From Streptomyces pactum (GTDB lineage: Bacteria; Actinomycetota; Actinomycetes; Streptomycetales; Streptomycetaceae): a stretch of 64,000 nt of DNA. Positions 1-64,000 of this stretch are shown here, in pieces. A program made the translations under genes and the position numbers. Position 1 is the stretch's first letter. Every line of letters starts with the position of its first letter. The notes beneath the pieces are model-generated. The model was not told the origin of the DNA and did not search any database. It saw nothing but the letters and a program-made list of their open reading frames with translations. Location: the NCBI RefSeq assembly GCF_002005225.1, contig NZ_CP019724.1:1240001-1304000 (forward strand), given 5' to 3'.

Positions 1-1059
1 CGGGCGGGCTTCGAGTCCCTCCTCACCGAGGGCGAGGCGTGGCCCGGCGTCTCCCCCTTCGACAGCCCCGTCGGCGTCGCCGTACGCCGCCACTGCGCTC
101 CCCTCCTGGACCTGCCGCGCCACGTCCCGCCCGACGTGTACCTGGGCCGGCGGGCCGAGTTGGGCACCGCCGAGGTGAACAGGCGGTTCCTGCGCGCCGC
201 GGGCACGGGCGTGTTCTGCGTGGACACGGGGTACGCCCCGCACCGCGTGACCGCGCCCGCCGAGCTGGCCGAGGCGGCGGGCGGGGTGGCGTACGAGGTG
301 GTCCGGCTGGAGGGTGTCGCGGAGGCGGTGGCGGCCGGGGGCGTGGAGCCGGACGCGTACGCGGCGGCGTTCCGTGCCGCCGCGTGGGAGGCGGTACGGC
401 GGCCGGGCGTGGTGGGCGTCAAGTCGGTGGCGGCGTACCGCACCGGCTTCGGCCTGGATCCGGTCCGTCCCTCGTCCGCCGAGGTCACCGAGGCCGCCCG
501 GCGCTGGCTCGCCCGGGGAGGCCGGCTCGACGACCCGGTGCTCGTGCGGCATCTGCTGTGGACCGCGGTGGACCTCGGACGGCCCCTGCAACTGCACACC
601 GGGTTCGGGGACGGCGACATCCGCATGCACCGCGTCGACCCCACCCTCCTGACCGACTGGCTGCATCTGACCGCCAGCACGATCCCGGTGCTGCTGCTGC
701 ACTGCTGGCCGTACCAGCGCCAGGCCGCCTATCTGTCGGCGGTCTTCGAGCGGGTGTACCTGGACGTGGGCCTGACCCTGCACCACGTCGGCCCCGCCCG
801 GGCGGGCGCCATCCTCGCGGAGGCGCTGGAGATCACCCCGTTCCGCAAGCTGCTGTACAGCTCCGACGCCTACGGGGTGGCCGAGTTCCACCACCTCGGG
901 GCGCTGGCCTTCCGGCAGGGACTGGCCGGGTTGCTGTGGGAGCGGGTGGAGGCCGACGAACTCGCCCTGCCGGACGCGCTGCGCATCGCGCGCTGGCTGG
1001 GGCGCGACAACGCGCGCCGCGTCTACCGGCTGCCGGGCGGCCTGGTGGACGACGGCTGA
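1..1059 (+). CDS. Amidohydrolase (metal-dependent hydrolase), 5' truncated
   Basis: The reading frame is open from base 1, so the true start lies outside the window; the GTG at 136 is internal. The visible ~352 residues look like an amidohydrolase-2-type TIM-barrel hydrolase. Late landmarks are LQLHTGFGDGD (metal-ligand His region), LLLHCWPYQR, VYLDVGLTL and LLYSSDAYG, which match the His and Asp positions that bind metal in this superfamily. The C-terminal helix (ARWLGRDNARRVY) resembles the usual end of TIM-barrel amidohydrolases. Members hydrolyse or decarboxylate small amide, lactone or aromatic substrates. The substrate cannot be told from sequence, and a glutamine-synthetase-linked amidohydrolase is one alternative. 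The next gene lies 71 nt downstream on the same strand. Confidence 0.75.
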   Translation, partial: RAGFESLLTEGEAWPGVSPFDSPVGVAVRRHCAPLLDLPRHVPPDVYLGRRAELGTAEVNRRFLRAAGTGVFCVDTGYAPHRVTAPAELAEAAGGVAYEVVRLEGVAEAVAAGGVEPDAYAAAFRAAAWEAVRRPGVVGVKSVAAYRTGFGLDPVRPSSAEVTEAARRWLARGGRLDDPVLVRHLLWTAVDLGRPLQLHTGFGDGDIRMHRVDPTLLTDWLHLTASTIPVLLLHCWPYQRQAAYLSAVFERVYLDVGLTLHHVGPARAGAILAEALEITPFRKLLYSSDAYGVAEFHHLGALAFRQGLAGLLWERVEADELALPDALRIARWLGRDNARRVYRLPGGLVDDG

Positions 1060-1130
1060 GCGGCGTGGGACCGGTCACAATCCCGGAGCGCCACCCGGGA
1101 AGCGGGAACGGCTGAAAGTATGATCAAGCG

Positions 1131-1667
1131 ATGTCTGACATGACCGAAACCACGCCGGGCTGGCTTTCGACCGACGAACTCGAGATGGCACGCGCCCGCA
1201 TGCCGATCCTGTACGTCGAGGCCGTGCCCGTGCGCGTCGACGACAGCGGTGAAGTCACCAGCGTCGGCCTGCTCCTGCGCATCGGCCCTGACGGGACGGT
1301 CAGCCGGACGCTGGTCTCCGGCCGGGTGCTGCACCACGAGCGGGTCCGGGACGCCCTGTTGCGTCACCTGGAGAAGGATCTCGGCCCGGTGGCGCTGCCC
1401 CGGGTGCCGTCCTCGCTCCAGCCGTTCACGGTGGCCGAGTACTTCCCCACGCACGGCGTCACGCCCTACCACGATCCCCGGCAGCACGCGGTCTCCCTCG
1501 CCTACGTCGTGCCGGTGGCCGGCGACTGCCGGCCGCGGCAGGACGCGCTGGACCTGGTCTGGTTCAGCCCGCAGGATGCCCTGTCACCGGCCGTGCAGAG
1601 CGAGATGCCGGGCGGGCACGGGGTGTTGCTGAAGCAGGCGCTGGCGCATGTGGGCCGCGTGGTCTGA
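1131..1667 (+). CDS. NUDIX-like DUF4916 family protein
   Basis: A 178-residue protein starting at ATG 1131 (a second ATG lies three codons later). The core reads as a NUDIX-like fold: VEAVPVRVDDSGEVTSVGLLLRIG, then a strand with SGRVLHHERVRDAL, and a late AYVVPVAGDC strand. The canonical NUDIX box is not intact, and this together with the overall arrangement fits the actinobacterial DUF4916 family. Any catalytic role on a nucleoside diphosphate derivative is therefore doubtful. It may be co-transcribed with the upstream amidohydrolase; a strong hairpin follows at 1710-1745. I recognise the family but do not know its physiological role. Confidence 0.75.
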   Translation: MSDMTETTPGWLSTDELEMARARMPILYVEAVPVRVDDSGEVTSVGLLLRIGPDGTVSRTLVSGRVLHHERVRDALLRHLEKDLGPVALPRVPSSLQPFTVAEYFPTHGVTPYHDPRQHAVSLAYVVPVAGDCRPRQDALDLVWFSPQDALSPAVQSEMPGGHGVLLKQALAHVGRVV

Positions 1668-1709
1668 GGGTTCGACGGCCTGGGGCCGCCGCCCTTCCTC
1701 GCACACGAC

Positions 1710-1745
1710 AAGGGCCTTCGCGGACTCTCGCCCGCGAAGGCCCTT
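1710..1745. terminator. Bidirectional hairpin terminator
   Basis: A perfect 14-bp inverted repeat (1710-1723 against 1732-1745) with an 8-nt loop sits between the end of the DUF4916 gene (+) and the 3' end of tRNA-Pro (-). It lacks a long T tail, as is common in Streptomyces, and could serve both convergent transcripts. Confidence 0.7.
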
Positions 1746-1752
1746 CGCCATG

Positions 1753-1826
<74 letters not shown>

Positions 1827-1928
1827 TTGCCCGTCTGACCTGGGGTTTCCCTGGCCGAACGCGCAGGAAAACCATACCGCATCCGGACCGGTGGTCGCGC
1901 ACCGCTTTCCCGGAGCGCCCCTCGGCAC

Positions 1929-3254
1929 TCAGCCCTTCTGCGCGCGCGACGGCTCGGGTACCGCGGCGCGGTTCGAGCCGGCCGCGGCCGCGTCGACCCG
2001 GACCAGTCCGCGTACCGCCGGTATCAGGAGCAGGGCGGCGCAGACCGCGAAGCTCGTCGCGCCGGCGACGAGCAGCACGTGATCGGCGCCGACGGCCGAG
2101 GCGGCGGGGCCGGCGAGGGCCTGGCCGACCGGCATCATCGCCAGTGATCCCGCCACGTCGTAGGCGTGGATGCGGTTGAGGACGTCGGGCGGCACCTGGG
2201 TCTGCACACTGGTCGCCCACATCACGCCCCAGAAGGACATCCCGGCCCCGGCGACGGCGGCTCCGGTCGCCATGGCGGGTACGCCGAGCCCGGCTCCGAC
2301 ACTCGCGGGGAATGCGGCGAAGCCGACGAGGGCGATCGCGCCGGCACGGAGCATGCGGCGGGGACGCAGCCGCAGCGCGAGGAGGCCGCCGACGACGGTG
2401 CCGGCGCCCAGGGCGGAGTTGACCAGGCCGTACACGCGAGGGCCGTGCTCCTGCACCACCTGAGTCGCCACCAGCGGGACGGTCGGGCCCCACACGGCGA
2501 TCATGTAGACGCACCAGACGGCGATGACGCCCCACAGCCACTGGCGGGAGCGGAACTCCCGCCACCCCTCGACCAGGTCGGCACGGAAGGCCTTCGTCCC
2601 GCGGCCGGTCACCACTCGGCTCCCCGGCGCCAGCGGGGGCAGCCGGAGCAGCAGCAGGCACAGGGCGCTGATCCCGTAGGTGGTCGCATGGGCCGCGAAG
2701 ACCCCGCCGGGTGAGGCGAAGCCGACCAGGAGACCGGCCACGGCGGGTCCCGCGAGCTGGGCGGCGGACTCGGCGACGCGTATCGCGCCGTTGGCGCCCT
2801 GGATGTCGGAGGCGAGCCGGGGGACGGTGCTGGCGACCCCGGGCTGGAAGACGGCGCCCGCGACGCCGTTGACGAACCCGATCGCGCAGACCTGCCACAG
2901 CACCACGTGGCCGGAGAAGAACAGCCCGGCGGCCAGCGCCTGGGTGCCCAGCCGCACCAGGTCCGCGCCGATCATCAGCTTGCGGGTGCTGAACCGGTCG
3001 GCCAGCACGCCGCCGAAGACGACCAGGCCGGCGAAGGCGGCGGCCGTCGCGGCCATGGAGACGCCGACCGCGCCCGCCCCGTACCCGTGCTGGAGCAGGC
3101 CGGCGGCGAGCGCCACGGGCAGCATCGTGTCACCCAGCCGGGCGATGGCCCGGGCGACGAAGAACAGCGCGAAGTCCCTCGACCAGACGGCTCGCGCGGC
3201 CTGCGCGCCTGCCGCCCCCTCGGGTGTGGGCTGCGACGACGACGGCCCGGTCAT
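1929..3254 (-). CDS. MFS transporter (MFS_3/EntS-like)
   Basis: A 441-residue polytopic membrane protein. The frame is open further upstream, but ATG 3254 (MTGPSSSQPT) is preceded by a GGGAGGGGGGAG ribosome-binding site and gives the usual length. After a short cytoplasmic lead, the RDFALFFVARAIARLGD segment, the GVLADRFSTRKLMIGADLVR loop (motif A of the major facilitator superfamily) and about 12 hydrophobic stretches define the family. It resembles EntS/tetracycline-type drug or siderophore exporters of the plasma membrane. The substrate cannot be inferred. It runs towards tRNA-Pro; no partner gene is close by. Confidence 0.88.
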   Translation of the reverse strand: MTGPSSSQPTPEGAAGAQAARAVWSRDFALFFVARAIARLGDTMLPVALAAGLLQHGYGAGAVGVSMAATAAAFAGLVVFGGVLADRFSTRKLMIGADLVRLGTQALAAGLFFSGHVVLWQVCAIGFVNGVAGAVFQPGVASTVPRLASDIQGANGAIRVAESAAQLAGPAVAGLLVGFASPGGVFAAHATTYGISALCLLLLRLPPLAPGSRVVTGRGTKAFRADLVEGWREFRSRQWLWGVIAVWCVYMIAVWGPTVPLVATQVVQEHGPRVYGLVNSALGAGTVVGGLLALRLRPRRMLRAGAIALVGFAAFPASVGAGLGVPAMATGAAVAGAGMSFWGVMWATSVQTQVPPDVLNRIHAYDVAGSLAMMPVGQALAGPAASAVGADHVLLVAGATSFAVCAALLLIPAVRGLVRVDAAAAGSNRAAVPEPSRAQKG

Positions 3255-3421
3255 CCCGCGCTCCCCCCTCCCCGGCCGGCCCGCCCGCCGACCACCCCGG
3301 GCGACCGCTGCCGGACGCCTGCTCACGTCGTACGTCCGACAGCCGGAGCCCCCCTCCGGCCCCGGCTGCCACGCATGTGTCCGGATCATGCCACGGGACA
3401 CCGGCAAGGCCCGAAGGGTTT

Positions 3422-3811
3422 TCAGCCCCCGGCCGGCAGCCCCAGCCGGGGGTGGGCCTCCAGCAGCCGGGGCGGAGCGGCCTGGCGCCAGGAGTCGGCG
3501 AGGATGTCGCGCAGCTCGTCCTCGCCCTCCATGGCGGCGAGGCGGACCCGCACCCAGGCGAACTGGGCCTCGTGGCCGGCGATCCAGAACTTCTCCGGCT
3601 CGGCCAGCACGAGTTCGTCGCGCTCCTCCTTGGGGCAGCGCACCGCGATGGAGGTCTCCTCCTCGGGCAGCGTGGCGAACATCTTCCCCGCGACCCGGAA
3701 GGTGGGCATGCTCCAGGCGGTCTTCTCCGTCGTGTCCGGCAGGGACAGGGCGATACGGCGTACGTCTTCTGCGTCCGGCATGTCAGGCACCGTAGCCGCC
3801 GCCACTGACAT
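3422..3811 (-). CDS. MmcQ/YjbR family protein
   Basis: A 129-residue protein of the MmcQ/YjbR family. The signature runs through MPDAEDVRRIALSLPDTTE, WSMPTFRVAGKMFATLPEE, IAVRCPKEERDELV and HEAQFAWVRVRL. The family has a CyaY-like fold and is sometimes called DNA-binding, but its biochemical role is not established. The start is ATG 3811, or possibly ATG 3781 (MPDAED), which matches the usual family N-terminus; neither has a strong ribosome-binding site. Its upstream region is occupied by the left end of an IS110 element, so its native promoter may have been displaced. Confidence 0.82.
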   Translation of the reverse strand: MSVAAATVPDMPDAEDVRRIALSLPDTTEKTAWSMPTFRVAGKMFATLPEEETSIAVRCPKEERDELVLAEPEKFWIAGHEAQFAWVRVRLAAMEGEDELRDILADSWRQAAPPRLLEAHPRLGLPAGG

Positions 3812-3829
3812 TGATCCTGATACTCAGGT

Positions 3830-4020
3830 TCCGGTGGTCATGGCTCTGCCACTGACTGACGTCCTGCTGGACTGTCTTCTGGCTGTTCTGTCCGGCCACC
3901 GGGACCTGTTCTCATGGCTCCGGCCGGGCGGAACATGACCTGATAGGAGCTTGGTCAGAAGCCCCTTCAATGTCCTGTCTGCGCCACCCGGCCGGCGCCC
4001 ACCTTCGGCTGGGAAGGCAC
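3830..4020 (+). ncRNA. Candidate IS110 bridge RNA region
   Basis: About 215 nt of non-coding DNA precede the IS110 transposase, where IS110-group elements are known to encode the bridge RNA that pairs with donor and target DNA. A 5-bp stem (TGACC 3936-3940 / GGTCA 3953-3957) presents a 12-nt loop carrying ATAGGAGC (3943-3950). The same octamer recurs at 5249-5256, just beyond the transposase stop, where the right end of the element should lie. Such identity is expected if the loop is the donor-binding guide. RNA ends are approximate and expression is unproven. Confidence 0.45.
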
Positions 4021-4027
4021 CATCAGC

Positions 4028-5242
4028 ATGACATCAGCGGTCATGGACAACACGGCAGACCAGGATGTGGTCGGCGGGGTCGACTCCCACACCGACACCC
4101 TCCACGTCGCGGTCATCAGCGACAACGGCGGCCATCTCGCGGACGCCGAGTTCACCACCACTGCCGCCGGATACGCCGCGGCCCTGGCCTTCCTGACCGC
4201 CCACGGCCACGTGATCGCCATCGGGGTGGAGGGCACCGCCTCCTACGGAGCCGGATTCACCCGCGCCGCCCGCGAGGCGGGGCTTCATGTCGTGGAGGTC
4301 AACCGGCCCGACCGGGCCGAACGCCGCCGCATCGGCAAGTCCGACCCCATCGACGCCTACGCCGCCGCCCGCGCCGCCCTGTCCGGACGAGCCTCCAGCG
4401 CCCCCAAGGACGACACGGTCGCGGGCATACGCGCCCTGCACAACGCCGCCCGCTCCGCGGTCAAGGCCCGCACCGCCGCCCTGAACCAGATCGGCAGCCT
4501 CCTCATCACCGCTCCCGACACCATCCGCGCCAAGTACGGCCGGCTCAAAGGAACGGACCGCACCGACGCCCTCGCCCGGCTGCGGCCCGCCGGGGACGCG
4601 GTCCATACCGCGGTCCTCACCGCGCTGAAGAGTCTCGCCCGACGCGTCAAGAAACTGACGGTCGAACACGAGACCCTGGTCAAGGCACTGGACAGCGTGG
4701 TGAGTGTCCACAACCCCGGACTGCGAGCCGCCCACGGAGTCGGCCCCGACACCGCGGCCCAACTGCTCGTCACCGCCGGAGGCAACCCCGACCGCATGCG
4801 GACCGAGGCCTCCTTCGCGGCCCTGTGCGGAGCCGCACCGGTCCCCGCCTCCAGCGGCCGGACCAACCGCCACCGCCTCTCGCGAGGCGGCGACCGGCAA
4901 GCAAACGCAGCCCTCTACCGCGTCGCCCTGGTCCGCATGTCGAGCGACTCCCGCACCCGCGAGTACGTGGCACGTCAGACCGCCGCCGGCCGGACGAAGA
5001 AGGAGATCATCCGGCTGCTGAAACGGGCCATCGCCCGGGAGATGTTCCGCTGCCTGACCACCACGGTCACCGTCCCCGGCATCGACGATCTACGGCCGCT
5101 GCGGCGGTCCAAGAACATCACCCTGACCGCTGCAGCCCGCCACTTCGCCCTCTGGCCGGCCACCATCTCCACCCTCGAACGCGGGACCCGCCGAGACGAC
5201 GACCTCGCCCACGCCTACCGCAACTGGCTCCAAGCCGTTTGA
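4028..5242 (+). CDS. IS110-family transposase (DEDD recombinase)
   Basis: A 404-residue transposase. The N-terminal RuvC-like DEDD domain shows D19 (GVDSHTD), E68 (GVEGTAS) and D106/D109 (KSDPIDAYAAAR). The Tnp20 domain contains HGVGPDTAAQLL and the GAAPVPASSGRTNRHRLSRGG segment, with the conserved serine at about 275/276. The last ~45 residues (ITLTAAARHFALWPATISTL) resemble a helix-turn-helix, a tail I recall from other actinobacterial members. The protein recombines DNA under bridge-RNA guidance. The start is ATG 4028; an ATG six codons in is possible. All catalytic positions are intact, so the element may be active. Confidence 0.93.
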   Translation: MTSAVMDNTADQDVVGGVDSHTDTLHVAVISDNGGHLADAEFTTTAAGYAAALAFLTAHGHVIAIGVEGTASYGAGFTRAAREAGLHVVEVNRPDRAERRRIGKSDPIDAYAAARAALSGRASSAPKDDTVAGIRALHNAARSAVKARTAALNQIGSLLITAPDTIRAKYGRLKGTDRTDALARLRPAGDAVHTAVLTALKSLARRVKKLTVEHETLVKALDSVVSVHNPGLRAAHGVGPDTAAQLLVTAGGNPDRMRTEASFAALCGAAPVPASSGRTNRHRLSRGGDRQANAALYRVALVRMSSDSRTREYVARQTAAGRTKKEIIRLLKRAIAREMFRCLTTTVTVPGIDDLRPLRRSKNITLTAAARHFALWPATISTLERGTRRDDDLAHAYRNWLQAV

Positions 5243-5261
5243 CAGGCAATAGGAGCATCAG

Positions 5262-5792
5262 TCACCCGGCGGCGACCGGGCCGACCTGCTTGAAGTAGAG
5301 CGTCGTCGGCCGCAGTTCCCCGCCCGGGTCCGCCGCGTAGTCGGGGATCGTCCCTGCCCGGGTCCACCCGGCGGAGCGGTAGAGGTGCTCGGCTGGACTG
5401 CCGGTCTCGGTGTCCAGGTGGAGCAGGGTGATGCCGGCCTTCGCGGCGGCCTCCTCGGCGGCGGCCAGGAGCCCGCGGCCCAGGCCCCGGCCGCGGGCCG
5501 TGCGGGAAACCATCAGCTTGACCAGCTCGGCGCGGTGGCGGCTGTTGGGCTTGTCGGGCAGGGCGAGGCTCACCGTCGCGAGCACCCGGTCCCCCTCGTG
5601 CGCCACCCAGACGGCGAGCTGCCCGGTGGCCACGGCGCTGACCCGGCCCCGCCACCAGGCGACGGCATCGGCGCGGTCCAGCGGCGCGAGGAAGCCGACC
5701 GAAGCGCCGCCCTCGACGGTGTCGGTCAGCAGGTCGGCCAATTCCCCCAGCAGGGCGGTCAGCCGCCGCTCGTCCACGCGGCTCACCCTCAC
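5262..5792 (-). CDS. GNAT family N-acetyltransferase
   Basis: A 176-residue acetyltransferase. GTG 5792 (VRVSRVDERR) overlaps the stop of the upstream XRE-cupin gene as GTGA, so the two are translationally coupled; the frame extends upstream but without homology. The acetyl-CoA loop reads SRTARGRGLGRGLLAAAEE, followed by LLHLDTETGSPAEHLYRSAGW, typical of the fold. GNAT enzymes transfer an acetyl group to amines; the substrate is unknown. Coupling to a cupin-type XRE regulator suggests detoxification or amino-acid/polyamine metabolism (inference). Its stop lies a few bases from the right end of the IS110 element, so the original 3' end or its terminator may have been altered by the insertion. 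Confidence 0.9.
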   Translation of the reverse strand: MRVSRVDERRLTALLGELADLLTDTVEGGASVGFLAPLDRADAVAWWRGRVSAVATGQLAVWVAHEGDRVLATVSLALPDKPNSRHRAELVKLMVSRTARGRGLGRGLLAAAEEAAAKAGITLLHLDTETGSPAEHLYRSAGWTRAGTIPDYAADPGGELRPTTLYFKQVGPVAAG

Positions 5793-6367
5793 GGCAGCAC
5801 CACCGCCAGCACGTACCGCGCGTCGTCTGGGCCGGGGCACCGGAACCTCGTCGGCCCCCACACCCGCATCCGCAGGCAGTCCCCGGCGCCGAGGTCGTGC
5901 CCGGCCTCCTGTGCCGTCACCTCCAGGGCCCCTTCCAGGACCCAGACGTGCTGCTCCAGGCCGGGCACGGGCGGCCGGTCGTAGGCGATGTCGGCACCGG
6001 CTGCGAGGCGGCCCTCGACCAGTTCGCCACGCAGCCCGGCGTGCGGCGGGGACACCGAGCGGCGTACGAAGCCGGCGGCCCGGTCCTCCCAGACCGGCTG
6101 CCCGGCCGCCCGCACCAGCAGCGCGGGTTCCGCCTCGACCTCGCCGAGCAGCCGGGACATGGTGCGTCCGTAGACCGCGCACAGGCGGTTCAGGACGGAG
6201 GCGGTGGGGCTGATCTCCGCCCGTTCGGCGCGGGACAGCGTGGACCGGCTGACTCCGGTGCGTTCCGCCAGCTCCCCCAGCGACCAGCCGTGTTCGGCCC
6301 GCAGCTCGGCCAGCCGGGCGGCGAGCCGGGCGTCCGCGGGATCCGGAGCGTCATCGGTGCTTCTCAC
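5789..6367 (-). CDS. XRE-family regulator with C-terminal cupin
   Basis: A 192-residue regulator. Residues ~12-68 form a Cro/CI helix-turn-helix (LAELRAEHGWSLGELAERTG, then SRSTLSRAERAEISPTASVL); residues ~110-190 form a cupin barrel (DRPPVPGLEQHVWVLEGALE) that probably binds a small effector. The GTG start at 6367 is covered by a palindrome (6363-6393) and has no Shine-Dalgarno sequence, so a leaderless, autoregulated transcript is plausible. It is coupled by GTGA to the acetyltransferase, its likely target. The first residues (MRSTDDAPDPADARLAARL) contain no alternative ATG. Confidence 0.9.
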   Translation of the reverse strand: MRSTDDAPDPADARLAARLAELRAEHGWSLGELAERTGVSRSTLSRAERAEISPTASVLNRLCAVYGRTMSRLLGEVEAEPALLVRAAGQPVWEDRAAGFVRRSVSPPHAGLRGELVEGRLAAGADIAYDRPPVPGLEQHVWVLEGALEVTAQEAGHDLGAGDCLRMRVWGPTRFRCPGPDDARYVLAVVLP

Positions 6368-6393
6368 ATCCGGGACGCTATCCCGAATATGAG
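6363..6393 (-). promoter_or_regulatory. Palindromic operator over the XRE-cupin start
   Basis: Imperfect 13-bp arms, CTCACATCCGGGA (6363-6375) and TCCCGAATATGAG (6381-6393), flank a 5-bp centre. On the minus strand the palindrome ends inside the GTG start codon. The position suits autorepression by the XRE protein; direct evidence is lacking. Confidence 0.5.
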
Positions 6394-6413
6394 ACGCCCG
6401 TGTTACCGAAGGC

Positions 6414-7316
6414 TCACGCCCGGGCCGCCTCGCCGAGTGCGTTCAGGACCGGGCGGATCAGCGGGTGCTCCTCGGCGCCCCGGCGTACGGCGGCGAAGAC
6501 CCGGCGGGTGGGTGCGACCCCGTCGACGGGGCGGACGACCACGCCCGTGAGGTCCGTGCCGTGCAGCGCCGAGCGCGGAACGAGCGCCACACCGACGTCG
6601 GCCGCGGCGAGCGACACGACGGCCCGGAAGTCGTCCGAGGAGTGCTCCATGCGGGGCTGGAAGCCGGCGTTCTCGCAGGCCATGACCACCACGTCGTGGC
6701 ACGGGTTGCCCGGGTAGGGGCCGATCCACGGGTCCTTGGCCAGCTCCCCGAGCGGCACCTCGGCGGCGTCGGCGAGCCGGTGAGCGACCGGGACCACCGC
6801 GTCGAAGGGCTCGGCGTACAGGGGGACGTGAGTCAGGCGCGGGTCGTCGGCGGGCGGCGCCCCGCGGTACTCGACGGCGACGGCCACGTCGACCTGCCGG
6901 TCGAGGACCATCGGCAGGCTGGCGTCGCCCTCGGCGTCCTGGACGCGGATGCGGATGCCGGGCGCCGACTCGGCGAGGCGGGCCAGCGCGGGCGCGACGA
7001 CCAGGGCGATTCCGGTCGCGAAGGAGGCGACCGTGACGGTGCCGGCCGCGCCCGAGCTGTACGCGGCGAGCTCGGCCTCGGCCCGCTCCAGTTGAGCGAG
7101 GACGGCGTTGGTGTGGCTGAGCAGGATCTCGCCGGCCGGGGTCAGCCGTACACCCTTGGCGCCGCGCTCGACCAGGCGGTGGCCGGTCTCCTGCTCCAGC
7201 GCGGCGAGCTGCTGGGAGACCGCCGACGGGGTGAGGTACAGCGCGGCGGCAGCCGCCGTCACGGTGCGGTGGTCCGCCACCGCTCGGAGGATGTGCAGCC
7301 GCCGCGCTTCGATCAC
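6414..7316 (-). CDS. LysR-family transcriptional regulator
   Basis: A 300-residue LysR-type regulator. Residues 1-60 carry the winged helix-turn-helix (LHILRAVADHRTVTAAAAAL, YLTPSAVSQQLAALEQETG). Residues ~90-300 form the periplasmic-binding-protein-like effector domain (GTVTVASFATGIALVVAPAL). The start is GTG 7316. It lies 59 nt downstream of kbl on the same strand and ahead of the XRE-cupin/GNAT pair. LysR proteins often control a neighbouring operon, and kbl-tdh is one candidate, but the usual divergent arrangement is absent. The effector is unknown. Confidence 0.92.
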   Translation of the reverse strand: MIEARRLHILRAVADHRTVTAAAAALYLTPSAVSQQLAALEQETGHRLVERGAKGVRLTPAGEILLSHTNAVLAQLERAEAELAAYSSGAAGTVTVASFATGIALVVAPALARLAESAPGIRIRVQDAEGDASLPMVLDRQVDVAVAVEYRGAPPADDPRLTHVPLYAEPFDAVVPVAHRLADAAEVPLGELAKDPWIGPYPGNPCHDVVVMACENAGFQPRMEHSSDDFRAVVSLAAADVGVALVPRSALHGTDLTGVVVRPVDGVAPTRRVFAAVRRGAEEHPLIRPVLNALGEAARA

Positions 7317-7375
7317 GGGATCGATTCTCTCACCCGCCGCACCCGCGGCATCCGTGGCCGCAGGTCACGCCCGTG

Positions 7376-8569
7376 TCAGGCGTCCAGTTCCGTGCGCGCC
7401 GCCACGAAGGCGTCCACCGCGCGGTGCACGTCCTCGGTGGAGTGGGCGGCGGAGAGCTGCACGCGGATGCGGGCCCGGCCCTGCGGGACGACCGGGTAGG
7501 AGAAGCCGATCACGTAGACCCCGCGCTCCAGGAGCAGCTCGGCCATGCGGCCCGCCCTCGACGCGTCGCCGATCATCACCGGCGCGATGGCGTGGTCGCC
7601 GGGGAGGATGTCGAAGCCCTCCTCGGTCATCCGGCGACGGAACAGGGCGGTGTTCTCGGCGAGCCGTACGCGCAGGTCGTCGGCCGACTCCAGCAGGTCG
7701 AGCACCTTGAGGGAGGCGGCGGCGATCACCGGGGCCAGGGTGTTGGAGAAGAGGTACGGCCGGGAGCGCTGGCGCAGCAGGGCGACGATCTCGGCGCGGG
7801 CGGCGACGTAACCGCCGGAGGCGCCGCCCAGCGCCTTGCCGAGGGTGCCGGTGATGATGTCGACGCGGTCCATGACGCCGTGCAGTTCGGGGGTGCCGCG
7901 TCCGCCGGGGCCGACGAAGCCGACGGCGTGCGAGTCGTCGACCATCACCATGGCGTCGTAGCGGTCGGCCAGGTCGCAGATCTCGGCGAGCGGGGCCACG
8001 TAGCCGTCCATGGAGAAGACGCCGTCGGTGACGATCAGCTTGCGGCGGGCGTCGCCGGCGGCCTTGAGCTGCGCCTCCAGATCGGCCATGTCTCGGTTGG
8101 CGTAGCGCAGCCGCTTCGCCTTGCTGAGGCGGATGCCGTCGATGATCGAGGCGTGGTTCAGCGCGTCGGAGATCACCGCGTCCTCGGGGCCGAGGAGGGT
8201 CTCGAAGACGCCGCCGTTGGCGTCGAAGCAGGAGGAGTAGAGGATCGTGTCCTCCTGGCCGAGGAACGCGGAGAGCCGGGCCTCCAGTTCCTTGTGCACC
8301 TCCTGGGTGCCGCAGATGAAGCGCACGGAGGCCATGCCGTAGCCCCAGCGGTCCAGCGCCTCGTGGGCGGCGGCGACGACCTCGGGGTGGTCGGCGAGGC
8401 CGAGGTAGTTGTTGGCGCAGAAGTTGAGGACCTCACCGGGACGGCCACCGGCGGTGACGTTCACCGTCGCCGACTGCGGGGTGCCGATCACGCGCTCGGG
8501 CTTGTGCAGGCCGGCGGCGCGGATCTCGTCGAGGGTGGTGCGCAGGTCGTCGCGCACGGAGTCGAACAT
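7376..8569 (-). CDS. kbl: 2-amino-3-ketobutyrate CoA ligase (glycine C-acetyltransferase)
   Basis: A 397-residue PLP enzyme of the alpha-oxoamine synthase family. It cleaves 2-amino-3-ketobutyrate with CoA to glycine and acetyl-CoA, the second step of threonine degradation. The sequence holds [15 protein letters not shown] near the N-terminus, the [12 protein letters not shown] segment with the PLP-ring Asp/His, and the Schiff-base lysine in [15 protein letters not shown]. Length matches E. coli Kbl (398). ATG 8569 has an AGGAGC ribosome-binding site. It lies 28 nt downstream of tdh, its pathway partner, so the two form an operon. Confidence 0.96.
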
Positions 8570-8597
8570 ATCGGAAGCTCCTAGAGGGGCAGATGAC

Positions 8598-9626
8598 TTA
8601 CGCGGTCCAGTCGAGGATGACCTTGCCGCCCTTGCCGCCGGCCGCGTCGGCGAACGCGGCCTCGTGGTCGCGGTGGGAGTACCGGCCGGTGATCACGGGG
8701 GCGAGGTCGAGACCGCCCTCCAGCAGCACCGACATGGCGTACCAGGTCTCGAACATCTCGCGGCCGTAGATGCCCTTGATGGTGATCATGGAGGTGACGA
8801 TCCGGGACCAGTCGACCGGGAACTCCTCGGACGGCAGGCCGAGCATGGCGATCCGGCCGCCGTGCGTCATGTTGGCGATCATGTCGCGCATGGCCTCGGG
8901 ACGGCCGGACATCTCCAGGCCGATGTCGAAGCCCTCGCGCAGGCCCAGCTCGCGCTGTCCGTCGGCGATGGTCGCCTTCGAGACGTCGAGGGCGAGGCTC
9001 ACGCCGACCTTGAGCGCCAGGTCGAGGCGCTCCTCGCTGACGTCGGTGATCACGACGTTGCGCGCACCGGCGTGCCGGGCCACCGCGGCGGCCATCAGGC
9101 CGATCGGTCCGGCGCCGGTGATGAGGACGTCCTCGCCGACCAGCGGGAAGGACAGGGCGGTGTGCACGGCGTTGCCGAACGGGTCGAAGATCGCGGCGAC
9201 GTCGAGGTCGACGGGGACGCGGTGCACCCAGACGTTGGCGGCGGGCAGGGCGACGTACTCGGCGAACGCCCCGTCCCGGCCGACGCCGAGCCCGACGGTG
9301 GCACGGCACAGGTGCCGCCGTCCGGCCAGGCAGTTGCGGCACTTGCCGCAGACCAGGTGGCCCTCGCCGCTGACCCGGTCGCCGGCCTTGATGTCGGTGA
9401 CGTCCCGGCCGGTGTCGACGACCTCGCCGACGAACTCGTGCCCGGCGACGAGCGGGGTGCGGATGGCCTGCCGCGCCCAGCCGTCCCAGGCCCGGATGTG
9501 CAGGTCGGTGCCGCAGATGCCGGTGCGCAGCACCTTGATGAGGACGTCACCGGGTCCGATGACGGGCTCGGGGACGTCCGCGAGCCACAGCCCGGGCTCG
9601 GCCTTCTCCTTGACCAGCGCCTTCAA
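8598..9626 (-). CDS. tdh: L-threonine 3-dehydrogenase
   Basis: A 342-residue zinc-dependent medium-chain dehydrogenase that oxidises L-threonine to 2-amino-3-ketobutyrate with NAD+. The start is TTG 9626: AGGAG lies 8 nt upstream and the N-terminus [12 protein letters not shown] then aligns with the known MKALSKL-type start. The frame runs on to 9740, but the intervening valine codon is GTA. Catalytic zinc is bound at GICGTDLHI and GHEF. The structural-zinc lobe is [19 protein letters not shown]. The Rossmann motif is [12 protein letters not shown]. It forms an operon with kbl. Confidence 0.95.
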
Positions 9627-9811
9627 CGCTACGGCTCCTGACGGTGAGGTCCCGGCGACGGGCATGCCGGGGCAGCCCGCGTCCGGGGAGGGGAGGGGAA
9701 TCGCACAGCAATCTGCCGTACGACACCGTCCCGGGTCCATCGAGCCTTTCTTAAGCCCGGCCGCAGCTTTCCTTCACGCCCCGCGCGCCCCTGGTGCCGA
9801 TGCCCGGCGGC

Positions 9812-10387
9812 TCACAGCGGGAACCCGTCCTCCGCGCTGCGTTCGATGCGCCGTACGAGGTCGGCCGCCGTCGACTTGATCGTCGCCAGGCCCGCCTGCC
9901 CCCAGGTCCGGGGCCTCACGTCGGCGGCGGACACGGCGCCCAGCACCGTCCCCGTGCTGTCGATGAGCGGGGCGCCGAGGTAGGAGCGGATGCCGAACTC
10001 GTCGACGACCGGGTTGCCCGCGAAGCGCGGATAGTCGCGCACGTCCTCGAGGACCAGCGCCTTGCGGCGGACCACGACGTGGGGACAGAACCCGTGGTCG
10101 CGCGGCTGGACCCGGGCGAATGGGGGGCTGCTGCCGTCCCCCCGCGTCACCGGCGGGATCTCGGGCACCCGCAGGCCCGCGAAGAACTGCCCGCCCTCGA
10201 CCAGGAAGTTCACCATCGCGTACGGCGCCTCGGCGAGGTGGGCGAGGTGGGCCGCGAAGGCGTCGAGGGCCGGATCCGGGCGTTCCGCCAGGCCGAGCCG
10301 GCGCAGCCGTCGCACCCGGGCGGGGGCCTCCCGGTCCTCGGGAGTGAGCAGCAGGCGTCCGGCCGGGCGCGGCGGGTCGTAGCTCAT
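9812..10387 (-). CDS. GAF-domain protein at the end of the conservon
   Basis: A 191-residue protein with a single GAF domain (residues ~38-185). Features are APYAMVNFLVEGGQFFAGL, the DHGFCPHVV segment, LVLEDVRDYPRFAGNP, and IRSYLGAPLIDSTGTVLGAV. No output domain is attached. GAF domains bind small ligands, haem or chromophores; the single cysteine in FCPHVV could be redox- or ligand-active (inference). It lies 81 nt downstream of the conservon GTPase on the same strand. It may therefore be the sensory or adaptor component in place of the cytochrome P450 found at some conservons. Confidence 0.85.
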   Translation of the reverse strand: MSYDPPRPAGRLLLTPEDREAPARVRRLRRLGLAERPDPALDAFAAHLAHLAEAPYAMVNFLVEGGQFFAGLRVPEIPPVTRGDGSSPPFARVQPRDHGFCPHVVVRRKALVLEDVRDYPRFAGNPVVDEFGIRSYLGAPLIDSTGTVLGAVSAADVRPRTWGQAGLATIKSTAADLVRRIERSAEDGFPL

Positions 10388-10468
10388 GGGCGGGCTCCGT
10401 CGCTGTGGGCGTGCGTCATGTGCGGCTCCGTGGCGGTGTGTGCGGGGATCACCTGGGCTACCCGGGAT

Positions 10469-11113
10469 CTACCTGTGGGCGCCGTGCCCCGTCGTGGGGG
10501 CCGGTGTGTGGGCGATGAGGTGGCGTACGAGGGTGAGCAGGGTCTGTACGCCGGAACTGGAGATCCGGGCGTCGCAGCGCACGATCGGGATATCGGGGTG
10601 GAGGTCCATGGCGGCGCGCACCTCCTCGGGGTCGTAGCGGTGGCCGCCGTCGAACTCGTTGATCGCGACGATGAAGCCGAGGCCGCGCTCCTCGAAGAAG
10701 TCGACGGCGGCGAAGGACTCGTCGAGGCGGCGGGTGTCGGCGATGATCACGGCGCCGAGGGCGCCCTCGCACAGTTCGTCCCACATGAACCAGAACCGTT
10801 CCTGGCCGGGCGTCCCGAAGAGGTACAGCACGTGTTCGGGGTCGAGGGTGATGCGGCCGAAGTCCATGGCCACGGTGGTTTCGAGTTTGTTCTCGATTCC
10901 GTCGAGGTTGTCGGTCGCGGCGCTGACCGTGGTGAGCAGTTCCTCCGTGCTCAGCGGCGCGATCTCGCTGACCGCGCCGACGAAGGTCGTCTTGCCCACT
11001 CCGAACCCGCCCGCCACGAGGATCTTCAGCGCGGTGGGAAAGGGGTCGGTGGTGTCGTGGCCGGGCCCCGGGAGGGATCCGTGGCCGTAGTCAGAGCTGT
11101 CGTCGTAGTCCAT
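10469..11113 (-). CDS. cvnD: Conservon GTPase (CvnD-type)
   Basis: A 214-residue small GTPase of the MglA/Ras-like family used in conservons. The P-loop GFGVGKTT is at residues 36-43, the switch II-like segment is LFGTPGQERF, and the base-recognition motif is AINEFDG, where Asn replaces the usual NKxD spacing. ATG 11113 overlaps the DUF742 gene by 23 nt. In conservon models the GTPase is held with the roadblock and DUF742 proteins at a membrane sensor-ATPase and relays its state. Confidence in family assignment is high; the downstream target is unknown. Confidence 0.93.
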   Translation of the reverse strand: MDYDDSSDYGHGSLPGPGHDTTDPFPTALKILVAGGFGVGKTTFVGAVSEIAPLSTEELLTTVSAATDNLDGIENKLETTVAMDFGRITLDPEHVLYLFGTPGQERFWFMWDELCEGALGAVIIADTRRLDESFAAVDFFEERGLGFIVAINEFDGGHRYDPEEVRAAMDLHPDIPIVRCDARISSSGVQTLLTLVRHLIAHTPAPTTGHGAHR

Positions 11114-11465
11114 CGAGCACTGCCTCCAGAAGGGCCCGGTCCGTGGGATCGTGGTGGAACGAGGCGGGGGGTTTGGTGGTCAGCGCGCCGCAGTCGACGA
11201 GGTCCGACAGCAGCACCTTGGTGACTGCCACCGGAAGCCTCAGGTGAGCGGCGAGCTCGGCGACCGGGAGGGGCGCCCGGCACAGGTCGAGTGCCTGCGC
11301 GTGCTCGGGTCCCAGGTATCCGAGGGGGGTCGCCCCCGTGGCCATCACCTGGGACATCAGGTCGAGCTGGACGGTGGGCCGGGTACGGCCGTTGCTCACG
11401 GTGAAGGGGCGCACCAGCCGGCCGGCCGCGTCGTCGAGCCAGGGCCCGTCTCCGGCCGCGGCCAC
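11091..11465 (-). CDS. cvnC: DUF742 conservon protein (CvnC-type)
   Basis: A 124-residue DUF742 protein. The family core is WLDDAAGRLVRPFTVSNGRT, then a winged-helix-like part LCRAPLPVAELAAHLRLPVA and KVLLSDLVDCGAL. GTG 11465 is favoured because GAGG lies 8 nt upstream; a TTG two codons earlier would overlap the cvnB stop. DUF742 proteins are always found with roadblock and GTPase partners and probably bridge them. Part of the operon cvnA-B-C-D. Confidence 0.92.
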   Translation of the reverse strand: MAAAGDGPWLDDAAGRLVRPFTVSNGRTRPTVQLDLMSQVMATGATPLGYLGPEHAQALDLCRAPLPVAELAAHLRLPVAVTKVLLSDLVDCGALTTKPPASFHHDPTDRALLEAVLDGLRRQL

Positions 11466-11467
11466 CC

Positions 11468-11902
11468 TCAAGGCCTCATCGCCGTCGGTTCGACGGCGTA
11501 CTGCCGGGGCGCGGTGACCAGGTAGGGGCGGACGCTCTTGACCAGCATCGCCATCTCGTAGCCGAGCACGGCCGCGTCGGCCTCGCGGCCGGCCAGCACG
11601 GCGAGGCAGGTGCCGGAGCCGGCGGTGGTGACGAACAGCAGGGTCGAGTCGAGTTCGACGACGACCTGCCGTACGTCCCCGCCGTCGCCGAAGCGGACGC
11701 CGGCGCTGCGGCCGAGGGAGTACAGGCCGGAGGCCAGGGCCGCCATGTGGTCGGCGCTGTCCGCGTCGAGTCCGTGGACGGACTTCACGAGTCCGTCGCA
11801 GGACAGGAGCACGGCGCTGGACGTGTGCGGTACGCGCTGCACGAGGCCGCTCATCAGCCAGTCGAGGTCGGATACCTGGCCGGTCGGCGCGTCGCTCGCC
11901 AT
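11468..11902 (-). CDS. cvnB: Roadblock/LC7 conservon protein (CvnB-type)
   Basis: A 144-residue roadblock/LC7-domain protein. ATG 11902 (MASDAPTGQVSDLDWLMSGL) has an AAGGAG ribosome-binding site and gives the usual family length; the frame is open to 11998 but that adds a low-complexity Ser/Thr tail. The domain includes VQRVPHTSSAVLLSCDGL, ADHMAALASGLYSLGRSAG and a late SCLAVLAGR-like strand (GTCLAVLAG). Roadblock proteins act as GTPase partners, in line with MglB-MglA. It is the second gene of the conservon. Confidence 0.93.
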   Translation of the reverse strand: MASDAPTGQVSDLDWLMSGLVQRVPHTSSAVLLSCDGLVKSVHGLDADSADHMAALASGLYSLGRSAGVRFGDGGDVRQVVVELDSTLLFVTTAGSGTCLAVLAGREADAAVLGYEMAMLVKSVRPYLVTAPRQYAVEPTAMRP

Positions 11903-11994
11903 GGTGGATCGACTCCTTGGGGTACGAAGGTCTGCAAAAGCGCTGGTCGTGGTGGTGGAGGTGGGGCGGGAGCCGGGGGCGGCGGCGGGGGTGC

Positions 11995-13863
11995 TCATCC
12001 GGCGGGGTCCGTGTGGGTCGGCTCCATGGGTGCCGACGAGCGATCGACGCGGGTCGGCTCCATCGGCGCGGGCTTCGCGGGGGCCGGCTCCGGGTGCTGC
12101 TGGGTCTCCGCGAGGCCGATGCCGCGCTGGAAGGCCGCCATCAGTCCGGGGTCGTGGCCGGTGTACTGCTCGGGTTCCTGGCGCGGTGCGGGGCCGCCGC
12201 GCAACTGGGGTGCGATGTGCTCCTGGGCGCGGCGGCGGGGCAGTTGGGGCTTGCCCATGGTGCCGCGCACCGCACTGTGGCGCGGGACGGGCGGGGTGGC
12301 CGCGTGCTCGGCGAGGACGCCCCGGTCCCCGGGCCGGACACCGGGCACGGCGGCGGCCGGGGTGGGCCGGTCCCGGTGGGCGCCGCGTACGGGCAGCGGC
12401 ACGGGCTCACCCCTGTCGGCCCGGCGGACGAGGGCCTCAGCGGGCGCTGCGGAGGGCGGATCCGACGCCGCGTCGGCCGGAGCGCCGGGAGTCGGCACGG
12501 GGGCGGCCGAAGCGGGTGTGGCAAAACCGGGTGCGGCGGGGGCCGACGACCCGGCGGGGGCCGCGGGCCCGGGCCGCCCCGGGGACGCCGGTACGGGCAC
12601 GGGCTCGGCCCCGGTGACCTCCGCCGGCCGGGCCACGCCTCCGGGCAGGGCGCCCGGCTCCGCGCCCAACAGGGCCTGCGGCACGACCAGTACGGCCTGC
12701 ACACCGCCGTAGATGTTGGTCTGCAGGCGGACGGTGATCCCGTGCCGCTTGGCGAGCTGGGAGACGACGTACAGCCCGATGCGGCCGTCCGCGAGCAGAC
12801 GGGCGACGTTGACCTGGTCGGGGTCGGCGAGCAGGGCGTTCATCCGGCTCTGCTCGCCGACGGGCATGCCGAGTCCGCGGTCCTCGACCTCGACGGCGAG
12901 GCCCGAGGTGACGAGGTTGGCGCGCATCAGGACCTGGGTCTGCGGGGCGGAGAACAGGGTGGCGTTCTCGACGAGTTCGGCCAGCAGGTGGATGACGTCG
13001 GCGACGGCGTGACCGCGCAGGGTCCCGTCGATCGGGGGGACGAGCCGGACCCGCGAGTACTGCTCGACCTCGGCGATGGCCGAGCGGAGCACCTCGGTCA
13101 TGTCGACGGGGTTGCTCCACTGCCGGCGGGAGACGGCGCCGCCCATCACGGCGAGGTTCTCGGCGTGGCGGCGGATACGGGTGGCGAGGTGGTCGACGTG
13201 GAAGAGGCCCTTGAGGAGGTCGGGGTCCTCGATCTCGTTCTCCAGCTCGTCCAGGATGGAGATCTCGCGGTGCACCAGGGACTGCAGGCGCCGGGCGAGA
13301 TTGACGAAGACCTCCAGTTTCTGTTCGCTGCCCGCCTGGCTGGAGAGCTGGGCGGCCCGGACGACGGCGGTGACGGCGCCGTCGTGGGCTCGGGACAGAT
13401 CGGCGGCGAGCAGTTCGAAGTCGTCGGCGTCGTCGGGCGGTCCGCCGCGCGGCTTGCGCTGGGGCGGGGTCTCACCGCGGCGCAACGCCTCGACCACGGC
13501 GCGCAGATCGCCCTCCGAGCGCGCGGTGCTGCGGCGCAGGGCACCGACGCGGTCGCGCACGGACCGCGCGGCGCGGTCGGCGGCGACGGCGGCGACGGCG
13601 ACGGCCGCGAGGGTCACCGACACCGCCCCGGCGAGCACGACCCACAGGACGACGCCGGGCCGGGCGCCGGTGGACCGGACGGTGAACAGGACGACCGCGC
13701 AGGCGCCGAGGGCCACCGCGACGGGCGGCAGCACGGCGAGACGCAGGAGCTGGGGCCGTATGTGGCTCTCGGGAAGCGCGGGGGCGGTACGTGAGGCCGG
13801 CCGGCCGTGCCGCCCGCCCTCACGGCGGTCTGCTCGCGCGGCCGGGGCGCGGAGGTGAGACAT
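11995..13863 (-). CDS. cvnA: Conservon sensor histidine-kinase-like ATPase (CvnA-type)
   Basis: A 622-residue membrane sensor. Two adjacent hydrophobic helices (~40-62 and ~72-95) follow a charged N-terminus. A helical linker comes next. The HATPase domain (~280-400) has ELVENATLFSAP (N box), VEDRGLGM (G1) and DGRIGLYVVSQLAKRHGI (G2). A conserved phospho-acceptor His is not evident, as usual for conservons. The final ~200 residues are Pro/Ala-rich and probably disordered, and may dock the B-C-D partners. ATG 13863 starts the operon; 340 nt of non-coding DNA separate it from the divergent hydrolase gene. Confidence 0.93.
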   Translation of the reverse strand: MSHLRAPAARADRREGGRHGRPASRTAPALPESHIRPQLLRLAVLPPVAVALGACAVVLFTVRSTGARPGVVLWVVLAGAVSVTLAAVAVAAVAADRAARSVRDRVGALRRSTARSEGDLRAVVEALRRGETPPQRKPRGGPPDDADDFELLAADLSRAHDGAVTAVVRAAQLSSQAGSEQKLEVFVNLARRLQSLVHREISILDELENEIEDPDLLKGLFHVDHLATRIRRHAENLAVMGGAVSRRQWSNPVDMTEVLRSAIAEVEQYSRVRLVPPIDGTLRGHAVADVIHLLAELVENATLFSAPQTQVLMRANLVTSGLAVEVEDRGLGMPVGEQSRMNALLADPDQVNVARLLADGRIGLYVVSQLAKRHGITVRLQTNIYGGVQAVLVVPQALLGAEPGALPGGVARPAEVTGAEPVPVPASPGRPGPAAPAGSSAPAAPGFATPASAAPVPTPGAPADAASDPPSAAPAEALVRRADRGEPVPLPVRGAHRDRPTPAAAVPGVRPGDRGVLAEHAATPPVPRHSAVRGTMGKPQLPRRRAQEHIAPQLRGGPAPRQEPEQYTGHDPGLMAAFQRGIGLAETQQHPEPAPAKPAPMEPTRVDRSSAPMEPTHTDPAG

Positions 13864-14204
13864 CGGGGTCCTCGTACTGGTCCGTTGGGCCGTCGGGTCC
13901 AGGTGCTCGCGCGTGACCGCTGAATCCGGCCCTACGTCGCCCGACGGACACTGACAGTAGTCGCCCGTGCATCATGTGCGGTGGGCAGTTGACAAAACCC
14001 CTCGGGCAACGTCCCGCTCTGGTATGAGGCCTCGTACGACAGACCGATAAGCCGGTGAAGCACTCGCTCCAAAGACGCCGGAGACCGGTCGCACCTGATC
14101 GGAAACGGTCACTGTCGGTGAGCGCACCGGCCGTCACTTCCAAGAAAAGTGCACGGTCGTTCGTGCTAATGTCTCGCCATCCGACGTCGATCGAGGAGCA
14201 CTCC
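13864..14204. other. Divergent intergenic region, conservon / hydrolase
   Basis: No gene is seen. The region must hold the conservon promoter (leftward) and the hydrolase promoter (rightward). A GCACG-N6-CGTGC inverted repeat at 14151-14166 abuts a -10-like TAATGT (14167-14172), 33 nt before the hydrolase ATG. Confidence 0.6.
14151..14166 (+). promoter_or_regulatory. GCACG-N6-CGTGC inverted repeat before the hydrolase
   Basis: Arms at 14151-14155 and 14162-14166 lie just upstream of TAATGT. The same half-sites recur as CGCACG-GG-CGTGCG at 15121-15134, upstream of the nearby TetR gene. A shared operator for that TetR protein is plausible but untested; the spacers differ (6 against 2). Confidence 0.4.
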
Positions 14205-15119
14205 ATGAAGTTCAGCGAGGCCGTTCCGAGCGTCACCCTCAACGCCCTCTCCCGCGTCTCCGGACGGCTGGCGGGCTCGGCCGCCTTCACCCTGTTCCAC
14301 ATGCCGCTCGCCCGCAGCAGGACGCGGACCTCCGAGCGAGCGCTGCTGCAGAGGGCGCGCGTCGACCGTGTGGACGTCCACGGCAGGCACGCCGTCACGT
14401 ACCAGTGGGGCGACGGCGTACGCCCCGTGCTCCTGGTGCACGGCTGGCAGTCACGGGCTTCTCGCCTGTGCGGCCTGATCGACGGGCTCCTGGACCGCGG
14501 CCACAGCGTGGTCGCCTTCGACGCCCCCGGACACGGCGAGTCGCCCGGCCGCAGCACCACCATCCTCGACTACCGCGCCGTGATCACCGCGCTCCACGAG
14601 CGGCACGGCCCGTTCGACGCCCTGGTCGCCCACTCCCTGGGCGCGCTGGCTTCGTTCTTCGCCCTGGAGCACGGGGTGAAGGCGGAGCGGATCGTCGTCA
14701 TCGGCGGGGTCTGCGACTACGACTACCTGGTCGACGAGTTCTGCGCGGCGCTCGCGCTGCGCCCCCGGCTCAAGGCCCAGTTGCACGCACAGGTCGCGAG
14801 GAGGCTGTTTCCCGGGATACCGGCCCACCGGAGCCCCTTCTCCGCGACGGACACCGCGCGGGAGGTGCACTCACCGGTCCTGGTGATCCACGACGCGGGC
14901 GACACGAGGATCCGGCCGGAGCAGGGGCACCGGCTCGCCGCCGCCTTCGGCGACCGGGCCCGCCTGGTCGTGACGGACGGGCTCGGGCACCGGCGGATCC
15001 TGCACGATCCCGATGTCGTGCGAACCGTCCTCAACTTCGTCGAGCACGAGCGAGACCGGGACCGGGACCGGGACCGGGACCGGGACCGGGACCGATCTCG
15101 AGACCGGGCTGGACACTAA
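14205..15119 (+). CDS. Alpha/beta hydrolase with a C-terminal Arg-Asp repeat
   Basis: A 304-residue alpha/beta hydrolase. ATG 14205 has GAGGAG 6 nt upstream; the frame is open from 14055 but lacks an earlier ribosome-binding site. The oxyanion region is LLVHGWQSRASRL and the nucleophile elbow is AHSLGA, with the acid in VIHDAGDTRI and the His in DGLGHRRIL. The cap region includes VCDYDYLVDEF. The last ~20 residues are an Arg-Asp dipeptide run encoded by a hexanucleotide repeat (15054-15095), unlike other hydrolases and probably a dispensable tail. The substrate is unknown. A TetR gene follows on the same strand and may regulate it. Confidence 0.9.
   Translation: MKFSEAVPSVTLNALSRVSGRLAGSAAFTLFHMPLARSRTRTSERALLQRARVDRVDVHGRHAVTYQWGDGVRPVLLVHGWQSRASRLCGLIDGLLDRGHSVVAFDAPGHGESPGRSTTILDYRAVITALHERHGPFDALVAHSLGALASFFALEHGVKAERIVVIGGVCDYDYLVDEFCAALALRPRLKAQLHAQVARRLFPGIPAHRSPFSATDTAREVHSPVLVIHDAGDTRIRPEQGHRLAAAFGDRARLVVTDGLGHRRILHDPDVVRTVLNFVEHERDRDRDRDRDRDRDRSRDRAGH
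15054..15095 (+). repeat. GACCGG hexanucleotide tandem repeat
   Basis: Six perfect GACCGG units (15054-15089) and a seventh with one change (15090-15095) encode the Arg-Asp run at the end of the hydrolase. Unit length keeps the frame, so copy-number change would alter only tail length. Confidence 0.95.
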
Positions 15120-15120
15120 C

Positions 15121-15148
15121 CGCACGGGCGTGCGCCATTCGCTACACT
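15121..15148 (+). promoter_or_regulatory. Candidate TetR promoter with palindrome
   Basis: A perfect palindrome CGCACG-GG-CGTGCG (15121-15134) is followed by a -10-like TACACT (15143-15148), about 120 nt before the TetR start. It begins just after the stop of the hydrolase gene. No good -35 is visible. Confidence 0.4.
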
Positions 15149-15186
15149 CGAGCGACCTCATCGGCGCGCAGACCGCCGCGGAGACC

Positions 15187-15248
15187 GACTCGGGGATCGA
15201 CTCGGGGATCGGCACAGAGGCTCCGGCGATCGGCACAGAGGCTCCGGC
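15187..15248 (+). repeat. Two nested tandem duplications ahead of the TetR gene
   Basis: A 12-bp unit (15187-15198, 15199-15210) overlaps a 21-bp unit repeated perfectly (15207-15227, 15228-15248). The repeats occupy the leader of the TetR gene, ending 18 nt before its ATG and next to its GGGAGAG ribosome-binding site. They could affect leader structure or arise from slippage. Confidence 0.9.
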
Positions 15249-15266
15249 TCGGGAGAGTAGGCACAC

Positions 15267-15917
15267 ATGGGTACGACGGCCGCACACGTCGACGGGCGCA
15301 TCGCCCGGGGGAACCAGACCCGTCAACTGGTGCTGAAGCGCGCCGTGGACACCGCCTCGGTCGACGGCCTCGAGGGACTGTCCCTGGGCCGTCTCGCCAG
15401 CGAGCTCGAGCTGAGCAAGAGCGGCGTCTTCGCCCTGTTCGGTTCGAAAGAGGACCTGCAGCTCGCGACCGTCCGAGCGGCGATCCGGATCTACCGGGAA
15501 CACGTGGTCCAGCCCGCCCTCGACCTGCCACCGGGCCTCGGCCGCCTGTGGTGTCTGTGCGCCCGCTGGATCTCCTACTCACGGGAACGGGTCTTCCCCG
15601 GCGGCTGCTTCTTCTACTCCGTCTCGGCCGAGTACGACGCCCGCGCGGGGAAGGTTCACGACGCGCTGGCCGAGGCCCGCGCCGACTGGCTCGCCTTCGT
15701 CGAGACGACGGCGGCGGAGGCGAGGCGGGCGGGCGACGTCGCCGAGACGGCCGACGTTCCCCAGCTCGCCTTCGAGATCGTCGCGCTGCTGGAAATGGCC
15801 AACGCCGAGTCGGTGCTGCACGACGAGTTCGCCAGCTACGGCCGGGCGGCCAAGGGCATCCTGGACCGCCTGCGCGCCGTGGCCACCGACCCGTCGCTGC
15901 TGCCCGAGGCACCCTAG
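15267..15917 (+). CDS. TetR-family transcriptional regulator
   Basis: A 216-residue TetR regulator. The N-terminal helix-turn-helix (residues ~15-65) reads VLKRAVDTASVDGLEGLSLG, then RLASELELSKSGVFALFGSKE. The C-terminal ligand domain includes SRERVFPGGCFFYSVSAEYD, which is typical of the subgroup with a TetR_C-type dimer domain. ATG 15267 has a GGGAGAG ribosome-binding site. It lies 147 nt downstream of the hydrolase and probably controls that gene or itself. The ligand is unknown. Confidence 0.93.
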   Translation: MGTTAAHVDGRIARGNQTRQLVLKRAVDTASVDGLEGLSLGRLASELELSKSGVFALFGSKEDLQLATVRAAIRIYREHVVQPALDLPPGLGRLWCLCARWISYSRERVFPGGCFFYSVSAEYDARAGKVHDALAEARADWLAFVETTAAEARRAGDVAETADVPQLAFEIVALLEMANAESVLHDEFASYGRAAKGILDRLRAVATDPSLLPEAP

Positions 15918-15929
15918 CTAGGCCGTGTT

Positions 15930-16841
15930 TCAGGTAGCGGGTGAGTCTTGGGCGGACAGCTCTTCGGCCAGTTCCAAACAGCGCAGGCGGGCCGGGGAGA
16001 AGTCGTAGGGCATCTTGCCGGTGGCTTCGAACACGCTCATGGAGTGAGCCTCCCGCCTGCCAGAGCTGAGGTCGGCCTCGTCCTCGCGGCCATCGGCAGT
16101 AGCAGGGTGCACAGTGTCCCAGGCGTCGCAGAGGGCATCGTCGTCCTTACCCAGGCCGGACTCCTCGATGACGGCCTGCAGGGCGCTTTCGAAGGCGTGC
16201 CGCTCGACGGCCACTCGAGCCACCCGCGGATCATCGACGGCGACACTGTCATCGAGTGCCTCCTCGGCGTCATCGATGCGGTCGGACGCCTCCCGCAGAG
16301 TGGGATGCGTGGCCAGGACGACGAAGCGGGTGGCCTGGACGGCCGCGCCGAGCGGGCCGAAGATCCGCTCAGTGACCAGCAGGCTGTCCAGGTCCGCCTG
16401 ACGCAGGGAGCCCTCGGGCAGGCTCTTGAGGCGTTCGGTGACGAAGTCGGAGAGCAGGCCCATCCGGCTGCCTTCGGTGCGCATCCGCTGCACGGCGGTC
16501 CGTTGCCGCCGCAATTCCGCCTCCTGCTCGGCGAGGGTCTCCGCCAACCGCTCCAGGATGCCCGCGATACCGTCTCCGCTGTCCGCGCCGGCGGAAGCCG
16601 TGCCGGTGGCAAGGGCGTCACGGATGTCGTCCAGGGCGATCCCGGCCTCGGCCATCTTGCGAATCCACAGTAGGCGGATCATGTCCTCGTACCCGTAGCG
16701 GCGGCGGTCATCGCCGCCCCGCTCAGGCTCGGGGAGCAGGCCGATCTCGTGGTAATGGCGAATCGCCCGTGGCGTGCTGCCGGCGAAGGCCGCCGCGTCA
16801 CCGATCTTGACCTGGCGGGGTGGCGTGAAAGACGAATGCAT
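15930..16841 (-). CDS. MerR-family transcriptional regulator, long form
   Basis: A 303-residue protein with a MerR DNA-binding domain at residues ~10-75 (KIGDAAAFAGSTPRAIRHYH, RRYGYEDMIRLLWIRKMAEA). A coiled coil follows (~95-130, LERLAETLAEQEAELRRQR), and then a ~170-residue helical effector domain. This is much longer than classical metal-sensing MerR proteins and lacks their cysteine ligands, so it more likely senses an organic ligand. ATG 16841 (MHSSFTPPRQ) has a GGAAAGG ribosome-binding site; the upstream open frame is not conserved-looking. It is convergent with the TetR gene. Confidence 0.88.
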   Translation of the reverse strand: MHSSFTPPRQVKIGDAAAFAGSTPRAIRHYHEIGLLPEPERGGDDRRRYGYEDMIRLLWIRKMAEAGIALDDIRDALATGTASAGADSGDGIAGILERLAETLAEQEAELRRQRTAVQRMRTEGSRMGLLSDFVTERLKSLPEGSLRQADLDSLLVTERIFGPLGAAVQATRFVVLATHPTLREASDRIDDAEEALDDSVAVDDPRVARVAVERHAFESALQAVIEESGLGKDDDALCDAWDTVHPATADGREDEADLSSGRREAHSMSVFEATGKMPYDFSPARLRCLELAEELSAQDSPAT

Positions 16842-16896
16842 GAGCAGGGACCTTTCCTTCAGGGATCGGGACGCAAGTCCACCGGACCACATGCCG

Positions 16897-17178
16897 CTAC
16901 GGAAGGTGCAACCCCCTGCACCGCCCCGCGTCGGCCCGGCCGAGGACCGGCAGGCGTGAAGGAGCCCGGTCCACCACCCCGACACGTACCCGTAGCACTA
17001 CCGCCAACGGGCGACTGCCATTCTCCGCCCGGAATCGTGCGACGACGAAAGACGTCACCCCGGCCAGAAGGCCGGTCACTGCCAAGTTCGTGCCCGCGTC
17101 GACCGAGCAGGCATGGAGAACCAGCGAAAAAGCGACTGTGATGCCCAGCGTGATACCCACCGCGCCGCCACGCTCCAA
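16897..17178 (-). CDS. Possible small membrane protein
   Basis: A 93-codon frame from a TTG codon (17178). Its first half encodes two hydrophobic stretches (GAVGITLGITVAFSLVLHAC and LAVTGLLAGVTSFVVARF), while the second half is Arg/Val-rich and looks less coding-like. There is no convincing ribosome-binding site; an in-frame GTG at VGITLG could be the start. It lies upstream of the MerR gene on the same strand. I do not recognise a family; it could be a real two-helix protein or chance. Confidence 0.35.
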   Translation of the reverse strand: MERGGAVGITLGITVAFSLVLHACSVDAGTNLAVTGLLAGVTSFVVARFRAENGSRPLAVVLRVRVGVVDRAPSRLPVLGRADAGRCRGLHLP

Positions 17179-17412
17179 CCCCCGGCTGATTCTTCACCGG
17201 TGACTGCTGCGCGCCATGGCCCCGGCCCCTCCTTCTGTCACCACCGCTAAACCCGATCTCACCTGTCACTCAAGCCGCCCATGTGGCGGCCATCCACGTT
17301 CGGCCGCTTCGGAGTGGCAGTCGGACAACGACACCTTGCCAGGCCCACAACACGGCTGCCACAGTGGACGCCGCGAGCGCGCGGCGCTTTGCCGCAGGGT
17401 GTGGGGGGCGCC

Positions 17413-18717
17413 ATGAGAGCGGGCACATTATTCGGTTGGTTCGGCGTGCGCATGCCGTTCGGTTCACGAACTGTGGCTCATGTCGATCAGCTCCAGCTGT
17501 ATCACCAGGCATTCGGACGCACCACGCATCATCACGGCGGAGAGCGGATCGAGGTCGCGTTGCGGCTGTCTCCCGGTGACGAAATCGCCGAGGTGAGCGT
17601 CAGAATCCCCATTCCGGCGGTGGAACTGATAGCGCCCGGAGCTCCCCTGATGCTCGTCTCGGCACCCCGTGGGAGTGGAGACAGGCCGATCGAACTCACC
17701 GCACTCGTGAGCGAATCCGGTGCGGAGCATTTGGTGAGCCGAAGAACGGCCGCGTCCAACACCATAAGCGCGCCCGCAGACGGACACGAACGCGATGCGC
17801 CCTGGGCGTTCTCGTTCCAGGCGTGGGAATTGATCACGCCACCGCAGGGGGTCGCACCCTACATATTCGCGACAGCGGACATGCGGCTGCGATTTCCCGC
17901 CATGGCGAATTTCCCCTTACTGCTCACCGTCATCACCCCCGAAGACGTCTCACCACGTTCCACACAGGGCAACTTCGCCATGGCATATCCTTCACGACTG
18001 CTCAACGGACAGCGTTACACCAACATCTACTTCCCCTCTGCCGAAGAAGTGCGCCTCGCCTACCGCTGCGGGGTCAGCGGCCAGTTGGCGGGGAGCCCCT
18101 GGGTCAGCGTGGGCCGGGCGGCTTTCAACTCGCTCTTCGTCTTCTTCGTCGGCTTCCTTGCCGCCTCGGTCGATCGCAACGACCGATTCGTCGCGCTTCT
18201 GGCAATCTTCATCGCCGCGGCCAGCGCTCTGTGGGAGATCATCCAGGAAGTTGCCCGGTTCACGATCTACGGAAGGGGCCGAGGCTTCATCCACGGCTTC
18301 GTACTGGCCGCACAACTGGTCTCGCTCATGGTGCTGGCCTCGTCGGTGGTCAGTATCGGCCTGGCGGACTCCGACCGTCTGCTGAGCTACTCGTCCTACA
18401 CGGCACTGGCCGCGTCAGCGGCTCTGTCCCTGCTGGCCTGCGCTGGGCTCGTCCTCCATCACCAGGGGTTCTGGCAGGGTTTCCAGTGCGATCACCTCGG
18501 ATGCCGGACGGTGTTCCGGATACGCCGCGACCGCCCTGAATGCCGTTACACGGGGCGCGTGTTCTGCGGCCGGCACGCGAGCAGTGTGTGCGGCGGTTGT
18601 GTGCACGGCCCGGACCTGCGGTCAGGAATGATCACGACTATCGACGACTACCGCACGGATCGACTGCGCTGCCGCGGGTGGACCCCGGTGCCGCCCGGAG
18701 GAACGGATGGCCCATGA
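17413..18717 (+). CDS. Unrecognised membrane protein with Cys-rich C-terminus; TTA codon
   Basis: A 434-residue protein from ATG 17413 (MRAGTLFGWFGV); ATG 17452 is an alternative, and the frame is open from 17281. Residues ~1-230 look like a beta-rich soluble domain with no family I recognise. Four hydrophobic helices follow (e.g. AAFNSLFVFFVGFLAASVD; RFVALLAIFIAAASALWEII). The cytosolic tail has about eight cysteines (CDHLGC, PECRY, FCGRHASSVCGGC), like a zinc ribbon. Codon 169 (17917-17919) is TTA, rare in Streptomyces and usually a sign of bldA control. GC is visibly lower than in the flanks. The stop overlaps the methyltransferase ATG, so it is the first gene of the 17.4-22.7 kb cluster. 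Confidence 0.8.
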   Translation: MRAGTLFGWFGVRMPFGSRTVAHVDQLQLYHQAFGRTTHHHGGERIEVALRLSPGDEIAEVSVRIPIPAVELIAPGAPLMLVSAPRGSGDRPIELTALVSESGAEHLVSRRTAASNTISAPADGHERDAPWAFSFQAWELITPPQGVAPYIFATADMRLRFPAMANFPLLLTVITPEDVSPRSTQGNFAMAYPSRLLNGQRYTNIYFPSAEEVRLAYRCGVSGQLAGSPWVSVGRAAFNSLFVFFVGFLAASVDRNDRFVALLAIFIAAASALWEIIQEVARFTIYGRGRGFIHGFVLAAQLVSLMVLASSVVSIGLADSDRLLSYSSYTALAASAALSLLACAGLVLHHQGFWQGFQCDHLGCRTVFRIRRDRPECRYTGRVFCGRHASSVCGGCVHGPDLRSGMITTIDDYRTDRLRCRGWTPVPPGGTDGP

Positions 18718-19445
18718 CGAGGTTTGTCTGGTCACGAGACTGGCGGAAGTTCTTCGGTGACGAGCCGTATCCGTTCGACCTCGCCCAGGTCGAGAAACGG
18801 GACGGAGCGCAGGGGCCGATGCGCCTGGTGACCGCGGTACTCGGGCCGCGCACCCCCCAAAGAGTGCTCGACCTGGGTTGCGGCTACGGGCGGCACATGG
18901 CCGCTCTGGCCGCGGCGGGACACCATGTGTACGGCACGGACCGCAGCGGTCGTGCCGTGGCACGTGCTGGCGCACGTCACCCCCGGGGCGTCGCTGTCGT
19001 GGCGGACAACGGAGAACTGCCCTTCCGGGACGCCGTCTTCGACGCCGCCGTCTCGTTGTACACCAGCGTCGGCTATGCGGGTGCCGGTCCGCGCACGGTG
19101 TTCGCACAGGCCGGCCGGGTCGTACGTCCTGGAGGCCACCTGATCGTCGACGTGGCCGACGGCAGGCGGCGGCCGATCAGCGTGGGCTGTGAGCTGGTGC
19201 CCGGCGGGATGGGGTTCTGGCTGCGCTACGGCACGCGGCGACAGGTCCGGCAGCGGAACCTCGCCCTGTCCCGGCAGGCCATCGGTCTGTACGGGTTCGA
19301 GTACCGGCGTTACACCCCTTCGTCCCTCGCCGCGGACATCGAACACGACGACGTGTGGACCGTCGTGACCATGCAAAGCGGCTTCGACGCGCAGCCCGTC
19401 ACCGGCCACAGCCGTCGCATCGTGGTGGTGGCATGCCGCAAGTGA
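18714..19445 (+). CDS. Class I SAM-dependent methyltransferase
   Basis: A 243-residue methyltransferase. ATG 18714 overlaps the preceding stop (ATGA) with CGGAGGAAC just upstream. Motif I is VLDLGCGYGRHMAALAAAG, the acidic residue after strand 2 is YGTDRS, and motif II/III follow as ELPFRDAVFDAAVSLY and AGRVVRPGGHLIVDVAD. This is a Methyltransf_11/25-type small-molecule O-, N- or C-methyltransferase. The acceptor is unknown; the neighbours suggest a sugar-containing or isoprenoid-linked intermediate. Its last 13 nt overlap the GT4 start. Confidence 0.9.
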   Translation: MTRFVWSRDWRKFFGDEPYPFDLAQVEKRDGAQGPMRLVTAVLGPRTPQRVLDLGCGYGRHMAALAAAGHHVYGTDRSGRAVARAGARHPRGVAVVADNGELPFRDAVFDAAVSLYTSVGYAGAGPRTVFAQAGRVVRPGGHLIVDVADGRRRPISVGCELVPGGMGFWLRYGTRRQVRQRNLALSRQAIGLYGFEYRRYTPSSLAADIEHDDVWTVVTMQSGFDAQPVTGHSRRIVVVACRK

Positions 19446-20593
19446 CGACCGTCCATGCCACCGTGGAGTTCCGGTACCGCGCTTGGGGCGGGATCGCCAG
19501 TGCCCTGGATCTGATGGTCGCGGCCGCTCAGCACGCCAGGCACGACACCCTGATCCTGACCGTGGGTTCCCGCGACGCACTGCACCGGCTCTCCCCGGAC
19601 GTCAGAGTCTGCACCGTCGGTCTGCCGGAGCTGGAGGGGCAGCCGCTGTACCGCAGCGCACGGCGAGTGCAACTGGGCCAACTGGCCGCCCAGCGGCTGA
19701 CGGCCATGCTGCCGCGACTGACGGGGGGAGGCGAAGCGGACCTCCTCGTGCACAGCGAGGAATTCGGCACGCTGCTGCAGGCTCCGACCGGCGTACGCCG
19801 ACGCGTGTTCGTATCCCACGGCCTGGCCGTACAGGAACATCCGCATCGCCCGGACCTCGTGGAACAGGAACGACGCACACTGGCTGCCGCGGACACGGTC
19901 GCCGTCCTGTCCGACGCCCAGGCCGGCACGATGCGCCACGCGTATCCGGAGCTGCGCAACGTGCGGGTGATGCCGCTCCCTCTGATACTGCTCACCGAAC
20001 AGATCAGGCCCGTATCGGCGGCGGAATTCGGGCGCGGACCGATCGTCGCCGCGGGCCGGTCCGTCCGGCAGAAGGGCTTCGACATCCTTCTGCGGGCGGT
20101 ACGAGCGGCCCAGGACACCGACCGCGCCGGCGAGGAGCGGCCTGCACTGCCGCCCGTCATCGTGTACACGGGACATGGCGACACGGATTGTCTCGACGAG
20201 TGCCGTCGACTCGCCGCGGACTGCGGCCCCCGTGTGACGCTCGAACCCTGGCTCCCCCGGAAACAGCTCATGGCGGCGTTGCGCCGTGCCCGCGTGGTGT
20301 GCGTCCCCTCTCGGTTCGAACCCGTTGGGCTGATCGCCGCCGAGGCACTGGCGCTGGGCATCCCCGTCGTGGCATCGCACGTCGGCGGACTGCCCGACCT
20401 CTTGGGCGCGACGACGCGCACGGGATGGACCGTACCCGTCCTCGGGGACGACGGCCCCGCGCCGGGGGAGCTGGCCGACTGTCTGGTTACGGCGGCCCGC
20501 CGCACCACCGGCCCGACTGCAGGGCCCGAAGAACTGCGCCGTTGGCCGCTGGACCGGCATCTGTCCGCGTTGGCCCACATCCTCGACCGGTAG
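19433..20593 (+). CDS. Glycosyltransferase family 4
   Basis: A 386-residue GT-B glycosyltransferase starting at ATG 19433 (MPQVTTVHATVEF), overlapping the methyltransferase. The N-terminal half has VEFRYRAWGGIASALDLMV, a glycine-rich acceptor loop. The C-terminal half has VAAGRSVRQKGFDILLRAV and the retaining-GT E-x7-E motif in SRFEPVGLIAAEALALG, followed by PVVASHVGGLPDLL. GT4 enzymes transfer a sugar from a nucleotide donor with retention. Donor and acceptor are unknown. Confidence 0.92.
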   Translation: MPQVTTVHATVEFRYRAWGGIASALDLMVAAAQHARHDTLILTVGSRDALHRLSPDVRVCTVGLPELEGQPLYRSARRVQLGQLAAQRLTAMLPRLTGGGEADLLVHSEEFGTLLQAPTGVRRRVFVSHGLAVQEHPHRPDLVEQERRTLAAADTVAVLSDAQAGTMRHAYPELRNVRVMPLPLILLTEQIRPVSAAEFGRGPIVAAGRSVRQKGFDILLRAVRAAQDTDRAGEERPALPPVIVYTGHGDTDCLDECRRLAADCGPRVTLEPWLPRKQLMAALRRARVVCVPSRFEPVGLIAAEALALGIPVVASHVGGLPDLLGATTRTGWTVPVLGDDGPAPGELADCLVTAARRTTGPTAGPEELRRWPLDRHLSALAHILDR

Positions 20594-20604
20594 TCGGAGG
20601 CACT

Positions 20605-22074
20605 ATGCGACCGCGCACCCTCCTGGCAACGCCCAACTGGGCCTGGGACCGCTCACCCCTCCCCGTGGACACCCTCCACCCACCGCCCGGCATGCCCCTG
20701 GAGTTCGCCTATCTGGCAGGCGCGTCGAGCGGCACCGCGGAGATACGCATTTTCGACGGCTACGCCGCCGGGGCCGGGCCTGGCGACCTGTCCGAGCAGG
20801 TGGCCGAGTTCGCGCCCACCTGCGTCGTCGTGACCACCACCCCCTCCCTGCTGTACTGGAGGTGTCCACCCATGTCGGTGGACGCGGTCGCCACCGCGGT
20901 GACGGCAGTTCGGCAGGCCGCGGACTGTCCCGTCGTCCTCATCGGCCCCCATCCCACTTTCACCCCCGACTGGACGCTCGAGCACACCGGTGCCGACGCG
21001 TGCTGGAGGGGAGCCTTCGAACGAGACCTGGCACCCCTGCTCGGCCACGGTCTCGACCGAGGCTCCCGCCACCTGCACATCCGCTCCCGGGCCGGCGCCG
21101 GACCGCCGCCGGACGCCGGCATCGCGGTACTCCACCCGGCACAGCTACCCACGGCCGCCTTCACCCACTTCGACCGATCCCTCACGTACGCCCCCCACAT
21201 GTGGTGCGTCACCGACGAGGAACGCCGCCGCCTCACCCCCCTCGTCTCCGGTGCGCTTCTGGAGTCATCCCGCGGGTGCCCCTGGACGTGTGCCTACTGC
21301 GCCAAAGGACCGGTACGCGACCGCTTCGCCCGGAGACCACTGCAACGTCTTTCCGCCGAGCTGCGTGAGCTGGTCGACCGAGGCGTGGACTACGTCTTCT
21401 TCATCGACGAGACGTTCAACGTCCCCGGTCCCGACCTGCGAGCGCTGCTCGCCCAGCTCGCCCGTCTGCCCCTGTCCTTCGGTTTTCAGGGCCGCGCCGA
21501 TCTGATGTCCTCGGCGATGACCGACGCCCTGGCACAGGCCGGCTGTGTCTACGCCGAACTCGGCGTGGACGTCGTGTCCGACTCCCTGGCCAAGGAGATC
21601 GGCCGACGCCAGCACCTGGAGCGCTGTGAACGCGGCATCGACACCGCACGGGCGGCACTGCCCGTCGTACGCTTCAACCGGCTCAACCTGCGCACCGTCG
21701 ACTATCTCGACATCTACGAGCAGGACGACACCGACGACTGGGACTACCCACCCGATCCCGCCTACCCCTACCCCGGCGCACCGCTCGGCGAGGCGCTCAT
21801 GAAGCACTACGGCCGTACGGCCTTCGACTGGGCCTTCGCCCAGCGCTACTCATGGTGGCTCCGCCTGGAAGTACACCTCCAGCGCACCCAGCCCGGCCTG
21901 CCCCTCGCCACGATACGAAGCCTTGAGGACGCCTTCCTGAACCTCGACGCCCCAGCGGCCGCGGCGCTCGCCGGATCGATGGAGGAAGTAGTCGCGGTCC
22001 CCGAGTTCCACCAGCAGAACAAATCCATCCACGGTATGGGGGAAAATGTTCGAGTTCGTCATCCCCGCACGTAA
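20605..22074 (+). CDS. B12-binding-domain radical SAM enzyme
   Basis: A 489-residue enzyme from ATG 20605, with CGGAGG upstream. Residues ~1-150 form a cobalamin-binding Rossmann domain (VVLIGPHPTFTPDWTLEHTG, then ADACWRGAFERDLAPLL). The [4Fe-4S] motif CxxxCxxC is C225, C229, C232 in GCPWTCAYCAKG, followed by YVFFIDETFN and GFQGRADLM of the radical SAM barrel. Family members perform methylations of unactivated carbons or rearrangements. Substrate unknown; I recall a B12-radical-SAM subfamily found beside glycosyltransferases (TIGR04295-type), not checked here. The last 29 nt overlap the GT2 gene. Confidence 0.92.
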   Translation: MRPRTLLATPNWAWDRSPLPVDTLHPPPGMPLEFAYLAGASSGTAEIRIFDGYAAGAGPGDLSEQVAEFAPTCVVVTTTPSLLYWRCPPMSVDAVATAVTAVRQAADCPVVLIGPHPTFTPDWTLEHTGADACWRGAFERDLAPLLGHGLDRGSRHLHIRSRAGAGPPPDAGIAVLHPAQLPTAAFTHFDRSLTYAPHMWCVTDEERRRLTPLVSGALLESSRGCPWTCAYCAKGPVRDRFARRPLQRLSAELRELVDRGVDYVFFIDETFNVPGPDLRALLAQLARLPLSFGFQGRADLMSSAMTDALAQAGCVYAELGVDVVSDSLAKEIGRRQHLERCERGIDTARAALPVVRFNRLNLRTVDYLDIYEQDDTDDWDYPPDPAYPYPGAPLGEALMKHYGRTAFDWAFAQRYSWWLRLEVHLQRTQPGLPLATIRSLEDAFLNLDAPAAAALAGSMEEVVAVPEFHQQNKSIHGMGENVRVRHPRT

Positions 22075-22732
22075 TGAGTCGCAGCGGATCGGGACCGTCA
22101 TCGCCGACCTGCGAGACACCCACGGCGCGGACGCGCGGATCGTGGTCGCCGACAACGCGAGCGACGACGGAACCGCGGAGACGGCGAAGGTCGCCGGCGC
22201 CGACGAGGTCGTCCATGTGGGACGAGTCGGCAAGGGGTTCGCCGCGACGGCCGCCATGAAGTCGTGCACCGGCGAGTTCGTGATGCTCTGTGACGCCGAC
22301 ATCAACGGGCTGGACCGGATGTCCGTGGCGGACCTGCTCGCCGAGGTCCGGCACCGCGGCCTGCCACTGGGCCGCCTCGACCTGCAACGCAGCCCGCACG
22401 ACGCCCCCGTCACCACCCTCACCGCATCGCCCCTGCTCCACCTGCTGGGAGTCCACGGCACCCGCGAACCGCTGGGCGGCCTGATGGCGCTGGATCGCGA
22501 CTTCGTTCTGGACCTCCACCTCCCGGGGGACTGGGGCTTCGACGTCGCTCTGACCCTGGCCGCGCTCGACCGAGCCGGGGAGGTCCCCGAACGGCCCGCA
22601 CCACACGTCACCCACCGCCGCCGACATCTGGGTACCTATCGGCAGATGGCCGAACAGGTGAGCGCCGCCGTCCTGCGTCATCATCACCTCCTGCCGTGGG
22701 ACCACGGCAACTGCACACGGTGTCCCACGTAG
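22046..22732 (+). CDS. Glycosyltransferase family 2
   Basis: A 228-residue GT-A glycosyltransferase. FVIPARNESQRIGTVIADL and VVADNASDDGTAETAKVAGA are the nucleotide-binding strands, and CDADINGLD carries the DXD-like metal motif. LGGLMALDRDFVLDLHLPGD and WGFDVALTLAALD contain the ED/D acceptor-side residues. It lacks transmembrane helices. It resembles glucosyl-3-phosphoglycerate-synthase-like or dolichol-phosphate-type GT2 enzymes. ATG 22046 overlaps the radical SAM gene, and it is the last gene of the cluster. Confidence 0.9.
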   Translation: MFEFVIPARNESQRIGTVIADLRDTHGADARIVVADNASDDGTAETAKVAGADEVVHVGRVGKGFAATAAMKSCTGEFVMLCDADINGLDRMSVADLLAEVRHRGLPLGRLDLQRSPHDAPVTTLTASPLLHLLGVHGTREPLGGLMALDRDFVLDLHLPGDWGFDVALTLAALDRAGEVPERPAPHVTHRRRHLGTYRQMAEQVSAAVLRHHHLLPWDHGNCTRCPT

Positions 22733-23126
22733 AGTTCGCACCCAGCCGCGGCGGGTGCAACGGCACCGTCGCGTCGTATGTCCTGGAAAGACGCCTTCCT
22801 GTGCCGCTGCTGCCCCGATTTCGGGCCCTCTTCGCCTGTGTCCCTCTCGAGCACACGGTCTTCACCGTCAGTTCGCCTGGGCGACACGGTAGACGGCACG
22901 ACTGACAACCGGGCCCTCCGCCGGTGGCTCAGCGCTTCACGACGCGTGTTTCAACGACAACGCGAGACAGACCCGCCAAGGACGGCAACGGCCTGAATCG
23001 CTGAGCAGGAGCTTGACGCTCCGCCCTGGGCCGCCCCGTCCGAGGCCCGGACCACACCGTCACGCGCCTCAGCCGGGAGACGCTCCGGCGTCCGGGCCAT
23101 CTCCCCCAGCTCGTCCCCGACCGGCC
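22733..23126. other. Intergenic region after the 17.4-22.7 kb cluster
   Basis: No gene I can support. Several short frames occur (e.g. an ATG at 22778), but none has a ribosome-binding site or a recognisable product. It marks the boundary between the lower-GC cluster and ordinary high-GC sequence; I see no clear terminator. Confidence 0.55.
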
Positions 23127-24320
23127 TCACCGCTCACCAGCGAGGTCGAGATCACCCTTGCTCGTCTCAGCCATGCCTTCAGCACCCCGGGGGCGGCGCC
23201 ACGGGTGCGCGAGCGGACCGGACACCGCCCGCCACCACGGCCCCACTGGCAGCTCCCCCGCCGGCTCGAACGGCTCGCCCGGCCGCGGGAACGCCGCCGC
23301 CTGGCCAGCCTCCTCAGCCGCGTCCTTCGTCCACTCCCCCGGCTCCGCCCACGCGTGCGGCGCCAGGTTGAAGGTGCCCCAGTGAATCGGCAGCAGGGCA
23401 CCGCCCGGACCGCCTCCCTGCAGGTCAAGGTGGGCCTGAACCGCCTGCGCAGGCGTCATGTGGATGTCCGGCCAGAACTCGGCGTACGCCCCGAGCTGGA
23501 TCATCGTGGCGTCGAACGGGCCGTGCGCGGCGCCGATGTCCCGGAAGCCGTCGAAGTATCCGGTGTCCCCGCTGTGGTAGACGCGGTGTTCGTCACCGGC
23601 GACGACCCAGGACGCCCAGAGGGTGTGCTGGGTGTTGCGCAGCCCGCGCCCGCAGAAGTGCCGGGCCGGGGTGGCGGTCAGGGTGAGCCCGCCGACGCGC
23701 GTCGACTCGTGCCAGTCCAGTTCGCGCAGCCGGCCGGCGGACACGCCCCAGTGTTCGAGGTGGGCGCCGACGCCGAGCGGCACGGCGAACACGGTGTCCG
23801 TGCCGGCCAGCGCCTTGATCGTGGGCATGTCCAGGTGGTCGTAGTGGTCGTGCGAGATGACGACGACGTCGACCGGGCCCAGGGCCGCCAGCGGCACCGG
23901 GACCGGATGCAGCCGCTTGGGACCGGCGAAGGAGAACGGGGAGCAGCGCTCGCCCCAGACGGGGTCGAAGAGCACCCGCTGTCCGTCGATCTCGGCGAGC
24001 ACGCTGGAGTGCCCCATCCAGGTCAGCCGCAGCCCGGTGGCGGGCGGCCGGGCGAGGTCGGCGAGCGTGGTGGCGTGCACCGGGACCGGGCCCCGGGGAG
24101 CGCGGCGGAGCCTCGCCTCCCGGTCGAAGTAGATCTTGGCGAACTCGCGGGCCGATCCGGAGGGCCGGGTCCGGGCGGTGCCCCCGGGATTCTGGAAGAC
24201 GCCGTCACCGAAGTGCGGCGATCTGCGGATACGCGCCATGCGCTCACCGCTCGGGTCCGCGCCGAAGGCCGCGGGCCGCGGCATGCGGAGCCCGGCGCTC
24301 GGGGAACGGAAACCGGCCAC
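23127..24320 (-). CDS. MBL-fold metallo-hydrolase (NAPE-PLD/UlaG-like)
   Basis: A 397-residue metallo-beta-lactamase-fold hydrolase. The zinc ligands are SHDHYDHLD (HxHxDH), ARHFCGR and SGDTGYFDGF, and the terminal His lies in LPIHWGTFNL. The order and the MGHSSVLAEIDGQRVLFDPV segment fit the NAPE-phospholipase-D/UlaG-like group acting on phosphodiesters or lactones. GTG 24320 has GGAGG 4 nt upstream. It stands alone, with divergent genes on its upstream side. The substrate is unknown. Confidence 0.92.
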   Translation of the reverse strand: MAGFRSPSAGLRMPRPAAFGADPSGERMARIRRSPHFGDGVFQNPGGTARTRPSGSAREFAKIYFDREARLRRAPRGPVPVHATTLADLARPPATGLRLTWMGHSSVLAEIDGQRVLFDPVWGERCSPFSFAGPKRLHPVPVPLAALGPVDVVVISHDHYDHLDMPTIKALAGTDTVFAVPLGVGAHLEHWGVSAGRLRELDWHESTRVGGLTLTATPARHFCGRGLRNTQHTLWASWVVAGDEHRVYHSGDTGYFDGFRDIGAAHGPFDATMIQLGAYAEFWPDIHMTPAQAVQAHLDLQGGGPGGALLPIHWGTFNLAPHAWAEPGEWTKDAAEEAGQAAAFPRPGEPFEPAGELPVGPWWRAVSGPLAHPWRRPRGAEGMAETSKGDLDLAGER

Positions 24321-24488
24321 GGTACCTCCAGGTGGAGTAGGTCAGGCTCTCATTATCGTCTCGTCCGACATCACCTCGAACGACGGATGTCACATCCGTG
24401 TTCCTTCCGCCCGTCGTACCGGTGAGGGCGCCCCCGCGAGAGCGCCCGGAAGACGAAGGCACGACCGACGGACCGGAAGGTGGCCCTC

Positions 24489-25073
24489 ATGGCCCGCGTA
24501 TCCCTCACCCCGCCCCGGACGCTCCTCCTCCGCGTCATGGAGCGGTACTCCCGGCGCACCTACGGCAAGGTTCTCGACCCCGGCAAGGCGCTCGCCCACA
24601 ACCCCCGCGTGCTCTGGAGCGACCTGCGGTTCGAGCAGTCGGTGGCCAAGTGGAACAGGCTGGACCCCGACCTGAAGGCGCTCGCCGTGCTGGCCTCGGC
24701 GGCCTCGATCGGCTGCTCCTGGTGCATGGACTTCGGCTACTGGGAGAACGCCGAGCGCGGCATGGACCGGCGCAAGTTGCACGACGTGCCGGTGTGGCGG
24801 GAGAGCGACGCCTACACACCGCTGGAGCGGGACGTCATGGAGTACGCGGAGGCGGTGACGGCGACCCCGCCCGCCGTCGGCGACGACCTCGCCGGGCGGC
24901 TGCGGGCCCGGCTGGGCGAGCCCGCGTTCGTGGAGCTGACGGCCATGGTCGCGGTGGAGAACCTGCGCTCCCGGATCAACGCGGCGCTCGACCTCACCAG
25001 CCAGGGCTTCAAGGACTCCTGCGACCTGCCCGACGCGGGCCCCGCGGCCGCGGCCGCCGCCACGACGGACTGA
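24489..25073 (+). CDS. Carboxymuconolactone decarboxylase (AhpD-like) family protein
   Basis: A 194-residue protein with the AhpD/CMD core: KWNRLDPDLKALAVLASAAS, then IGCSWCMDFGYWENAE. CxxC (CSWC) is the redox-active pair of alkylhydroperoxidase-like members, followed by a conserved acidic/His-type helix. ATG 24489 has GGAAGG 8 nt upstream; GTG 24480 is the longer frame. Members act as peroxidase partners or as decarboxylases; the CxxC points to redox activity. A TetR gene follows on the same strand and may regulate it (inference). Confidence 0.88.
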   Translation: MARVSLTPPRTLLLRVMERYSRRTYGKVLDPGKALAHNPRVLWSDLRFEQSVAKWNRLDPDLKALAVLASAASIGCSWCMDFGYWENAERGMDRRKLHDVPVWRESDAYTPLERDVMEYAEAVTATPPAVGDDLAGRLRARLGEPAFVELTAMVAVENLRSRINAALDLTSQGFKDSCDLPDAGPAAAAAATTD

Positions 25074-25147
25074 GCCACCGGGCCGGGAGCGGCCGTCGCC
25101 GCACGGTGCGTCCGGCCCTGTCCGGGCGCCTGTATAGGGTGACGGGC

Positions 25148-25768
25148 GTGGGGAGAGTCCGGTTGAGTGTGACGGAGCGGCGCGAGGAGCTGCTGCGCGC
25201 GGCCATCGAGCAGATATCGGTGCGGGGCGTGGCCGCGCTGCGCATCGCCGACGTGGCCGCCACGCTCGGTGTCAGCAACGCGCTGGTGCTCTACCACTTC
25301 TCCACGAAGGAGAAGCTGGTCGCGGCCGCGTTCACCTACGCCGCCGAGGACGACCTCGCCCACCTGCGCAAACTGCTCGGCCGACGCACGTCGGCGCTGC
25401 GCCGGCTGCGGGCGGCCGTGCGGTGGTACGCCCCGACCGGGCAGGCCAAGGGCTGGCGGCTGTGGATCGAGGGCTGGGCGGTGGCGTTGCGGGAGCCCGC
25501 GCTGCGGGAGGTCACGCGGGAGCTGGACCGTCAGTGGAAGGCGGCGATCGCCGAGGTGGTCGCCGAGGGCGTGGCCGCCGGGGAGTTCCCGTGCCCGGAC
25601 CCCGAAGGCGCCGCCCTCCGCCTGACCGCCCTGCTCGACGGGCTGGCCGTGCAACTGACGTCGTACGCGGGCGCGGTGTCACGGGCCCGGGCCCACGCGT
25701 GGATGGACGAGGCGCTCGCCCGGGAACTGGGCCTGGAACGGGAGGCGTTGACCACACAGCGCCCCTAG
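25148..25768 (+). CDS. TetR-family transcriptional regulator
   Basis: A 206-residue TetR regulator. The helix-turn-helix reads VTERREELLRAAIEQISVRG, then ALRIADVAATLGVSNALVLYH with FSTKEKLVAAAF. The C-terminal domain has EGWAVALREPALREVTREL and LLDGLAVQLTSYAG, like the BetI-type C-terminal family. GTG 25148 is chosen; TTG 25163 and GTG 25169 are alternatives, and the longer frame from 24398 is not credible because it overlaps the previous gene. The ligand is unknown. Confidence 0.9.
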   Translation: MGRVRLSVTERREELLRAAIEQISVRGVAALRIADVAATLGVSNALVLYHFSTKEKLVAAAFTYAAEDDLAHLRKLLGRRTSALRRLRAAVRWYAPTGQAKGWRLWIEGWAVALREPALREVTRELDRQWKAAIAEVVAEGVAAGEFPCPDPEGAALRLTALLDGLAVQLTSYAGAVSRARAHAWMDEALARELGLEREALTTQRP

Positions 25769-25975
25769 GGTCCCGCGCCCACGGGCCGGGACCCGACCCG
25801 CGACCAGGTGGTGCCGACGCCCGGCCCCGCGGCGTTCCACCGCCCGGACCTCGTCCGCGCTCCGGCCCCGGCGCGACAGCCCGCGAGGTGCCGCGCGCAC
25901 GGCCTCGGCGACGACGGCGGGGCGACGGCCGGCACGGACCACGCGCACCGCGCCGACCGCCCGTGCCCCCCCCTG

Positions 25976-26794
25976 TCAGGCCACCGCCGCGATCCGCACC
26001 TTGATGTCGTCCGGCGACAGCGCCCCCTTGGCGATCACGTGGTCGCCGGAGGACTCGCCGCGCAGCCGGCGTCCGATCCACGGCACCAGGTACTCGCGTG
26101 CCCAGTGCACGTCGTCGCGCCGGACGCCCAGGGTGCCGCGGGGCGGCAGCGGCGGCCAGGGCTGGTCCGGGTCGGCCGGGACGCGCAGGCCGAGGGCCTG
26201 GCCCGCGCGCAGCGCCACGCGCGTGTGGCCCTCCGGCGACAGGTGCAGCCGGTCGGCGTCCCACGCCCTGCGGTCCTGGACGCTCCGGAGCGACCACAGG
26301 TCGAGCACCGGGCAGCCGTAGCGGTCGGCGACGGCCCGGACGTGACCGTTGTACGTGGCGATCTTTCCGCGCAGATGCCTGAGGACGGGCACCCCGCGGG
26401 TGTCGAAGCCGGTGGTCACCAGGACGGTGCCGGCCGCGGCGGTCAGCGCGGCCACCGCACGCTCGAACCGCTCGGCCACCTCGTCCGGATCGGTACCGGG
26501 CCGGATGATGTCGTTGCCGCCCGCCGCGAACGAGACCAGGTCGGGCGCGAGTCGGGCGACCCGCGGGACCTGTTCCGCCACGATCTGGTCGAGGAGCCTG
26601 CCGCGCACGGCGAGGTTCGTGTACCTGAAGTCGCCCTCGGGGCGCCGGTCGGCCAGCAGCACGGCGAACCGGTCGGCCCAGCCGACGAACGCCCCGTCGG
26701 GGCCGGGGTCGCCGACGCCCTCGGTGAAGCTGTCCCCCACCGCCACGTACGACCCGATCACTTCTCTGCTGTCACTCTTCGAATCGTCTGCCAC
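25976..26794 (-). CDS. SGNH/GDSL-family hydrolase
   Basis: A 272-residue SGNH hydrolase. Block I is VAVGDSFTEGVGDPG with the nucleophile Ser, block II Gly is in TNLAVRG, block III is FAAGGNDII with the oxyanion Asn, and block V is DADRLHLSPEGH with the catalytic Asp and His. No signal peptide is seen, so it is probably cytoplasmic. It may be an esterase or lipase, or act on acylated sugars. GTG 26794 has only a weak ribosome-binding site. It lies downstream of the M23 peptidase gene, separated by a strong terminator, so it is probably independently expressed. Confidence 0.93.
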   Translation of the reverse strand: MADDSKSDSREVIGSYVAVGDSFTEGVGDPGPDGAFVGWADRFAVLLADRRPEGDFRYTNLAVRGRLLDQIVAEQVPRVARLAPDLVSFAAGGNDIIRPGTDPDEVAERFERAVAALTAAAGTVLVTTGFDTRGVPVLRHLRGKIATYNGHVRAVADRYGCPVLDLWSLRSVQDRRAWDADRLHLSPEGHTRVALRAGQALGLRVPADPDQPWPPLPPRGTLGVRRDDVHWAREYLVPWIGRRLRGESSGDHVIAKGALSPDDIKVRIAAVA

Positions 26795-26898
26795 GTCGGC
26801 CCATGATTCACCTTGAATGTGACCTACGCGACCGTAGGAACGGCTTGACGGTCGGTGAGAAAGACCACGCCTAAAGTGTTCGTCAATTCCGGAATACG

Positions 26899-26936
26899 CC
26901 GAAGGCCGGACCCGGGGATCGGGGTCCGGCCTTCGG
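26899..26936 (-). terminator. Terminator of the M23 peptidase gene
   Basis: A 15-bp perfect stem (26899-26913 against 26922-26936, CCGAAGGCCGGACCC) with an 8-nt loop, starting 30 nt past the M23 stop on the minus strand. No long U run is present. Confidence 0.85.
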
Positions 26937-26965
26937 TGGCGCGGGAACTGCGCGCGAAACCCTCG

Positions 26966-27934
26966 TCAGAGGGAGACGCCGTGCGAGCGCAGGTACGCGA
27001 TCGGGTCCACGTCCGAGCCGTAGTCCGGCGTGGTGCGGATCTCGAAGTGCAGGTGCGGGCCGGTCACGTTGCCGGTGGCGCCCGAGAGGCCGACCTGCTG
27101 ACCCGCCGTCACGGACTGACCGGCGGAGACGGAGAGCGAGGACAGGTGGGCGTACTGGGCGTAGTGGCCGTCGGCGAGCTGGATGACGACCTGGTTGCCG
27201 TACGCGCCGCCCCAGCCGGCGGAGACGACGGTGCCCGCGCCGACGGCCTTGAGCGAGGTGCCGGTCGGGACGACGAAGTCCGTGCCGGTGTGGTAACCGC
27301 TGGACCACATGCTGCCCGTCTGGTGGTACGGGGTACCGACGGCGCCGCCCGGGACGGGCGAGGTGAAGCCGCTGGTGGTGCCGGCGGACTGGGCGCTCGT
27401 GTCCGAGGAGTCCGAGGAGGAGGAGGAGGTCTTCGCGGCGTCCGACGACTTCTCGGCGGACTCCGACTTCTCGGCGGACGGCTTCTCGGGCGCGGCGGGC
27501 TTCTCGGCCGCCGGCTTCTCCGACTCGGCGGAGGACGACGGGGCGGACTCGGCGGCCCGCTCGCCGATCGAGAGCTTCAGGCCCGGGTGGATCAGCGACG
27601 GGTCCGAGCCGACGGCCTCGCGGTTGTCCGAGTACAGCTTCTTCCAGCCGCCGTCGACGTCCTGCTCGTCGGCGATCTTCGAGAGGTAGTCACCGCTCTT
27701 GACGGTGTACGTCCGCGAGTCCGAGTTCTTCTCGGCGCTGCCGCCGGCGGCCTTCTTCGCGGCCGTCGGTATGGAGTGCACGGCCTGCTCGGAAACGGAC
27801 TGCGCGGGAGCGGCCTGGGCGCTGGCGGCACCCATCAGCGGGAGCGCGAGCGCGGCGCCACCGGTTCCGGCGACGGCGATGGTGCGGGTCAGGCGCATGG
27901 CCCTGGTACGGCGGTGCTTACCCTTCGCGGGCAT
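26966..27934 (-). CDS. Secreted LysM/M23 metallopeptidase
   Basis: A 322-residue exported cell-wall enzyme. The signal peptide is at residues 1-42 (KGKHRRTRAMRLTRTIAVAG, then an Ala-rich core to ASAQAAPAQS). LysM spans ~73-125 (YTVKSGDYLSKIADEQDVDG), followed by a Ser/Ala/Lys/Pro linker. The M23 domain at ~215-315 has GYHTGTDFVVP (zinc His/Asp) and GPHLHFEIRTT (catalytic/zinc HxH). It cleaves peptidoglycan cross-bridges or stem peptides. ATG 27934 has AGAGGA upstream. The leader holds a c-di-AMP riboswitch, as for other Streptomyces cell-wall hydrolases such as rpfA. Confidence 0.95.
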   Translation of the reverse strand: MPAKGKHRRTRAMRLTRTIAVAGTGGAALALPLMGAASAQAAPAQSVSEQAVHSIPTAAKKAAGGSAEKNSDSRTYTVKSGDYLSKIADEQDVDGGWKKLYSDNREAVGSDPSLIHPGLKLSIGERAAESAPSSSAESEKPAAEKPAAPEKPSAEKSESAEKSSDAAKTSSSSSDSSDTSAQSAGTTSGFTSPVPGGAVGTPYHQTGSMWSSGYHTGTDFVVPTGTSLKAVGAGTVVSAGWGGAYGNQVVIQLADGHYAQYAHLSSLSVSAGQSVTAGQQVGLSGATGNVTGPHLHFEIRTTPDYGSDVDPIAYLRSHGVSL

Positions 27935-27941
27935 GGCGAAT

Positions 27942-28082
27942 TCCTCTCCGGCGCCTACGAGGTGAGCTGTCGGGTGCGAGCTGGAGATGCCCGGCCGCGC
28001 CGAGACGCGGCTTTACCCCAAGCCGTTCCGGGAACCGGAACAGGCGGTTGTACCTGTGGGTCCCCCGCTCCTGCCGTGTACG
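27942..28082 (-). promoter_or_regulatory. ydaO-yuaA (c-di-AMP) riboswitch
   Basis: The minus-strand leader of the M23 gene carries the class signatures in order. These are GCGGGGGACCCACAGG near the 5' end, CTTGGGGTAAAGCC, GGCCGGGCATCTCCAGC and, just before the gene, CCGACAGCTCACCTCGTAGG. The order and spacing match ydaO-class switches of actinobacterial cell-wall hydrolase genes, which bind c-di-AMP and turn expression off. Boundaries are approximate (±10 nt). The short distance (about 8 nt) to the start codon suggests translational or terminator-type control overlapping the ribosome-binding site. Confidence 0.85.
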
Positions 28083-28518
28083 GGTGGTGGATGAGTGCTG
28101 GCTCCGGTCGGCGGCAGGATTAGGCGTCCGTCCGGATCGGTGGTGAACGTAAGGGACCAAGACGCACAGGGACAAGCGAGGGGTTCCGTCGGCGGGTGTC
28201 CCGATTGATCCTTTACGGGAATCACCGGTCACCCTCCGTCGATTCACGGGGCGCTTTTCAGGCGAACAGCCTGGAAAACCGGCTGGATTACGTGAGCATG
28301 ACGAGCAACGCACGGTCACGTATATGACGCTGCTCACGCGACGCCTCCCCAGTCCCTTTTATTACAGCGCTAGTTGGAATGAAGGTGCCGATTCGGACAG
28401 AAGGCGCAGAAGTGTCGCAGTCGGGCGACTTCGCCCCCTGGGCCCCGGGGTCGTGCCGTATCGTCGAGTGGTGCCCGTCGGCGAGCAGCGCCGGCGGGGC
28501 GGAGTGGGAGGAGCCCCC
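28083..28518. other. Divergent intergenic region, riboswitch promoter / phosphatase
   Basis: No gene. This stretch holds the promoter of the riboswitch-controlled M23 transcript (leftward) and the phosphatase promoter (rightward). It is AT-richer at 28360-28420. An 8-bp inverted repeat (28291-28298 CGTGAGCA / 28331-28338 TGCTCACG) lies in its middle. Confidence 0.5.
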
Positions 28519-29316
28519 GTGACGCAGCAGGTCCCGTCGACCGAACCCGAGCTGGCCGGCGTGCGCAACTTCCGTGACGTGGGCGGACTGCCGACCGTCG
28601 ACGGGCGGCGGGTGCGACAGGGCGTGCTGTTCCGCAGTGGTCACCTCGCGCACGCCACCGGGGAGGACGCCGCGTTCCTGGCCTCGCTGGGCCTGCACAC
28701 CGTCTTCGACTTCCGCAACGCCGCCGACCAGAAGCTCGACGGCCCGGACGTCGAGCTGCCGGGTGTACGCAACGTGAACCTGCCGCTGAGCGATCCGGCC
28801 GACGGCGCCGAGTTCTGGAAGATGGTCCGCGACGGCGACCTCGACCAGCTACGCGGGATCCTGGCGGACGGCAAGGGCGTGAACCGGATGATCGAGTCCT
28901 ACCGCATGATCATCAAGGAGCGCACGGCGGAGCACTCCCGGGTACTGCACGCGCTCGCCGAGGACAGCGTCCCCGCCCTGATGCACTGCGCGGCCGGCAA
29001 GGACCGCGCGGGCCTGTCGATCGCGGTCACCCTGCTCGCCCTGGGCGTCGAGCGCGAGGCCGTCGTCGACGACTACCTCAAGTCGAACGCCGCGCACCGC
29101 CGCTACAAGGTGCGCCGCAGCGGCTCCGCCGCCTCGGCCTACTCCCCCGAGGTCATGGAGCTGCTCAGCCCCCTCTTCGATGCGCGCGCCGAGTACCTGG
29201 CGGCGGCCTTCGAGACCGTCGAGGAGACCTGGGGCGGAGTCGACGCCTACCTGGAGAAGGGCCTGCGGGTCACCCCGGAGACCCGGGAGCGGCTGCGCGA
29301 GCGGATGCTGGACTGA
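28519..29316 (+). CDS. Tyrosine-protein phosphatase (Y_phosphatase3-type)
   Basis: A 265-residue protein phosphatase. GTG 28519 (VTQQVPSTEPELAGVRNFRD) has GGGAGGAG 5 nt upstream; the frame is open from 28324. RNFRDVGGLPTVDGRRVRQG and VLFRSGHL are the family N-terminal motif. The P-loop is HCAAGKDRAG (CxxGKDR), with the general-acid region in FDFRNAADQ. It is a DSP/low-specificity tyrosine or lipid phosphatase of the MptpB type (acts on phosphotyrosine or phosphoinositides). It is cytoplasmic; the partner is unknown. Confidence 0.93.
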   Translation: MTQQVPSTEPELAGVRNFRDVGGLPTVDGRRVRQGVLFRSGHLAHATGEDAAFLASLGLHTVFDFRNAADQKLDGPDVELPGVRNVNLPLSDPADGAEFWKMVRDGDLDQLRGILADGKGVNRMIESYRMIIKERTAEHSRVLHALAEDSVPALMHCAAGKDRAGLSIAVTLLALGVEREAVVDDYLKSNAAHRRYKVRRSGSAASAYSPEVMELLSPLFDARAEYLAAAFETVEETWGGVDAYLEKGLRVTPETRERLRERMLD

Positions 29317-29325
29317 GCCACCGGC

Positions 29326-29448
29326 TCACCGGCTGTTGGCGCCGACCTCGAAGAGCAGGTAGATGAAGGCCGCGAAGACGTGCCCCACGATGAGGTAGAT
29401 GAAGAGCCGCACCCACAGGGCGCGCGGGAACTTCTCCTGCAGGTTCAT
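29326..29448 (-). CDS. DUF6126-like 40-aa membrane protein
   Basis: A 40-residue protein (MNLQEKFPRALWVRLFIYLI, ending EVGANSR) with one membrane helix. ATG 29448 overlaps the stop of the XRE-cupin gene (ATGA) and is preceded by GGAGGAAC, so it is translationally coupled. I recall the small DUF6126 family as a usual companion of this kind of cupin XRE regulator. Function unknown; a membrane sensor or small transporter subunit is a guess. Gene reality is well supported by the RBS and overlap. Confidence 0.82.
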   Translation of the reverse strand: MNLQEKFPRALWVRLFIYLIVGHVFAAFIYLLFEVGANSR

Positions 29449-30095
29449 GGCGTTCCTCCGGGGGCGGGGTGGACCGGCGTGGTGGCCGGTCCCAGGCACA
29501 GTGCGGCCGTCGGGCTCTGCAGCAGGGTGTGGACGAAGAGGAGCTCGACCCCGTCGGCGTCCTGGGCGGCGATCCGGTGCGGGGTCAGCGAGTCGAAGTG
29601 CGCGCCGTCGCCCGGACCCAGCGGGTGCACGGTGTCCCCGAGGCGCAGCCGCAGCCGGCCCCGCAACACGTACAGCCACTCCTCGCCGGGGTGCACCCGC
29701 ACGATGTCGCCCTGCGAGCCGTGCGGCACACGGACCCGCAGGGCCTGCATACCGCGACCGGCGCCGCCGGCCTGCCAGTACGTCCAGCCGCCCGCGAAGG
29801 TCGGCTCCATGGCGTCGGCGCGCACGACGGCGTCCCGGTCGGCGGCCGTCTCGCCGAGCAGCTCCGAGACGGTCGTACCGTAGACCCGGGCGAGGGAGAG
29901 CAGCATCGGCAGTGAGGGCTGGCGCTGCCCGGTCTCCAGGCGGGAGAGGTGGGCGGGCGACAGCCCGGCCGCACCGGCCGCCGTCTCCAGGGTGAGGGCG
30001 GCCCGGCGCCGCAGGGCACGCAACTGGGGCGCCACGACGGACACCGCGTCCGCCGGCGCGTCCGGCGACGGCGGACCGGTCTCAGGAGAGGTCAT
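29445..30095 (-). CDS. XRE-family regulator with C-terminal cupin
   Basis: A 216-residue regulator. Residues ~22-78 form the helix-turn-helix (QLRALRRRAALTLETAAGAA, LSPAHLSRLETGQRQPSLPM). Residues ~120-200 form a cupin (RVHPGEEWLYVLRGRLRLRL). It is coupled by ATGA to the DUF6126 gene. GGAGG lies only 1 nt before ATG 30095, so the true start may be further in, or the transcript short-leadered. Two identical-half palindromes (30116-30150) lie 21-55 nt upstream and probably are its own operator sites. It is unlike the first XRE-cupin of this window in N-terminal length. Confidence 0.9.
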   Translation of the reverse strand: MTSPETGPPSPDAPADAVSVVAPQLRALRRRAALTLETAAGAAGLSPAHLSRLETGQRQPSLPMLLSLARVYGTTVSELLGETAADRDAVVRADAMEPTFAGGWTYWQAGGAGRGMQALRVRVPHGSQGDIVRVHPGEEWLYVLRGRLRLRLGDTVHPLGPGDGAHFDSLTPHRIAAQDADGVELLFVHTLLQSPTAALCLGPATTPVHPAPGGTP

Positions 30096-30115
30096 GCCTC
30101 CATTCAGCCCGAAAC

Positions 30116-30150
30116 TTGCCCGCTGGGCAATTTTCTTGCCTCAGAGGCAA
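30116..30150 (-). promoter_or_regulatory. Twin TTGCC-N5-GGCAA operator
   Basis: Two 15-bp palindromes, TTGCCCGCTGGGCAA (30116-30130) and TTGCCTCAGAGGCAA (30136-30150), are centred exactly 20 bp apart (two helical turns). They lie directly upstream of the XRE-cupin gene and downstream of the aminotransferase gene. The layout fits cooperative dimer binding by the XRE protein. Confidence 0.65.
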
Positions 30151-30186
30151 AGACGGCACGCGGCCGAAGGCGGCGGCCGGTGACTC

Positions 30187-31572
30187 CTAACGATTGGCCA
30201 CCGCCTGCCTGACCAGGGTCTTCCCGAAGTCCCACAGCAGGCCGCCGCCGTTGTGCGCGTCGTCCATCACCTCGGTGAAGGCGTCGACGAACCGGTCCGC
30301 GTCCGCCGTGTCGATGATCAGCGGCGGGATCAGTTTGATCACCTCCAGGTGGTCGCCGGACACCTGCGTCAGGATCCGGTGCCGTTGCAGCAGCGGCACC
30401 ACCACCATCTGCGCGAACAGACCCTTGCGCGCGGTCTGCAGCATCGTCCAGCGGCTGCGCAGCCTCAGCGATCTCGGCCGGCCGAACTCGATGCCGATCA
30501 TCAGCCCCCGCCCCCGGACGCCGGCGAGCAGCTCGTAGCGGTCCACCAGCTCCGCCAGCCGGGACTTCAGCCGCTCCCCCACCGCGGCGGCGTTCGCGAC
30601 GATCTCCTCGTTCTCCATCACCGACAGCACGGCGAGCCCGGCCGCCATGGCCTGCGCGTTGGACCCGAAGCTCGCCGAGTGGACCTGAACCCGGTCCATC
30701 GACGAGAACACCTTCTGGAAGATCCAGTCCTTGCCCAGCGTGGCCCCCACCGGCACGTATCCGCCGGACAGCGCCTTGGCGACGCACACCAGGTCGGGCT
30801 CCACGCCGTCCTCGTGCTGGAAGGCGTAGAACTTACCGGTCCGGCCGAGGCCCGTCTGCACCTCGTCGGCGATCAGCAGCGCCTTGTGCCGGTGCAGCAG
30901 CTCCTGTGCGGCGCGCAGATAACCGGGCGGGGCCTCGTGCACACCCTTGCCCTGGATCGGCTCGACGATCAGCGCGGCCACGTCGCCCCGCTTCAGCTCC
31001 CGGGCCAGGGCGTCCAGGTCGCCGAGCGGGAGGGCGGTGTCGGGCAGCAGCGGGGCGAAGCCGTCGCGGAAGCCGTCCTCGCCGTTGACGGACAGCGAGC
31101 CGGTGGTCAGCCCGTGGAAGGCGTGCGAGCAGTACAGGATCCTCGGCCTGCCGGTCGCGTACCGGGCGAACTTCAGCGCGGTCTCGACCGCCTCCGTACC
31201 GCTGTTGCCGAAGAAGACCCGGTCCAGGTGCGGGCTGTAGGAGAGCAGCCTCTCGGCCAGCAGTCCGGGCAGCGGTGGGCAGTCGAAGCGGGTCAGATCG
31301 GCCAGCGAGGCGTCGAGGACGTCGTGCAGCGCCTTGCGTACGACAGGGTGGTGGCGCCCCAGGCCCATCACCGCGAACCCGGCGAGCATGTCCAGGTAGT
31401 CGTTGCCGTCCGCGTCCCAGAAGTGCGCGCCCTCGGCCCGCTCGTAGACCTTGTCGAAGCCGATGGTGCGCAGCATGCGCGGGAGCTGGTGGTTGAGGTG
31501 CCTGGCGTGCAGCTCGTAGCGCTCGGCTCCGCGCTCGGCCAAGAGCGCGGCGAGGTCGAACTCCTTGGTCAT
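30187..31572 (-). CDS. hpnO: Aspartate aminotransferase family protein (HpnO-like)
   Basis: A 461-residue class III PLP aminotransferase. FFGNSGTEAVETALKFARYA is the cofactor loop, ALLIADEVQTGLGRTG holds Asp236, and the Schiff-base lysine is K266 in VCVAKALSGGYVPVG. As the last gene of the hopanoid operon, it most likely aminates the C35 end of the ribosyl/bacteriohopane chain to give aminobacteriohopanetriol, as proposed for HpnO. The start at ATG 31572 directly abuts the dxs stop. This assignment rests on family plus context, and related enzymes use ornithine or acetylornithine. Confidence 0.87.
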   Translation of the reverse strand: MTKEFDLAALLAERGAERYELHARHLNHQLPRMLRTIGFDKVYERAEGAHFWDADGNDYLDMLAGFAVMGLGRHHPVVRKALHDVLDASLADLTRFDCPPLPGLLAERLLSYSPHLDRVFFGNSGTEAVETALKFARYATGRPRILYCSHAFHGLTTGSLSVNGEDGFRDGFAPLLPDTALPLGDLDALARELKRGDVAALIVEPIQGKGVHEAPPGYLRAAQELLHRHKALLIADEVQTGLGRTGKFYAFQHEDGVEPDLVCVAKALSGGYVPVGATLGKDWIFQKVFSSMDRVQVHSASFGSNAQAMAAGLAVLSVMENEEIVANAAAVGERLKSRLAELVDRYELLAGVRGRGLMIGIEFGRPRSLRLRSRWTMLQTARKGLFAQMVVVPLLQRHRILTQVSGDHLEVIKLIPPLIIDTADADRFVDAFTEVMDDAHNGGGLLWDFGKTLVRQAVANR

Positions 31573-33513
31573 TCAGTTCTCTCCTTGCACTGGCATGACG
31601 GTCCGTCCGCTCCCGGTCTGTTCCGCGCCGGGTGCCGCGGCATGCTCCTCCACGGCCAGGCTCGCGCTGATCCGGCCGGCGATCTCGACCGGGGTGAGAC
31701 CGATGTCGGCGAGCACCTCGGCGCGCTTGGCGTGCGCGAGGAACTGCTCCGGGATGCCGAACCGGCGTACGGGTAGGTCGATCCCGGCGTCGCCCAGTGC
31801 CAGCGCCACCGCCGAACCGACCCCGGCGGCGCGGCTGTTGTCCTCGACGACGGCCACCAGGCGGTGCCGCACCGCCAGGGGGGCGAGCGCCGGGTCGACG
31901 GGCTTGACCCAGCGCGGGTCCACGACGGTGCATCCGGTGCCGCGGGCTTCGAGCAGCTCGGCGGCCCGGAGGCAGACGGGCGCCATCACGCCGACCGCCA
32001 CCAGCAACACCTCGGGCCGGTCGGCCGTGTGCAGGACGTCCATGCCGCCGACCCGGTCGACGGCCGGCACGGCGGGTGTGACGGACTCCTTGGGGAAGCG
32101 CACCAGCGTCGGCGCGTCGTCGACGGCGACCGCCTCGCGCAGTTGGGCGCGGAGTTGGTCGGCGTCGCGCGGGGCGGCGATGCGCAGCCCCGGGACGACC
32201 TGGAGGACGGACATGTCCCACATGCCGTTGTGCGAGGGGCCGTCGGCGCCGGTGACGCCCGCCCGGTCCAGGACGAAGGTGACGCCGCAGCGGTGCAGGG
32301 CCACGTCCATCAGCAGTTGGTCGAAGGCGCGGTTGAGGAAGGTGGCGTAGACGGCGACGACCGGGTGGAGGCCGCCGGTGGCGAGGCCGGCCGCGGACAC
32401 GGCGGCGTGCTGCTCCGCGATGCCGACGTCCCACACCCGGTCGGGGAAGCGCTCGGCGAAGGCGGCGAGACCGACCGGGTGCAGCATGGCCGCGGTGATC
32501 GCCACGACGTCGTCGCGCTCCTCACCGATCCGGACGATCTCCTCGCCGAACACGGAGGTCCAGGACGGCCCGTTCGAGGGGCTGAGCGGCGCGCAGGTGA
32601 GCGGGTCCATCACGCCGACGGTGTGGAAGTGGTCCTCCTCGTCGCGCAGGGCGGGCTCGTAGCCGCGGCCCTTCTGCGTGAGGCAGTGCACCAGCACCGG
32701 TCCGTGGAAGCGTTTCGCGCGCCGCAGCGCCGACTCGACGGCCCCGATGTCGTGCCCGTCGATCGGGCCGACGTACTTCATACCCAGGTCCTCGAAGAGT
32801 CCCTGCGGCGCGAAGGCGTCCTTGAAGCCCTTCTTGGCGCCGTGCAGGGCCTCGTAGAGGGTGCCGCCGACCACGGGGGTGCGCTGGAGCACGTCCTTGC
32901 CCCAGGCCAGTATCCGCTCGTAGCCGTCGGTCGTACGGAGCGTCGCGAGGTGGTTGGCGAGGCCGCCGATGGTCGGGGCGTACGAGCGCTCGTTGTCGTT
33001 GACGACGATGATCAGCGGCCGGTCCCGGGCGGCCGCGATGTTGTTCAGCGCCTCCCAGGCCATGCCGCCCGTCAGCGCGCCGTCACCGATGACGGCGACG
33101 ACGTGGCCCCGCTCCCTCCGCACCTGGCGCGCCTTGGCGAGGCCGTCGGCCCAGCCGAGGACGGTGGAGGCGTGGCTGTTCTCGATGACGTCGTGCTCGG
33201 ACTCCTCGCGCGAGGGATAGCCGGAGAGCCCGCCCTTCCCTCGCAGCTTGGAGAAGTCCTGGCGCCCCGTCAGCAGCTTGTGCACGTAGCTCTGGTGGCC
33301 GGTGTCCCACAGGATGCGGTCGGCCGGTGACTCGAAGACCCGGTGCAGGGCGACGGTCAGTTCCACCACGCCCAGGTTGGGTCCGAGGTGCCCGCCGGTG
33401 CGGGCGACCGCGTGCACCAGGAAGTCACGTATCTCGTCGGACAGTTCGCCGAGTTCCGCCTCGGACAGCGCCTTCACGTCGCGTGGTCCCCGGATGGTCT
33501 CCAGAATCGTCAC
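31573..33513 (-). CDS. dxs: 1-deoxy-D-xylulose-5-phosphate synthase
   Basis: A 646-residue thiamine diphosphate enzyme. It condenses pyruvate and glyceraldehyde 3-phosphate to DXP, the first step of the MEP isoprenoid pathway. The TPP motif is [16 protein letters not shown] (143-158). The N-terminal [20 protein letters not shown] contains the conserved histidines, and the C-terminal transketolase domain has [18 protein letters not shown]. Residues FKDAF and IDGHD are family-typical. Full length. It is probably a second copy dedicated to hopanoid flux, since Streptomyces usually has another dxs elsewhere. 27 nt separate it from ispG. Confidence 0.97.
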
Positions 33514-33540
33514 GCTCGGGCCCCCTTCGGTCCGTGCTGT

Positions 33541-34695
33541 TCAGCTCACGGTGACGGCCGGCTCCCCCGCCGCGCCGTCCTTCTCCATCTGCTCGGCGAT
33601 CTTCATGGCCTCCTCGATGAGGGTCTCCACGATCTTGGACTCGGGGACGGTCTTGACGACCTCGCCCTTGACGAAGATCTGGCCCTTGCCGTTGCCGGAG
33701 GCGACGCCGAGGTCGGCCTCGCGGGCCTCGCCGGGACCGTTGACGACACAGCCCATGACGGCGACGCGCAGCGGGACGTCCATGCCCTCCAGGCCGGCGG
33801 TGACCTCCTCGGCCAGCTTGTAGACGTCGACCTGGGCGCGGCCGCAGGACGGGCAGGAGACGATCTCCAGGCCGCGCCGGCGCAGGTTCAGCGACTCCAG
33901 GATCTGGATGCCGACCTTGATCTCCTCGACCGGCGGGGCCGACAGGGAGACGCGGATGGTGTCGCCGATGCCCTGGGAGAGCAGCGCGCCGAAGGCGACG
34001 GCCGACTTGATGGTGCCCTGGAAGGCGGGCCCGGCCTCGGTGACACCGAGGTGCAGCGGGTAGTCGCACCGGGCGGCGAGCTGCCGGTAGGCCTCGACCA
34101 TGACGACCGGGTCGTTGTGCTTGACGGAGATCTTGATGTCCCGGAAGCCGTGCTCCTCGAAGAGCGACGCCTCCCACAGCGCGGACTCCGCCAGCGCCTC
34201 GGGCGTCGCCTTGCCGTACTTCTGGAGCAGACGCCGGTCCAGCGACCCCGCGTTCACGCCGATGCGGATCGGGGTGCCGTGGTCCTTCGCCGCCTTGGCG
34301 ATCTCCTTGACCTTGTCGTCGAACTGCTTGATGTTGCCGGGGTTCACCCGGACCGCCGCACAGCCCGCCTCGATCGCGGCGAACACGTACTTGGGCTGGA
34401 AGTGGATGTCCGCGATCACCGGGATCTGCGACTTGCGCGCGATCACCGCGAGGGCGTCCGCGTCGTCCTGCGTCGGGCAGGCCACCCGCACGATCTGGCA
34501 GCCGGACGCCGTCAGCTCGGCGATCTGCTGGAGCGTCGCGCCGATGTCGGACGTACGCGTCGTGGTCATGGACTGCACCGACACCGGGGCCCCGCCCCCG
34601 ACCGGGACCGGCCCGACCTCGATCCGTCGCGACACGCGTCGCTCGGCGATCGGCCGGACCGGTACCTCGGGAACGCCCAGCGGGATGGCGGTCAT
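33541..34695 (-). CDS. ispG: (E)-4-hydroxy-3-methylbut-2-enyl-diphosphate synthase
   Basis: A 384-residue IspG (GcpE). It converts MEcPP to HMBPP using a [4Fe-4S] cluster. The TIM barrel includes [15 protein letters not shown] and [13 protein letters not shown]. The Fe-S domain has [10 protein letters not shown] and the third cysteine in [20 protein letters not shown] 34695 is 4 nt downstream of the hpnH stop. Within the hopanoid operon it probably supports precursor supply together with dxs. Confidence 0.97.
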
Positions 34696-34699
34696 ACCG

Positions 34700-35722
34700 T
34701 CACTCCCGGTTCGAGGAGACGGTCTCGCGCATGGCGCGCAGGGACTCCTTGAGGGAGCCCATGGTGGCCAGGACGGCGGTGGGCTCGTAGCCGCAGTGCG
34801 CCATGCAGTTGGCGCAGCGCGGGTCCTTGCCGCGGCCGTACTTGTCCCAGTCGGTGTCCTCGATCAGCTCCCGGTACGTCGGGACGTACCCGTCGCTCAT
34901 CAGGTAGCAGGGGCGCTGCCAGCCGAAGAGGGAGTAGTTCGGGATCGCCCACGCGGTGCACGGGAAGTCGACCTTGCCCTCGAGGAAGTCGAGGAACAGC
35001 GGGGAGTGGTTGAGCCGCCAGCGGGCCCGGTTGCCGCCCGAGAACGCCTTCTTGAACAGCTCGCGGGTCTGCTCCACGCCCAGGAAGTGCTCCTGGTCGG
35101 GGGCCTTCTCGTAGGCGTAGGCGGGCGAGATCATCATCTCGTCGACCTTGAGGTCGTCGTTGAGGAAGTTGAGGACCTCGACGATGGTCTGCGGGGTGTC
35201 GGTGTTGAAGAAGGTCGAGTTGGTGGTCACCCGGAAGCCGCGTCGCTTGGCCTCCTTGATGGCCTCCACGGCCTCGTCGAACACGCCCTCCTTCGCCACG
35301 GACTCGTCGTGCCGCTCCCGCAGCCCGTCGATGTGCACCGCGAAGGCGAAGTACGGCGAGGGCTTGAACTTGTCCAACTTCTTGCGCATGAGCAGCGCGT
35401 TGGTGCAGAGGAAGACGTACTTCCGCTTGGCCACCAACTGGCGCACGATCTCGTCGATCTGAGGATGCATCAGCGGCTCGCCGCCGGCGATGGAGACCAT
35501 CGGCGCTCCCGATTCGAGCACCGCCCCCACGGCCTGCGCGACCGGCATGCGCTGCTTCAGCACTCCGGCCGGGTGCTGGATCTTGCCGCATCCCTCGCAC
35601 TTGAGGTTGCAGGCGAAGAGCGGCTCCAGCTCCACGATGAGCGGGAACTTGTCCCGTCGGCGAATCTTCTGTTCGGCCAGGTATGTAGCGACCTTGATGG
35701 ACTGGCGCAGGGGCATGGCCAT
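34700..35722 (-). CDS. hpnH: Adenosyl-hopene transferase HpnH (radical SAM)
   Basis: A 340-residue radical SAM enzyme that joins 5'-deoxyadenosyl to diploptene to form adenosylhopane. The cluster motif CxxxCxxC is C38, C42 and C45 in [14 protein letters not shown]. The SAM-binding GGEP appears in [13 protein letters not shown]. The C-terminal cysteines [13 protein letters not shown] are characteristic of HpnH. ATG 35722 (MAMPLRQ) has GGAGGTGAG upstream; ATG 35716 is possible. It is in the operon between the nucleosidase and ispG. Confidence 0.96.
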
Positions 35723-35728
35723 CTGGGC

Positions 35729-36370
35729 TCACCTCCGGGGGAGCAGCAACGAGCGGTGCCATTCGAAGAATGCGGGAAGAACGGATCGAAGGACGCGGAA
35801 GGCCGATATTCCACCGCGCACCGTACCGATCCGGACGAGTTCGTGTTCTGGAGCGTCCACGACCACTCGGACGGCCGCAACCGGGCGCGCGCCCGCCCGG
35901 ACGGCGCTCAGTAGCGTGGCGGCGGACTCCATGTCGACGGCGATCGCGCCGGTCGCGAGCAGGTCGGCGCGTTCGGGGCCCCGCACGACGTGGTCCGAGC
36001 CGGTCAGCGGCCCGGTGTGGACGGTGCGCCCGGGCACGGCACGCGCGAGTTCCTTGACGAGCCGGTCCGTGCCGACGCCGGCGACGGTGCCGCGGGGGTC
36101 CCGGGTCTCCTCGGCGACGACCAGGTCGCCGGGGTGCATGCCCGGGGCGAGTCCGGCGCAGAAGCCCGTGGCCAGCACGGCGGCGTCCCCGAGCGCGGGG
36201 TCGGCCAGGACCCGGGCGACGGAGCGCCCGGCCGCCTTCGGGCCCATGCCCGTACGCAGCACGGTGACCGGCCCGCCGGCGCCGCCGCGGTCGCCGGTGC
36301 GCAGGGCGAGGTGCTCGATGCCGAGCGCGCAGGCGATCAGCAGCGGGAACGGGCCGGACTCTGCGTTCAT
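35729..36370 (-). CDS. hpnG: Adenosylhopane nucleosidase/phosphorylase (HpnG-like)
   Basis: A 213-residue protein of the purine nucleoside phosphorylase/MTAN family. TGMGPKAAGRSVARVLA, ATGFCAGLAPGMHPGDLVVA, and AVDMESAATLLSA carry the glycine-rich phosphate/ribose sites and the conserved Met-Glu. Located between shc and hpnH, it probably converts adenosylhopane to ribosylhopane (HpnG reaction). ATG 36370 overlaps the shc stop as ATGA. The frame extends antisense into shc, but that part is a shadow. Confidence 0.9.
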   Translation of the reverse strand: MNAESGPFPLLIACALGIEHLALRTGDRGGAGGPVTVLRTGMGPKAAGRSVARVLADPALGDAAVLATGFCAGLAPGMHPGDLVVAEETRDPRGTVAGVGTDRLVKELARAVPGRTVHTGPLTGSDHVVRGPERADLLATGAIAVDMESAATLLSAVRAGARPVAAVRVVVDAPEHELVRIGTVRGGISAFRVLRSVLPAFFEWHRSLLLPRR

Positions 36371-38436
36371 CAGCGGCCCTTCACCTCGGCCGCGGACGGT
36401 CCGGTCGGCGACTGCTCGACGAGGGCGGGGGCCTGTGCCGCGCGCGGCTTCTCGGCGAAGGGCTCTCCGTGGACGTAGCGGCCCAGCGCGGTGAGCGGGA
36501 AGACCTGCCGGTAGAGGTGGTAGTTGATGGAGAAGTCCCAGGGGAAGCCGGTCCCGGTGAAGTAGGGCTCGTCCCAGGAACCGTCCTCCCGTTGAGTGGC
36601 GGCGAGCCACTCGACGCCGCGTTCGACCGCCTTGGACTCCCGCTCCCCCGCGGCGAGCAGGGCCATCAGCGCCCACGCGGTCTGTGAGGCGGTGGAGGCG
36701 CCCCGGCCGCTCCACTCCCTGACGTAGCGGTAGGAGCGCAGGTCCTCGCCCCAGCCGCCGTCGTCGTTCTGGACGGACTCCAGCCAGGTCACCGCGCGGC
36801 GGATCGCGGGGTGGGAGGCGGGGAGTCCGGCGGCGGTCAGGGCGGGGACGACGGAGCCGGTGCCGTAGACGTAGTTGACGCCCCAGCGGCCGAACCACGA
36901 GCCGTCCGGCTCCTGTTCGTCCAGCAGCCACCGGATGCCGCGCCGGGTGCGCGGGTCGTGGGCGAGGCCCTCCACGGCGAGCATCTCGACGACGTGCGCG
37001 GTGACGTCCGCGGACGGCGGGTCGATGACCTCGCCGAAGTCGCAGAACGGCAGCCGGTTGGGGAAGGAGCTGGTGTTGTCGACGTCGAAGGCGCCCCAGG
37101 CACCGTTCCTGGACTGCATGCCAAGGTTCCAGCGCACGCCGCGGCCGATGGCCTTCTCCACCCGCTCCGGGTCGTGGTGGCTGACCCGGCGCAGGGCGAG
37201 GACCACCTCGGCGGTGTCGTCGATGTCGGGGTAGTTGTCGTTGTGGAACTCGAACGCCCAGCCGCCGGGCGGGAGTCCGGGCCGCTTCACCGACCAGTCG
37301 CCGGGGCGTACGATCTGCTCACCGAGCATCCAGTCCGCGGCCTTCACCAACTGCGGGTGATCGGCGGGCACCCCGGCGTCGGCCAGCGCGATGGTGGCGA
37401 GGCAGGTGTCCCACACCGGGGACTGGCAGGCCTCGATCATCCGGGCCCCGTCCTCGCGCCACACGGCGAAGCGGTCCAGCGACTCCAGCCCCGCCCGCAT
37501 CACGGGGTGTTCGAGGTCGTAGCCCAGCAGGTACAGGGCGATGACCGAGTACACGGCGGGCGGCTGGATGCCGCCCCAGCAGCCGTCGTTCTCCTGCCGC
37601 TCGATGATCCAGCGGGCGGCGGTGTTCATCGCGGCCCGGCGCAGTCGGCGCGGGGCGACCCTGCGGTAGGCGTGCAGGGCCTTGTCGATGCGCTGGAAGG
37701 CGCCGTCCCAGCTCGCCGCGGGTGCCAGTGGCCGCGGGGGGTTGGGGAGGTCCGGGTCGGTGTGCAGTTCGTCCAGCGGGAAGGGCGCCGGGCGCACCGG
37801 CCGCTTCGCGGAGACGATGGTGAGCGGCACGATGGTCTGCCGGGCCCAGCAGCCGAAGTCGTAGATGTTGAGCGGCACCCAGGTGGGGAAGTAGATCAGC
37901 TCGGGCGGGAGTTCGGGCAGGTCGTCCCACTTCCACCAGCCGAACAGGGCGAGCCAGATCCGGGTGAAGACGCGGGCGGCGGCGATGCCGCCCCGGGACC
38001 GGATCCACTCCGACGCCCTGGCCATGTGCGGCGCCTCGGGCGCGTCGCCGGCCAGGCGGAGGGCCACGTAGGCCTCGATGGTGGCGGACAGTTCGCCGGG
38101 GCCGCCGTAGAAGGTGGCCCAGGTGCCGTCCTCGCGCTGCTCGCCGCGGATGAAGAGGGCGGCGGCGCGCGTGGTCTCCTCGTCGAGGATGCCCAGGAAC
38201 TGGCGGAGGAGCAGGTCCTCGGCGTCCATCGTGACGTTCGTCTCGAGGTCGCCCTTCCACCAGCCCTGGGCGTCCTGCCGCGAGAGCAGGAAGTCCGTGG
38301 CGCGCCGGGTGGCGCGAGCGGCGGCTTCTGGTACCCCGGCCGCCGCGGCGGGGATGGTGATGTCGGCTGTTTCGCTGGCCGCGGCTGCGCGGAACGGCGG
38401 GGCCGCCCCGGTGCTTCCGTCGGTCGTCGCTGTCAT
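36370..38436 (-). CDS. shc: Squalene-hopene cyclase
   Basis: A 688-residue triterpene cyclase that makes hopene and hopanol from squalene at the membrane. The acid motif DIDD is at 404-407 (YPDIDDTAEVV). Repeated QW motifs occur along the chain (SRQDAQGWWKGDL, IERQENDGCWGGI, LDEQEPDGSWFGRWG, SVQNDDGGWGEDL, ATQREDGSWDEPY). The C-terminal GTGFPWDFSINYHLYRQVFP is typical. Length matches the family (630-690). The 118-nt gap to the prenyl synthase contains an 8-bp hairpin and may hold an internal promoter. Confidence 0.98.
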   Translation of the reverse strand: MTATTDGSTGAAPPFRAAAASETADITIPAAAAGVPEAAARATRRATDFLLSRQDAQGWWKGDLETNVTMDAEDLLLRQFLGILDEETTRAAALFIRGEQREDGTWATFYGGPGELSATIEAYVALRLAGDAPEAPHMARASEWIRSRGGIAAARVFTRIWLALFGWWKWDDLPELPPELIYFPTWVPLNIYDFGCWARQTIVPLTIVSAKRPVRPAPFPLDELHTDPDLPNPPRPLAPAASWDGAFQRIDKALHAYRRVAPRRLRRAAMNTAARWIIERQENDGCWGGIQPPAVYSVIALYLLGYDLEHPVMRAGLESLDRFAVWREDGARMIEACQSPVWDTCLATIALADAGVPADHPQLVKAADWMLGEQIVRPGDWSVKRPGLPPGGWAFEFHNDNYPDIDDTAEVVLALRRVSHHDPERVEKAIGRGVRWNLGMQSRNGAWGAFDVDNTSSFPNRLPFCDFGEVIDPPSADVTAHVVEMLAVEGLAHDPRTRRGIRWLLDEQEPDGSWFGRWGVNYVYGTGSVVPALTAAGLPASHPAIRRAVTWLESVQNDDGGWGEDLRSYRYVREWSGRGASTASQTAWALMALLAAGERESKAVERGVEWLAATQREDGSWDEPYFTGTGFPWDFSINYHLYRQVFPLTALGRYVHGEPFAEKPRAAQAPALVEQSPTGPSAAEVKGR

Positions 38437-38489
38437 GGCTTCCCCTTCGTGCAGTGTGCATACGGTGCTTCTGCTGTGGGTCCGCCGTC

Positions 38490-38520
38490 GGCCGGTGTGC
38501 GCTTGCCCGCGCCACCGGCC
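38490..38520 (-). other. Hairpin between prenyl synthase and shc
   Basis: GGCCGGTG (38490-38497) pairs with CACCGGCC (38513-38520) across a 15-nt loop in the only sizeable gap of the operon. Attenuation or RNA processing is possible; the stem is short. Confidence 0.4.
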
Positions 38521-38554
38521 GGCGACTACGCGAGGGCTATTCGACCGATAGTGA

Positions 38555-39691
38555 TCATCTCTTTCGTACGACGACGAAGTCCGCGAGCGCCGTGAACCTG
38601 TCCCGTACCCGGTCGGGCATGTCGACGGCGTCGAGGGCCTCGATGGCGATGGTGTGCTGGCGACGCGCCTCGTCGGCGGTCCACTCCCGCCCGCCCGCCT
38701 CCTCGATCAGGGCGGCGCGGGCCGCGAACTCCTCCTCGGAGAAGTTCGCGAAGTCACTGGCCTCGGCGTCGGCGGTGAGGATCTCGCCGAGGCGTTCGGA
38801 GGCGGTCCCCTGCGCCGCGAGGGCGGCCACGACCGGCAGGGACTTCTTGCGCTGGCGCAGGTCGCTCCAGGTCTGCTTGCCGGTCGATTCCGGGTCGCCC
38901 CAGATACCGAGGAGGTCGTCGACGGCCTGGAAGGCGAGGCCGAGGTGGTAGCCGTACTTCTCCAGCGTGTCGGCGGTGTGCTCGTCGGCGCCGCCGAGCA
39001 CCGCGCCGATGGAACTGGCGCAGGCGAGCAGGGCGCCGGTCTTGTTGCCCTCCATCTCCAGGCACTCCTCGACGCTGACGCGGTCGCGGTGCTCGTAGGA
39101 GATGTCCTGGGCCTGACCGTCGATCAGGGCGCGGGATGCCTTGGTCAGACGGCGGGTGGCGCGGCCGGCCTCGACGGTGCCGAGCTCCAGCAGCACCTCG
39201 TTGGCCAGGGCGAACAGGGCGTCGCCGACCAGGATGGCCTGGGCGGGGCCGTGCACCTTCCAGACGGTGTCGCGGTGGCGGCGCTGCTCGTCGCCGTCCA
39301 TCAGGTCGTCGTGCAGGAGGGAGAAGTTGTGCACCAGTTCCACGGCCACCGCGCCGGGCACGCCGGTCTCGGGCGCGGCCCCGGTGACCTCGGCGGAGAG
39401 CACCGCGAGCGCGGGACGGACGGCCTTGCCGCCGTCGCCGTCCGCGGGCCTGCCCTGGGCGTCGATCCAGCCGAAGTGGTAGGCGGCGACGGTGTCCATG
39501 GGCGGTGCCAGACGGTCGACGGCCGCCCGCAGGACCGGCGTGGCCAGGGTCCGGCCGCGCTCCAGGAGCGCGGTCACGTCCACCGTGGTCCTCGGAGCGG
39601 CCTTCGGGGCCGGGGGCACAGTGGGCACAGTCTTTCCTCCAGTTGCGGTACCGGGAGTGCGGAAGTCGGTCCCCCGCGGATCGGCTTTCAC
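38555..39691 (-). CDS. Polyprenyl (farnesyl/geranylgeranyl) diphosphate synthase
   Basis: A 378-residue trans-prenyl synthase. The first Asp-rich motif is LLHDDLMDGD (DDxxD), and the second is FQAVDDLLGIWGD. VGDALFALANEVLLELG and NKTGALLACASSIGAVLGG are also family landmarks. It supplies FPP to HpnCDE. GTG 39691 overlaps the hpnE stop as GTGA and has GAGGAGG nearby. GTG 39628 has an even better-spaced GGAGG and would give 357 residues; the earlier start is kept for coupling. Chain-length specificity cannot be settled. Confidence 0.94.
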   Translation of the reverse strand: MKADPRGTDFRTPGTATGGKTVPTVPPAPKAAPRTTVDVTALLERGRTLATPVLRAAVDRLAPPMDTVAAYHFGWIDAQGRPADGDGGKAVRPALAVLSAEVTGAAPETGVPGAVAVELVHNFSLLHDDLMDGDEQRRHRDTVWKVHGPAQAILVGDALFALANEVLLELGTVEAGRATRRLTKASRALIDGQAQDISYEHRDRVSVEECLEMEGNKTGALLACASSIGAVLGGADEHTADTLEKYGYHLGLAFQAVDDLLGIWGDPESTGKQTWSDLRQRKKSLPVVAALAAQGTASERLGEILTADAEASDFANFSEEEFAARAALIEEAGGREWTADEARRQHTIAIEALDAVDMPDRVRDRFTALADFVVVRKR

Positions 39692-41124
39692 GCCGCCTCC
39701 TCGAAGAAATCGGGAAGGCGGCCGCGGGACCGGCCCAGGGCGCCGAGCGCGGCGCCCGCCGCCCCGACACCGCTGCGCACCGCACTCTCCATGGTCGCGG
39801 GCCACCCGGTGGCGGTCCACGCTCCGGCCAGGTAGAGGCCGGGTGCCTTGGTGCGGGCGCCGGGCCGGAGCCGTCCGACGCCCGGGGCGGGAGCGAAGGT
39901 CGCGGTGCGCTCCCGGGTCACGAAGAAGTCCTTGACCCCGGCGCCCCGGGTGCGGGGCAGCAGCCGCTCCAGCTCGGGCAGGTAGCGCTCGCGCAACGTG
40001 GCCACGGGTTCGTCGATCTCGTTCTGCGCGGTCGACTGCGACAGCGCCAGGTACTGACCCTCCTTCAGTCCGGAGGCCTCGGTACGGTCGAACACCCACT
40101 GGACCGGCGTGCCGAGAGCCGTGAGGAACGGCGTGGCGAGCACCTTGCGGTCGTAGATCACGTGGATGTTGAGGATCGGCGCGGTGCCGATCTCCAGAAG
40201 GTTTCCGGGGGCGTCGAGGGCGCCCGCGGGCAGCAGGTCGTGCGCCTCGCGCTGCGGTACGGCGAGGACGACCGCGTCCGCGTCGAGCGTCTCGTCGGGA
40301 ACCTGAACGCTCCAGCCGCCGTTCTCGTGTCCACGGACGGAGGTGACGCGTGTACGGACCTCGGTACGGACGCCCGCGGAGTCGAGCGCCTCGCGGGCCA
40401 GCCGGTCGTGCAGTTCGCCCAGCGGGACGCGGGCCCAGCCGATGTCGGCCGCGCCCGGGTCGGACAGCAGACCGGTCTTGAACACCATCGCGGCGAGCCC
40501 CAGCGAGGCGTCGCCCGCGACCGCGTTGAGGGTGGCGATCCCGACCAGGTCCCACAGGGCCTCGACGGCGCGCGCCGACTGACCGTGCGCGGCCAGCCAA
40601 CTGCCGAAGTCCTGGGTGTCCAGGGCGGGGTCGGCGAGGTCGAGCCCCTTGAGCGCGAGCGCGGCCCGGCCGACCCGGGCGCGCTCGGCGAGCGAGAGGT
40701 GCGGGTACGTCGCGAGGCTGCGCCCCAGGTGCAGGGGCACGGGCAGGGCGTCGCGCCGCAGTCTGCCGAGCCGCCGCCCCTCGGGCCTGGCCAGGTCGAG
40801 AACGGGCACGTCGAGACGGTCCTGCACGGGTGCGAGCGCCGCCCCGCCGATACGGTCGAGGAACCAGCGGTAGGCGGTGCAGCAGCGCAGGTACACGTGC
40901 TGGCCGTTGTCGACGGTGAGGTCGCCGCGCTGGAAGGAGAAGGCGAGCCCGCCCAGGCGCGGCCGGCCTTCGAGCAGGGTCACGCGCACCCCGGCGTCGG
41001 CGAGCGCGAGCGCGGCGGTGACTCCGGCGAGCCCGCCGCCGACCACGACGGCGTGTCCGCCGGGGCGCAGGGCGGAGACGTCCGCGAGCTGCCCGCCGTC
41101 GCACGTCCCGTTGCCGTGGGTCAT
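39688..41124 (-). CDS. hpnE: Hydroxysqualene dehydroxylase HpnE
   Basis: A 478-residue FAD amine-oxidase-fold protein that reduces hydroxysqualene to squalene. The dinucleotide motif is VVGGGLAGVTAALALADAG, followed by LLEGRPRLGGLAFSFQRG. The C-terminal FAD motif is LYLAGAWTATGWPATMESAV, as in phytoene desaturase relatives. It is the third enzyme of the HpnCDE squalene route. ATG 41124 overlaps the stop of a 52-aa ORF as ATGA. Confidence 0.96.
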   Translation of the reverse strand: MTHGNGTCDGGQLADVSALRPGGHAVVVGGGLAGVTAALALADAGVRVTLLEGRPRLGGLAFSFQRGDLTVDNGQHVYLRCCTAYRWFLDRIGGAALAPVQDRLDVPVLDLARPEGRRLGRLRRDALPVPLHLGRSLATYPHLSLAERARVGRAALALKGLDLADPALDTQDFGSWLAAHGQSARAVEALWDLVGIATLNAVAGDASLGLAAMVFKTGLLSDPGAADIGWARVPLGELHDRLAREALDSAGVRTEVRTRVTSVRGHENGGWSVQVPDETLDADAVVLAVPQREAHDLLPAGALDAPGNLLEIGTAPILNIHVIYDRKVLATPFLTALGTPVQWVFDRTEASGLKEGQYLALSQSTAQNEIDEPVATLRERYLPELERLLPRTRGAGVKDFFVTRERTATFAPAPGVGRLRPGARTKAPGLYLAGAWTATGWPATMESAVRSGVGAAGAALGALGRSRGRLPDFFEEAA

Positions 41125-41279
41125 GGTGCGCCCTTCCCTGTCCGGTCGCCGTGGTGCTTGAACGGCGTAGGGCCGACCGTCTCAGTCAGGGACGCCGACC
41201 GCCACCGGAGGGTTGCCCGCCGTTCTTCGCCGGAGGCATCGCCCCGGTCCGGCGTGTCGAGTGTGCCGGATGTGTCCAT
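41121..41279 (-). CDS. DUF6380-like 52-aa protein in the hopanoid operon
   Basis: A 52-residue frame (MDTSGTLDTPDRGDASGEE, ending RTGKGAP) joins hpnD and hpnE. Its ATG (41279) overlaps the hpnD stop as ATGA, and its own TGA overlaps the hpnE ATG as ATGA, so three genes are strictly coupled. I recall a DUF6380 family of such small proteins; its function is unknown. It is hydrophilic, without membrane helices, and Arg/Asp/Ser-rich. It may serve translational coupling or act on the squalene enzymes. Confidence 0.72.
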   Translation of the reverse strand: MDTSGTLDTPDRGDASGEERRATLRWRSASLTETVGPTPFKHHGDRTGKGAP

Positions 41280-42229
41280 CAGGCGCGCCTCCTGACGGCC
41301 CGCCGGGTGACGTGCCGGGTGTCGAGACCGGACAGACCGCGCACGGCGACGTACGCCTTCTCGCGTCCGGGGAGCGAGACCCGGCCGCGCAGCACGGCCT
41401 CGGGGTCGCGCTCGATGCGGTCCAGGAGGCGGCGGTAGATGCCGGCCATGGCGGCCACGCAGGCGCCGCTGCGCCGGTCGAGCATGGGCAGCAGCCGGTA
41501 GCCCTCGGCGAAGAGGGCGCGGGCCCGACGCACCTCGAAGTGCACGAGGCCCGCGAAGTCGGAGCCCTCGGGTGGCGTCGGCCCGCTGAACCCGGCCGAG
41601 CAGCCGAACTTGGCGAGGTCGTCGGCGGGCAGGTAGGTCCGCCCGCCCTCGGCGTCCTCACGGACGTCCCGCAGGATGTTGGTGAGCTGAAGTGCGAGCC
41701 CGAGCGTGTCGGCGTACTCGGGCGCGCGGTCGGCGCCGCGGGCCCCCGGTTCCGTACCGAAGACGCCCAGGGAGAGGCGTCCGATGGCGCCCGCCACGCA
41801 GCGGCAGTAGGTCTTCAGGTCGTCCCAGGTCTCGTAGGTCTCGCCGCGGACGTCCATCTGGACGCCGTCGATGAGTTCGTCGAGGCCGCCGAGCGGGATC
41901 GGGAACCGCGTGGCCGCGTGGGCGAGGGCGACGGCGACCGGGTCGGTGTCGTCCTCCTCGACCGCGCCCTCGTGGATGCGGGCCAGCACGGCCCGGGTCT
42001 CCTCGAGCCGGGTGACCTTGACGTCGACCGCCAGCGCCCCGTCGCCGATGTCGTCGACGCGGCGCGAGAACGCGTACAGCGCCGACATCGCCCGGCGCTT
42101 GGGCGTCGGCAGGAGCCGGATGCCGTAGGCGAAGTTGCGGGCCTGCTGTCCGGTGACGGCCTCGCAGTAGCTGTAGGCGGCGAGTACCGGTGCCGACGCG
42201 TGCTCTGACGACTCCACGGTCCCGATCAC
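41279..42229 (-). CDS. hpnD: Presqualene diphosphate synthase HpnD
   Basis: A 316-residue squalene/phytoene synthase family member. It condenses two FPP to presqualene diphosphate. Asp-rich motifs are FSRRVDDIGDG and LTNILRDVREDAEGGRTYLP; YCRCVAGAIGRL is another landmark. GTG 42229 (MIGTVESSEH) overlaps the hpnC stop as GTGA. The products of both genes share the same fold. Confidence 0.95.
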   Translation of the reverse strand: MIGTVESSEHASAPVLAAYSYCEAVTGQQARNFAYGIRLLPTPKRRAMSALYAFSRRVDDIGDGALAVDVKVTRLEETRAVLARIHEGAVEEDDTDPVAVALAHAATRFPIPLGGLDELIDGVQMDVRGETYETWDDLKTYCRCVAGAIGRLSLGVFGTEPGARGADRAPEYADTLGLALQLTNILRDVREDAEGGRTYLPADDLAKFGCSAGFSGPTPPEGSDFAGLVHFEVRRARALFAEGYRLLPMLDRRSGACVAAMAGIYRRLLDRIERDPEAVLRGRVSLPGREKAYVAVRGLSGLDTRHVTRRAVRRRA

Positions 42230-43128
42230 CCCTCTCCTCGCAGGGTCACGCCCACCTCGCGCAGCAACTGGACCTTGCCGGGCTTGGGCGGGCCGGGAAG
42301 TACGTCGTGATCGGCGGCGGCGATCGCCCTCAGCGCCGCCCTGCCGCCCGCCACGAACCCCGCCAGCAGCAGACGCAGCCTGCCGTGGACGCTACCCACC
42401 AGGGGGGCTCCCTCGTTCAGCAGATCGCGGGCGCGCCCGGCTTCGTACGCGACCAGGGCGCGCACCGACGCGCTCGCGGTGGGCGCGGCGAGATCCGTCT
42501 CCTGGACGTGGAAGCGCTTCATGTCCTCGGCGGGCAGGTAGACGCGGTCCCGGCCCAGGTCCTCGGCCACGTCCTGGAGGTGCTCGACGATCTGCAGGGC
42601 GGTGCAGATCGCGTCGGAGCGGCGGATCCGCTCGGGCGTCGAGGTGCCGGTGACGGCGAGGACGAGCCGCCCGACCGGGTTGGCGGACAGCTCGCAGTAG
42701 GCGAGGAGGTCGTCGTAGGTCTCGTACCGCGCGACGACCTGGTCCTGGCGGTTGGCGGCGATCAGTCCGAGGAAGGGCCCGGGGGCCAGCGAGCGGCGGC
42801 GCACGGTCGGCTGGAGGCGGCGCAGCAGCGGGTGGCGGGGGGCGCCGTCGAAGACCCTGCGCAGGTCGTCCTCGAAGGCGTCCAGCATCAGCAGCCGGTC
42901 CTCGGCGCGGTCGGCGGGGACGCCGAGGAGGCGGGCGTCGGCGCCGCCGGGGGCCAGGTCGCCGTCGCCGATGTCGTCGACGAGGCGGGCGAAGCCGTAC
43001 ACGGCCATGAGGTCGGTGCGCCAGTCGCGGGGCAGGAAGAAGGGGGCCACGGGGAAGTTCTCGTCCGCGGCCTTGGCGAGGGTGCCGCGCTCCGGGTCGA
43101 CGGCGTGCGCCGTGTGGGTGACCGTCAT
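42226..43128 (-). CDS. hpnC: Hydroxysqualene synthase HpnC
   Basis: A 300-residue squalene/phytoene synthase family member that turns presqualene diphosphate into hydroxysqualene. Motifs are YGFARLVDDIGDGDL, YCELSANPVGRLVLAV and VEHLQDVAEDLGRDRVYLP. ATG 43128 (MTVTHTAHAV) is chosen because it overlaps the stop of a small upstream frame and has AGGG nearby; a GTG at 43158 would add ten residues without ribosome-binding site. It is the first enzyme gene of the operon. Confidence 0.95.
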   Translation of the reverse strand: MTVTHTAHAVDPERGTLAKAADENFPVAPFFLPRDWRTDLMAVYGFARLVDDIGDGDLAPGGADARLLGVPADRAEDRLLMLDAFEDDLRRVFDGAPRHPLLRRLQPTVRRRSLAPGPFLGLIAANRQDQVVARYETYDDLLAYCELSANPVGRLVLAVTGTSTPERIRRSDAICTALQIVEHLQDVAEDLGRDRVYLPAEDMKRFHVQETDLAAPTASASVRALVAYEAGRARDLLNEGAPLVGSVHGRLRLLLAGFVAGGRAALRAIAAADHDVLPGPPKPGKVQLLREVGVTLRGEG

Positions 43129-43190
43129 CGTGGGCTGCCCTGGGCGGGGACGGCGCACGCTTCGCGGAGGTGGGGAGTTTCCGTAGCCAT
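43125..43190 (-). CDS. Possible 21-aa leader ORF before hpnC
   Basis: A 21-codon frame (MATETPHLREACAVPAQGSP) runs from ATG 43190 to a TGA at 43125-43127 that overlaps the hpnC ATG as ATGA. GGAG lies about 11 nt before its ATG. The arrangement copies the overlap style of the operon and could couple hpnC translation to a leader peptide. No homologue is recognised; it may be chance. Confidence 0.4.
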   Translation of the reverse strand: MATETPHLREACAVPAQGSPR

Positions 43191-43486
43191 TGCCGTCACA
43201 TCTCCCGTTCTACACTGTCGACCCAATGCGCACTATTTCGGACACGCCGCCCGACCGTCCACGGGGCGGGCCCGCTCGAGGGTGTCGGGCATTATCGCCC
43301 CATGTGCCGCGTTTCGGGACCGGTACAGCTTACGTTGTACAACTCACGAAGGTCCGACGGGGTCCTCCGTGCATCACAAGAACACACCGATTGACTTCAA
43401 GATTCCTGCGAACGCCAGGAGTTGACGTTTCCTTTGCAGACGTCGGGCCGCGCGGGAACAGTTCCTGCGCGGCCCGGCGTGTCGGG
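43191..43486. other. Hopanoid promoter region and terminator zone
   Basis: No gene. The stretch at 43191-43330 must hold the leftward hopanoid promoter (e.g. near the AT-rich 43200-43240 and GATAAT-like sequence at 43290-43296 on the minus strand). The 43310-43440 part is noticeably lower in GC than the surroundings and contains a TTGTACAA palindrome; the ABC operon terminator follows at 43444-43476. Confidence 0.5.
43444..43476 (-). terminator. Terminator of the ABC exporter operon
   Basis: A nearly perfect 16-bp stem (43444-43459 / 43461-43476, CGGGCCGCGCGGGAAC with one mismatch), ending 10 nt after the ABC ATPase stop on the minus strand. Confidence 0.8.
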
Positions 43487-44275
43487 CTACTTGCCCGTGA
43501 ACTTCTCGTACTCCTTGAGAACCTCTTCGGTCGGTCCGTCCATGCGCAGTTCGCCGCGTTCCAGCCACAGCACGCGGTTGCAGGTGTCGCGGATGGACTT
43601 GTTGTTGTGACTGACCAGGAAGACCGTGCCGGCCTCCTTCTTGAGCTCCCTGATGCGCTCCTCGGAGCGCGTCTGGAACTTGCGGTCACCGGTGGCCAGC
43701 GCCTCGTCGATCATCAGGACGTCGTGGTCCTTGGCGGCGGCGATGGAGAAGCGCAGCCGGGCGGCCATGCCGGAGGAGTAGGTGCGCATCGGCAGTGTGA
43801 TGAAGTCGCCCTTCTCGTTGATGCCGGAGAAGTCGACGATGTCCTGGTAGCGCTCCTTGATCTGCTCCCGGGTCATGCCCATGGCCAGGCCGCCGAGGAT
43901 GACGTTCCGCTCGCCGGTCAGGTCGTTCATCAGGGCCGCGTTCACCCCGAGGAGGGAGGGCTGGCCGTCGGTGTAGACCTTGCCGCGCTCGGCGGGCAGC
44001 AGGCCGGCGATGGCCCGCAGCAGGGTCGACTTGCCGGAACCGTTGGAACCGATCAGGCCGATGGCCTCGCCCCGGTAGGCGGTGAAGGAGACGCCCCGCA
44101 CGGCGTGCACCTTGCGCACACCCCGGGCCGCGTCGTCGGATCCTCTCCTGATCATGCGGCTCAGGGCGGCGGTCGCGCTGCCCTTGCCGGTCCTGGCGCC
44201 GTTGACGCGGTAGACGATGTGCAGTTCGTCCGCGATGACCGTCGGCACCCGCTCGCCCTGCTGCTGCTCAGCCAC
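43487..44275 (-). CDS. ABC transporter ATPase, polysaccharide/teichoic acid export type
   Basis: A 262-residue ATPase of the TagH/Wzt class. Walker A is GSNGSGKST, the signature is TYSSGMAARLRFSIA, and Walker B is VLMIDEALATGD. The long N-terminal segment before Walker A, the GRGKVYTDG-like GKVYTDGQPSLLGVNAALM and NLTGERN-type loops are family-typical. With the permease, it exports a lipid-linked glycopolymer. GTG 44275 overlaps the permease stop. Confidence 0.95.
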   Translation of the reverse strand: MAEQQQGERVPTVIADELHIVYRVNGARTGKGSATAALSRMIRRGSDDAARGVRKVHAVRGVSFTAYRGEAIGLIGSNGSGKSTLLRAIAGLLPAERGKVYTDGQPSLLGVNAALMNDLTGERNVILGGLAMGMTREQIKERYQDIVDFSGINEKGDFITLPMRTYSSGMAARLRFSIAAAKDHDVLMIDEALATGDRKFQTRSEERIRELKKEAGTVFLVSHNNKSIRDTCNRVLWLERGELRMDGPTEEVLKEYEKFTGK

Positions 44276-45197
44276 GGCCGTACCTCTCCTCCGCCTTCCA
44301 GAAGTACACGAAGCCGCCCACGGCGAGGAGCACGGCCCAGCCGAGCGCCGCCGCCCACACGTGCGGCGGCAGGTTCTCGGAGCCGTAGCCGTCGATCAGC
44401 GCGAAGCGGATCAGGTCCATGTAGACGGCGGCCGGGTTCCACTGGAGCACGTCGGCCAGCCAGGCCGGCTTGTCCTCGAGCATGATCGGGATGGAGAACA
44501 TGACGCCGGACGCGTACATCCAGGTGCGCATGATGAACGGCATGAGCTGGGCCAGGTCCGGTGTCTTGGCGCCCATCCGGGCCACGATCAGCGCCAGCCC
44601 CATGTTGAAGAGGAACTGCAGGACGAGCGCCGGGAGGGCCAGCAGCCAGGACAGCGAGGGATAGCTGCCGAAGCCGATCACCACCGCGAACATCACGACC
44701 ATCGAGGCCAGCAGTTGCTGGAGCTGCTGGAGCGCGAACGAGATCGGGAGCGAGGCACGCGGGAAGTGCAGCGCCCGCACCAGACCGAGGTTGCCGGAGA
44801 TCGCGCGTACGCCCGCCATCGCCGAGGACTGGGTGAAGGTGAAGACGAACACACCCGTCACCAGGAACGGGATGTACACGTCCTTCGGCATGCCCCGGCC
44901 GGCGTTGAGGATCAGGCCGAAGATCATGAAGTAGACGAGGGCGTTCAGCAGCGGGGTGGCCACCTGCCACAACTGGCCGAGTTTGGCCTGGCTGTACTGG
45001 GCGGTCAGCTTCGCCTGGGAGAAGGCGAGGATGAAGTGCCGCCGCCCCCAGAGTTGACGGACGTACTCGCCGAGGGACGGCCGGGCACCGCTCACCGACA
45101 GCCCGTACTTGGCGGCCAGCCGGGCCGGTGTGAGGCCCTCGTCGGGCGACACGGGCTTGGTCATGGCGACCGTGCCGTCGTGCGTTGTCTCACTCAC
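44268..45197 (-). CDS. ABC transporter permease, polysaccharide/teichoic acid export type
   Basis: A 309-residue ABC-2 permease with six transmembrane helices, like TagG/Wzm. Cues are FILAFSQAKLTAQYSQAKLG, LLNALVYFMIFGLILNAG, and the C-terminal PAAVYMDLIRFALIDG. GTG 45197 (VSETTHDGTVAMTKPVSP) is the likely start, ATG 45164 the alternative; neither has a strong ribosome-binding site. It overlaps the ATPase gene by 8 nt. Works with that ATPase in the plasma membrane. Confidence 0.93.
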   Translation of the reverse strand: MSETTHDGTVAMTKPVSPDEGLTPARLAAKYGLSVSGARPSLGEYVRQLWGRRHFILAFSQAKLTAQYSQAKLGQLWQVATPLLNALVYFMIFGLILNAGRGMPKDVYIPFLVTGVFVFTFTQSSAMAGVRAISGNLGLVRALHFPRASLPISFALQQLQQLLASMVVMFAVVIGFGSYPSLSWLLALPALVLQFLFNMGLALIVARMGAKTPDLAQLMPFIMRTWMYASGVMFSIPIMLEDKPAWLADVLQWNPAAVYMDLIRFALIDGYGSENLPPHVWAAALGWAVLLAVGGFVYFWKAEERYGRG

Positions 45198-45293
45198 TGG
45201 TGGAAACTTTCGTCTTCGGAATGCTCGGCCGCGCGGGCCTGGCATGGACCTGTTGGCCCGGGTCGGGCCGGGACGCTCTCGGATACGAGCTTG

Positions 45294-46178
45294 TCAGATC
45301 ACGGGAGGCCGGCCCAGCCGGGTCAGCCGCCACACCGTACGCCACCGCATGGGCCGGCGAGGGCCGCACGGGGTGGCCCAGCCCTCGCGGAAGCCGCCGA
45401 ACCACGCCTTCAGGGCCGGTCGCGAGGGGCGGCGCAGCAGGGTGAGCAGCATCCACACCCCGAGGTAGACGGGAACGAGGAGCGCGGGGAGGTTGCGGCG
45501 GGCGAGCCAGACGCGGTTGCGGGCGACCATGCGGTGGTAGACCGCGTGCCGCGAGGGCGCGGTCGTGGGGTGGTTCAGCACCATGTCGGACCGGTAGTCG
45601 ATCATCCAGCCCGCGTCCAGGGCCCGCCAGGCCAGGTCGGTCTCCTCGTGGGCGTAGAAGAAGGCGTCCGGCAGACCGCCGACCTGCGTGAGGACGCGGG
45701 TGCGGACGGCGTTGGCGCCGCCGAGGAAGGTGGTCACCCGCGAGGAGCGCATCGGGTCCGAGGCACGCAGCCGCGGGACGTGCCGGCGCTGGGTCTCGCC
45801 GGTGTCCGGGTCGGCGATGCGGAAGCTGATGATGCCGAGCTCGTCGTCGGCCGCGAACGCCTGCCGGCACAGCTCGGCGGTGTCGGTGCGGGCGAGCAGG
45901 CCGTCGTCGTCGAGGAAGAGCAGGATGTCGACGTCCCGGCCGCCCGGGCCGAAGGCCTCGATGCCGACGTTGCGGCCGCCGGGGATGCCCAGGTTCTCGG
46001 GCAGTTCGACGGTGCGCACGCTGTCCGGCACCTCCGGGACGGGCGAGCCGTTGCCGACCACGACCACCTCGACCGGGTCGCCGTCCTGCTTCGCGACCGA
46101 GTCGAGCAGCGCGCGCAGTTCCTCGGGGCGGTTGCCCATCGTGATGACGACGGCGCCGACCCTCATGGCCCCGCTCAC
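45294..46178 (-). CDS. Glycosyltransferase family 2
   Basis: A 294-residue GT-A protein. VGAVVITMGNRPEELRALLD, NLGIPGGRNVGIEAFG, and ILLFLDDDGLLART (DXD) are the sugar-nucleotide site, and FFYAHEETDLAWRAL is the ED motif. A hydrophobic stretch (LLVPVYLGVWMLLTLL) near the end suggests membrane attachment. GTG 46178 overlaps the CDP-alcohol transferase stop as GTGA. It probably decorates the glycolipid or polymer made by this operon; rhamnosyl- or galactofuranosyltransferase-like activity is possible. Confidence 0.93.
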   Translation of the reverse strand: MSGAMRVGAVVITMGNRPEELRALLDSVAKQDGDPVEVVVVGNGSPVPEVPDSVRTVELPENLGIPGGRNVGIEAFGPGGRDVDILLFLDDDGLLARTDTAELCRQAFAADDELGIISFRIADPDTGETQRRHVPRLRASDPMRSSRVTTFLGGANAVRTRVLTQVGGLPDAFFYAHEETDLAWRALDAGWMIDYRSDMVLNHPTTAPSRHAVYHRMVARNRVWLARRNLPALLVPVYLGVWMLLTLLRRPSRPALKAWFGGFREGWATPCGPRRPMRWRTVWRLTRLGRPPVI

Positions 46179-46954
46179 TTCAGCCTGCTGGAGGCGAGGA
46201 TGGACACCAGGTGCAGGAGGGTCTGCAGCAGCGCGATGCCGGCGAGCACGGCGGTGCCGAGGCGGGTGAAGAACAGGTCGCCGCGGCTCGCGTCGACGAT
46301 CGCGAGGACGAGGATCAGCAGGGACGCCTCGATGCCGAGGATCAGCCGGTGGAACTTGAGCGCCCCGGCGGCCCGGCGGGCCAGCGCCATGCCGGAGGAG
46401 CGCGGCTCGGACGCGGACTCCTTGACCGGCTCCTTCCCGGTCTGGTGCCGGGCGACGCCGACCAGGTCGGTCTCGGCCTTGATCAGGATGGCGCCGAGGG
46501 CGGCCAGGGTACCGAGGAAGGCCCACAGCCAGTCGATCCGCCCGGTGCCCCAGATGTCGGCGGCCCGCAGGCCGAGGCCGACCAGGACGGCGGCGTCGGT
46601 CAGGTAGGCGCCGACCCGGTCCAGGTAGACGCCGCCGAGCGAGTACTGCTTCTTCCAGCGCGCGACCTCGCCGTCGACGCAGTCCAGCAGCAGGTAGAGC
46701 TGGACCGCCACGACGCCGAGCACGGCGCCCGTGATGCCCGGCACCAGCAGGGCCGGGGCCGCGAGCACGCCGCAGACGGTCATCAGGTACGTGAGCTGGT
46801 TGGGCGTGATCCTGGTGTTCACCAGGTAGCGGTCGATCCGCAGCGAGACCTCGCGCATGTAGAGGCGTCCCGCCCAGTGCTCACCGCTGCGCCGGTCCTT
46901 CACCCCCGCGGGGTGGACGACCGGACGTAGTTCAGCTACCGATGGCCTTGACAT
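46175..46954 (-). CDS. CDP-alcohol phosphatidyltransferase
   Basis: A 259-residue membrane enzyme with the CDP-OH-P motif in LDCVDGEVARWKKQYSLGGV then YLDRVGAYLTD (D-x2-DG-x2-AR-x8-G-x3-D-x3-D). Five or so hydrophobic helices follow. It joins a CDP-activated group to an alcohol, forming a phosphodiester. ATG 46954 (MSRPSVAELRP) is used; the open frame upstream is a shadow of the dehydrogenase. It overlaps the dehydrogenase gene by 23 nt. Confidence 0.93.
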   Translation of the reverse strand: MSRPSVAELRPVVHPAGVKDRRSGEHWAGRLYMREVSLRIDRYLVNTRITPNQLTYLMTVCGVLAAPALLVPGITGAVLGVVAVQLYLLLDCVDGEVARWKKQYSLGGVYLDRVGAYLTDAAVLVGLGLRAADIWGTGRIDWLWAFLGTLAALGAILIKAETDLVGVARHQTGKEPVKESASEPRSSGMALARRAAGALKFHRLILGIEASLLILVLAIVDASRGDLFFTRLGTAVLAGIALLQTLLHLVSILASSRLK

Positions 46955-47993
46955 AGTCGGCGTACAGGTCCTTGATCTGGTCGGTTTTGAGGTCGAGGTG
47001 CTCGAGGATCGTGTAGCGGCCGGGCCGCGTCTGCGGGGCGTACTCCACGGCCTGGAAGAACTCCTCGGGGGTGAACCCGATCTCCTCCGGCAGCACCGGC
47101 AGCCCGTGCCGGCGCAGCACCCCGGCCATGTGGGCGGACTCCTCGTGGGCTCCGCGCAGATACATCGCGAAGGCCGCGCCCAGACCGCACTGCTCGCCGT
47201 GGGCGGCCGCGCGCTCGGGGAAGAGCAGGTCGAAGGCGTGGTTGATCTCGTGGCAGGCGCCCGAGGACGGCCGGGAGTCGCCGGAGACCGACATGGCGAT
47301 ACCGCTGAGCACCAGCGCCTCGGCGAGCACCTGGAGGAACTCGTTGTCTCCGATACCGCCCGGGTGCCGGAGCACGGCCTCGCCGGCCTGGCGGGCCATC
47401 GCGGCGGCCAGGCCGTCGATCCGCTCGCCCTTGACCCGGTTGGCCAGCTCCCAGTCCGCGATCGCGGAGACGTTGGAGACGGCGTCGCCGATGCCGGCGC
47501 GCACGAAGCGGGCCGGTGCCGCGCGGATGACGTCCAGGTCGATGACGACGGCGATCGGGTTCGGGACGCCGTAGGAGCCGCGGCCCGCGTCGTTGTCGAG
47601 GGTGGCGACCGGCGAGCACAGTCCGTCGTGCGCGAGGTTCGTCGGCACGGCGACCAGCGGGAGGCCGATGCGCGCCGCCGCGAACTTGGCACAGTCGATG
47701 ATCTTGCCGCCGCCGAGGCCGACGACAGCGTCGTAGTGGCCGCCCTTCATGGCGCCGGCCAGCTTGATCGCGTCGTCCAGGGTGCCGCCGCCGACCTCGA
47801 ACCAGTCGGCGCCGGGCAGGGACGGGGCGACGCGCTCGCGCAGCACGGCGCCCGAGCCGCCGCTGACGGCGACGGCGAGCTTGCCCGAGTGGGAGATGCG
47901 CTCGTCGGCGAGCACACACCCCAGGTCGTCGAGGGCACCGGCACGGATGTCCACGACGACCGGCGACGGGATGAGCCTCGTCAGTACTGGCAC
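46932..47993 (-). CDS. Glycerol-1-phosphate-dehydrogenase-like (Fe-ADH family) enzyme
   Basis: A 353-residue member of the iron-containing alcohol dehydrogenase superfamily. GLGGGKIIDCAKFAAARIGL and PTNLAHDGLCSPVATL match the sn-glycerol-1-phosphate dehydrogenase (AraM/EgsA) subgroup; metal ligands are likely in the SSGACHEINHAFD and AAHGEQCGLG histidines. It probably reduces DHAP or a related ketose phosphate to a polyol phosphate for activation. GTG 47993 has GGGAGATCGC upstream. It overlaps the cytidylyltransferase gene by 13 nt. The exact substrate is inferred. Confidence 0.88.
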   Translation of the reverse strand: MPVLTRLIPSPVVVDIRAGALDDLGCVLADERISHSGKLAVAVSGGSGAVLRERVAPSLPGADWFEVGGGTLDDAIKLAGAMKGGHYDAVVGLGGGKIIDCAKFAAARIGLPLVAVPTNLAHDGLCSPVATLDNDAGRGSYGVPNPIAVVIDLDVIRAAPARFVRAGIGDAVSNVSAIADWELANRVKGERIDGLAAAMARQAGEAVLRHPGGIGDNEFLQVLAEALVLSGIAMSVSGDSRPSSGACHEINHAFDLLFPERAAAHGEQCGLGAAFAMYLRGAHEESAHMAGVLRRHGLPVLPEEIGFTPEEFFQAVEYAPQTRPGRYTILEHLDLKTDQIKDLYADYVKAIGS

Positions 47994-48733
47994 GCGATCT
48001 CCCGGCCCTTGGCGAGGTCGTCGTGGTTGTCGATCTCGACCCACTTGACGTCGCCGATCGGCGCCACGTCGACCTTGAAGCCGCGGTTGACCAGCTCCTG
48101 GTAGCCGTCCTCGTAGTAGAGCTGCGGGTCGCGCTCGAAGGTGGTCTTCAGGGCGTCGGCCAGCTCCACGGCGGCCTCGCCCTCGATGAGGGTGACACCG
48201 ATGTACTCGCCGGTCGCCTCGGCCGGGTCCATCAGCTTGGTGATGCGCTGGACGCCCTTGTCGGGGTCGACGACGACCTTCATCTCCTCCTCGGCGAGGT
48301 TCTTCACCGTGTCGAGGGCGAGGATGATCTTCTTGCCGTCGCCGCGGGCGGCGAGCAGGGTCTTCTCGACGGAGACCGGGTGCACGGTGTCGCCGTTGGC
48401 GAGGATCACGCCGTCCTTGAGGGCGTCACGGCCGCACCACAGGGAGTAGGCGTTGTTCCACTCCTCGGCCTTGTCGTTGTCGATGAGGGTGAGCTTGACG
48501 CCGTACTTCTGCTCCAGCGCCTCCTTGCGGTCGTACACGGCTTCCTTGCGGTAGCCGACGATGATCCCGACCTCGGTCAGGCCGACCTCGGCGAAGTTCG
48601 CCAGCGTCAGGTCCAGCACCGTGATGCCGTCCTCCGCGCCCTCGGGGCCGACCGGGACCAGTGCCTTGGGCAGGGTGTCGGTGTAGGGGCGCAGACGGCG
48701 TCCGGCGCCGGCCGCCAGCACGAGGCCGATCAT
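47981..48733 (-). CDS. Nucleotidyltransferase, phosphocholine/polyol-phosphate cytidylyltransferase-like
   Basis: A 250-residue NTP-transferase. The nucleotide motif is GLVLAAGAGRRLRPYTDTLP and KALVPVG; NAYSLWCGRD and VILANGDTVHP carry the catalytic Asp; VKWVEIDNHDDL is the metal-binding C-terminus, as in LicC/IMPCT-type cytidylyltransferases. It would activate the polyol phosphate as a CDP derivative. ATG 48733 has AAGGAGAACCCGC upstream and overlaps the DUF5941 gene stop (ATGA). The activated alcohol is not determined by sequence. Confidence 0.92.
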   Translation of the reverse strand: MIGLVLAAGAGRRLRPYTDTLPKALVPVGPEGAEDGITVLDLTLANFAEVGLTEVGIIVGYRKEAVYDRKEALEQKYGVKLTLIDNDKAEEWNNAYSLWCGRDALKDGVILANGDTVHPVSVEKTLLAARGDGKKIILALDTVKNLAEEEMKVVVDPDKGVQRITKLMDPAEATGEYIGVTLIEGEAAVELADALKTTFERDPQLYYEDGYQELVNRGFKVDVAPIGDVKWVEIDNHDDLAKGREIACQY

Positions 48734-50547
48734 GCGGGTTCTCCTTCGTCGTGTACGGCGGGTGCGCCGACCTTGTGGGCGGCGACCCAGAAGCGGATGC
48801 TCTCGACGAGCACCACGAGAGCCACGGCCACGGCGAGGACCGTGAGCGCGACCTTGAACTGTGTGGCGGTGAGCAGCACGGCCAGCACGGTGATCACCAA
48901 CGTGCGGCCCTCGTGCCCCCCGACCGTCCGCACCAGCCACTGCGGCGGCGCTCCCGCGTCGCCGCGGATGCGGTAGACCGTGTCGTAGTGATGGTAGGCG
49001 ACCGCGGCAACCAGCCCGAAAGCCGCCGGAAGGGCCCCGTTCACGTCGGCTTTCGCCGCCAGTACCAGGACGGTGCCGTACTCGGCGGCGCGCAGGAACG
49101 GCGGGACCAGCCAGTCGAGGGCGCCCTTGAGGGGGCGGGCGACGGCGAGGCCGGACGTCAGGACGTAGGAGAGCGCGGCGACGGCCGGCCAGGGGCCGCC
49201 GAAGTCGGTGAGCGCGGCCGTCGCGACGAGGGCGAGGCCGCCGATGAGGGCTACGGCGGGGGCGGTGAAGCCGGGCAGCCGTCGGGCGGTCCGTCCCAGC
49301 CCCTTGGCGGCGGCCTCGGCGAGGGGGCCGGAGTCCGCCAGGTCGGCCAGCGCCCTCGCCGCCCGGTCGGTCCGGGTGGCCTTGCGGGTGAGGGAGCGCA
49401 GGACTCGGCCCGCCGTGGTGTACGTGGCGGCGAACGCGCAGCCGATGAGCAGCGCGTAGAAGGTGATCCGGGGCGTGGTGAGCGCGGTCAGGACGGCGAT
49501 CATGGCCCAGCGTTCGCCGATGGGCAGGACGATCATGCGGCGTACCCAGACCGTCCAGCCGACGCTGTCGAGCCTGTCGGAAAGGGCGGCGGTGGGGCTG
49601 GTGTTGGCGGCGGCGTCGTGATTGGCCTCGGTGAAGGAGAAGTCGACGACGTGCCGGCAGGTCTGGAGGACCATCGCGCCCAGGGCCAGGGCCCATACGT
49701 CGTCGCCGCCGCGGGCGGCCCCCAGGGCGAGGCCCGCGTAGTAGGCGTACTCCTTGGCGCGGTCGAAGGTGGCGTCCAGCCAGGCGCCGAGCGTGGAGTA
49801 CTGCAGGGAGTACCGGGCGAGCTGTCCGTCGGTGCAGTCGAGGACGAAGGAGGCGATGAGCAGGACGCCGGCGGCGACGAAGCCGCCGCGGGTCCCGGTG
49901 GCCGCGCAGCCCGCCGCTATGAGCGCGGTGATGAGCGAGGCGGTGGTGACCTGGTTGGGGGTCAGGCCGCGGCGTGCGCACCAGCGGGCGATGTAGCGGG
50001 AGTAGGGGCTGATGAAGTGGGTGGTGACGAAGCCGTCGCGGGCCTTGACCGCCGACTTCAGGCGTACGGCCTCGTCGTCGACGCCGGCGACGGCCTGCCG
50101 TGCCTCGTTGCGGGCCTGCGGGTCTGCGGGGACGACGGCGACGAGGCTGCCGAGTTCGGGGCGGTGCACGTCGGCGCCGTCGGCGTCGAGGGCGGCGGTG
50201 ATCCGGTCGGCGAGGCTGTCCACGGCCGGCGCGGTGCCGCCGCCCGCGGAGTTCTCCCGGGCCATCGCGCGGGTCAGGGCCTGACGGGCGGCCGGCTGGG
50301 CGGTCACGGCGCCGGGGATCGCGGCGAGCGGGAAGCGGGGGTCGGTGAGGCCGAGGCGCAGGGCGTGCGGGTGGCCGACGAAACGGGCGTCGACCACGGC
50401 GACCCGCTCACCGCCCGGCACCAGGGCCAGCAGCGTCTCGGTGTCGGCGGCACCGGAGGCGACGCGCACGTCGAAGCCCAGGGACCGCAGCTCGCTCTCG
50501 ATCGACGAACCGGGGACCGGCTGACCGGTGAGGATGGCGGTCGACAA
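48730..50547 (-). CDS. DUF5941 / CDP-alcohol phosphatidyltransferase fusion
   Basis: A 605-residue protein. Residues 1-150 are a soluble domain (MSTAILTGQPVPGSSIESEL) resembling degenerate nucleotidyltransferase-like domains. Residues ~180-400 contain a CDP-alcohol transferase with DCTDGQLARYSLQYSTLGAW then LDATFDRAKEYAYY. The C-terminal DUF5941 region has several membrane helices. It starts at TTG 50547 (GGGAG 9 nt upstream). As first gene of the operon, it may make a lipid or polymer backbone with the downstream enzymes. Confidence 0.9.
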   Translation of the reverse strand: MSTAILTGQPVPGSSIESELRSLGFDVRVASGAADTETLLALVPGGERVAVVDARFVGHPHALRLGLTDPRFPLAAIPGAVTAQPAARQALTRAMARENSAGGGTAPAVDSLADRITAALDADGADVHRPELGSLVAVVPADPQARNEARQAVAGVDDEAVRLKSAVKARDGFVTTHFISPYSRYIARWCARRGLTPNQVTTASLITALIAAGCAATGTRGGFVAAGVLLIASFVLDCTDGQLARYSLQYSTLGAWLDATFDRAKEYAYYAGLALGAARGGDDVWALALGAMVLQTCRHVVDFSFTEANHDAAANTSPTAALSDRLDSVGWTVWVRRMIVLPIGERWAMIAVLTALTTPRITFYALLIGCAFAATYTTAGRVLRSLTRKATRTDRAARALADLADSGPLAEAAAKGLGRTARRLPGFTAPAVALIGGLALVATAALTDFGGPWPAVAALSYVLTSGLAVARPLKGALDWLVPPFLRAAEYGTVLVLAAKADVNGALPAAFGLVAAVAYHHYDTVYRIRGDAGAPPQWLVRTVGGHEGRTLVITVLAVLLTATQFKVALTVLAVAVALVVLVESIRFWVAAHKVGAPAVHDEGEPA

Positions 50548-51014
50548 CCGAACTCACTCCCTGGGTGCCGACGCCTGGGCGCCGGGCCTGTGCATGGTGG
50601 GACGCCCGTACCTGCGGCACCCGGGCGGCGTGTCGGCAGAGGCTATCGGATGCCCGGAACGCCGTGTTCACCGCCCGTTTCACGGTCGGTCGACGCCGCG
50701 TGCACCCGCCTTTGCCGCGATCATCATCGTGGATTCGGGGCCCGCCCCACAAACCGCGCCCCCAGACCGGACATCGCGGACATCGCACAGTGTCGACACG
50801 CGTTCGCTCAGGGTCAGGGCCGCCCCGGCGCGACTGTTCGCCGGCTCCACCCGGACTAACCTTCCGAAGTGTCGCGACGCTCTGACCTGCGTAACGTTTA
50901 CGCAGGTCAGAGCACATGACAACGGTGTTCAGTGCCGCGTTGCCGGATACCCCCTGCCCGTAGTTCACTGTGCTCCGGACGCCGGACGCCGGACACACAC
51001 GGAGGCTGCTTCTC
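50548..51014. other. Divergent intergenic region, polyol-lipid operon / CDF exporter
   Basis: No gene is seen. The region holds divergent promoters for the DUF5941 operon and the CDF transporter, and a striking 16-bp perfect palindrome (50879-50913), about 100 nt before the CDF start codon. Confidence 0.6.
50879..50913. promoter_or_regulatory. Perfect 16-bp inverted repeat before the CDF gene
   Basis: GCTCTGACCTGCGTAA (50879-50894) and its exact reverse complement (50898-50913) flank 3 nt (CGT). In a divergent promoter region it could be a dimeric repressor operator or a transcript hairpin. It does not match the Zur box I know for Streptomyces. Confidence 0.7.
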
Positions 51015-51953
51015 ATGGGGGCTGGGCACGATCACGGGCATGCGCACGGGGCGCACGCCGACGGGACGGCGACGGCCGCCTACCGCGGCAGACTGCGCGC
51101 GGCGCTGGCGATCACGCTCACCGTCATGGTCGTCGAGATCGTCGGCGGTGTGCTCGCCGACTCGCTCGCCCTGATCGCCGACGCGGCGCACATGGCGACG
51201 GACGCCCTGGGTCTCGGCATGGCGCTGCTGGCCGTCCACTTCGCGAACCTGCCGCCGAGCGACCGGCGCACGTTCGGCTTCGCCCGCGCCGAGATCCTCG
51301 CGGCCCTGGCCAACTGCCTGCTGCTGCTCGGGGTCGGCGGCTACGTCCTGTACGAGGCGATCGAGCGCTTCGTCACGCCGGCCGACACCGCGGGCGGGCT
51401 GACCGTGGTCTTCGGTGCGATCGGCCTGGTGGCGAACATGGTGTCGCTGACCCTGCTGATGCGCGGCCAGAAGGAGAGCCTGAACGTGCGGGGCGCCTTC
51501 CTGGAGGTGGCGGCGGACGCGCTGGGCTCCCTGGCGGTGATCGTGTCGGCCCTCGTGATCCTGGGCACGGGCTGGCAGCCGGCCGACCCGATCGCGTCGC
51601 TGGTCATCGGCCTGATGATCGTGCCGCGTACCTGGCGGCTGCTGCGCGAGACCCTGGACGTGCTCCTGGAGGCCGCGCCCAAGGGCGTGGACATCGCCGA
51701 GGTGCGCGCCCACATACTGGCGCTGGACGGGGTCGAGGACGTCCACGACCTGCACGCCTGGACGATCACCTCGGGCCTGCCGGTGCTGTCGGCGCACGTG
51801 GTGGTGAGCGGCGAGGCACTGAGCGCGATCGGCCACGAGAAGATGCTGCACGAGTTGCAGGGCTGCCTCGGCGACCACTTCGACGTGGAGCACTGCACCT
51901 TCCAGTTGGAGCCCAGCGGCCACGCGGAGCACGAGGCGAGGTTGTGCCACTGA
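51015..51953 (+). CDS. Cation diffusion facilitator family transporter
   Basis: A 312-residue CDF transporter. The N-terminal HDHGHAHGAHADG is a histidine-rich metal tail. Six membrane helices follow; VLADSLALIADAAHMATDAL contains the HxxxD zinc site and EVAADALGSLAVIVSALVI the second DxxxD-like site. The C-terminal cytoplasmic domain has VHDLHAWTITSGLPVLSAHV and HCTFQLEPS. It exports zinc or cobalt-type divalent ions by proton antiport. ATG 51015 has GGAGG upstream. The adjacent perfect palindrome may control it. Confidence 0.95.
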   Translation: MGAGHDHGHAHGAHADGTATAAYRGRLRAALAITLTVMVVEIVGGVLADSLALIADAAHMATDALGLGMALLAVHFANLPPSDRRTFGFARAEILAALANCLLLLGVGGYVLYEAIERFVTPADTAGGLTVVFGAIGLVANMVSLTLLMRGQKESLNVRGAFLEVAADALGSLAVIVSALVILGTGWQPADPIASLVIGLMIVPRTWRLLRETLDVLLEAAPKGVDIAEVRAHILALDGVEDVHDLHAWTITSGLPVLSAHVVVSGEALSAIGHEKMLHELQGCLGDHFDVEHCTFQLEPSGHAEHEARLCH

Positions 51954-52252
51954 GGCACGGGGGCGCCGACGCACCACGGTGAGGGCGCGTGCGCACGGGA
52001 ACGCGCCGCCGAGTGCGGCCGCCCGCGCTCGGGCGCTCCCGTCCCCCGCGGCACCTCTCCCGGTCACGCCGTGGACGGTTCCCGGTCCGCGACGCCGGGC
52101 ACGATGATCGACTGGGCCCCGTCCTCGGCGTCCGACCGGTGACGACCGCCGCCCGCGCCGCCGCGCGGGACATGCGGGAGCGCCGGGAAGTGCCGAGAGT
52201 GCCGGATTCGTACGGCACACTTGGGGCGCGAGGACCGATGTGAAGGATGGGT

Positions 52253-52846
52253 ATGCCGATCACTCCTGCCACCGCGACGCACAGTTCGTCGAACGGCACC
52301 GCAGACGCGATCTTGCTGGAACTGGTCGACGAGGACGGCGTGACGATCGGCACCGCGGAGAAGCTCTCCGCGCACCAGCCGCCGGGGCGGCTGCACCGCG
52401 CCTTCTCCGTGTTCCTCTTCGACGAGCGGGGGCGGCTGCTGCTCCAGCAGCGGGCGCTGGGCAAGTACCACTCCCCCGGCGTGTGGTCGAACACGTGCTG
52501 CGGCCACCCCTACCCCGGTGAGGCGCCCTTCGCGGCGGCGGCCCGGCGGACGTACGAGGAGCTGGGCGTCTCCCCGTCGCTGCTCGCCGAGGCGGGCACG
52601 GTGCGCTACAACCACCCGGACCCGGCCTCCGGGCTGGTCGAGCAGGAGTACAACCACCTGTTCGTGGGCCTGGTGCAGGCGGCGCCGCGGCCCGACCCCG
52701 AGGAAGTGGCCGAGACGGCCTTCGTGTCCCCGGCCGAACTGACCGAGCGGCACGGCAAGGACACGTTCTCGGCGTGGTTCATGACGGTGCTGGACGCCGC
52801 CCGGCCCGCCGTCCGCGAGCTGACGGGCCCCTCCGCCGGCTGGTGA
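52253..52846 (+). CDS. idi: Isopentenyl-diphosphate isomerase, type 1
   Basis: A 197-residue NUDIX-fold isomerase that interconverts IPP and DMAPP. SVFLFDERGRLLLQQRALGK, YHSPGVWSNTCCGHPYPGE (catalytic Cys) and RRTYEELGV, plus EYNHLFVGLV with the metal/catalytic Glu, are diagnostic. ATG 52253 has GAAGG 6 nt upstream; ATG 52247 is two codons earlier. It lies on the opposite strand to the hopanoid operon but serves the same isoprenoid supply. Confidence 0.96.
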   Translation: MPITPATATHSSSNGTADAILLELVDEDGVTIGTAEKLSAHQPPGRLHRAFSVFLFDERGRLLLQQRALGKYHSPGVWSNTCCGHPYPGEAPFAAAARRTYEELGVSPSLLAEAGTVRYNHPDPASGLVEQEYNHLFVGLVQAAPRPDPEEVAETAFVSPAELTERHGKDTFSAWFMTVLDAARPAVRELTGPSAGW

Positions 52847-52874
52847 GCCCGCCCGCCGGCCGACGGGTCCGCCC

Positions 52875-53363
52875 CTACCGCATGGCGTGCTTGAGCGGCA
52901 GGGCGGCCCAGACCACTTTGCCGCCGCTCGCCGTGTGGGCGATGTCGCACGCCCCGCCCGCCTCCCGGGTGATCTCCCGCACCAGGAGCAGTCCGCGCCC
53001 GCCCGTCTGACCGTGGTCGGCCTCCAGGGCGGTCGGGCGGTAGGGGTGGCTGTCCTCCACGGACACCCGCACCCACTCGGGTCCGACGGCGACCTCCACG
53101 GCGAGCACCGGCGACAGCACCGCCGCGTGCCGGACCGCGTTCGTGACCAGCTCCGAGACGATCAGGAGCAGGCCCTCGGTCACGTCGTCGGACACCGGCA
53201 CGCCCTGGCGCACCAGCAGGTCCCGCACGGCGTGCCGCGCCTGCGGGACCGACGCGTCCACGGCGGGGGCGGTGAACCGCCAGACGCCTTCGTACGGCAG
53301 CGGCTGCGCGGGCCCGGTCTCGTCCATCGTCCGGTCGCCACCCTCGGGCTCGATTGTCACCAC
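52875..53363 (-). CDS. RsbW-like ATP-binding regulator
   Basis: A 162-residue HATPase_c protein. SELVTNAVRHA is the N box, and the G boxes are TALEADHGQTGGRGLLLVRE and KVVWAALPL. A single domain without sensor or phospho-His part is typical for Streptomyces anti-sigma-factor-like kinases or for other ATP-binding partners of anti-anti-sigma proteins. GTG 53363 or ATG 53327 may be the start; neither has a good ribosome-binding site. No sigma or antagonist gene lies nearby. Confidence 0.88.
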   Translation of the reverse strand: MVTIEPEGGDRTMDETGPAQPLPYEGVWRFTAPAVDASVPQARHAVRDLLVRQGVPVSDDVTEGLLLIVSELVTNAVRHAAVLSPVLAVEVAVGPEWVRVSVEDSHPYRPTALEADHGQTGGRGLLLVREITREAGGACDIAHTASGGKVVWAALPLKHAMR

Positions 53364-53531
53364 ACCCTGAGTGTTGGTAACGCGTCGCTCCGCTCCGGAG
53401 AACTGAACACAGTTCAGCAGGTATCGAGCGGTTCTGATCGTTGGCGTATGACACGGTCAGTTGTGGGACCGTTCCTGTCCCGCTCGCACCGCCCGCATGA
53501 ACCCAACGGGTCGGCGGATAACATCCGGCGC

Positions 53532-54299
53532 ATGGAGCCGCAGTTGCTGCACCGGGTCGCCGACTCGGTCGCCACCGTCGTCGTCCACCACCCGGCCAAG
53601 CGCAACGCCATGACGGCCCCGATGTGGCGGGCGCTGCCCGGGCTGCTCGACGCGCTGGCGGGCGATCCGGCGGTACGGGCGCTGGTGCTCACCGGCGAGG
53701 GCGCGACGTTCTGCGCCGGGGCGGACATCTCGACCCTGCGGGAGTCGGCGGAGGAGGTGCAGGGACTCGCCGTACGCGCCGAGGAGGCCCTCGCGGCCTT
53801 CCCCAAGCCGACGCTGGCGGCGATCCGCGGTCACTGCGTGGGCGGCGGGGTGCAGTTGGCGGCGGCCTGCGACCTGCGGTTCACCGAGGAGTCGGCGCTG
53901 TTCGGGGTGACCCCGGCCAAGCTGGGGGTCGTGTACCCGGCGTCCTCGACCCGGCGGCTGGTGGCGCTGACCGGACCGGCCACCGCGAAGTACCTGCTGT
54001 TCAGCGGGGAGTTGATCGACGCCGAACGGGCGCTGCGCACCGGCCTGGTCGACGAGGTGCTGCCGACGGGCGAACTCGGCAGGCGGGTCACGGAGTTCAC
54101 CCGGGTGCTGGCGTCCCGCTCGCGGCTGACGCAGGCCGCGGCGAAGGAGTTCGCGAACGGGCGCACGGACCGGGACGCGTACTGGAGCGCGCGGGCGCGC
54201 GGCAGCGGCGACACCGCGGAGGGGGTCGCCGCCTTCCTGGAACGCAGGGAGCCGCGTTTCGGGTGGAGCGCGCCGAGGAGCACGCCTACGTCAGGATGA
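53532..54299 (+). CDS. Enoyl-CoA hydratase/isomerase family protein
   Basis: A 255-residue crotonase-fold protein from ATG 53532 (MEPQLLHRVADSV). VVVHHPAKRNAMTAPMW, TGEGATFCAGADISTL (oxyanion loop) and GHCVGGGVQLAAACDLRFTE are standard. The second catalytic acid sits in VTPAKLGVVYPASSTRRL, where the usual Glu of hydratases is replaced by Lys-Leu-Gly-type residues, so activity as a hydratase is uncertain; isomerase or other chemistry is possible. The 3' end overlaps the DJ-1 gene (convergent, 14 nt). Confidence 0.9.
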   Translation: MEPQLLHRVADSVATVVVHHPAKRNAMTAPMWRALPGLLDALAGDPAVRALVLTGEGATFCAGADISTLRESAEEVQGLAVRAEEALAAFPKPTLAAIRGHCVGGGVQLAAACDLRFTEESALFGVTPAKLGVVYPASSTRRLVALTGPATAKYLLFSGELIDAERALRTGLVDEVLPTGELGRRVTEFTRVLASRSRLTQAAAKEFANGRTDRDAYWSARARGSGDTAEGVAAFLERREPRFGWSAPRSTPTSG

Positions 54300-54921
54300 A
54301 CCGGTTCCCGTCGTGGAACTCCTCGACGAGATGCGCGGGCGCCTTCTGCGGGGAACCGGCGTCGTAGGGCGGTTGCGGGTCGTACTCCAGCAGGAGCTGG
54401 ACCGCCTGGGCGTGCTCGTCGCCGGCGATCCGGCCGACCAGGGTGAGGCCCATGTCCAGGCCGGAGGAGACGCCGGCCGCGGTGACGTACTTGCCGTCGG
54501 TGACAACTCGCTCCCCGGTCGGCTCGGCGCCGAACCGCGTCAGGAGGTCCAGAGCCAGCCAGTGCGAGGTGGCGCGGCGGCCGGTCAGCAGTCCGGCGGC
54601 GGCGAGCAGCAGGGAGCCGGAGCAGACCGAGGTGGTCCAGGTGCTGACGGCGTCGGCGGCGCGCAGCCAGTCCAGCAACGTCTCGTTGTCCATCTGCGCG
54701 TGCTGGCCGGGGCCGCCCGGCACGACGACGACGTCCGGGCTCGGCACGTCCGCCAGGGTCCGGTCGGCGGTCAGCGACAGGCTCCCCGTCTCGTTGCGGA
54801 CGGGGCCGGTCCGTTCGGCGACGAAGACGGTCTCCGCGTCCGGGACGCGGCTCAGGATCTCGTACGGGCCCACCGCGTCGAGGGCGGTGAAGCGGTCGAA
54901 GAGAACGACGGCGATCTGCAC
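54286..54921 (-). CDS. DJ-1/PfpI family protein
   Basis: A 211-residue DJ-1/PfpI (glutamine-amidotransferase-like) protein. VVLFDRFTALDAVGPYEILS, VVPGGPGQHAQ and the nucleophile elbow TSVCSGSLLLAAAGLL (Cys) are clear. GTG 54921 has AAAGGA upstream. The upstream, same-strand GlxA regulator shares this domain. Members are often amidases, chaperones or isonitrile-hydratase-like; this one is closest to the last group by the DGxxxTAAGVSSGLD segment (inference). Confidence 0.92.
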   Translation of the reverse strand: MQIAVVLFDRFTALDAVGPYEILSRVPDAETVFVAERTGPVRNETGSLSLTADRTLADVPSPDVVVVPGGPGQHAQMDNETLLDWLRAADAVSTWTTSVCSGSLLLAAAGLLTGRRATSHWLALDLLTRFGAEPTGERVVTDGKYVTAAGVSSGLDMGLTLVGRIAGDEHAQAVQLLLEYDPQPPYDAGSPQKAPAHLVEEFHDGNRFILT

Positions 54922-54961
54922 GGGTGTCCTTTCGGGGTCGCTCGGCGGGCAACGCACGTCC

Positions 54962-55921
54962 TCAGTGGACGGGCGCGGGCCGGAAGCGGCGGCGGTACTC
55001 GGCCGGTGAGGTTCCGAGTGCCTTGACGAAGGCGCGGCGCATGGCCTCCGGCGTGCCGTAGCCACTGGCGCGGGAGACCTCCTCGACGCCGTCGCCGGTG
55101 TCCTCGAGGAGTCGGCGGGCGTGTTCCAGGCGGACCCGGTCGACGTACCGGCCGGGTGTCGTGCCGGTCTCCGCCCGGAAGGCACGGGCGAAGTGGCGCG
55201 GCGAGAGGCGGGCGCGGGCGGCGAGGGACTCGACGCCGAGATCGGCGCCGGGATGCTCGGTGATCCACCGCTGAAGCTCCCGCAGGGGCTCGCGCCGTGC
55301 GGTCTGGGCGGCGAGCTGGGCGCTGAACTGGGCCTGGTTGCCGGGCCGGCGCAGGAACACCACCAGGTGGCGGGCGATGCTCAGGGCGGCGTCCCGGTCC
55401 AGGTCCTCCTCCACCAGGGCGAGGGCGAGATCGATGCCGGAGGTGACACCGGCGGACGTGGCGACGTGGCCGTCGCGGATGTAGATCGGGTCGGGGTCGA
55501 CGTCCACGGCCGGGTGATGGCGGGCGAGCCTGCCGGAGTGGGCCCAGTGGGTGGTGGCGCGGCGGCCGTCCAGGAGTCCCGCCCCGGCCAGCAGGATCGC
55601 CCCGGTGCAGACGGAGACCAGGCGCCGGGCGCGCGGTCCGTGTGCACGCAGCCACTCGGTCAGGCGCGGGTCCGGGTTCCGGGTGCCCGGTCCGCCGGGG
55701 ACGATCAGGGTGTCCGGGTCCGGCACGGCGGTGAGGGCCCGGTCCGGTACGACGGTGAGACCGCTGGACGTGCGCACGGGGGCGCCGTCCAGCGAGGCGG
55801 TGCGGATGCGGTACGTCCCCGGTGTGTGCGTCTCGGCACCCGCGAAGACCTCCACGGGGCCGGTGACGTCGAGGCTCTGGACGTGGTCGAAGAGGACGAC
55901 GAGGACGGTTCGCTGCGCCAT
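54962..55921 (-). CDS. GlxA-family AraC-type transcriptional regulator
   Basis: A 319-residue regulator. Residues ~1-180 form a DJ-1-like domain (VVLFDHVQSLDVTGPVEVFA, IVPGGPGTRNPD, VSVCTGAILLAGAGLL) and ~210-319 an AraC DNA-binding domain (LAARARLSPRHFARAFRAET, GTTPGRYVDRVRLEHARRLL). ATG 55921 (MAQRTVLVV) is chosen; the upstream frame adds non-homologous residues. It probably controls the adjacent DJ-1 gene 40 nt downstream. The ligand is unknown. Confidence 0.93.
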   Translation of the reverse strand: MAQRTVLVVLFDHVQSLDVTGPVEVFAGAETHTPGTYRIRTASLDGAPVRTSSGLTVVPDRALTAVPDPDTLIVPGGPGTRNPDPRLTEWLRAHGPRARRLVSVCTGAILLAGAGLLDGRRATTHWAHSGRLARHHPAVDVDPDPIYIRDGHVATSAGVTSGIDLALALVEEDLDRDAALSIARHLVVFLRRPGNQAQFSAQLAAQTARREPLRELQRWITEHPGADLGVESLAARARLSPRHFARAFRAETGTTPGRYVDRVRLEHARRLLEDTGDGVEEVSRASGYGTPEAMRRAFVKALGTSPAEYRRRFRPAPVH

Positions 55922-56080
55922 GCCGTCGATTCTTCGCCCGGCCGCCGACGGCCGCAATGACGAGTTCCCCACCTTTCCTGCCATCGGCCCGCCGCGCGGC
56001 AGGTGCCCCTGGAAGAAGACGTCCGAACGGGATCACGGACACCCTGGAGGACGTACTGAGCGGTTGGTAACCTGCCTGGC

Positions 56081-56950
56081 ATGACCACTGCCGCCATCGA
56101 CGCCCGCGCCGGCCGCCGCTGCCACAACGCGCTCAACTCGCTGCACTCGACGCACTACTTCTCGCCCGACCTGGGCCGGGAACTGGGCGAGCTCGGGGTC
56201 ACCGACCCCCGGGCCGTCAACTTCGCGGTGCGCGCCGCCGCGCTGGGGCCGGTCGGCGCCGGCGCCGTGACGGCGACGTTCTACAACTACAAGCACGACC
56301 TGGTCGCCCGGCACGTGCCCGCGGTGTGGGAGACCGCCACTCCGGAGCAGGTCCTGGCGGCACGCGAGCGTGCCGTCGACGCGACGCTGCGCCGTCTGCT
56401 CGGCGCTCAGGCCCTGACGTCCGCGGAGATGACGGAGGCGGCCGGACTGGCGCTGCGTGCCGCCGAGGGCTGTTCCCGCAGCGCCCGCCCGCTGTACTCC
56501 GCCCACGCGGACCTGCCCGTGCCCAAGGCTCCGCACCTGGCGTTCTGGCACGCGGCGACCCTGCTGCGCGAGCACCGGGGCGACGGCCACCTCGCCGCGC
56601 TGGTGGCCGCGGACCTCGACGGCCTGGAGGCGCTGGTGACGCACACCGCGACCGGCAAGGGCATGGCACCCAAGTGGATCCTCACCACCCGTGGCTGGAG
56701 CCGGGAGGAGTGGGACGCGGCGACGGACAGGCTGCGCGGCCGCGGCCTGGTCGACGACGCCGGCGAGCTGACCGAGCGGGGCGTGGCACTGCGCGACGAG
56801 ATCGAACGGGAGACCGACCGGCTGGACGCGGCCCCCTACGCACACCTCGGGGCCGAGGGCGTGGCGCGTCTGACGGAGCTCGCGACGGCCTTCACGCGGA
56901 CGGCGCTGGGCGCCGGCGCCTTCCCGGCGGACCTGCTCGGCAAGCGCTGA
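56081..56950 (+). CDS. SCO6745-family protein, function unknown
   Basis: A 289-residue protein matching the actinobacterial SCO6745 family by recollection. The start MTTAAIDARAGRRCHNALNS, then HSTHYFSPDLGRELGELGV, GAVTATFYNYKHDLVARHVP, and the C-terminal TTRGWSREEWDAATDRLRG, all fit. The C-terminal third looks like a winged helix (LRGRGLVDDAGELTERGVAL), so a MarR/HTH-type DNA-binding or ligand-binding regulator is plausible. It stands alone, and the small LPFR protein follows 96 nt later. Confidence 0.85.
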   Translation: MTTAAIDARAGRRCHNALNSLHSTHYFSPDLGRELGELGVTDPRAVNFAVRAAALGPVGAGAVTATFYNYKHDLVARHVPAVWETATPEQVLAARERAVDATLRRLLGAQALTSAEMTEAAGLALRAAEGCSRSARPLYSAHADLPVPKAPHLAFWHAATLLREHRGDGHLAALVAADLDGLEALVTHTATGKGMAPKWILTTRGWSREEWDAATDRLRGRGLVDDAGELTERGVALRDEIERETDRLDAAPYAHLGAEGVARLTELATAFTRTALGAGAFPADLLGKR

Positions 56951-57046
56951 AAACAGGTTTCGCCCCGTCGGCGGGCATGTCCGGCCGATCGAGAGGTACC
57001 CGTAGGACTCCCGGCCGGAGGGGCCGGGAGAGGAAAGGGGCTTCTC

Positions 57047-57178
57047 GTGTTCCGTGCCATCGCAGACGTACTGCGCCAGATCGGTGGGGCCGTCGCCACC
57101 GTGGTGACGCTTCCCTTCCGGGCCCTGGCCCGGCTTTTCGGCGGGGCCTCGTCCTCCACCCGTGGCCGTCGGGTCTGA
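57047..57178 (+). CDS. LPFR-motif small protein
   Basis: A 43-residue protein from GTG 57047 (MFRAIADVLRQIGGAVATVV, then LPFRALARLFGG). AGGAAAGG precedes it. The TLPFRALARLF segment matches the small LPFR family known from actinobacteria; a short amphipathic helix is predicted by eye. Function unknown; membrane association is possible. It is too short for ordinary gene finders but has a clear ribosome-binding site. Confidence 0.8.
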   Translation: MFRAIADVLRQIGGAVATVVTLPFRALARLFGGASSSTRGRRV

Positions 57179-57293
57179 CACCCCGTCCGGTGCGGCGCGT
57201 TCCCGACCGGCCCGGAGGGCGCCCTGATCCCCGATTGTCGGCACCACCTGCCACAATTGCCGCGCAACCTCTGTGAGAAGGCGGTACGGGATC

Positions 57294-59663
57294 GTGACGA
57301 CACCCGGGTCCAACGCGTCCATCGACGTGAGGTCCATCGAGAGCAGGATCGCCGAGGAGCTCGGCGTACGGGAGCGGCAGGTGAAGGCCGCGGTGGAGCT
57401 GCTCGACGGCGGCTCGACCGTGCCCTTCATCGCCCGCTACCGCAAGGAAGCGACCGAGATGCTCGACGACGCGCAACTGCGCACGCTCGAGGAGCGGCTG
57501 CGTTATCTGCGGGAGCTGGAGGAGCGGCGTACGGCGATCCTCGACTCGGTGCGCGAGCAGGGCAAGCTCACCGAGGAGCTCGAGGCGCGCATCCGCACGG
57601 CGGAGACCAAGGCACGCCTGGAGGACGTCTACCTGCCGTACAAGCCCAAGCGGCGCACGAAGGCGCAGATCGCGCGCGAGGCGGGTCTGGAGCCGCTGGC
57701 CGAGGGTCTGCTCGGCGACCCGTCGGTGGACCCGCTCGCCGCGGCCTCCGCGTTCGTCGACGCCGGCAAGGGCGTGGCGGACGCCCAGGCCGCCCTGGAC
57801 GGAGCGCGGTCGATCCTCACGGAGAAGTTCTCGGAGGACGCCGACCTCATCGGCGAGCTGCGCGAGCGGATGTGGGTGCGCGGGCGGCTCACCGCCAAGG
57901 TCAAGGAGGGCAAGGAGGAGGCCGGCGCCAAGTTCGCGGACTACTTCGACTTCGCCGAGCCCTTCACCGAGCTGCCCTCGCACCGGATCCTCGCGATGCT
58001 GCGCGGTGAGAAGGAGGACGTGCTCGACCTCGCCCTGGAGCCCGAGGAGGCCACCGACGGCCCGTCCTCGTACGAGGGGATCGTCGCGAGCCGGTTCGGG
58101 ATCGCGGACCGCGGCCGGCCCGGCGACAAGTGGCTGACGGACACGGTCCGCTGGGCCTGGCGCACCCGCATCCTGGTGCACCTCGGCATCGACCTGCGCC
58201 TGCGGCTGCGCACGGCCGCCGAGGACGAGGCGGTGAACGTCTTCGCCGCCAACCTCCGCGACCTGCTGCTGGCCGCCCCGGCGGGCACCCGCGCGACGCT
58301 CGGCCTGGACCCGGGCTTCCGCACGGGCGTGAAGGTCGCCGTGGTCGACGCGACCGGCAAGGTCGTGGCCACGGACGTGATCCACCCGCACGTCCCCGCC
58401 AACCGGTGGGACGAGGCGATCGCCAAGCTGGCGCGGCTGGCCGAGCGGCACGCGGTCGAACTGATCGCCATCGGCAACGGCACGGCGTCCCGCGAGACCG
58501 ACAAGCTCGCCGGGGAACTGATCACCAAGCACCCGGAGTTGAAGCTCACGAAGGTGATGGTGTCCGAGGCCGGCGCCTCCGTGTACTCGGCCTCCGCCTT
58601 CGCCTCCCAGGAGCTGCCGGACATGGACGTCTCGCTGCGCGGCGCGGTGTCGATCGCCCGGCGGCTGCAGGACCCGCTCGCCGAACTGGTGAAGATCGAC
58701 CCGAAGTCGATCGGCGTCGGCCAGTACCAGCACGACCTGTCCGAGGTGAAACTGTCCCGCTCGCTGGACGCGGTGGTCGAGGACTGTGTGAACGGCGTGG
58801 GCGTGGACGTCAACACGGCGTCGGCGCCGCTGCTCGCCCGCGTGTCCGGGGTGACCTCCACACTCGCCGAGAACATCGTGGCGCACCGGGACGCGAACGG
58901 TCCGTTCACGTCCCGGACCGAGCTGAAGAAGGTGTCGCGGCTCGGCCCCAAGGCCTACGAGCAGTGCGCGGGCTTCCTGCGGATCCGGGGCGGCAGCGAC
59001 CCGCTGGACGCGTCCAGCGTGCACCCCGAGGCGTACCCGGTGGTGCGCCGGATGGTGAAGACCACCAGGCAGGAGGTGGCCGGCCTGATCGGCAACACGT
59101 CCGTGCTGCGGTCGCTCAAGCCGACGGAGTTCGTGGACGAGACGTTCGGTTTGCCGACGGTCACGGACATCCTCAGGGAGCTGGAGAAGCCCGGGCGCGA
59201 CCCGCGGCCCGCCTTCAAGACGGCCACCTTCGCGGAGGGCGTGGAGAAGATCTCCGACCTGTCGTCCGGGATGGTGCTGGAGGGCGTCGTGACCAATGTC
59301 GCGGCCTTCGGGGCGTTCGTGGACGTCGGTGTGCATCAGGACGGGCTGGTCCATGTGTCGGCCATGTCGAAGACCTTCGTGAAGGATCCGCGGGATGTGG
59401 TGAAGCCCGGGGACATCGTGAAGGTGAAGGTGATGGACGTCGACATCCCGCGGAAGCGGATCTCGTTGACGCTGCGGTTGGACGACGAGGCCGCCCCGCA
59501 GGGTGCGCAGACGGAGCAGAAGCGGGAGCGCGGGGGGAAGCCCCCCAGGCAGCGGCAGCAGCGGCAGGGCTCCGGGGGCGGTGGGAGGGGGCGCTCGTCG
59601 GCTGCCTCTCCCGCGTCCGACGGGGCGATGGCCGACGCGTTGCGTCGGGCCGGGTTGGCCTAG
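57294..59663 (+). CDS. tex: Tex-family RNA-binding transcriptional accessory protein
   Basis: A 789-residue Tex protein. [20 protein letters not shown] and [15 protein letters not shown] are the N-terminal signature. YqgF/RNase H-like domain (~340-470) has [20 protein letters not shown]; helix-hairpin-helix motifs follow; the S1 domain (~650-720) has [20 protein letters not shown]. The C-terminal ~70 residues are Arg/Gly/Gln-rich. It binds nucleic acid and assists transcription. GTG 57294 gives the family start MTTPGS; GTG 57273 is seven codons upstream. A 10-bp hairpin follows at 59667. Confidence 0.96.
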
Positions 59664-59666
59664 GCG

Positions 59667-59709
59667 CTGCGGGGGGGGACCGGCGTGTGTCGGGTGCCTC
59701 CCCCCGCAG
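59667..59709 (+). terminator. Hairpin after tex
   Basis: CTGCGGGGGG (59667-59676) pairs with CCCCCCGCAG (59700-59709) around a 23-nt loop starting 4 nt after the tex stop. It is a G-rich stem without T tail. Confidence 0.55.
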
Positions 59710-59720
59710 GGCCCCAGCGC

Positions 59721-59746
59721 CCGCATGCCGCCCCGGCGGCATGCGG
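59721..59746 (-). terminator. Hairpin after the ABC-F gene
   Basis: A 12-bp stem (59721-59732 / 59735-59746, CCGCATGCCGCC) with a 2-nt loop directly follows the ABC-F stop codon on the minus strand and lies between convergent genes. Confidence 0.65.
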
Positions 59747-61393
59747 CTAGGCCGACGCCTCCGTCACTTTGCCGTCCGCCACCTCCAGGCGGCGGGTCAC
59801 CCGTACCGCGTCCAGCATGCGCCTGTCGTGGGTGATCAGCAGGAGTGTGCCCTGGTACGTGTCCAGGGCCGACTCCAGTTGTTCGATCGCCGGCAGGTCG
59901 AGGTGGTTGGTCGGCTCGTCCAGGATCAGGAGGTTGACGCCTCTGCCCTGGAGGAGGGCGAGGGCGGCCCTCGTGCGTTCGCCCGGGGAGAGGGTCGACG
60001 CCGGTCGCACGACGTGGTCCGCCTTGAGGGCGAACTTGGCCAGGAGGGTGCGGATCTCGGCCGGTTCCGTGTCTGCGGTGGCCGAGCGGAAGGCGTCCAG
60101 CAGGGACTCGGGGCCGTAGAACAGCTTGCGGGCCTGGTCGACCTCGCCGAGCAGGACGCCGGAGCCGAGCGCCGCCTGTCCGGCGTCGAGCGGGACGCGG
60201 CCCAGGAGGGCGGCGAGCAGCGTGGACTTGCCCGCGCCGTTCGCTCCCGTCACCGCCACCCGGTCCGCCCAGTCGATCTGGAGCGTGACGGGGCCGAGGA
60301 CGAAGTCGCCGCGCCGGACCTCGGCGTCGCGCAGGGTGGCGACCACGGCGCCCGAGCGCGGCGCCGAGGCGATCTCCATGCGCAGGTCCCACTCCTTGCG
60401 GGGTTCCTCGACGACCTCCAGGCGTTCGATCATGCGCTGGGTCTGGCGGGCCTTGGCGGCCTGCTTCTCGCTGGCCTCGCTGCGGAACTTGCGGCCGATC
60501 TTGTCGTTGTCGTTTCCCGCCTTGCGCCGGGCGTTCTTGACGCCCTTGTCCATCCAGGTGCGCTGCGTCTGCGCCCGGTCGTGGAGGGAGGCCCGCTTGT
60601 CGGCGTACTCCTCGTACTCGCCGCGGGCGTGCCGGCGGGCGACCTCGCGCTCCTCCAGATAGGCCTCGTAGCCGCCGCCGTAGAGGTTGACCTGTTGCTG
60701 GGCCAGGTCGAGTTCGAGGACCTTGGTGACGGTGCGGGTGAGGAACTCGCGGTCGTGGCTGACGACGACGGTGCCGGCGCGCAGACCGGTCACGAAGCGT
60801 TCGAGACGTTCCAGGCCGTCCAGGTCGAGGTCGTTGGTCGGCTCGTCGAGCAGGAAGACGTCGTAGCGGGACAGGAGGAGGGAGGCGAGTCCGGCGCGGG
60901 CGGCCTGGCCGCCCGACAGGGACGTCATCGGCTGCTCCAGGTCGACGGTCAGGCCCAGCGTGTCGGCGGTCTCCGCCGCGCGGTCGTCGAGGTCGGCACC
61001 GCCCAGGGCGAGCCAGCGCTCCAGGCTGGTCGCGTAGGCGTCGTCGGCGCCGGGAGCGCCGTCCACCAGGGCCTGGGTGGCCTCGTCCATGATGCGCTGG
61101 GCCTCGGTGACGCCGGTGCGGCGGGCCAGGAACGCCCGGACGGTCTCGCCCGGACGGCGCTCCGGCTCCTGCGGGAGGTGGCCGACGGTCGCGGTGGGCG
61201 GGGACAGGCGCAGCTCGCCCTGTTCCGGGGTGGTCAGCCCGGCGAGCATCCGCAGGAGAGTGGACTTGCCCGCGCCGTTGGCTCCGACGAGTCCGATCAC
61301 GTCGCCGGGCGCGACGACGAGGTCGAGCCCGGTGAACAGGGAGCGGTCTCCGTGGCCGGCGGCGAGGTTCTTGGCGACGAGGGTGGCAGTCAT
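59747..61393 (-). CDS. ABC-F family ATPase (ribosomal/antibiotic-resistance type)
   Basis: A 548-residue soluble ABC-F protein with two ATPase domains. Walker A is GANGAGKST in both (residues ~38 and ~380), with signatures MTSLSGGQAARAGLASL and STLSPGERTRAALAL, and Walker B DVFLLDEPTNDLDLDGL and LILDEPTNHLDLPAIEQL. The interdomain linker is charged (GNDNDKIGRKFRSEASEKQA), typical of antibiotic-resistance factors such as OleB/TlrC. It probably protects the ribosome from a macrolide-like drug or aids translation. ATG 61393. No transmembrane partner is adjacent. Confidence 0.95.
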   Translation of the reverse strand: MTATLVAKNLAAGHGDRSLFTGLDLVVAPGDVIGLVGANGAGKSTLLRMLAGLTTPEQGELRLSPPTATVGHLPQEPERRPGETVRAFLARRTGVTEAQRIMDEATQALVDGAPGADDAYATSLERWLALGGADLDDRAAETADTLGLTVDLEQPMTSLSGGQAARAGLASLLLSRYDVFLLDEPTNDLDLDGLERLERFVTGLRAGTVVVSHDREFLTRTVTKVLELDLAQQQVNLYGGGYEAYLEEREVARRHARGEYEEYADKRASLHDRAQTQRTWMDKGVKNARRKAGNDNDKIGRKFRSEASEKQAAKARQTQRMIERLEVVEEPRKEWDLRMEIASAPRSGAVVATLRDAEVRRGDFVLGPVTLQIDWADRVAVTGANGAGKSTLLAALLGRVPLDAGQAALGSGVLLGEVDQARKLFYGPESLLDAFRSATADTEPAEIRTLLAKFALKADHVVRPASTLSPGERTRAALALLQGRGVNLLILDEPTNHLDLPAIEQLESALDTYQGTLLLITHDRRMLDAVRVTRRLEVADGKVTEASA

Positions 61394-61428
61394 CAGACCG
61401 TCGATCCTAGCCGCGCTCCGGCGCCCGC

Positions 61429-62460
61429 TCAGCCGGGTTCCTCCCGCGTCACCGCCGTCACCAGCACGCTTCCGGGCGTGCGCGCCACCACGAAGGACCG
61501 CCCCTTCACGGTGCCGGGGTCCAGGTCGATGCGGTGGCCGCCCGGTTCCAGCACGCCGTCGAAGACCTCGTGGGTGTGGGTGCGGTGGAGGCGGTCGAGT
61601 CGGTAGGCGGTGAGCCGTACCCGACAGGGTGAGGTGACCTCGACGGCCGCCGCGCCACGGGTCGCCGTGAGGCCGGTCAGCCGGCGTCGCTCGGCGGGGC
61701 GGCGGTCCAGGGCGTGTTCGATCTGGGCGACGAGCAGCGGGACGATCGGGGCGAGAGCCTCGACGTGGGCCACGTCCACCCCGGCGTCCGCGAAGGCGCG
61801 GCGCACGGCCGACCGTTCCTCCTCGGCGACCGCGCGGCCGAAGGCGACGGCTCCGTAGGCCCGCAGTTCGTCGGCCGGCACACCGGCGGCGTCATGGGTG
61901 ATGTCGGCGCCGATGCCGATGGTGCGCAGCGCGGCGGCGAGCCTGGCGAGCAGGGCGACACGGGCACCGACCAGCAGGATGCGGCGCCGGGTGTGCGCGG
62001 TGCCGTCGAGCAGGGCGGCGAGGGCGGCGCGGTACTCGGCGCCGGGGAAGCGGTACGGGCCGATGCCGTGGTAGCCGTTGAACTCCAGGTCGGCGTGTTC
62101 CCCGGTCTGCCAGGCGAAGTCCCGCCAGACGAAGTCCTCGCCGTCCCGCAGGATCACGGCGGTCACCGCGCCGCAGGCCAGGTTCTCGCACTCGGGGCAG
62201 GCGTAGATGACGTACCGCCCGCCGGGCAGGGGCGCGTCGGTCTCCAGAAGCAGGCTGCGGACCTGCGCGGTGAGGATCGCGGGGGGTACGTCGGCGGCCA
62301 GCGGGGAGACCGCGTCCAGGTCACAGAGGCGGAACAGCAGGGGACGTCCGTCGACGACGAAGTCCAGGAAGTCGCGGTGGACCTGGTAGTCACCGTCGGC
62401 GAGGACGCCACCGGCGCGCATCGCCGGGGCAAGACCGAAGGTCGCGTACTCGGCAGCCAT
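61429..62460 (-). CDS. Unrecognised oxidoreductase-like protein
   Basis: A 343-residue protein from ATG 62460 (MAAEYATFGLAPAMRAGGVL). An N-terminal part has VYACPECENLACGAVTAVIL-like text (YVIYACPECENLACGAVTAV), i.e. a CxxCxxxxC cluster that may bind zinc or Fe-S, then FVWRDFAWQTGEHADLEFNG. The middle holds RRILLVGARVALLARLAAAL, resembling a nucleotide-binding segment. The C-terminal ~90 residues look like an immunoglobulin-like strand array. I do not recognise the family. It is divergent from the D-amino-acid oxidase gene (66 nt apart). Confidence 0.75.
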   Translation of the reverse strand: MAAEYATFGLAPAMRAGGVLADGDYQVHRDFLDFVVDGRPLLFRLCDLDAVSPLAADVPPAILTAQVRSLLLETDAPLPGGRYVIYACPECENLACGAVTAVILRDGEDFVWRDFAWQTGEHADLEFNGYHGIGPYRFPGAEYRAALAALLDGTAHTRRRILLVGARVALLARLAAALRTIGIGADITHDAAGVPADELRAYGAVAFGRAVAEEERSAVRRAFADAGVDVAHVEALAPIVPLLVAQIEHALDRRPAERRRLTGLTATRGAAAVEVTSPCRVRLTAYRLDRLHRTHTHEVFDGVLEPGGHRIDLDPGTVKGRSFVVARTPGSVLVTAVTREEPG

Positions 62461-62526
62461 GCGGTGAGTATTCCCTCGCCGGAACCGCTCTGAGCGCGGC
62501 ATGGGGCATTCCGCTAACGTCCTCGT

Positions 62527-63480
62527 GTGGAAACCGAACTGGATGGCGAAGTCGTCGTGGTCGGCGGCGGGGTGGCCGGGCTGACGACGGCCGTCGTTCT
62601 CGCCGAGCGCGGCAGGCGGGTGCGGCTGTGGACGCGGGAGCCCGTCGAGCGGACCACCTCGGTGGTCGCCGGCGGGCTGTGGTGGCCGTACCGCATCGAG
62701 CCGGTGGCGTCGGCACAGGCGTGGGCGCTGTGTTCGCTGGACGTGTACGAGGATCTGGCGGCGCGGCCGCAGGAGACCGGCGTACGCATGGTCGAAGGGG
62801 TGCTCGGCGAGAGTGGCCTGGACGAGGTGGGCTCGTGGGCTGCCACCAAGCTGCCGGGCCTGCGCGCGGCGACCGCCGCCGAGTACGCCGGGCAGGGGCT
62901 GTGGGCGCGGCTGCCGCTCATCGACATGTCGACCCATCTGCCGTGGCTGCGGGAACGGCTCGCGGCGGCGGGCGGCACGGTGGAGACGCGCGCGGTGGCC
63001 GATCTGGCCGAGGCCGACGCTCCGGTCGTCGTCAACTGCACGGGCCTGGGCGCCCGGGAGCTGGTGCCGGACGCGGCCGTGCGTCCGGTGCGCGGGCAAC
63101 TGGTCGTCGTGGAGAACCCCGGCATCCGGACCTGGCTGGTCTCCACCGACCCCGTCTCCGGAGAGGTGACGTACTTCCTTCCGCACCCCGGCCGGCTCCT
63201 CCTGGGCGGGACGGCCGAGGAGGACGTCTGGTCGATGGAGCCGGACCCGGCGGTCGCGGAGGCGATCGTACGCAGGTGCGCGGCGGTGCGGCCCGAGATC
63301 GCCGGGGCGCGGGTGCTCGGGCACCTGGTGGGGCTGCGGCCGGCGCGGGACGCGGTACGGCTGGAGCGCGAGCCGCTGCCGGACGGGCGGCTGCTGGTGC
63401 ACAACTACGGGCACGGCGGCGCGGGCGTCACCGTGGCCTGGGGCTGCGCGCGGGAGGCGGCCGACCTCGCCTCCCGCTGA
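62527..63480 (+). CDS. FAD-dependent D-amino-acid-oxidase-like enzyme
   Basis: A 317-residue flavoprotein. VVVVGGGVAGLTTAVVLAER is the FAD motif. TTSVVAGGLWWPYRIEPV, WAALCSLDVYEDL-like helices, IDMSTHLPWLRERL, and the late HNYGHGGAGVTVAWGCA, all match D-amino-acid oxidase (DAO); the shorter length than eukaryotic DAO is normal. It oxidises D-amino acids to imino acids and H2O2. GTG 62527 lacks a strong ribosome-binding site and may be leaderless or coupled to the divergent promoter. Confidence 0.93.
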   Translation: METELDGEVVVVGGGVAGLTTAVVLAERGRRVRLWTREPVERTTSVVAGGLWWPYRIEPVASAQAWALCSLDVYEDLAARPQETGVRMVEGVLGESGLDEVGSWAATKLPGLRAATAAEYAGQGLWARLPLIDMSTHLPWLRERLAAAGGTVETRAVADLAEADAPVVVNCTGLGARELVPDAAVRPVRGQLVVVENPGIRTWLVSTDPVSGEVTYFLPHPGRLLLGGTAEEDVWSMEPDPAVAEAIVRRCAAVRPEIAGARVLGHLVGLRPARDAVRLEREPLPDGRLLVHNYGHGGAGVTVAWGCAREAADLASR

Positions 63481-63561
63481 CCACGGCCCGCGCGGGGCCG
63501 CTCCGACGGGCAGGGGCCGCCCGGGGGCAAGGACCGCACGGCGGGCAGGGACCGCTCCGCT

Positions 63562-63603
63562 GGAGCAGGGACCGGCACGCGGGTGCGTGCCGGTCCCTGC
63601 TCC
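63562..63603. terminator. Bidirectional terminator between DAO and BCCT genes
   Basis: A 19-bp perfect stem (63562-63580 / 63585-63603) with loop GGGT, followed by GCTTTTC on the plus strand, lies between the convergent DAO and transporter genes. One of the best hairpins of the window. Confidence 0.92.
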
Positions 63604-63635
63604 GCTTTTCCGCCCCACCGCGGACTCCGTGTCGG

Positions 63636-64000
63636 TCAGTGGTGCTTGCCGATCGGGTCGCCCTCCACGTCCGTGCCGGGTCCCGGGCCGATGCGGATCT
63701 CGAAGTCGCCCTCGTACTGCTTGTGACCCTCGATGACGGCCATCTCGACGGCCTCGGAAGCCATCTCACCGCGCACGATGAGCGGGTCGCGGCGCAGGTC
63801 GCGCATGAGGGCGACGCACATCCCGATCATCACGACGACGAAGGGTGCCGCCGCGAGGATCGTGAGGTTCTGCAGACCGGTCAGCGCGTCTCCCTCACCG
63901 CTGCCGACCAGGAGCATGATGGCGGCGACCGCTCCGGTCACCACGCCCCAGAACACCACCACCCAGCGGCTGGGTTCGAGCGCGCCCCGCTGCGACAGGG
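63636..64000 (-). CDS. BCCT-family transporter, C-terminal part
   Basis: The last ~121 residues of a betaine/carnitine/choline-type transporter; the 5' part lies outside the window (frame is open at base 64000). LEPSRWVVVFWGVVTGAVAA, LTGLQNLTILAAAPFVVVMI, and the cytoplasmic end EAVEMAVIEGHKQYEGDFEI match the terminal helices and tail of BCCT proteins. It imports compatible solutes by sodium or proton symport. Stop TGA 63636. Confidence 0.85.
   Translation of the reverse strand, partial: LSQRGALEPSRWVVVFWGVVTGAVAAIMLLVGSGEGDALTGLQNLTILAAAPFVVVMIGMCVALMRDLRRDPLIVRGEMASEAVEMAVIEGHKQYEGDFEIRIGPGPGTDVEGDPIGKHH

Follow-up and report, generated by a model that had tools for sequence, protein, structure and literature searches.

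What would a B12-type radical SAM enzyme, two glycosyltransferases, a methyltransferase and a membrane protein make together, and how did their genes come to lie side by side in a low-GC patch of a Streptomyces chromosome? The five genes lie in a window (the whole stretch of DNA that was analysed) of 64,000 nucleotides, taken from a host genome of 8.55 Mb represented by a single contig, and are referred to below as the cassette:

17413-18717, + strand: P1, membrane protein, 434 aa (open reading frame)
18714-19445, + strand: class I SAM-dependent methyltransferase, 243 aa (Pfam Methyltransf_11)
19433-20593, + strand: GT4 glycosyltransferase, 386 aa, GlgA/MshA-like (EX7E motif)
20605-22074, + strand: B12-type radical SAM enzyme, 489 aa, divergent relative of TIGR04295
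22046-22732, + strand: small GpgS/GT81-like glycosyltransferase (‘GT2’), 228 aa (aligned residues)

The cassette is real, compact, strain-level and biosynthetic, and it joins known enzyme classes to a divergent radical enzyme and to a protein, P1, of no family. It probably builds an unusual small sugar-based molecule. Our specific reading, to which we give a probability of a little under 40%, is that of a horizontally acquired operon whose enzymes build a short sugar chain on a hydroxy-acid acceptor, methylate it and modify it by radical chemistry, while P1 sits at the membrane; we hold the broader reading, a modified glycoconjugate in general, with more confidence.

Gene arrangement and base composition

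The junctions of the five genes are as in an operon: three of the four are overlaps (4 nt between P1 and the methyltransferase, 13 nt between the methyltransferase and the GT4, and 29 nt between the radical SAM enzyme and the small glycosyltransferase), and the remaining one, from the GT4 to the radical SAM gene, is an 11-nt gap containing GGAGG. An earlier note, made from the letters of this DNA, had described five co-directional genes that overlap or lie within 12 nt of each other and are lower in GC than their flanks, and both descriptions hold. The GC content of 17413-22732 is 0.685, and all 48,041 windows of the same length lying clear of the cassette are higher (mean 0.722, minimum 0.696); the lowest-GC 5.3-kb stretch (0.681) begins near position 16800 and itself overlaps the cassette. 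Third codon positions follow the same pattern, with a GC3 of 0.756-0.864 in the five genes and a mean of 0.927 in 23 other, hand-picked genes of the window, two of which are equally low (0.836 in a MerR gene within the insertion described below, and 0.858 in the other). Between 13500 and 24500, no Rfam family was matched at its gathering threshold.

Two TTA codons occur in P1, at codons 6 and 169, while the other four cassette genes and the 23 comparison genes contain none. The earlier note took a TTA codon in P1 as a sign of developmental control, but a simple model of the base composition of P1 predicts about 3.2 such codons, so that a developmental explanation is not needed and the suggestion is without special support.

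A variable insertion site

The cassette forms the right-hand part of a larger insertion:

14055..23206, no strand assigned: insertion of about 9.1 kb between conservon genes (left) and an MBL-fold hydrolase gene (right), holding the cassette and three other genes
14400..15917, + strand: a separate pair of genes, coding for an alpha/beta hydrolase and a TetR regulator (Pfam; DNA match also in G023)
15930..16841, - strand: MerR-type regulator, transcribed divergently from P1, with an assumed start codon (Pfam MerR_1)

The MerR-type regulator could possibly govern the cassette, and the hydrolase-TetR pair is probably not part of it. The DNA of the MerR gene is matched, without the cassette, at 90% in one relative (G021) and at 82% in another (G019), and the hydrolase-TetR and MerR pieces are matched separately in different relatives, so that the insertion is a mosaic. 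This mosaicism, together with the absence from the five of any gene for nucleotide-sugar formation or known export, speaks for the cassette being a piece of some larger pathway, the rest of which is encoded elsewhere or has been lost, in which case the five genes alone would make nothing complete. However, five open, overlapping frames look maintained as a single unit, and we consider such a fragment unlikely.

Fifteen stretches around the MBL-fold gene were chosen from 40 relatives, and 14 of these match both flanks (L031, with no left-flank match, was excluded from the interval count). Seven of the 14 have their flank matches 263-932 bp apart, and the other seven have them 2.9-11 kb apart; since some left-flank matches stop before 14054 (at 13330-13891), their intervals take in the end of the conservon. 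None of the 14 stretches has a DNA match to the cassette, and among the matches listed for the 40 relatives, those inside the cassette are all short (58-83 bp; G009, G020, G024, G681 and G691). In the record of S. fungicidicus, the insertion site holds one annotated hydrolase. The site thus differs among strains and the cassette is a local arrival; that it reached this strain as an operon-like unit is supported. Comparison of the two ends of the insertion (13800-14500 against 22701-23400) gave a longest direct match of 9 nt and a longest inverted match of 14 nt with a mismatch; in view of the lack of notable end repeats we claim no insertion mechanism. One of the relatives’ stretches with the longer (2.9-11-kb) intervals carries, by our own reading, a transposase-like frame.

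The right-hand flank invites a different explanation. Across 82% of 40000-64000 the window aligns with the S. fungicidicus record at 86% identity, and this syntenic record has hpnC, hpnD, hpnE, shc, hpnH, ispG and dxs, such that the adjacent 30-43 kb region corresponds to Streptomyces hopanoid genes, about 7 kb away by synteny. The cassette might then tailor hopanoids, in the manner of other bacteria in which bacteriohopanetetrol is converted to a cyclitol ether by a route (HpnI/HpnK/HpnJ) that includes a glycosyltransferase and the radical SAM enzyme HpnJ as well as a deacetylase, as outlined in PMC12583986. Yet the cassette enzyme scores 22 bits against the HpnJ model (cut-off 577.6) and 21 against HpnR (cut-off 650), none of the five genes is a deacetylase, and other strains have other DNA at the insertion site; because the site is so variable, the vicinity of hopanoid genes is probably a coincidence, and we regard hopanoid tailoring as improbable.

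Rarity of the cassette genes

Homology was assessed from scans of genomes, plasmids and contigs. At stringent thresholds the own genome alone was found: one of 295 genomes of the genus for the radical SAM enzyme (E<=1e-30) and for P1 (E<=1e-5), and one of 198 genomes of the phylum for the GT4 (E<=1e-30). Counts that take in distant or weak additional matches were, own genome included, three of 396 genomes for the radical SAM enzyme at E<=1e-15, three of 296 for P1 at E<=1e-3 and two of 198 for the small glycosyltransferase at E<=1e-15. The genomes searched are samples of larger groups, in partly overlapping sets, so that this rarity holds for the sample only. The earlier note held that novelty would fall if the genes were scattered in other genomes; in these samples, P1, the radical SAM enzyme, the GT4 and the small glycosyltransferase were all without a close relative elsewhere.

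The remaining candidates were set aside. For the radical enzyme, the two further matches in Actinomycetota (E 2.7e-19 and 5.6e-16) look, by eye, like B12-type radical SAM proteins of other kinds whose gene neighbourhoods are unrelated; two weak matches to parts of P1, of 73 residues (E 2.1e-4) and 50 residues (E 8.9e-4), were judged chance after the local frames had been listed; and the match to the small glycosyltransferase in G326 (E 6.6e-16) looks, again by eye, like a longer membrane-bound GT2. The own genome contains a second match to the radical enzyme (E 1.8e-5, 29%).

The radical SAM enzyme

The radical SAM protein matches Pfam Radical_SAM at 51.6 bits (cut-off 29.5), with CxxxCxxC present as CPWTCAYC at 225-232 and a WRC motif at residues 85-87. 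Its score of 183.1/183.2 bits against NCBIfam TIGR04295 misses the cut-off of 400, whereas four members of that family score 661.9, 697, 728 and 774.3 bits. Identity with TIGR04295 is about 30% across nearly the whole cassette protein, and the two have in common WRC, CxxxCxxC-AK, FIDE and YPYP-type stretches, but a TIGR04295 clade of 82 rows excludes it (tree support 100/99). A profile scan of contigs yielded 470 relatives, of which the best 80 were kept, and the top three of these 80 (L039, L040 and L041) come from Nanoarchaeota/Woesearchaeota metagenome-assembled genomes. These archaeal proteins are the tree sister of the cassette protein (support 95/88) and share with it a C-terminal W-FA-RY-WWL that the compared TIGR04295 members do not show; however, they are only 30-34% identical to it, the cassette protein joins them on a very long branch, and such long branches may account for part of the grouping. 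In L039 and L040 the genes beside it encode a carbamoyltransferase of the NodU type and a transporter-like protein that we read as MFS, neither of which is matched in the window. Were the archaeal link true, the function of an archaeal gene set seen only in metagenomes could become accessible through a culturable, engineerable Streptomyces. By these comparisons, the enzyme is deeply divergent within the known B12-type class.

The canonical TIGR04295 cassette comprises epimerase/SDR genes, a GT4, three further glycosyltransferases and a TIGR04290 methyltransferase. At least one of eight proteins from one such cassette (L006) is present in 76 of the best 80 of 470 related loci and a GT4-type match in 70 of the same 80, and on plasmids a glycosyltransferase directly follows the radical gene in all six TIGR04295 loci examined, from nine records matched. 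Clusters of this multi-glycosyltransferase kind, along with the four hydrophobic segments of P1, are what might be seen if the cassette tailored a glycan or glycolipid of the cell surface or membrane, which both glycosyltransferases would decorate, with P1 as membrane anchor or flippase and a lipid-linked sugar as the substrate of the radical enzyme. But the window has no match at E<=1e-8 to any of the eight L006 proteins, and P1, without family resemblance, is no known flippase, which leaves surface-glycan tailoring somewhat unlikely.

Enzymes of the B12-type radical SAM class carry out C-methylation, ring rearrangement and deoxygenation at unactivated carbons, chemistry that is rarely possible otherwise. 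The structure model of the cassette enzyme is good; its first structural match is AprD4, and it resembles AprD4 and OxsB equally. AprD4, the radical SAM diol dehydratase of apramycin biosynthesis, whose substrate is the pseudodisaccharide paromamine (PMC5461906), is nonetheless different: identity is 18%, the AprD4-family model gives 25.1 bits against an NCBIfam cut-off of 500, and AprD4 has a partner reductase, AprD3, while no reductase is recognised among the five cassette genes. The CxxxCxxC motif, the good model with AprD4 as its first match and the glycosyltransferases that follow TIGR04295 genes count in favour of the pathway proposed below. Radical enzymes such as OxsB and TsrM act on other, non-sugar substrates, and one could imagine the cassette enzyme working on a nucleotide or peptide, with glycosyltransferases that merely finish the product; since none of the five genes is of a kind that forms a peptide, nucleotide or polyketide, such a non-sugar natural product seems very improbable.

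The glycosyltransferases, the methyltransferase and P1

The earlier note had recognised a B12 radical SAM enzyme, two glycosyltransferases and a methyltransferase, and these enzyme classes stand; only the label ‘GT2’ does not, as the small glycosyltransferase is closer to GT81 and its glucosyl-3-phosphoglycerate synthase, GpgS. Its PDB matches at E<=0.001 comprise seven distinct sequences, all of them GpgS/MpgS or unnamed structural-genomics entries, and extend from residue 4 to 209-211. With 61.9 bits (60.1 on the genome) it misses the GpgS NCBIfam cut-off of 262, and it is second among ten matches to the GpgS model in its own genome, spanning model positions 34-267 where the eight lower matches end at 218 or before. 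There are further differences from GpgS: the genome encodes its own GpgS elsewhere (435.9 bits, above the curated cut-off), and the cassette enzyme, at 228 aa, is without the N-terminal part.

The likeness to GpgS is nevertheless aligned over most of the small enzyme and takes in a Lys, a DxD, an acidic partner and a Val-Thr pair. Aligned via the genome’s own GpgS, K63, D83-x-D85 and D166 fall on Lys114, Asp134-x-Asp136 and Glu232, the donor-site ion-pair network of GpgS, and V122-T123 fall on Val186-Thr187, which bind the acceptor carboxylate (PMC2581804); MgS has Asp at the last ion-pair position, like D166 here (PMC2581804). Given the kept donor-site network and Val-Thr pair, we predict a retaining enzyme that uses a hydroxy-acid acceptor. 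Similarity below the cut-off and a few residues are insufficient to fix the substrate.

The GT4 matches Pfam Glycos_transf_1 at 61.2 bits (cut-off 26.4), has its EX7E motif as EPVGLIAAE at 296 and most closely resembles GlgA and MshA. The methyltransferase matches Methyltransf_11 at 61.5 bits (cut-off 21.2), with the motif VLDLGCGYG at 51 and otherwise generic matches. P1 shows four hydrophobic segments between residues 236 and 348, a weaker one at 65-83, and six cysteines between 359 and 396. As the earlier note had said, it is of no recognised family: no Pfam or NCBIfam family was matched at E<=0.1, the sub-threshold match being to a Pfam FYVE finger (E 0.45). A single-sequence structure model of P1 had a pLDDT of 40 and was unusable. 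PADLOC returned generic-looking matches alone, to mad2 (methyltransferase) and PDC-M51A (radical domain).

A proposed pathway

The overlapping frames, the shared low GC and the absence of the cassette from the sampled relatives argue for a horizontally acquired operon devoted to one small glycoconjugate. Gene arrangement, insertion, families, aligned residues and predicted fold are observed; beyond them, we infer the following substrates, order of steps, cobalamin use and role of P1. The GpgS-like enzyme would act first, as a retaining transferase that passes the sugar of a nucleotide donor to a hydroxy acid such as glycerate, after which the GlgA/MshA-like GT4 would add one or more sugars and the methyltransferase would O-methylate the chain. 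The radical SAM enzyme would then form a 5′-deoxyadenosyl radical and abstract a hydrogen at a sugar carbon, leading either to C-methylation (by way of methylcobalamin) or to deoxygenation or rearrangement at that carbon, while P1 may anchor the enzymes at the membrane or transport the product. The earlier note put forward a methylated or rearranged glycoconjugate or a small natural product; a modified glycoconjugate is still the best interpretation that can be inferred from the gene set.

The MGLP genes of mycobacteria, which include Rv3032 (glucosyltransferase) and Rv3030 (methyltransferase), offer a partial parallel (PMC2674218). As in the cassette, a methyltransferase, a glycosyltransferase and a GpgS-like enzyme are combined, but the relevant sections of PMC2674218 describe no radical SAM counterpart and place GpgS in another cluster. 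The earlier note knew of no characterised pathway with this gene set, and searches of open-licence PMC papers turned up none that names TIGR04295 or TIGR04290 and none listed with these five genes. With its deeply divergent radical enzyme, its GpgS-like starter transferase and its membrane protein of no family, the compact cassette is a small system through which a new enzyme reaction can be approached and tested. A more ambitious reading, which we think decidedly unlikely, makes it the first known route to a glycosyl-(hydroxy acid) oligosaccharide tailored by radical chemistry: the GpgS-like enzyme would begin on glycerate or a similar acid, the GT4 would extend the chain, a new branch of B12-type radical enzymes, with its closest relatives in these scans in Nanoarchaeota/Woesearchaeota, would edit the sugar skeleton, and P1 would found a new family of membrane proteins.

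Relatives on contigs, viruses and plasmids

When genome contigs were scanned by exact words from the radical protein alone, no relative emerged, and six stretches fitted a pattern. Viral contigs yielded seven distant loci; phages gave no match to the radical enzyme. On plasmids, P1 had no match, and the records matched numbered two for the small glycosyltransferase, three for the methyltransferase (whose search covered plasmids and 86 related loci) and one for the GT4, at 29-40% identity. A search of plasmids with the archaeal L040 radical protein matched 25 records, with TIGR04295 members on top and four Streptomyces plasmid records among them (22-24% identity among those listed).

Variable insertion site and its repeat

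The genomic site between the conservon and the MBL-fold gene is variable among Streptomyces, as its contents differ between the window (14055–23206) and the 14 stretches from relatives that match both flanks (L018–L030 and L032). The elements of the insertion considered here are as follows.

15930–16841, minus strand: MerR gene, divergent from the first cassette gene
16932–16993: 62-bp repeat
17413–22732: five-gene cassette, including a B12-type radical SAM gene

The repeat lies just upstream of the MerR gene, shares 90% identity with a second genomic place (L128, 2284–2345), and is possibly a shared operator or an element end.

Related radical SAM cassettes

The canonical TIGR04295 cassette is widespread, occurring at six annotated plasmid loci (L005, L006, L035–L038) and represented by a match to at least one of eight cassette proteins in 76 of the 80 contig loci that are the best 80 of 470 radical SAM relatives. 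At the six annotated loci, glycosyltransferases come after the radical gene and a TIGR04290 methyltransferase is found near it (6/6), while inositol-3-phosphate synthase is present in four; among the same best 80 of 470 relatives, 32 contig loci contain a TIGR04290-type match. Neither TIGR04295 nor TIGR04290 was found named in the open-licence papers searched. One contig locus, from a Woesearchaeota MAG, has the appearance of an archaeal locus for a glycan or a natural product, with the gene row below.

L040, 1757–9314: methyltransferase, GT family 2, PIG-L deacetylase, second radical SAM protein, DUF3419, NodU-type carbamoyltransferase, B12-type radical SAM

Other regions of the window

From synteny with S. 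fungicidicus, the region at about 30000–43200 is putatively assigned as the Streptomyces hopanoid gene cluster, the syntenic set comprising hpnC, hpnD, hpnE, a polyprenyl synthetase gene, shc, hpnH, ispG, dxs and an aminotransferase gene. Elsewhere, a reading frame at 4028–5242 looks, as judged by eye, like an IS110-type transposase.
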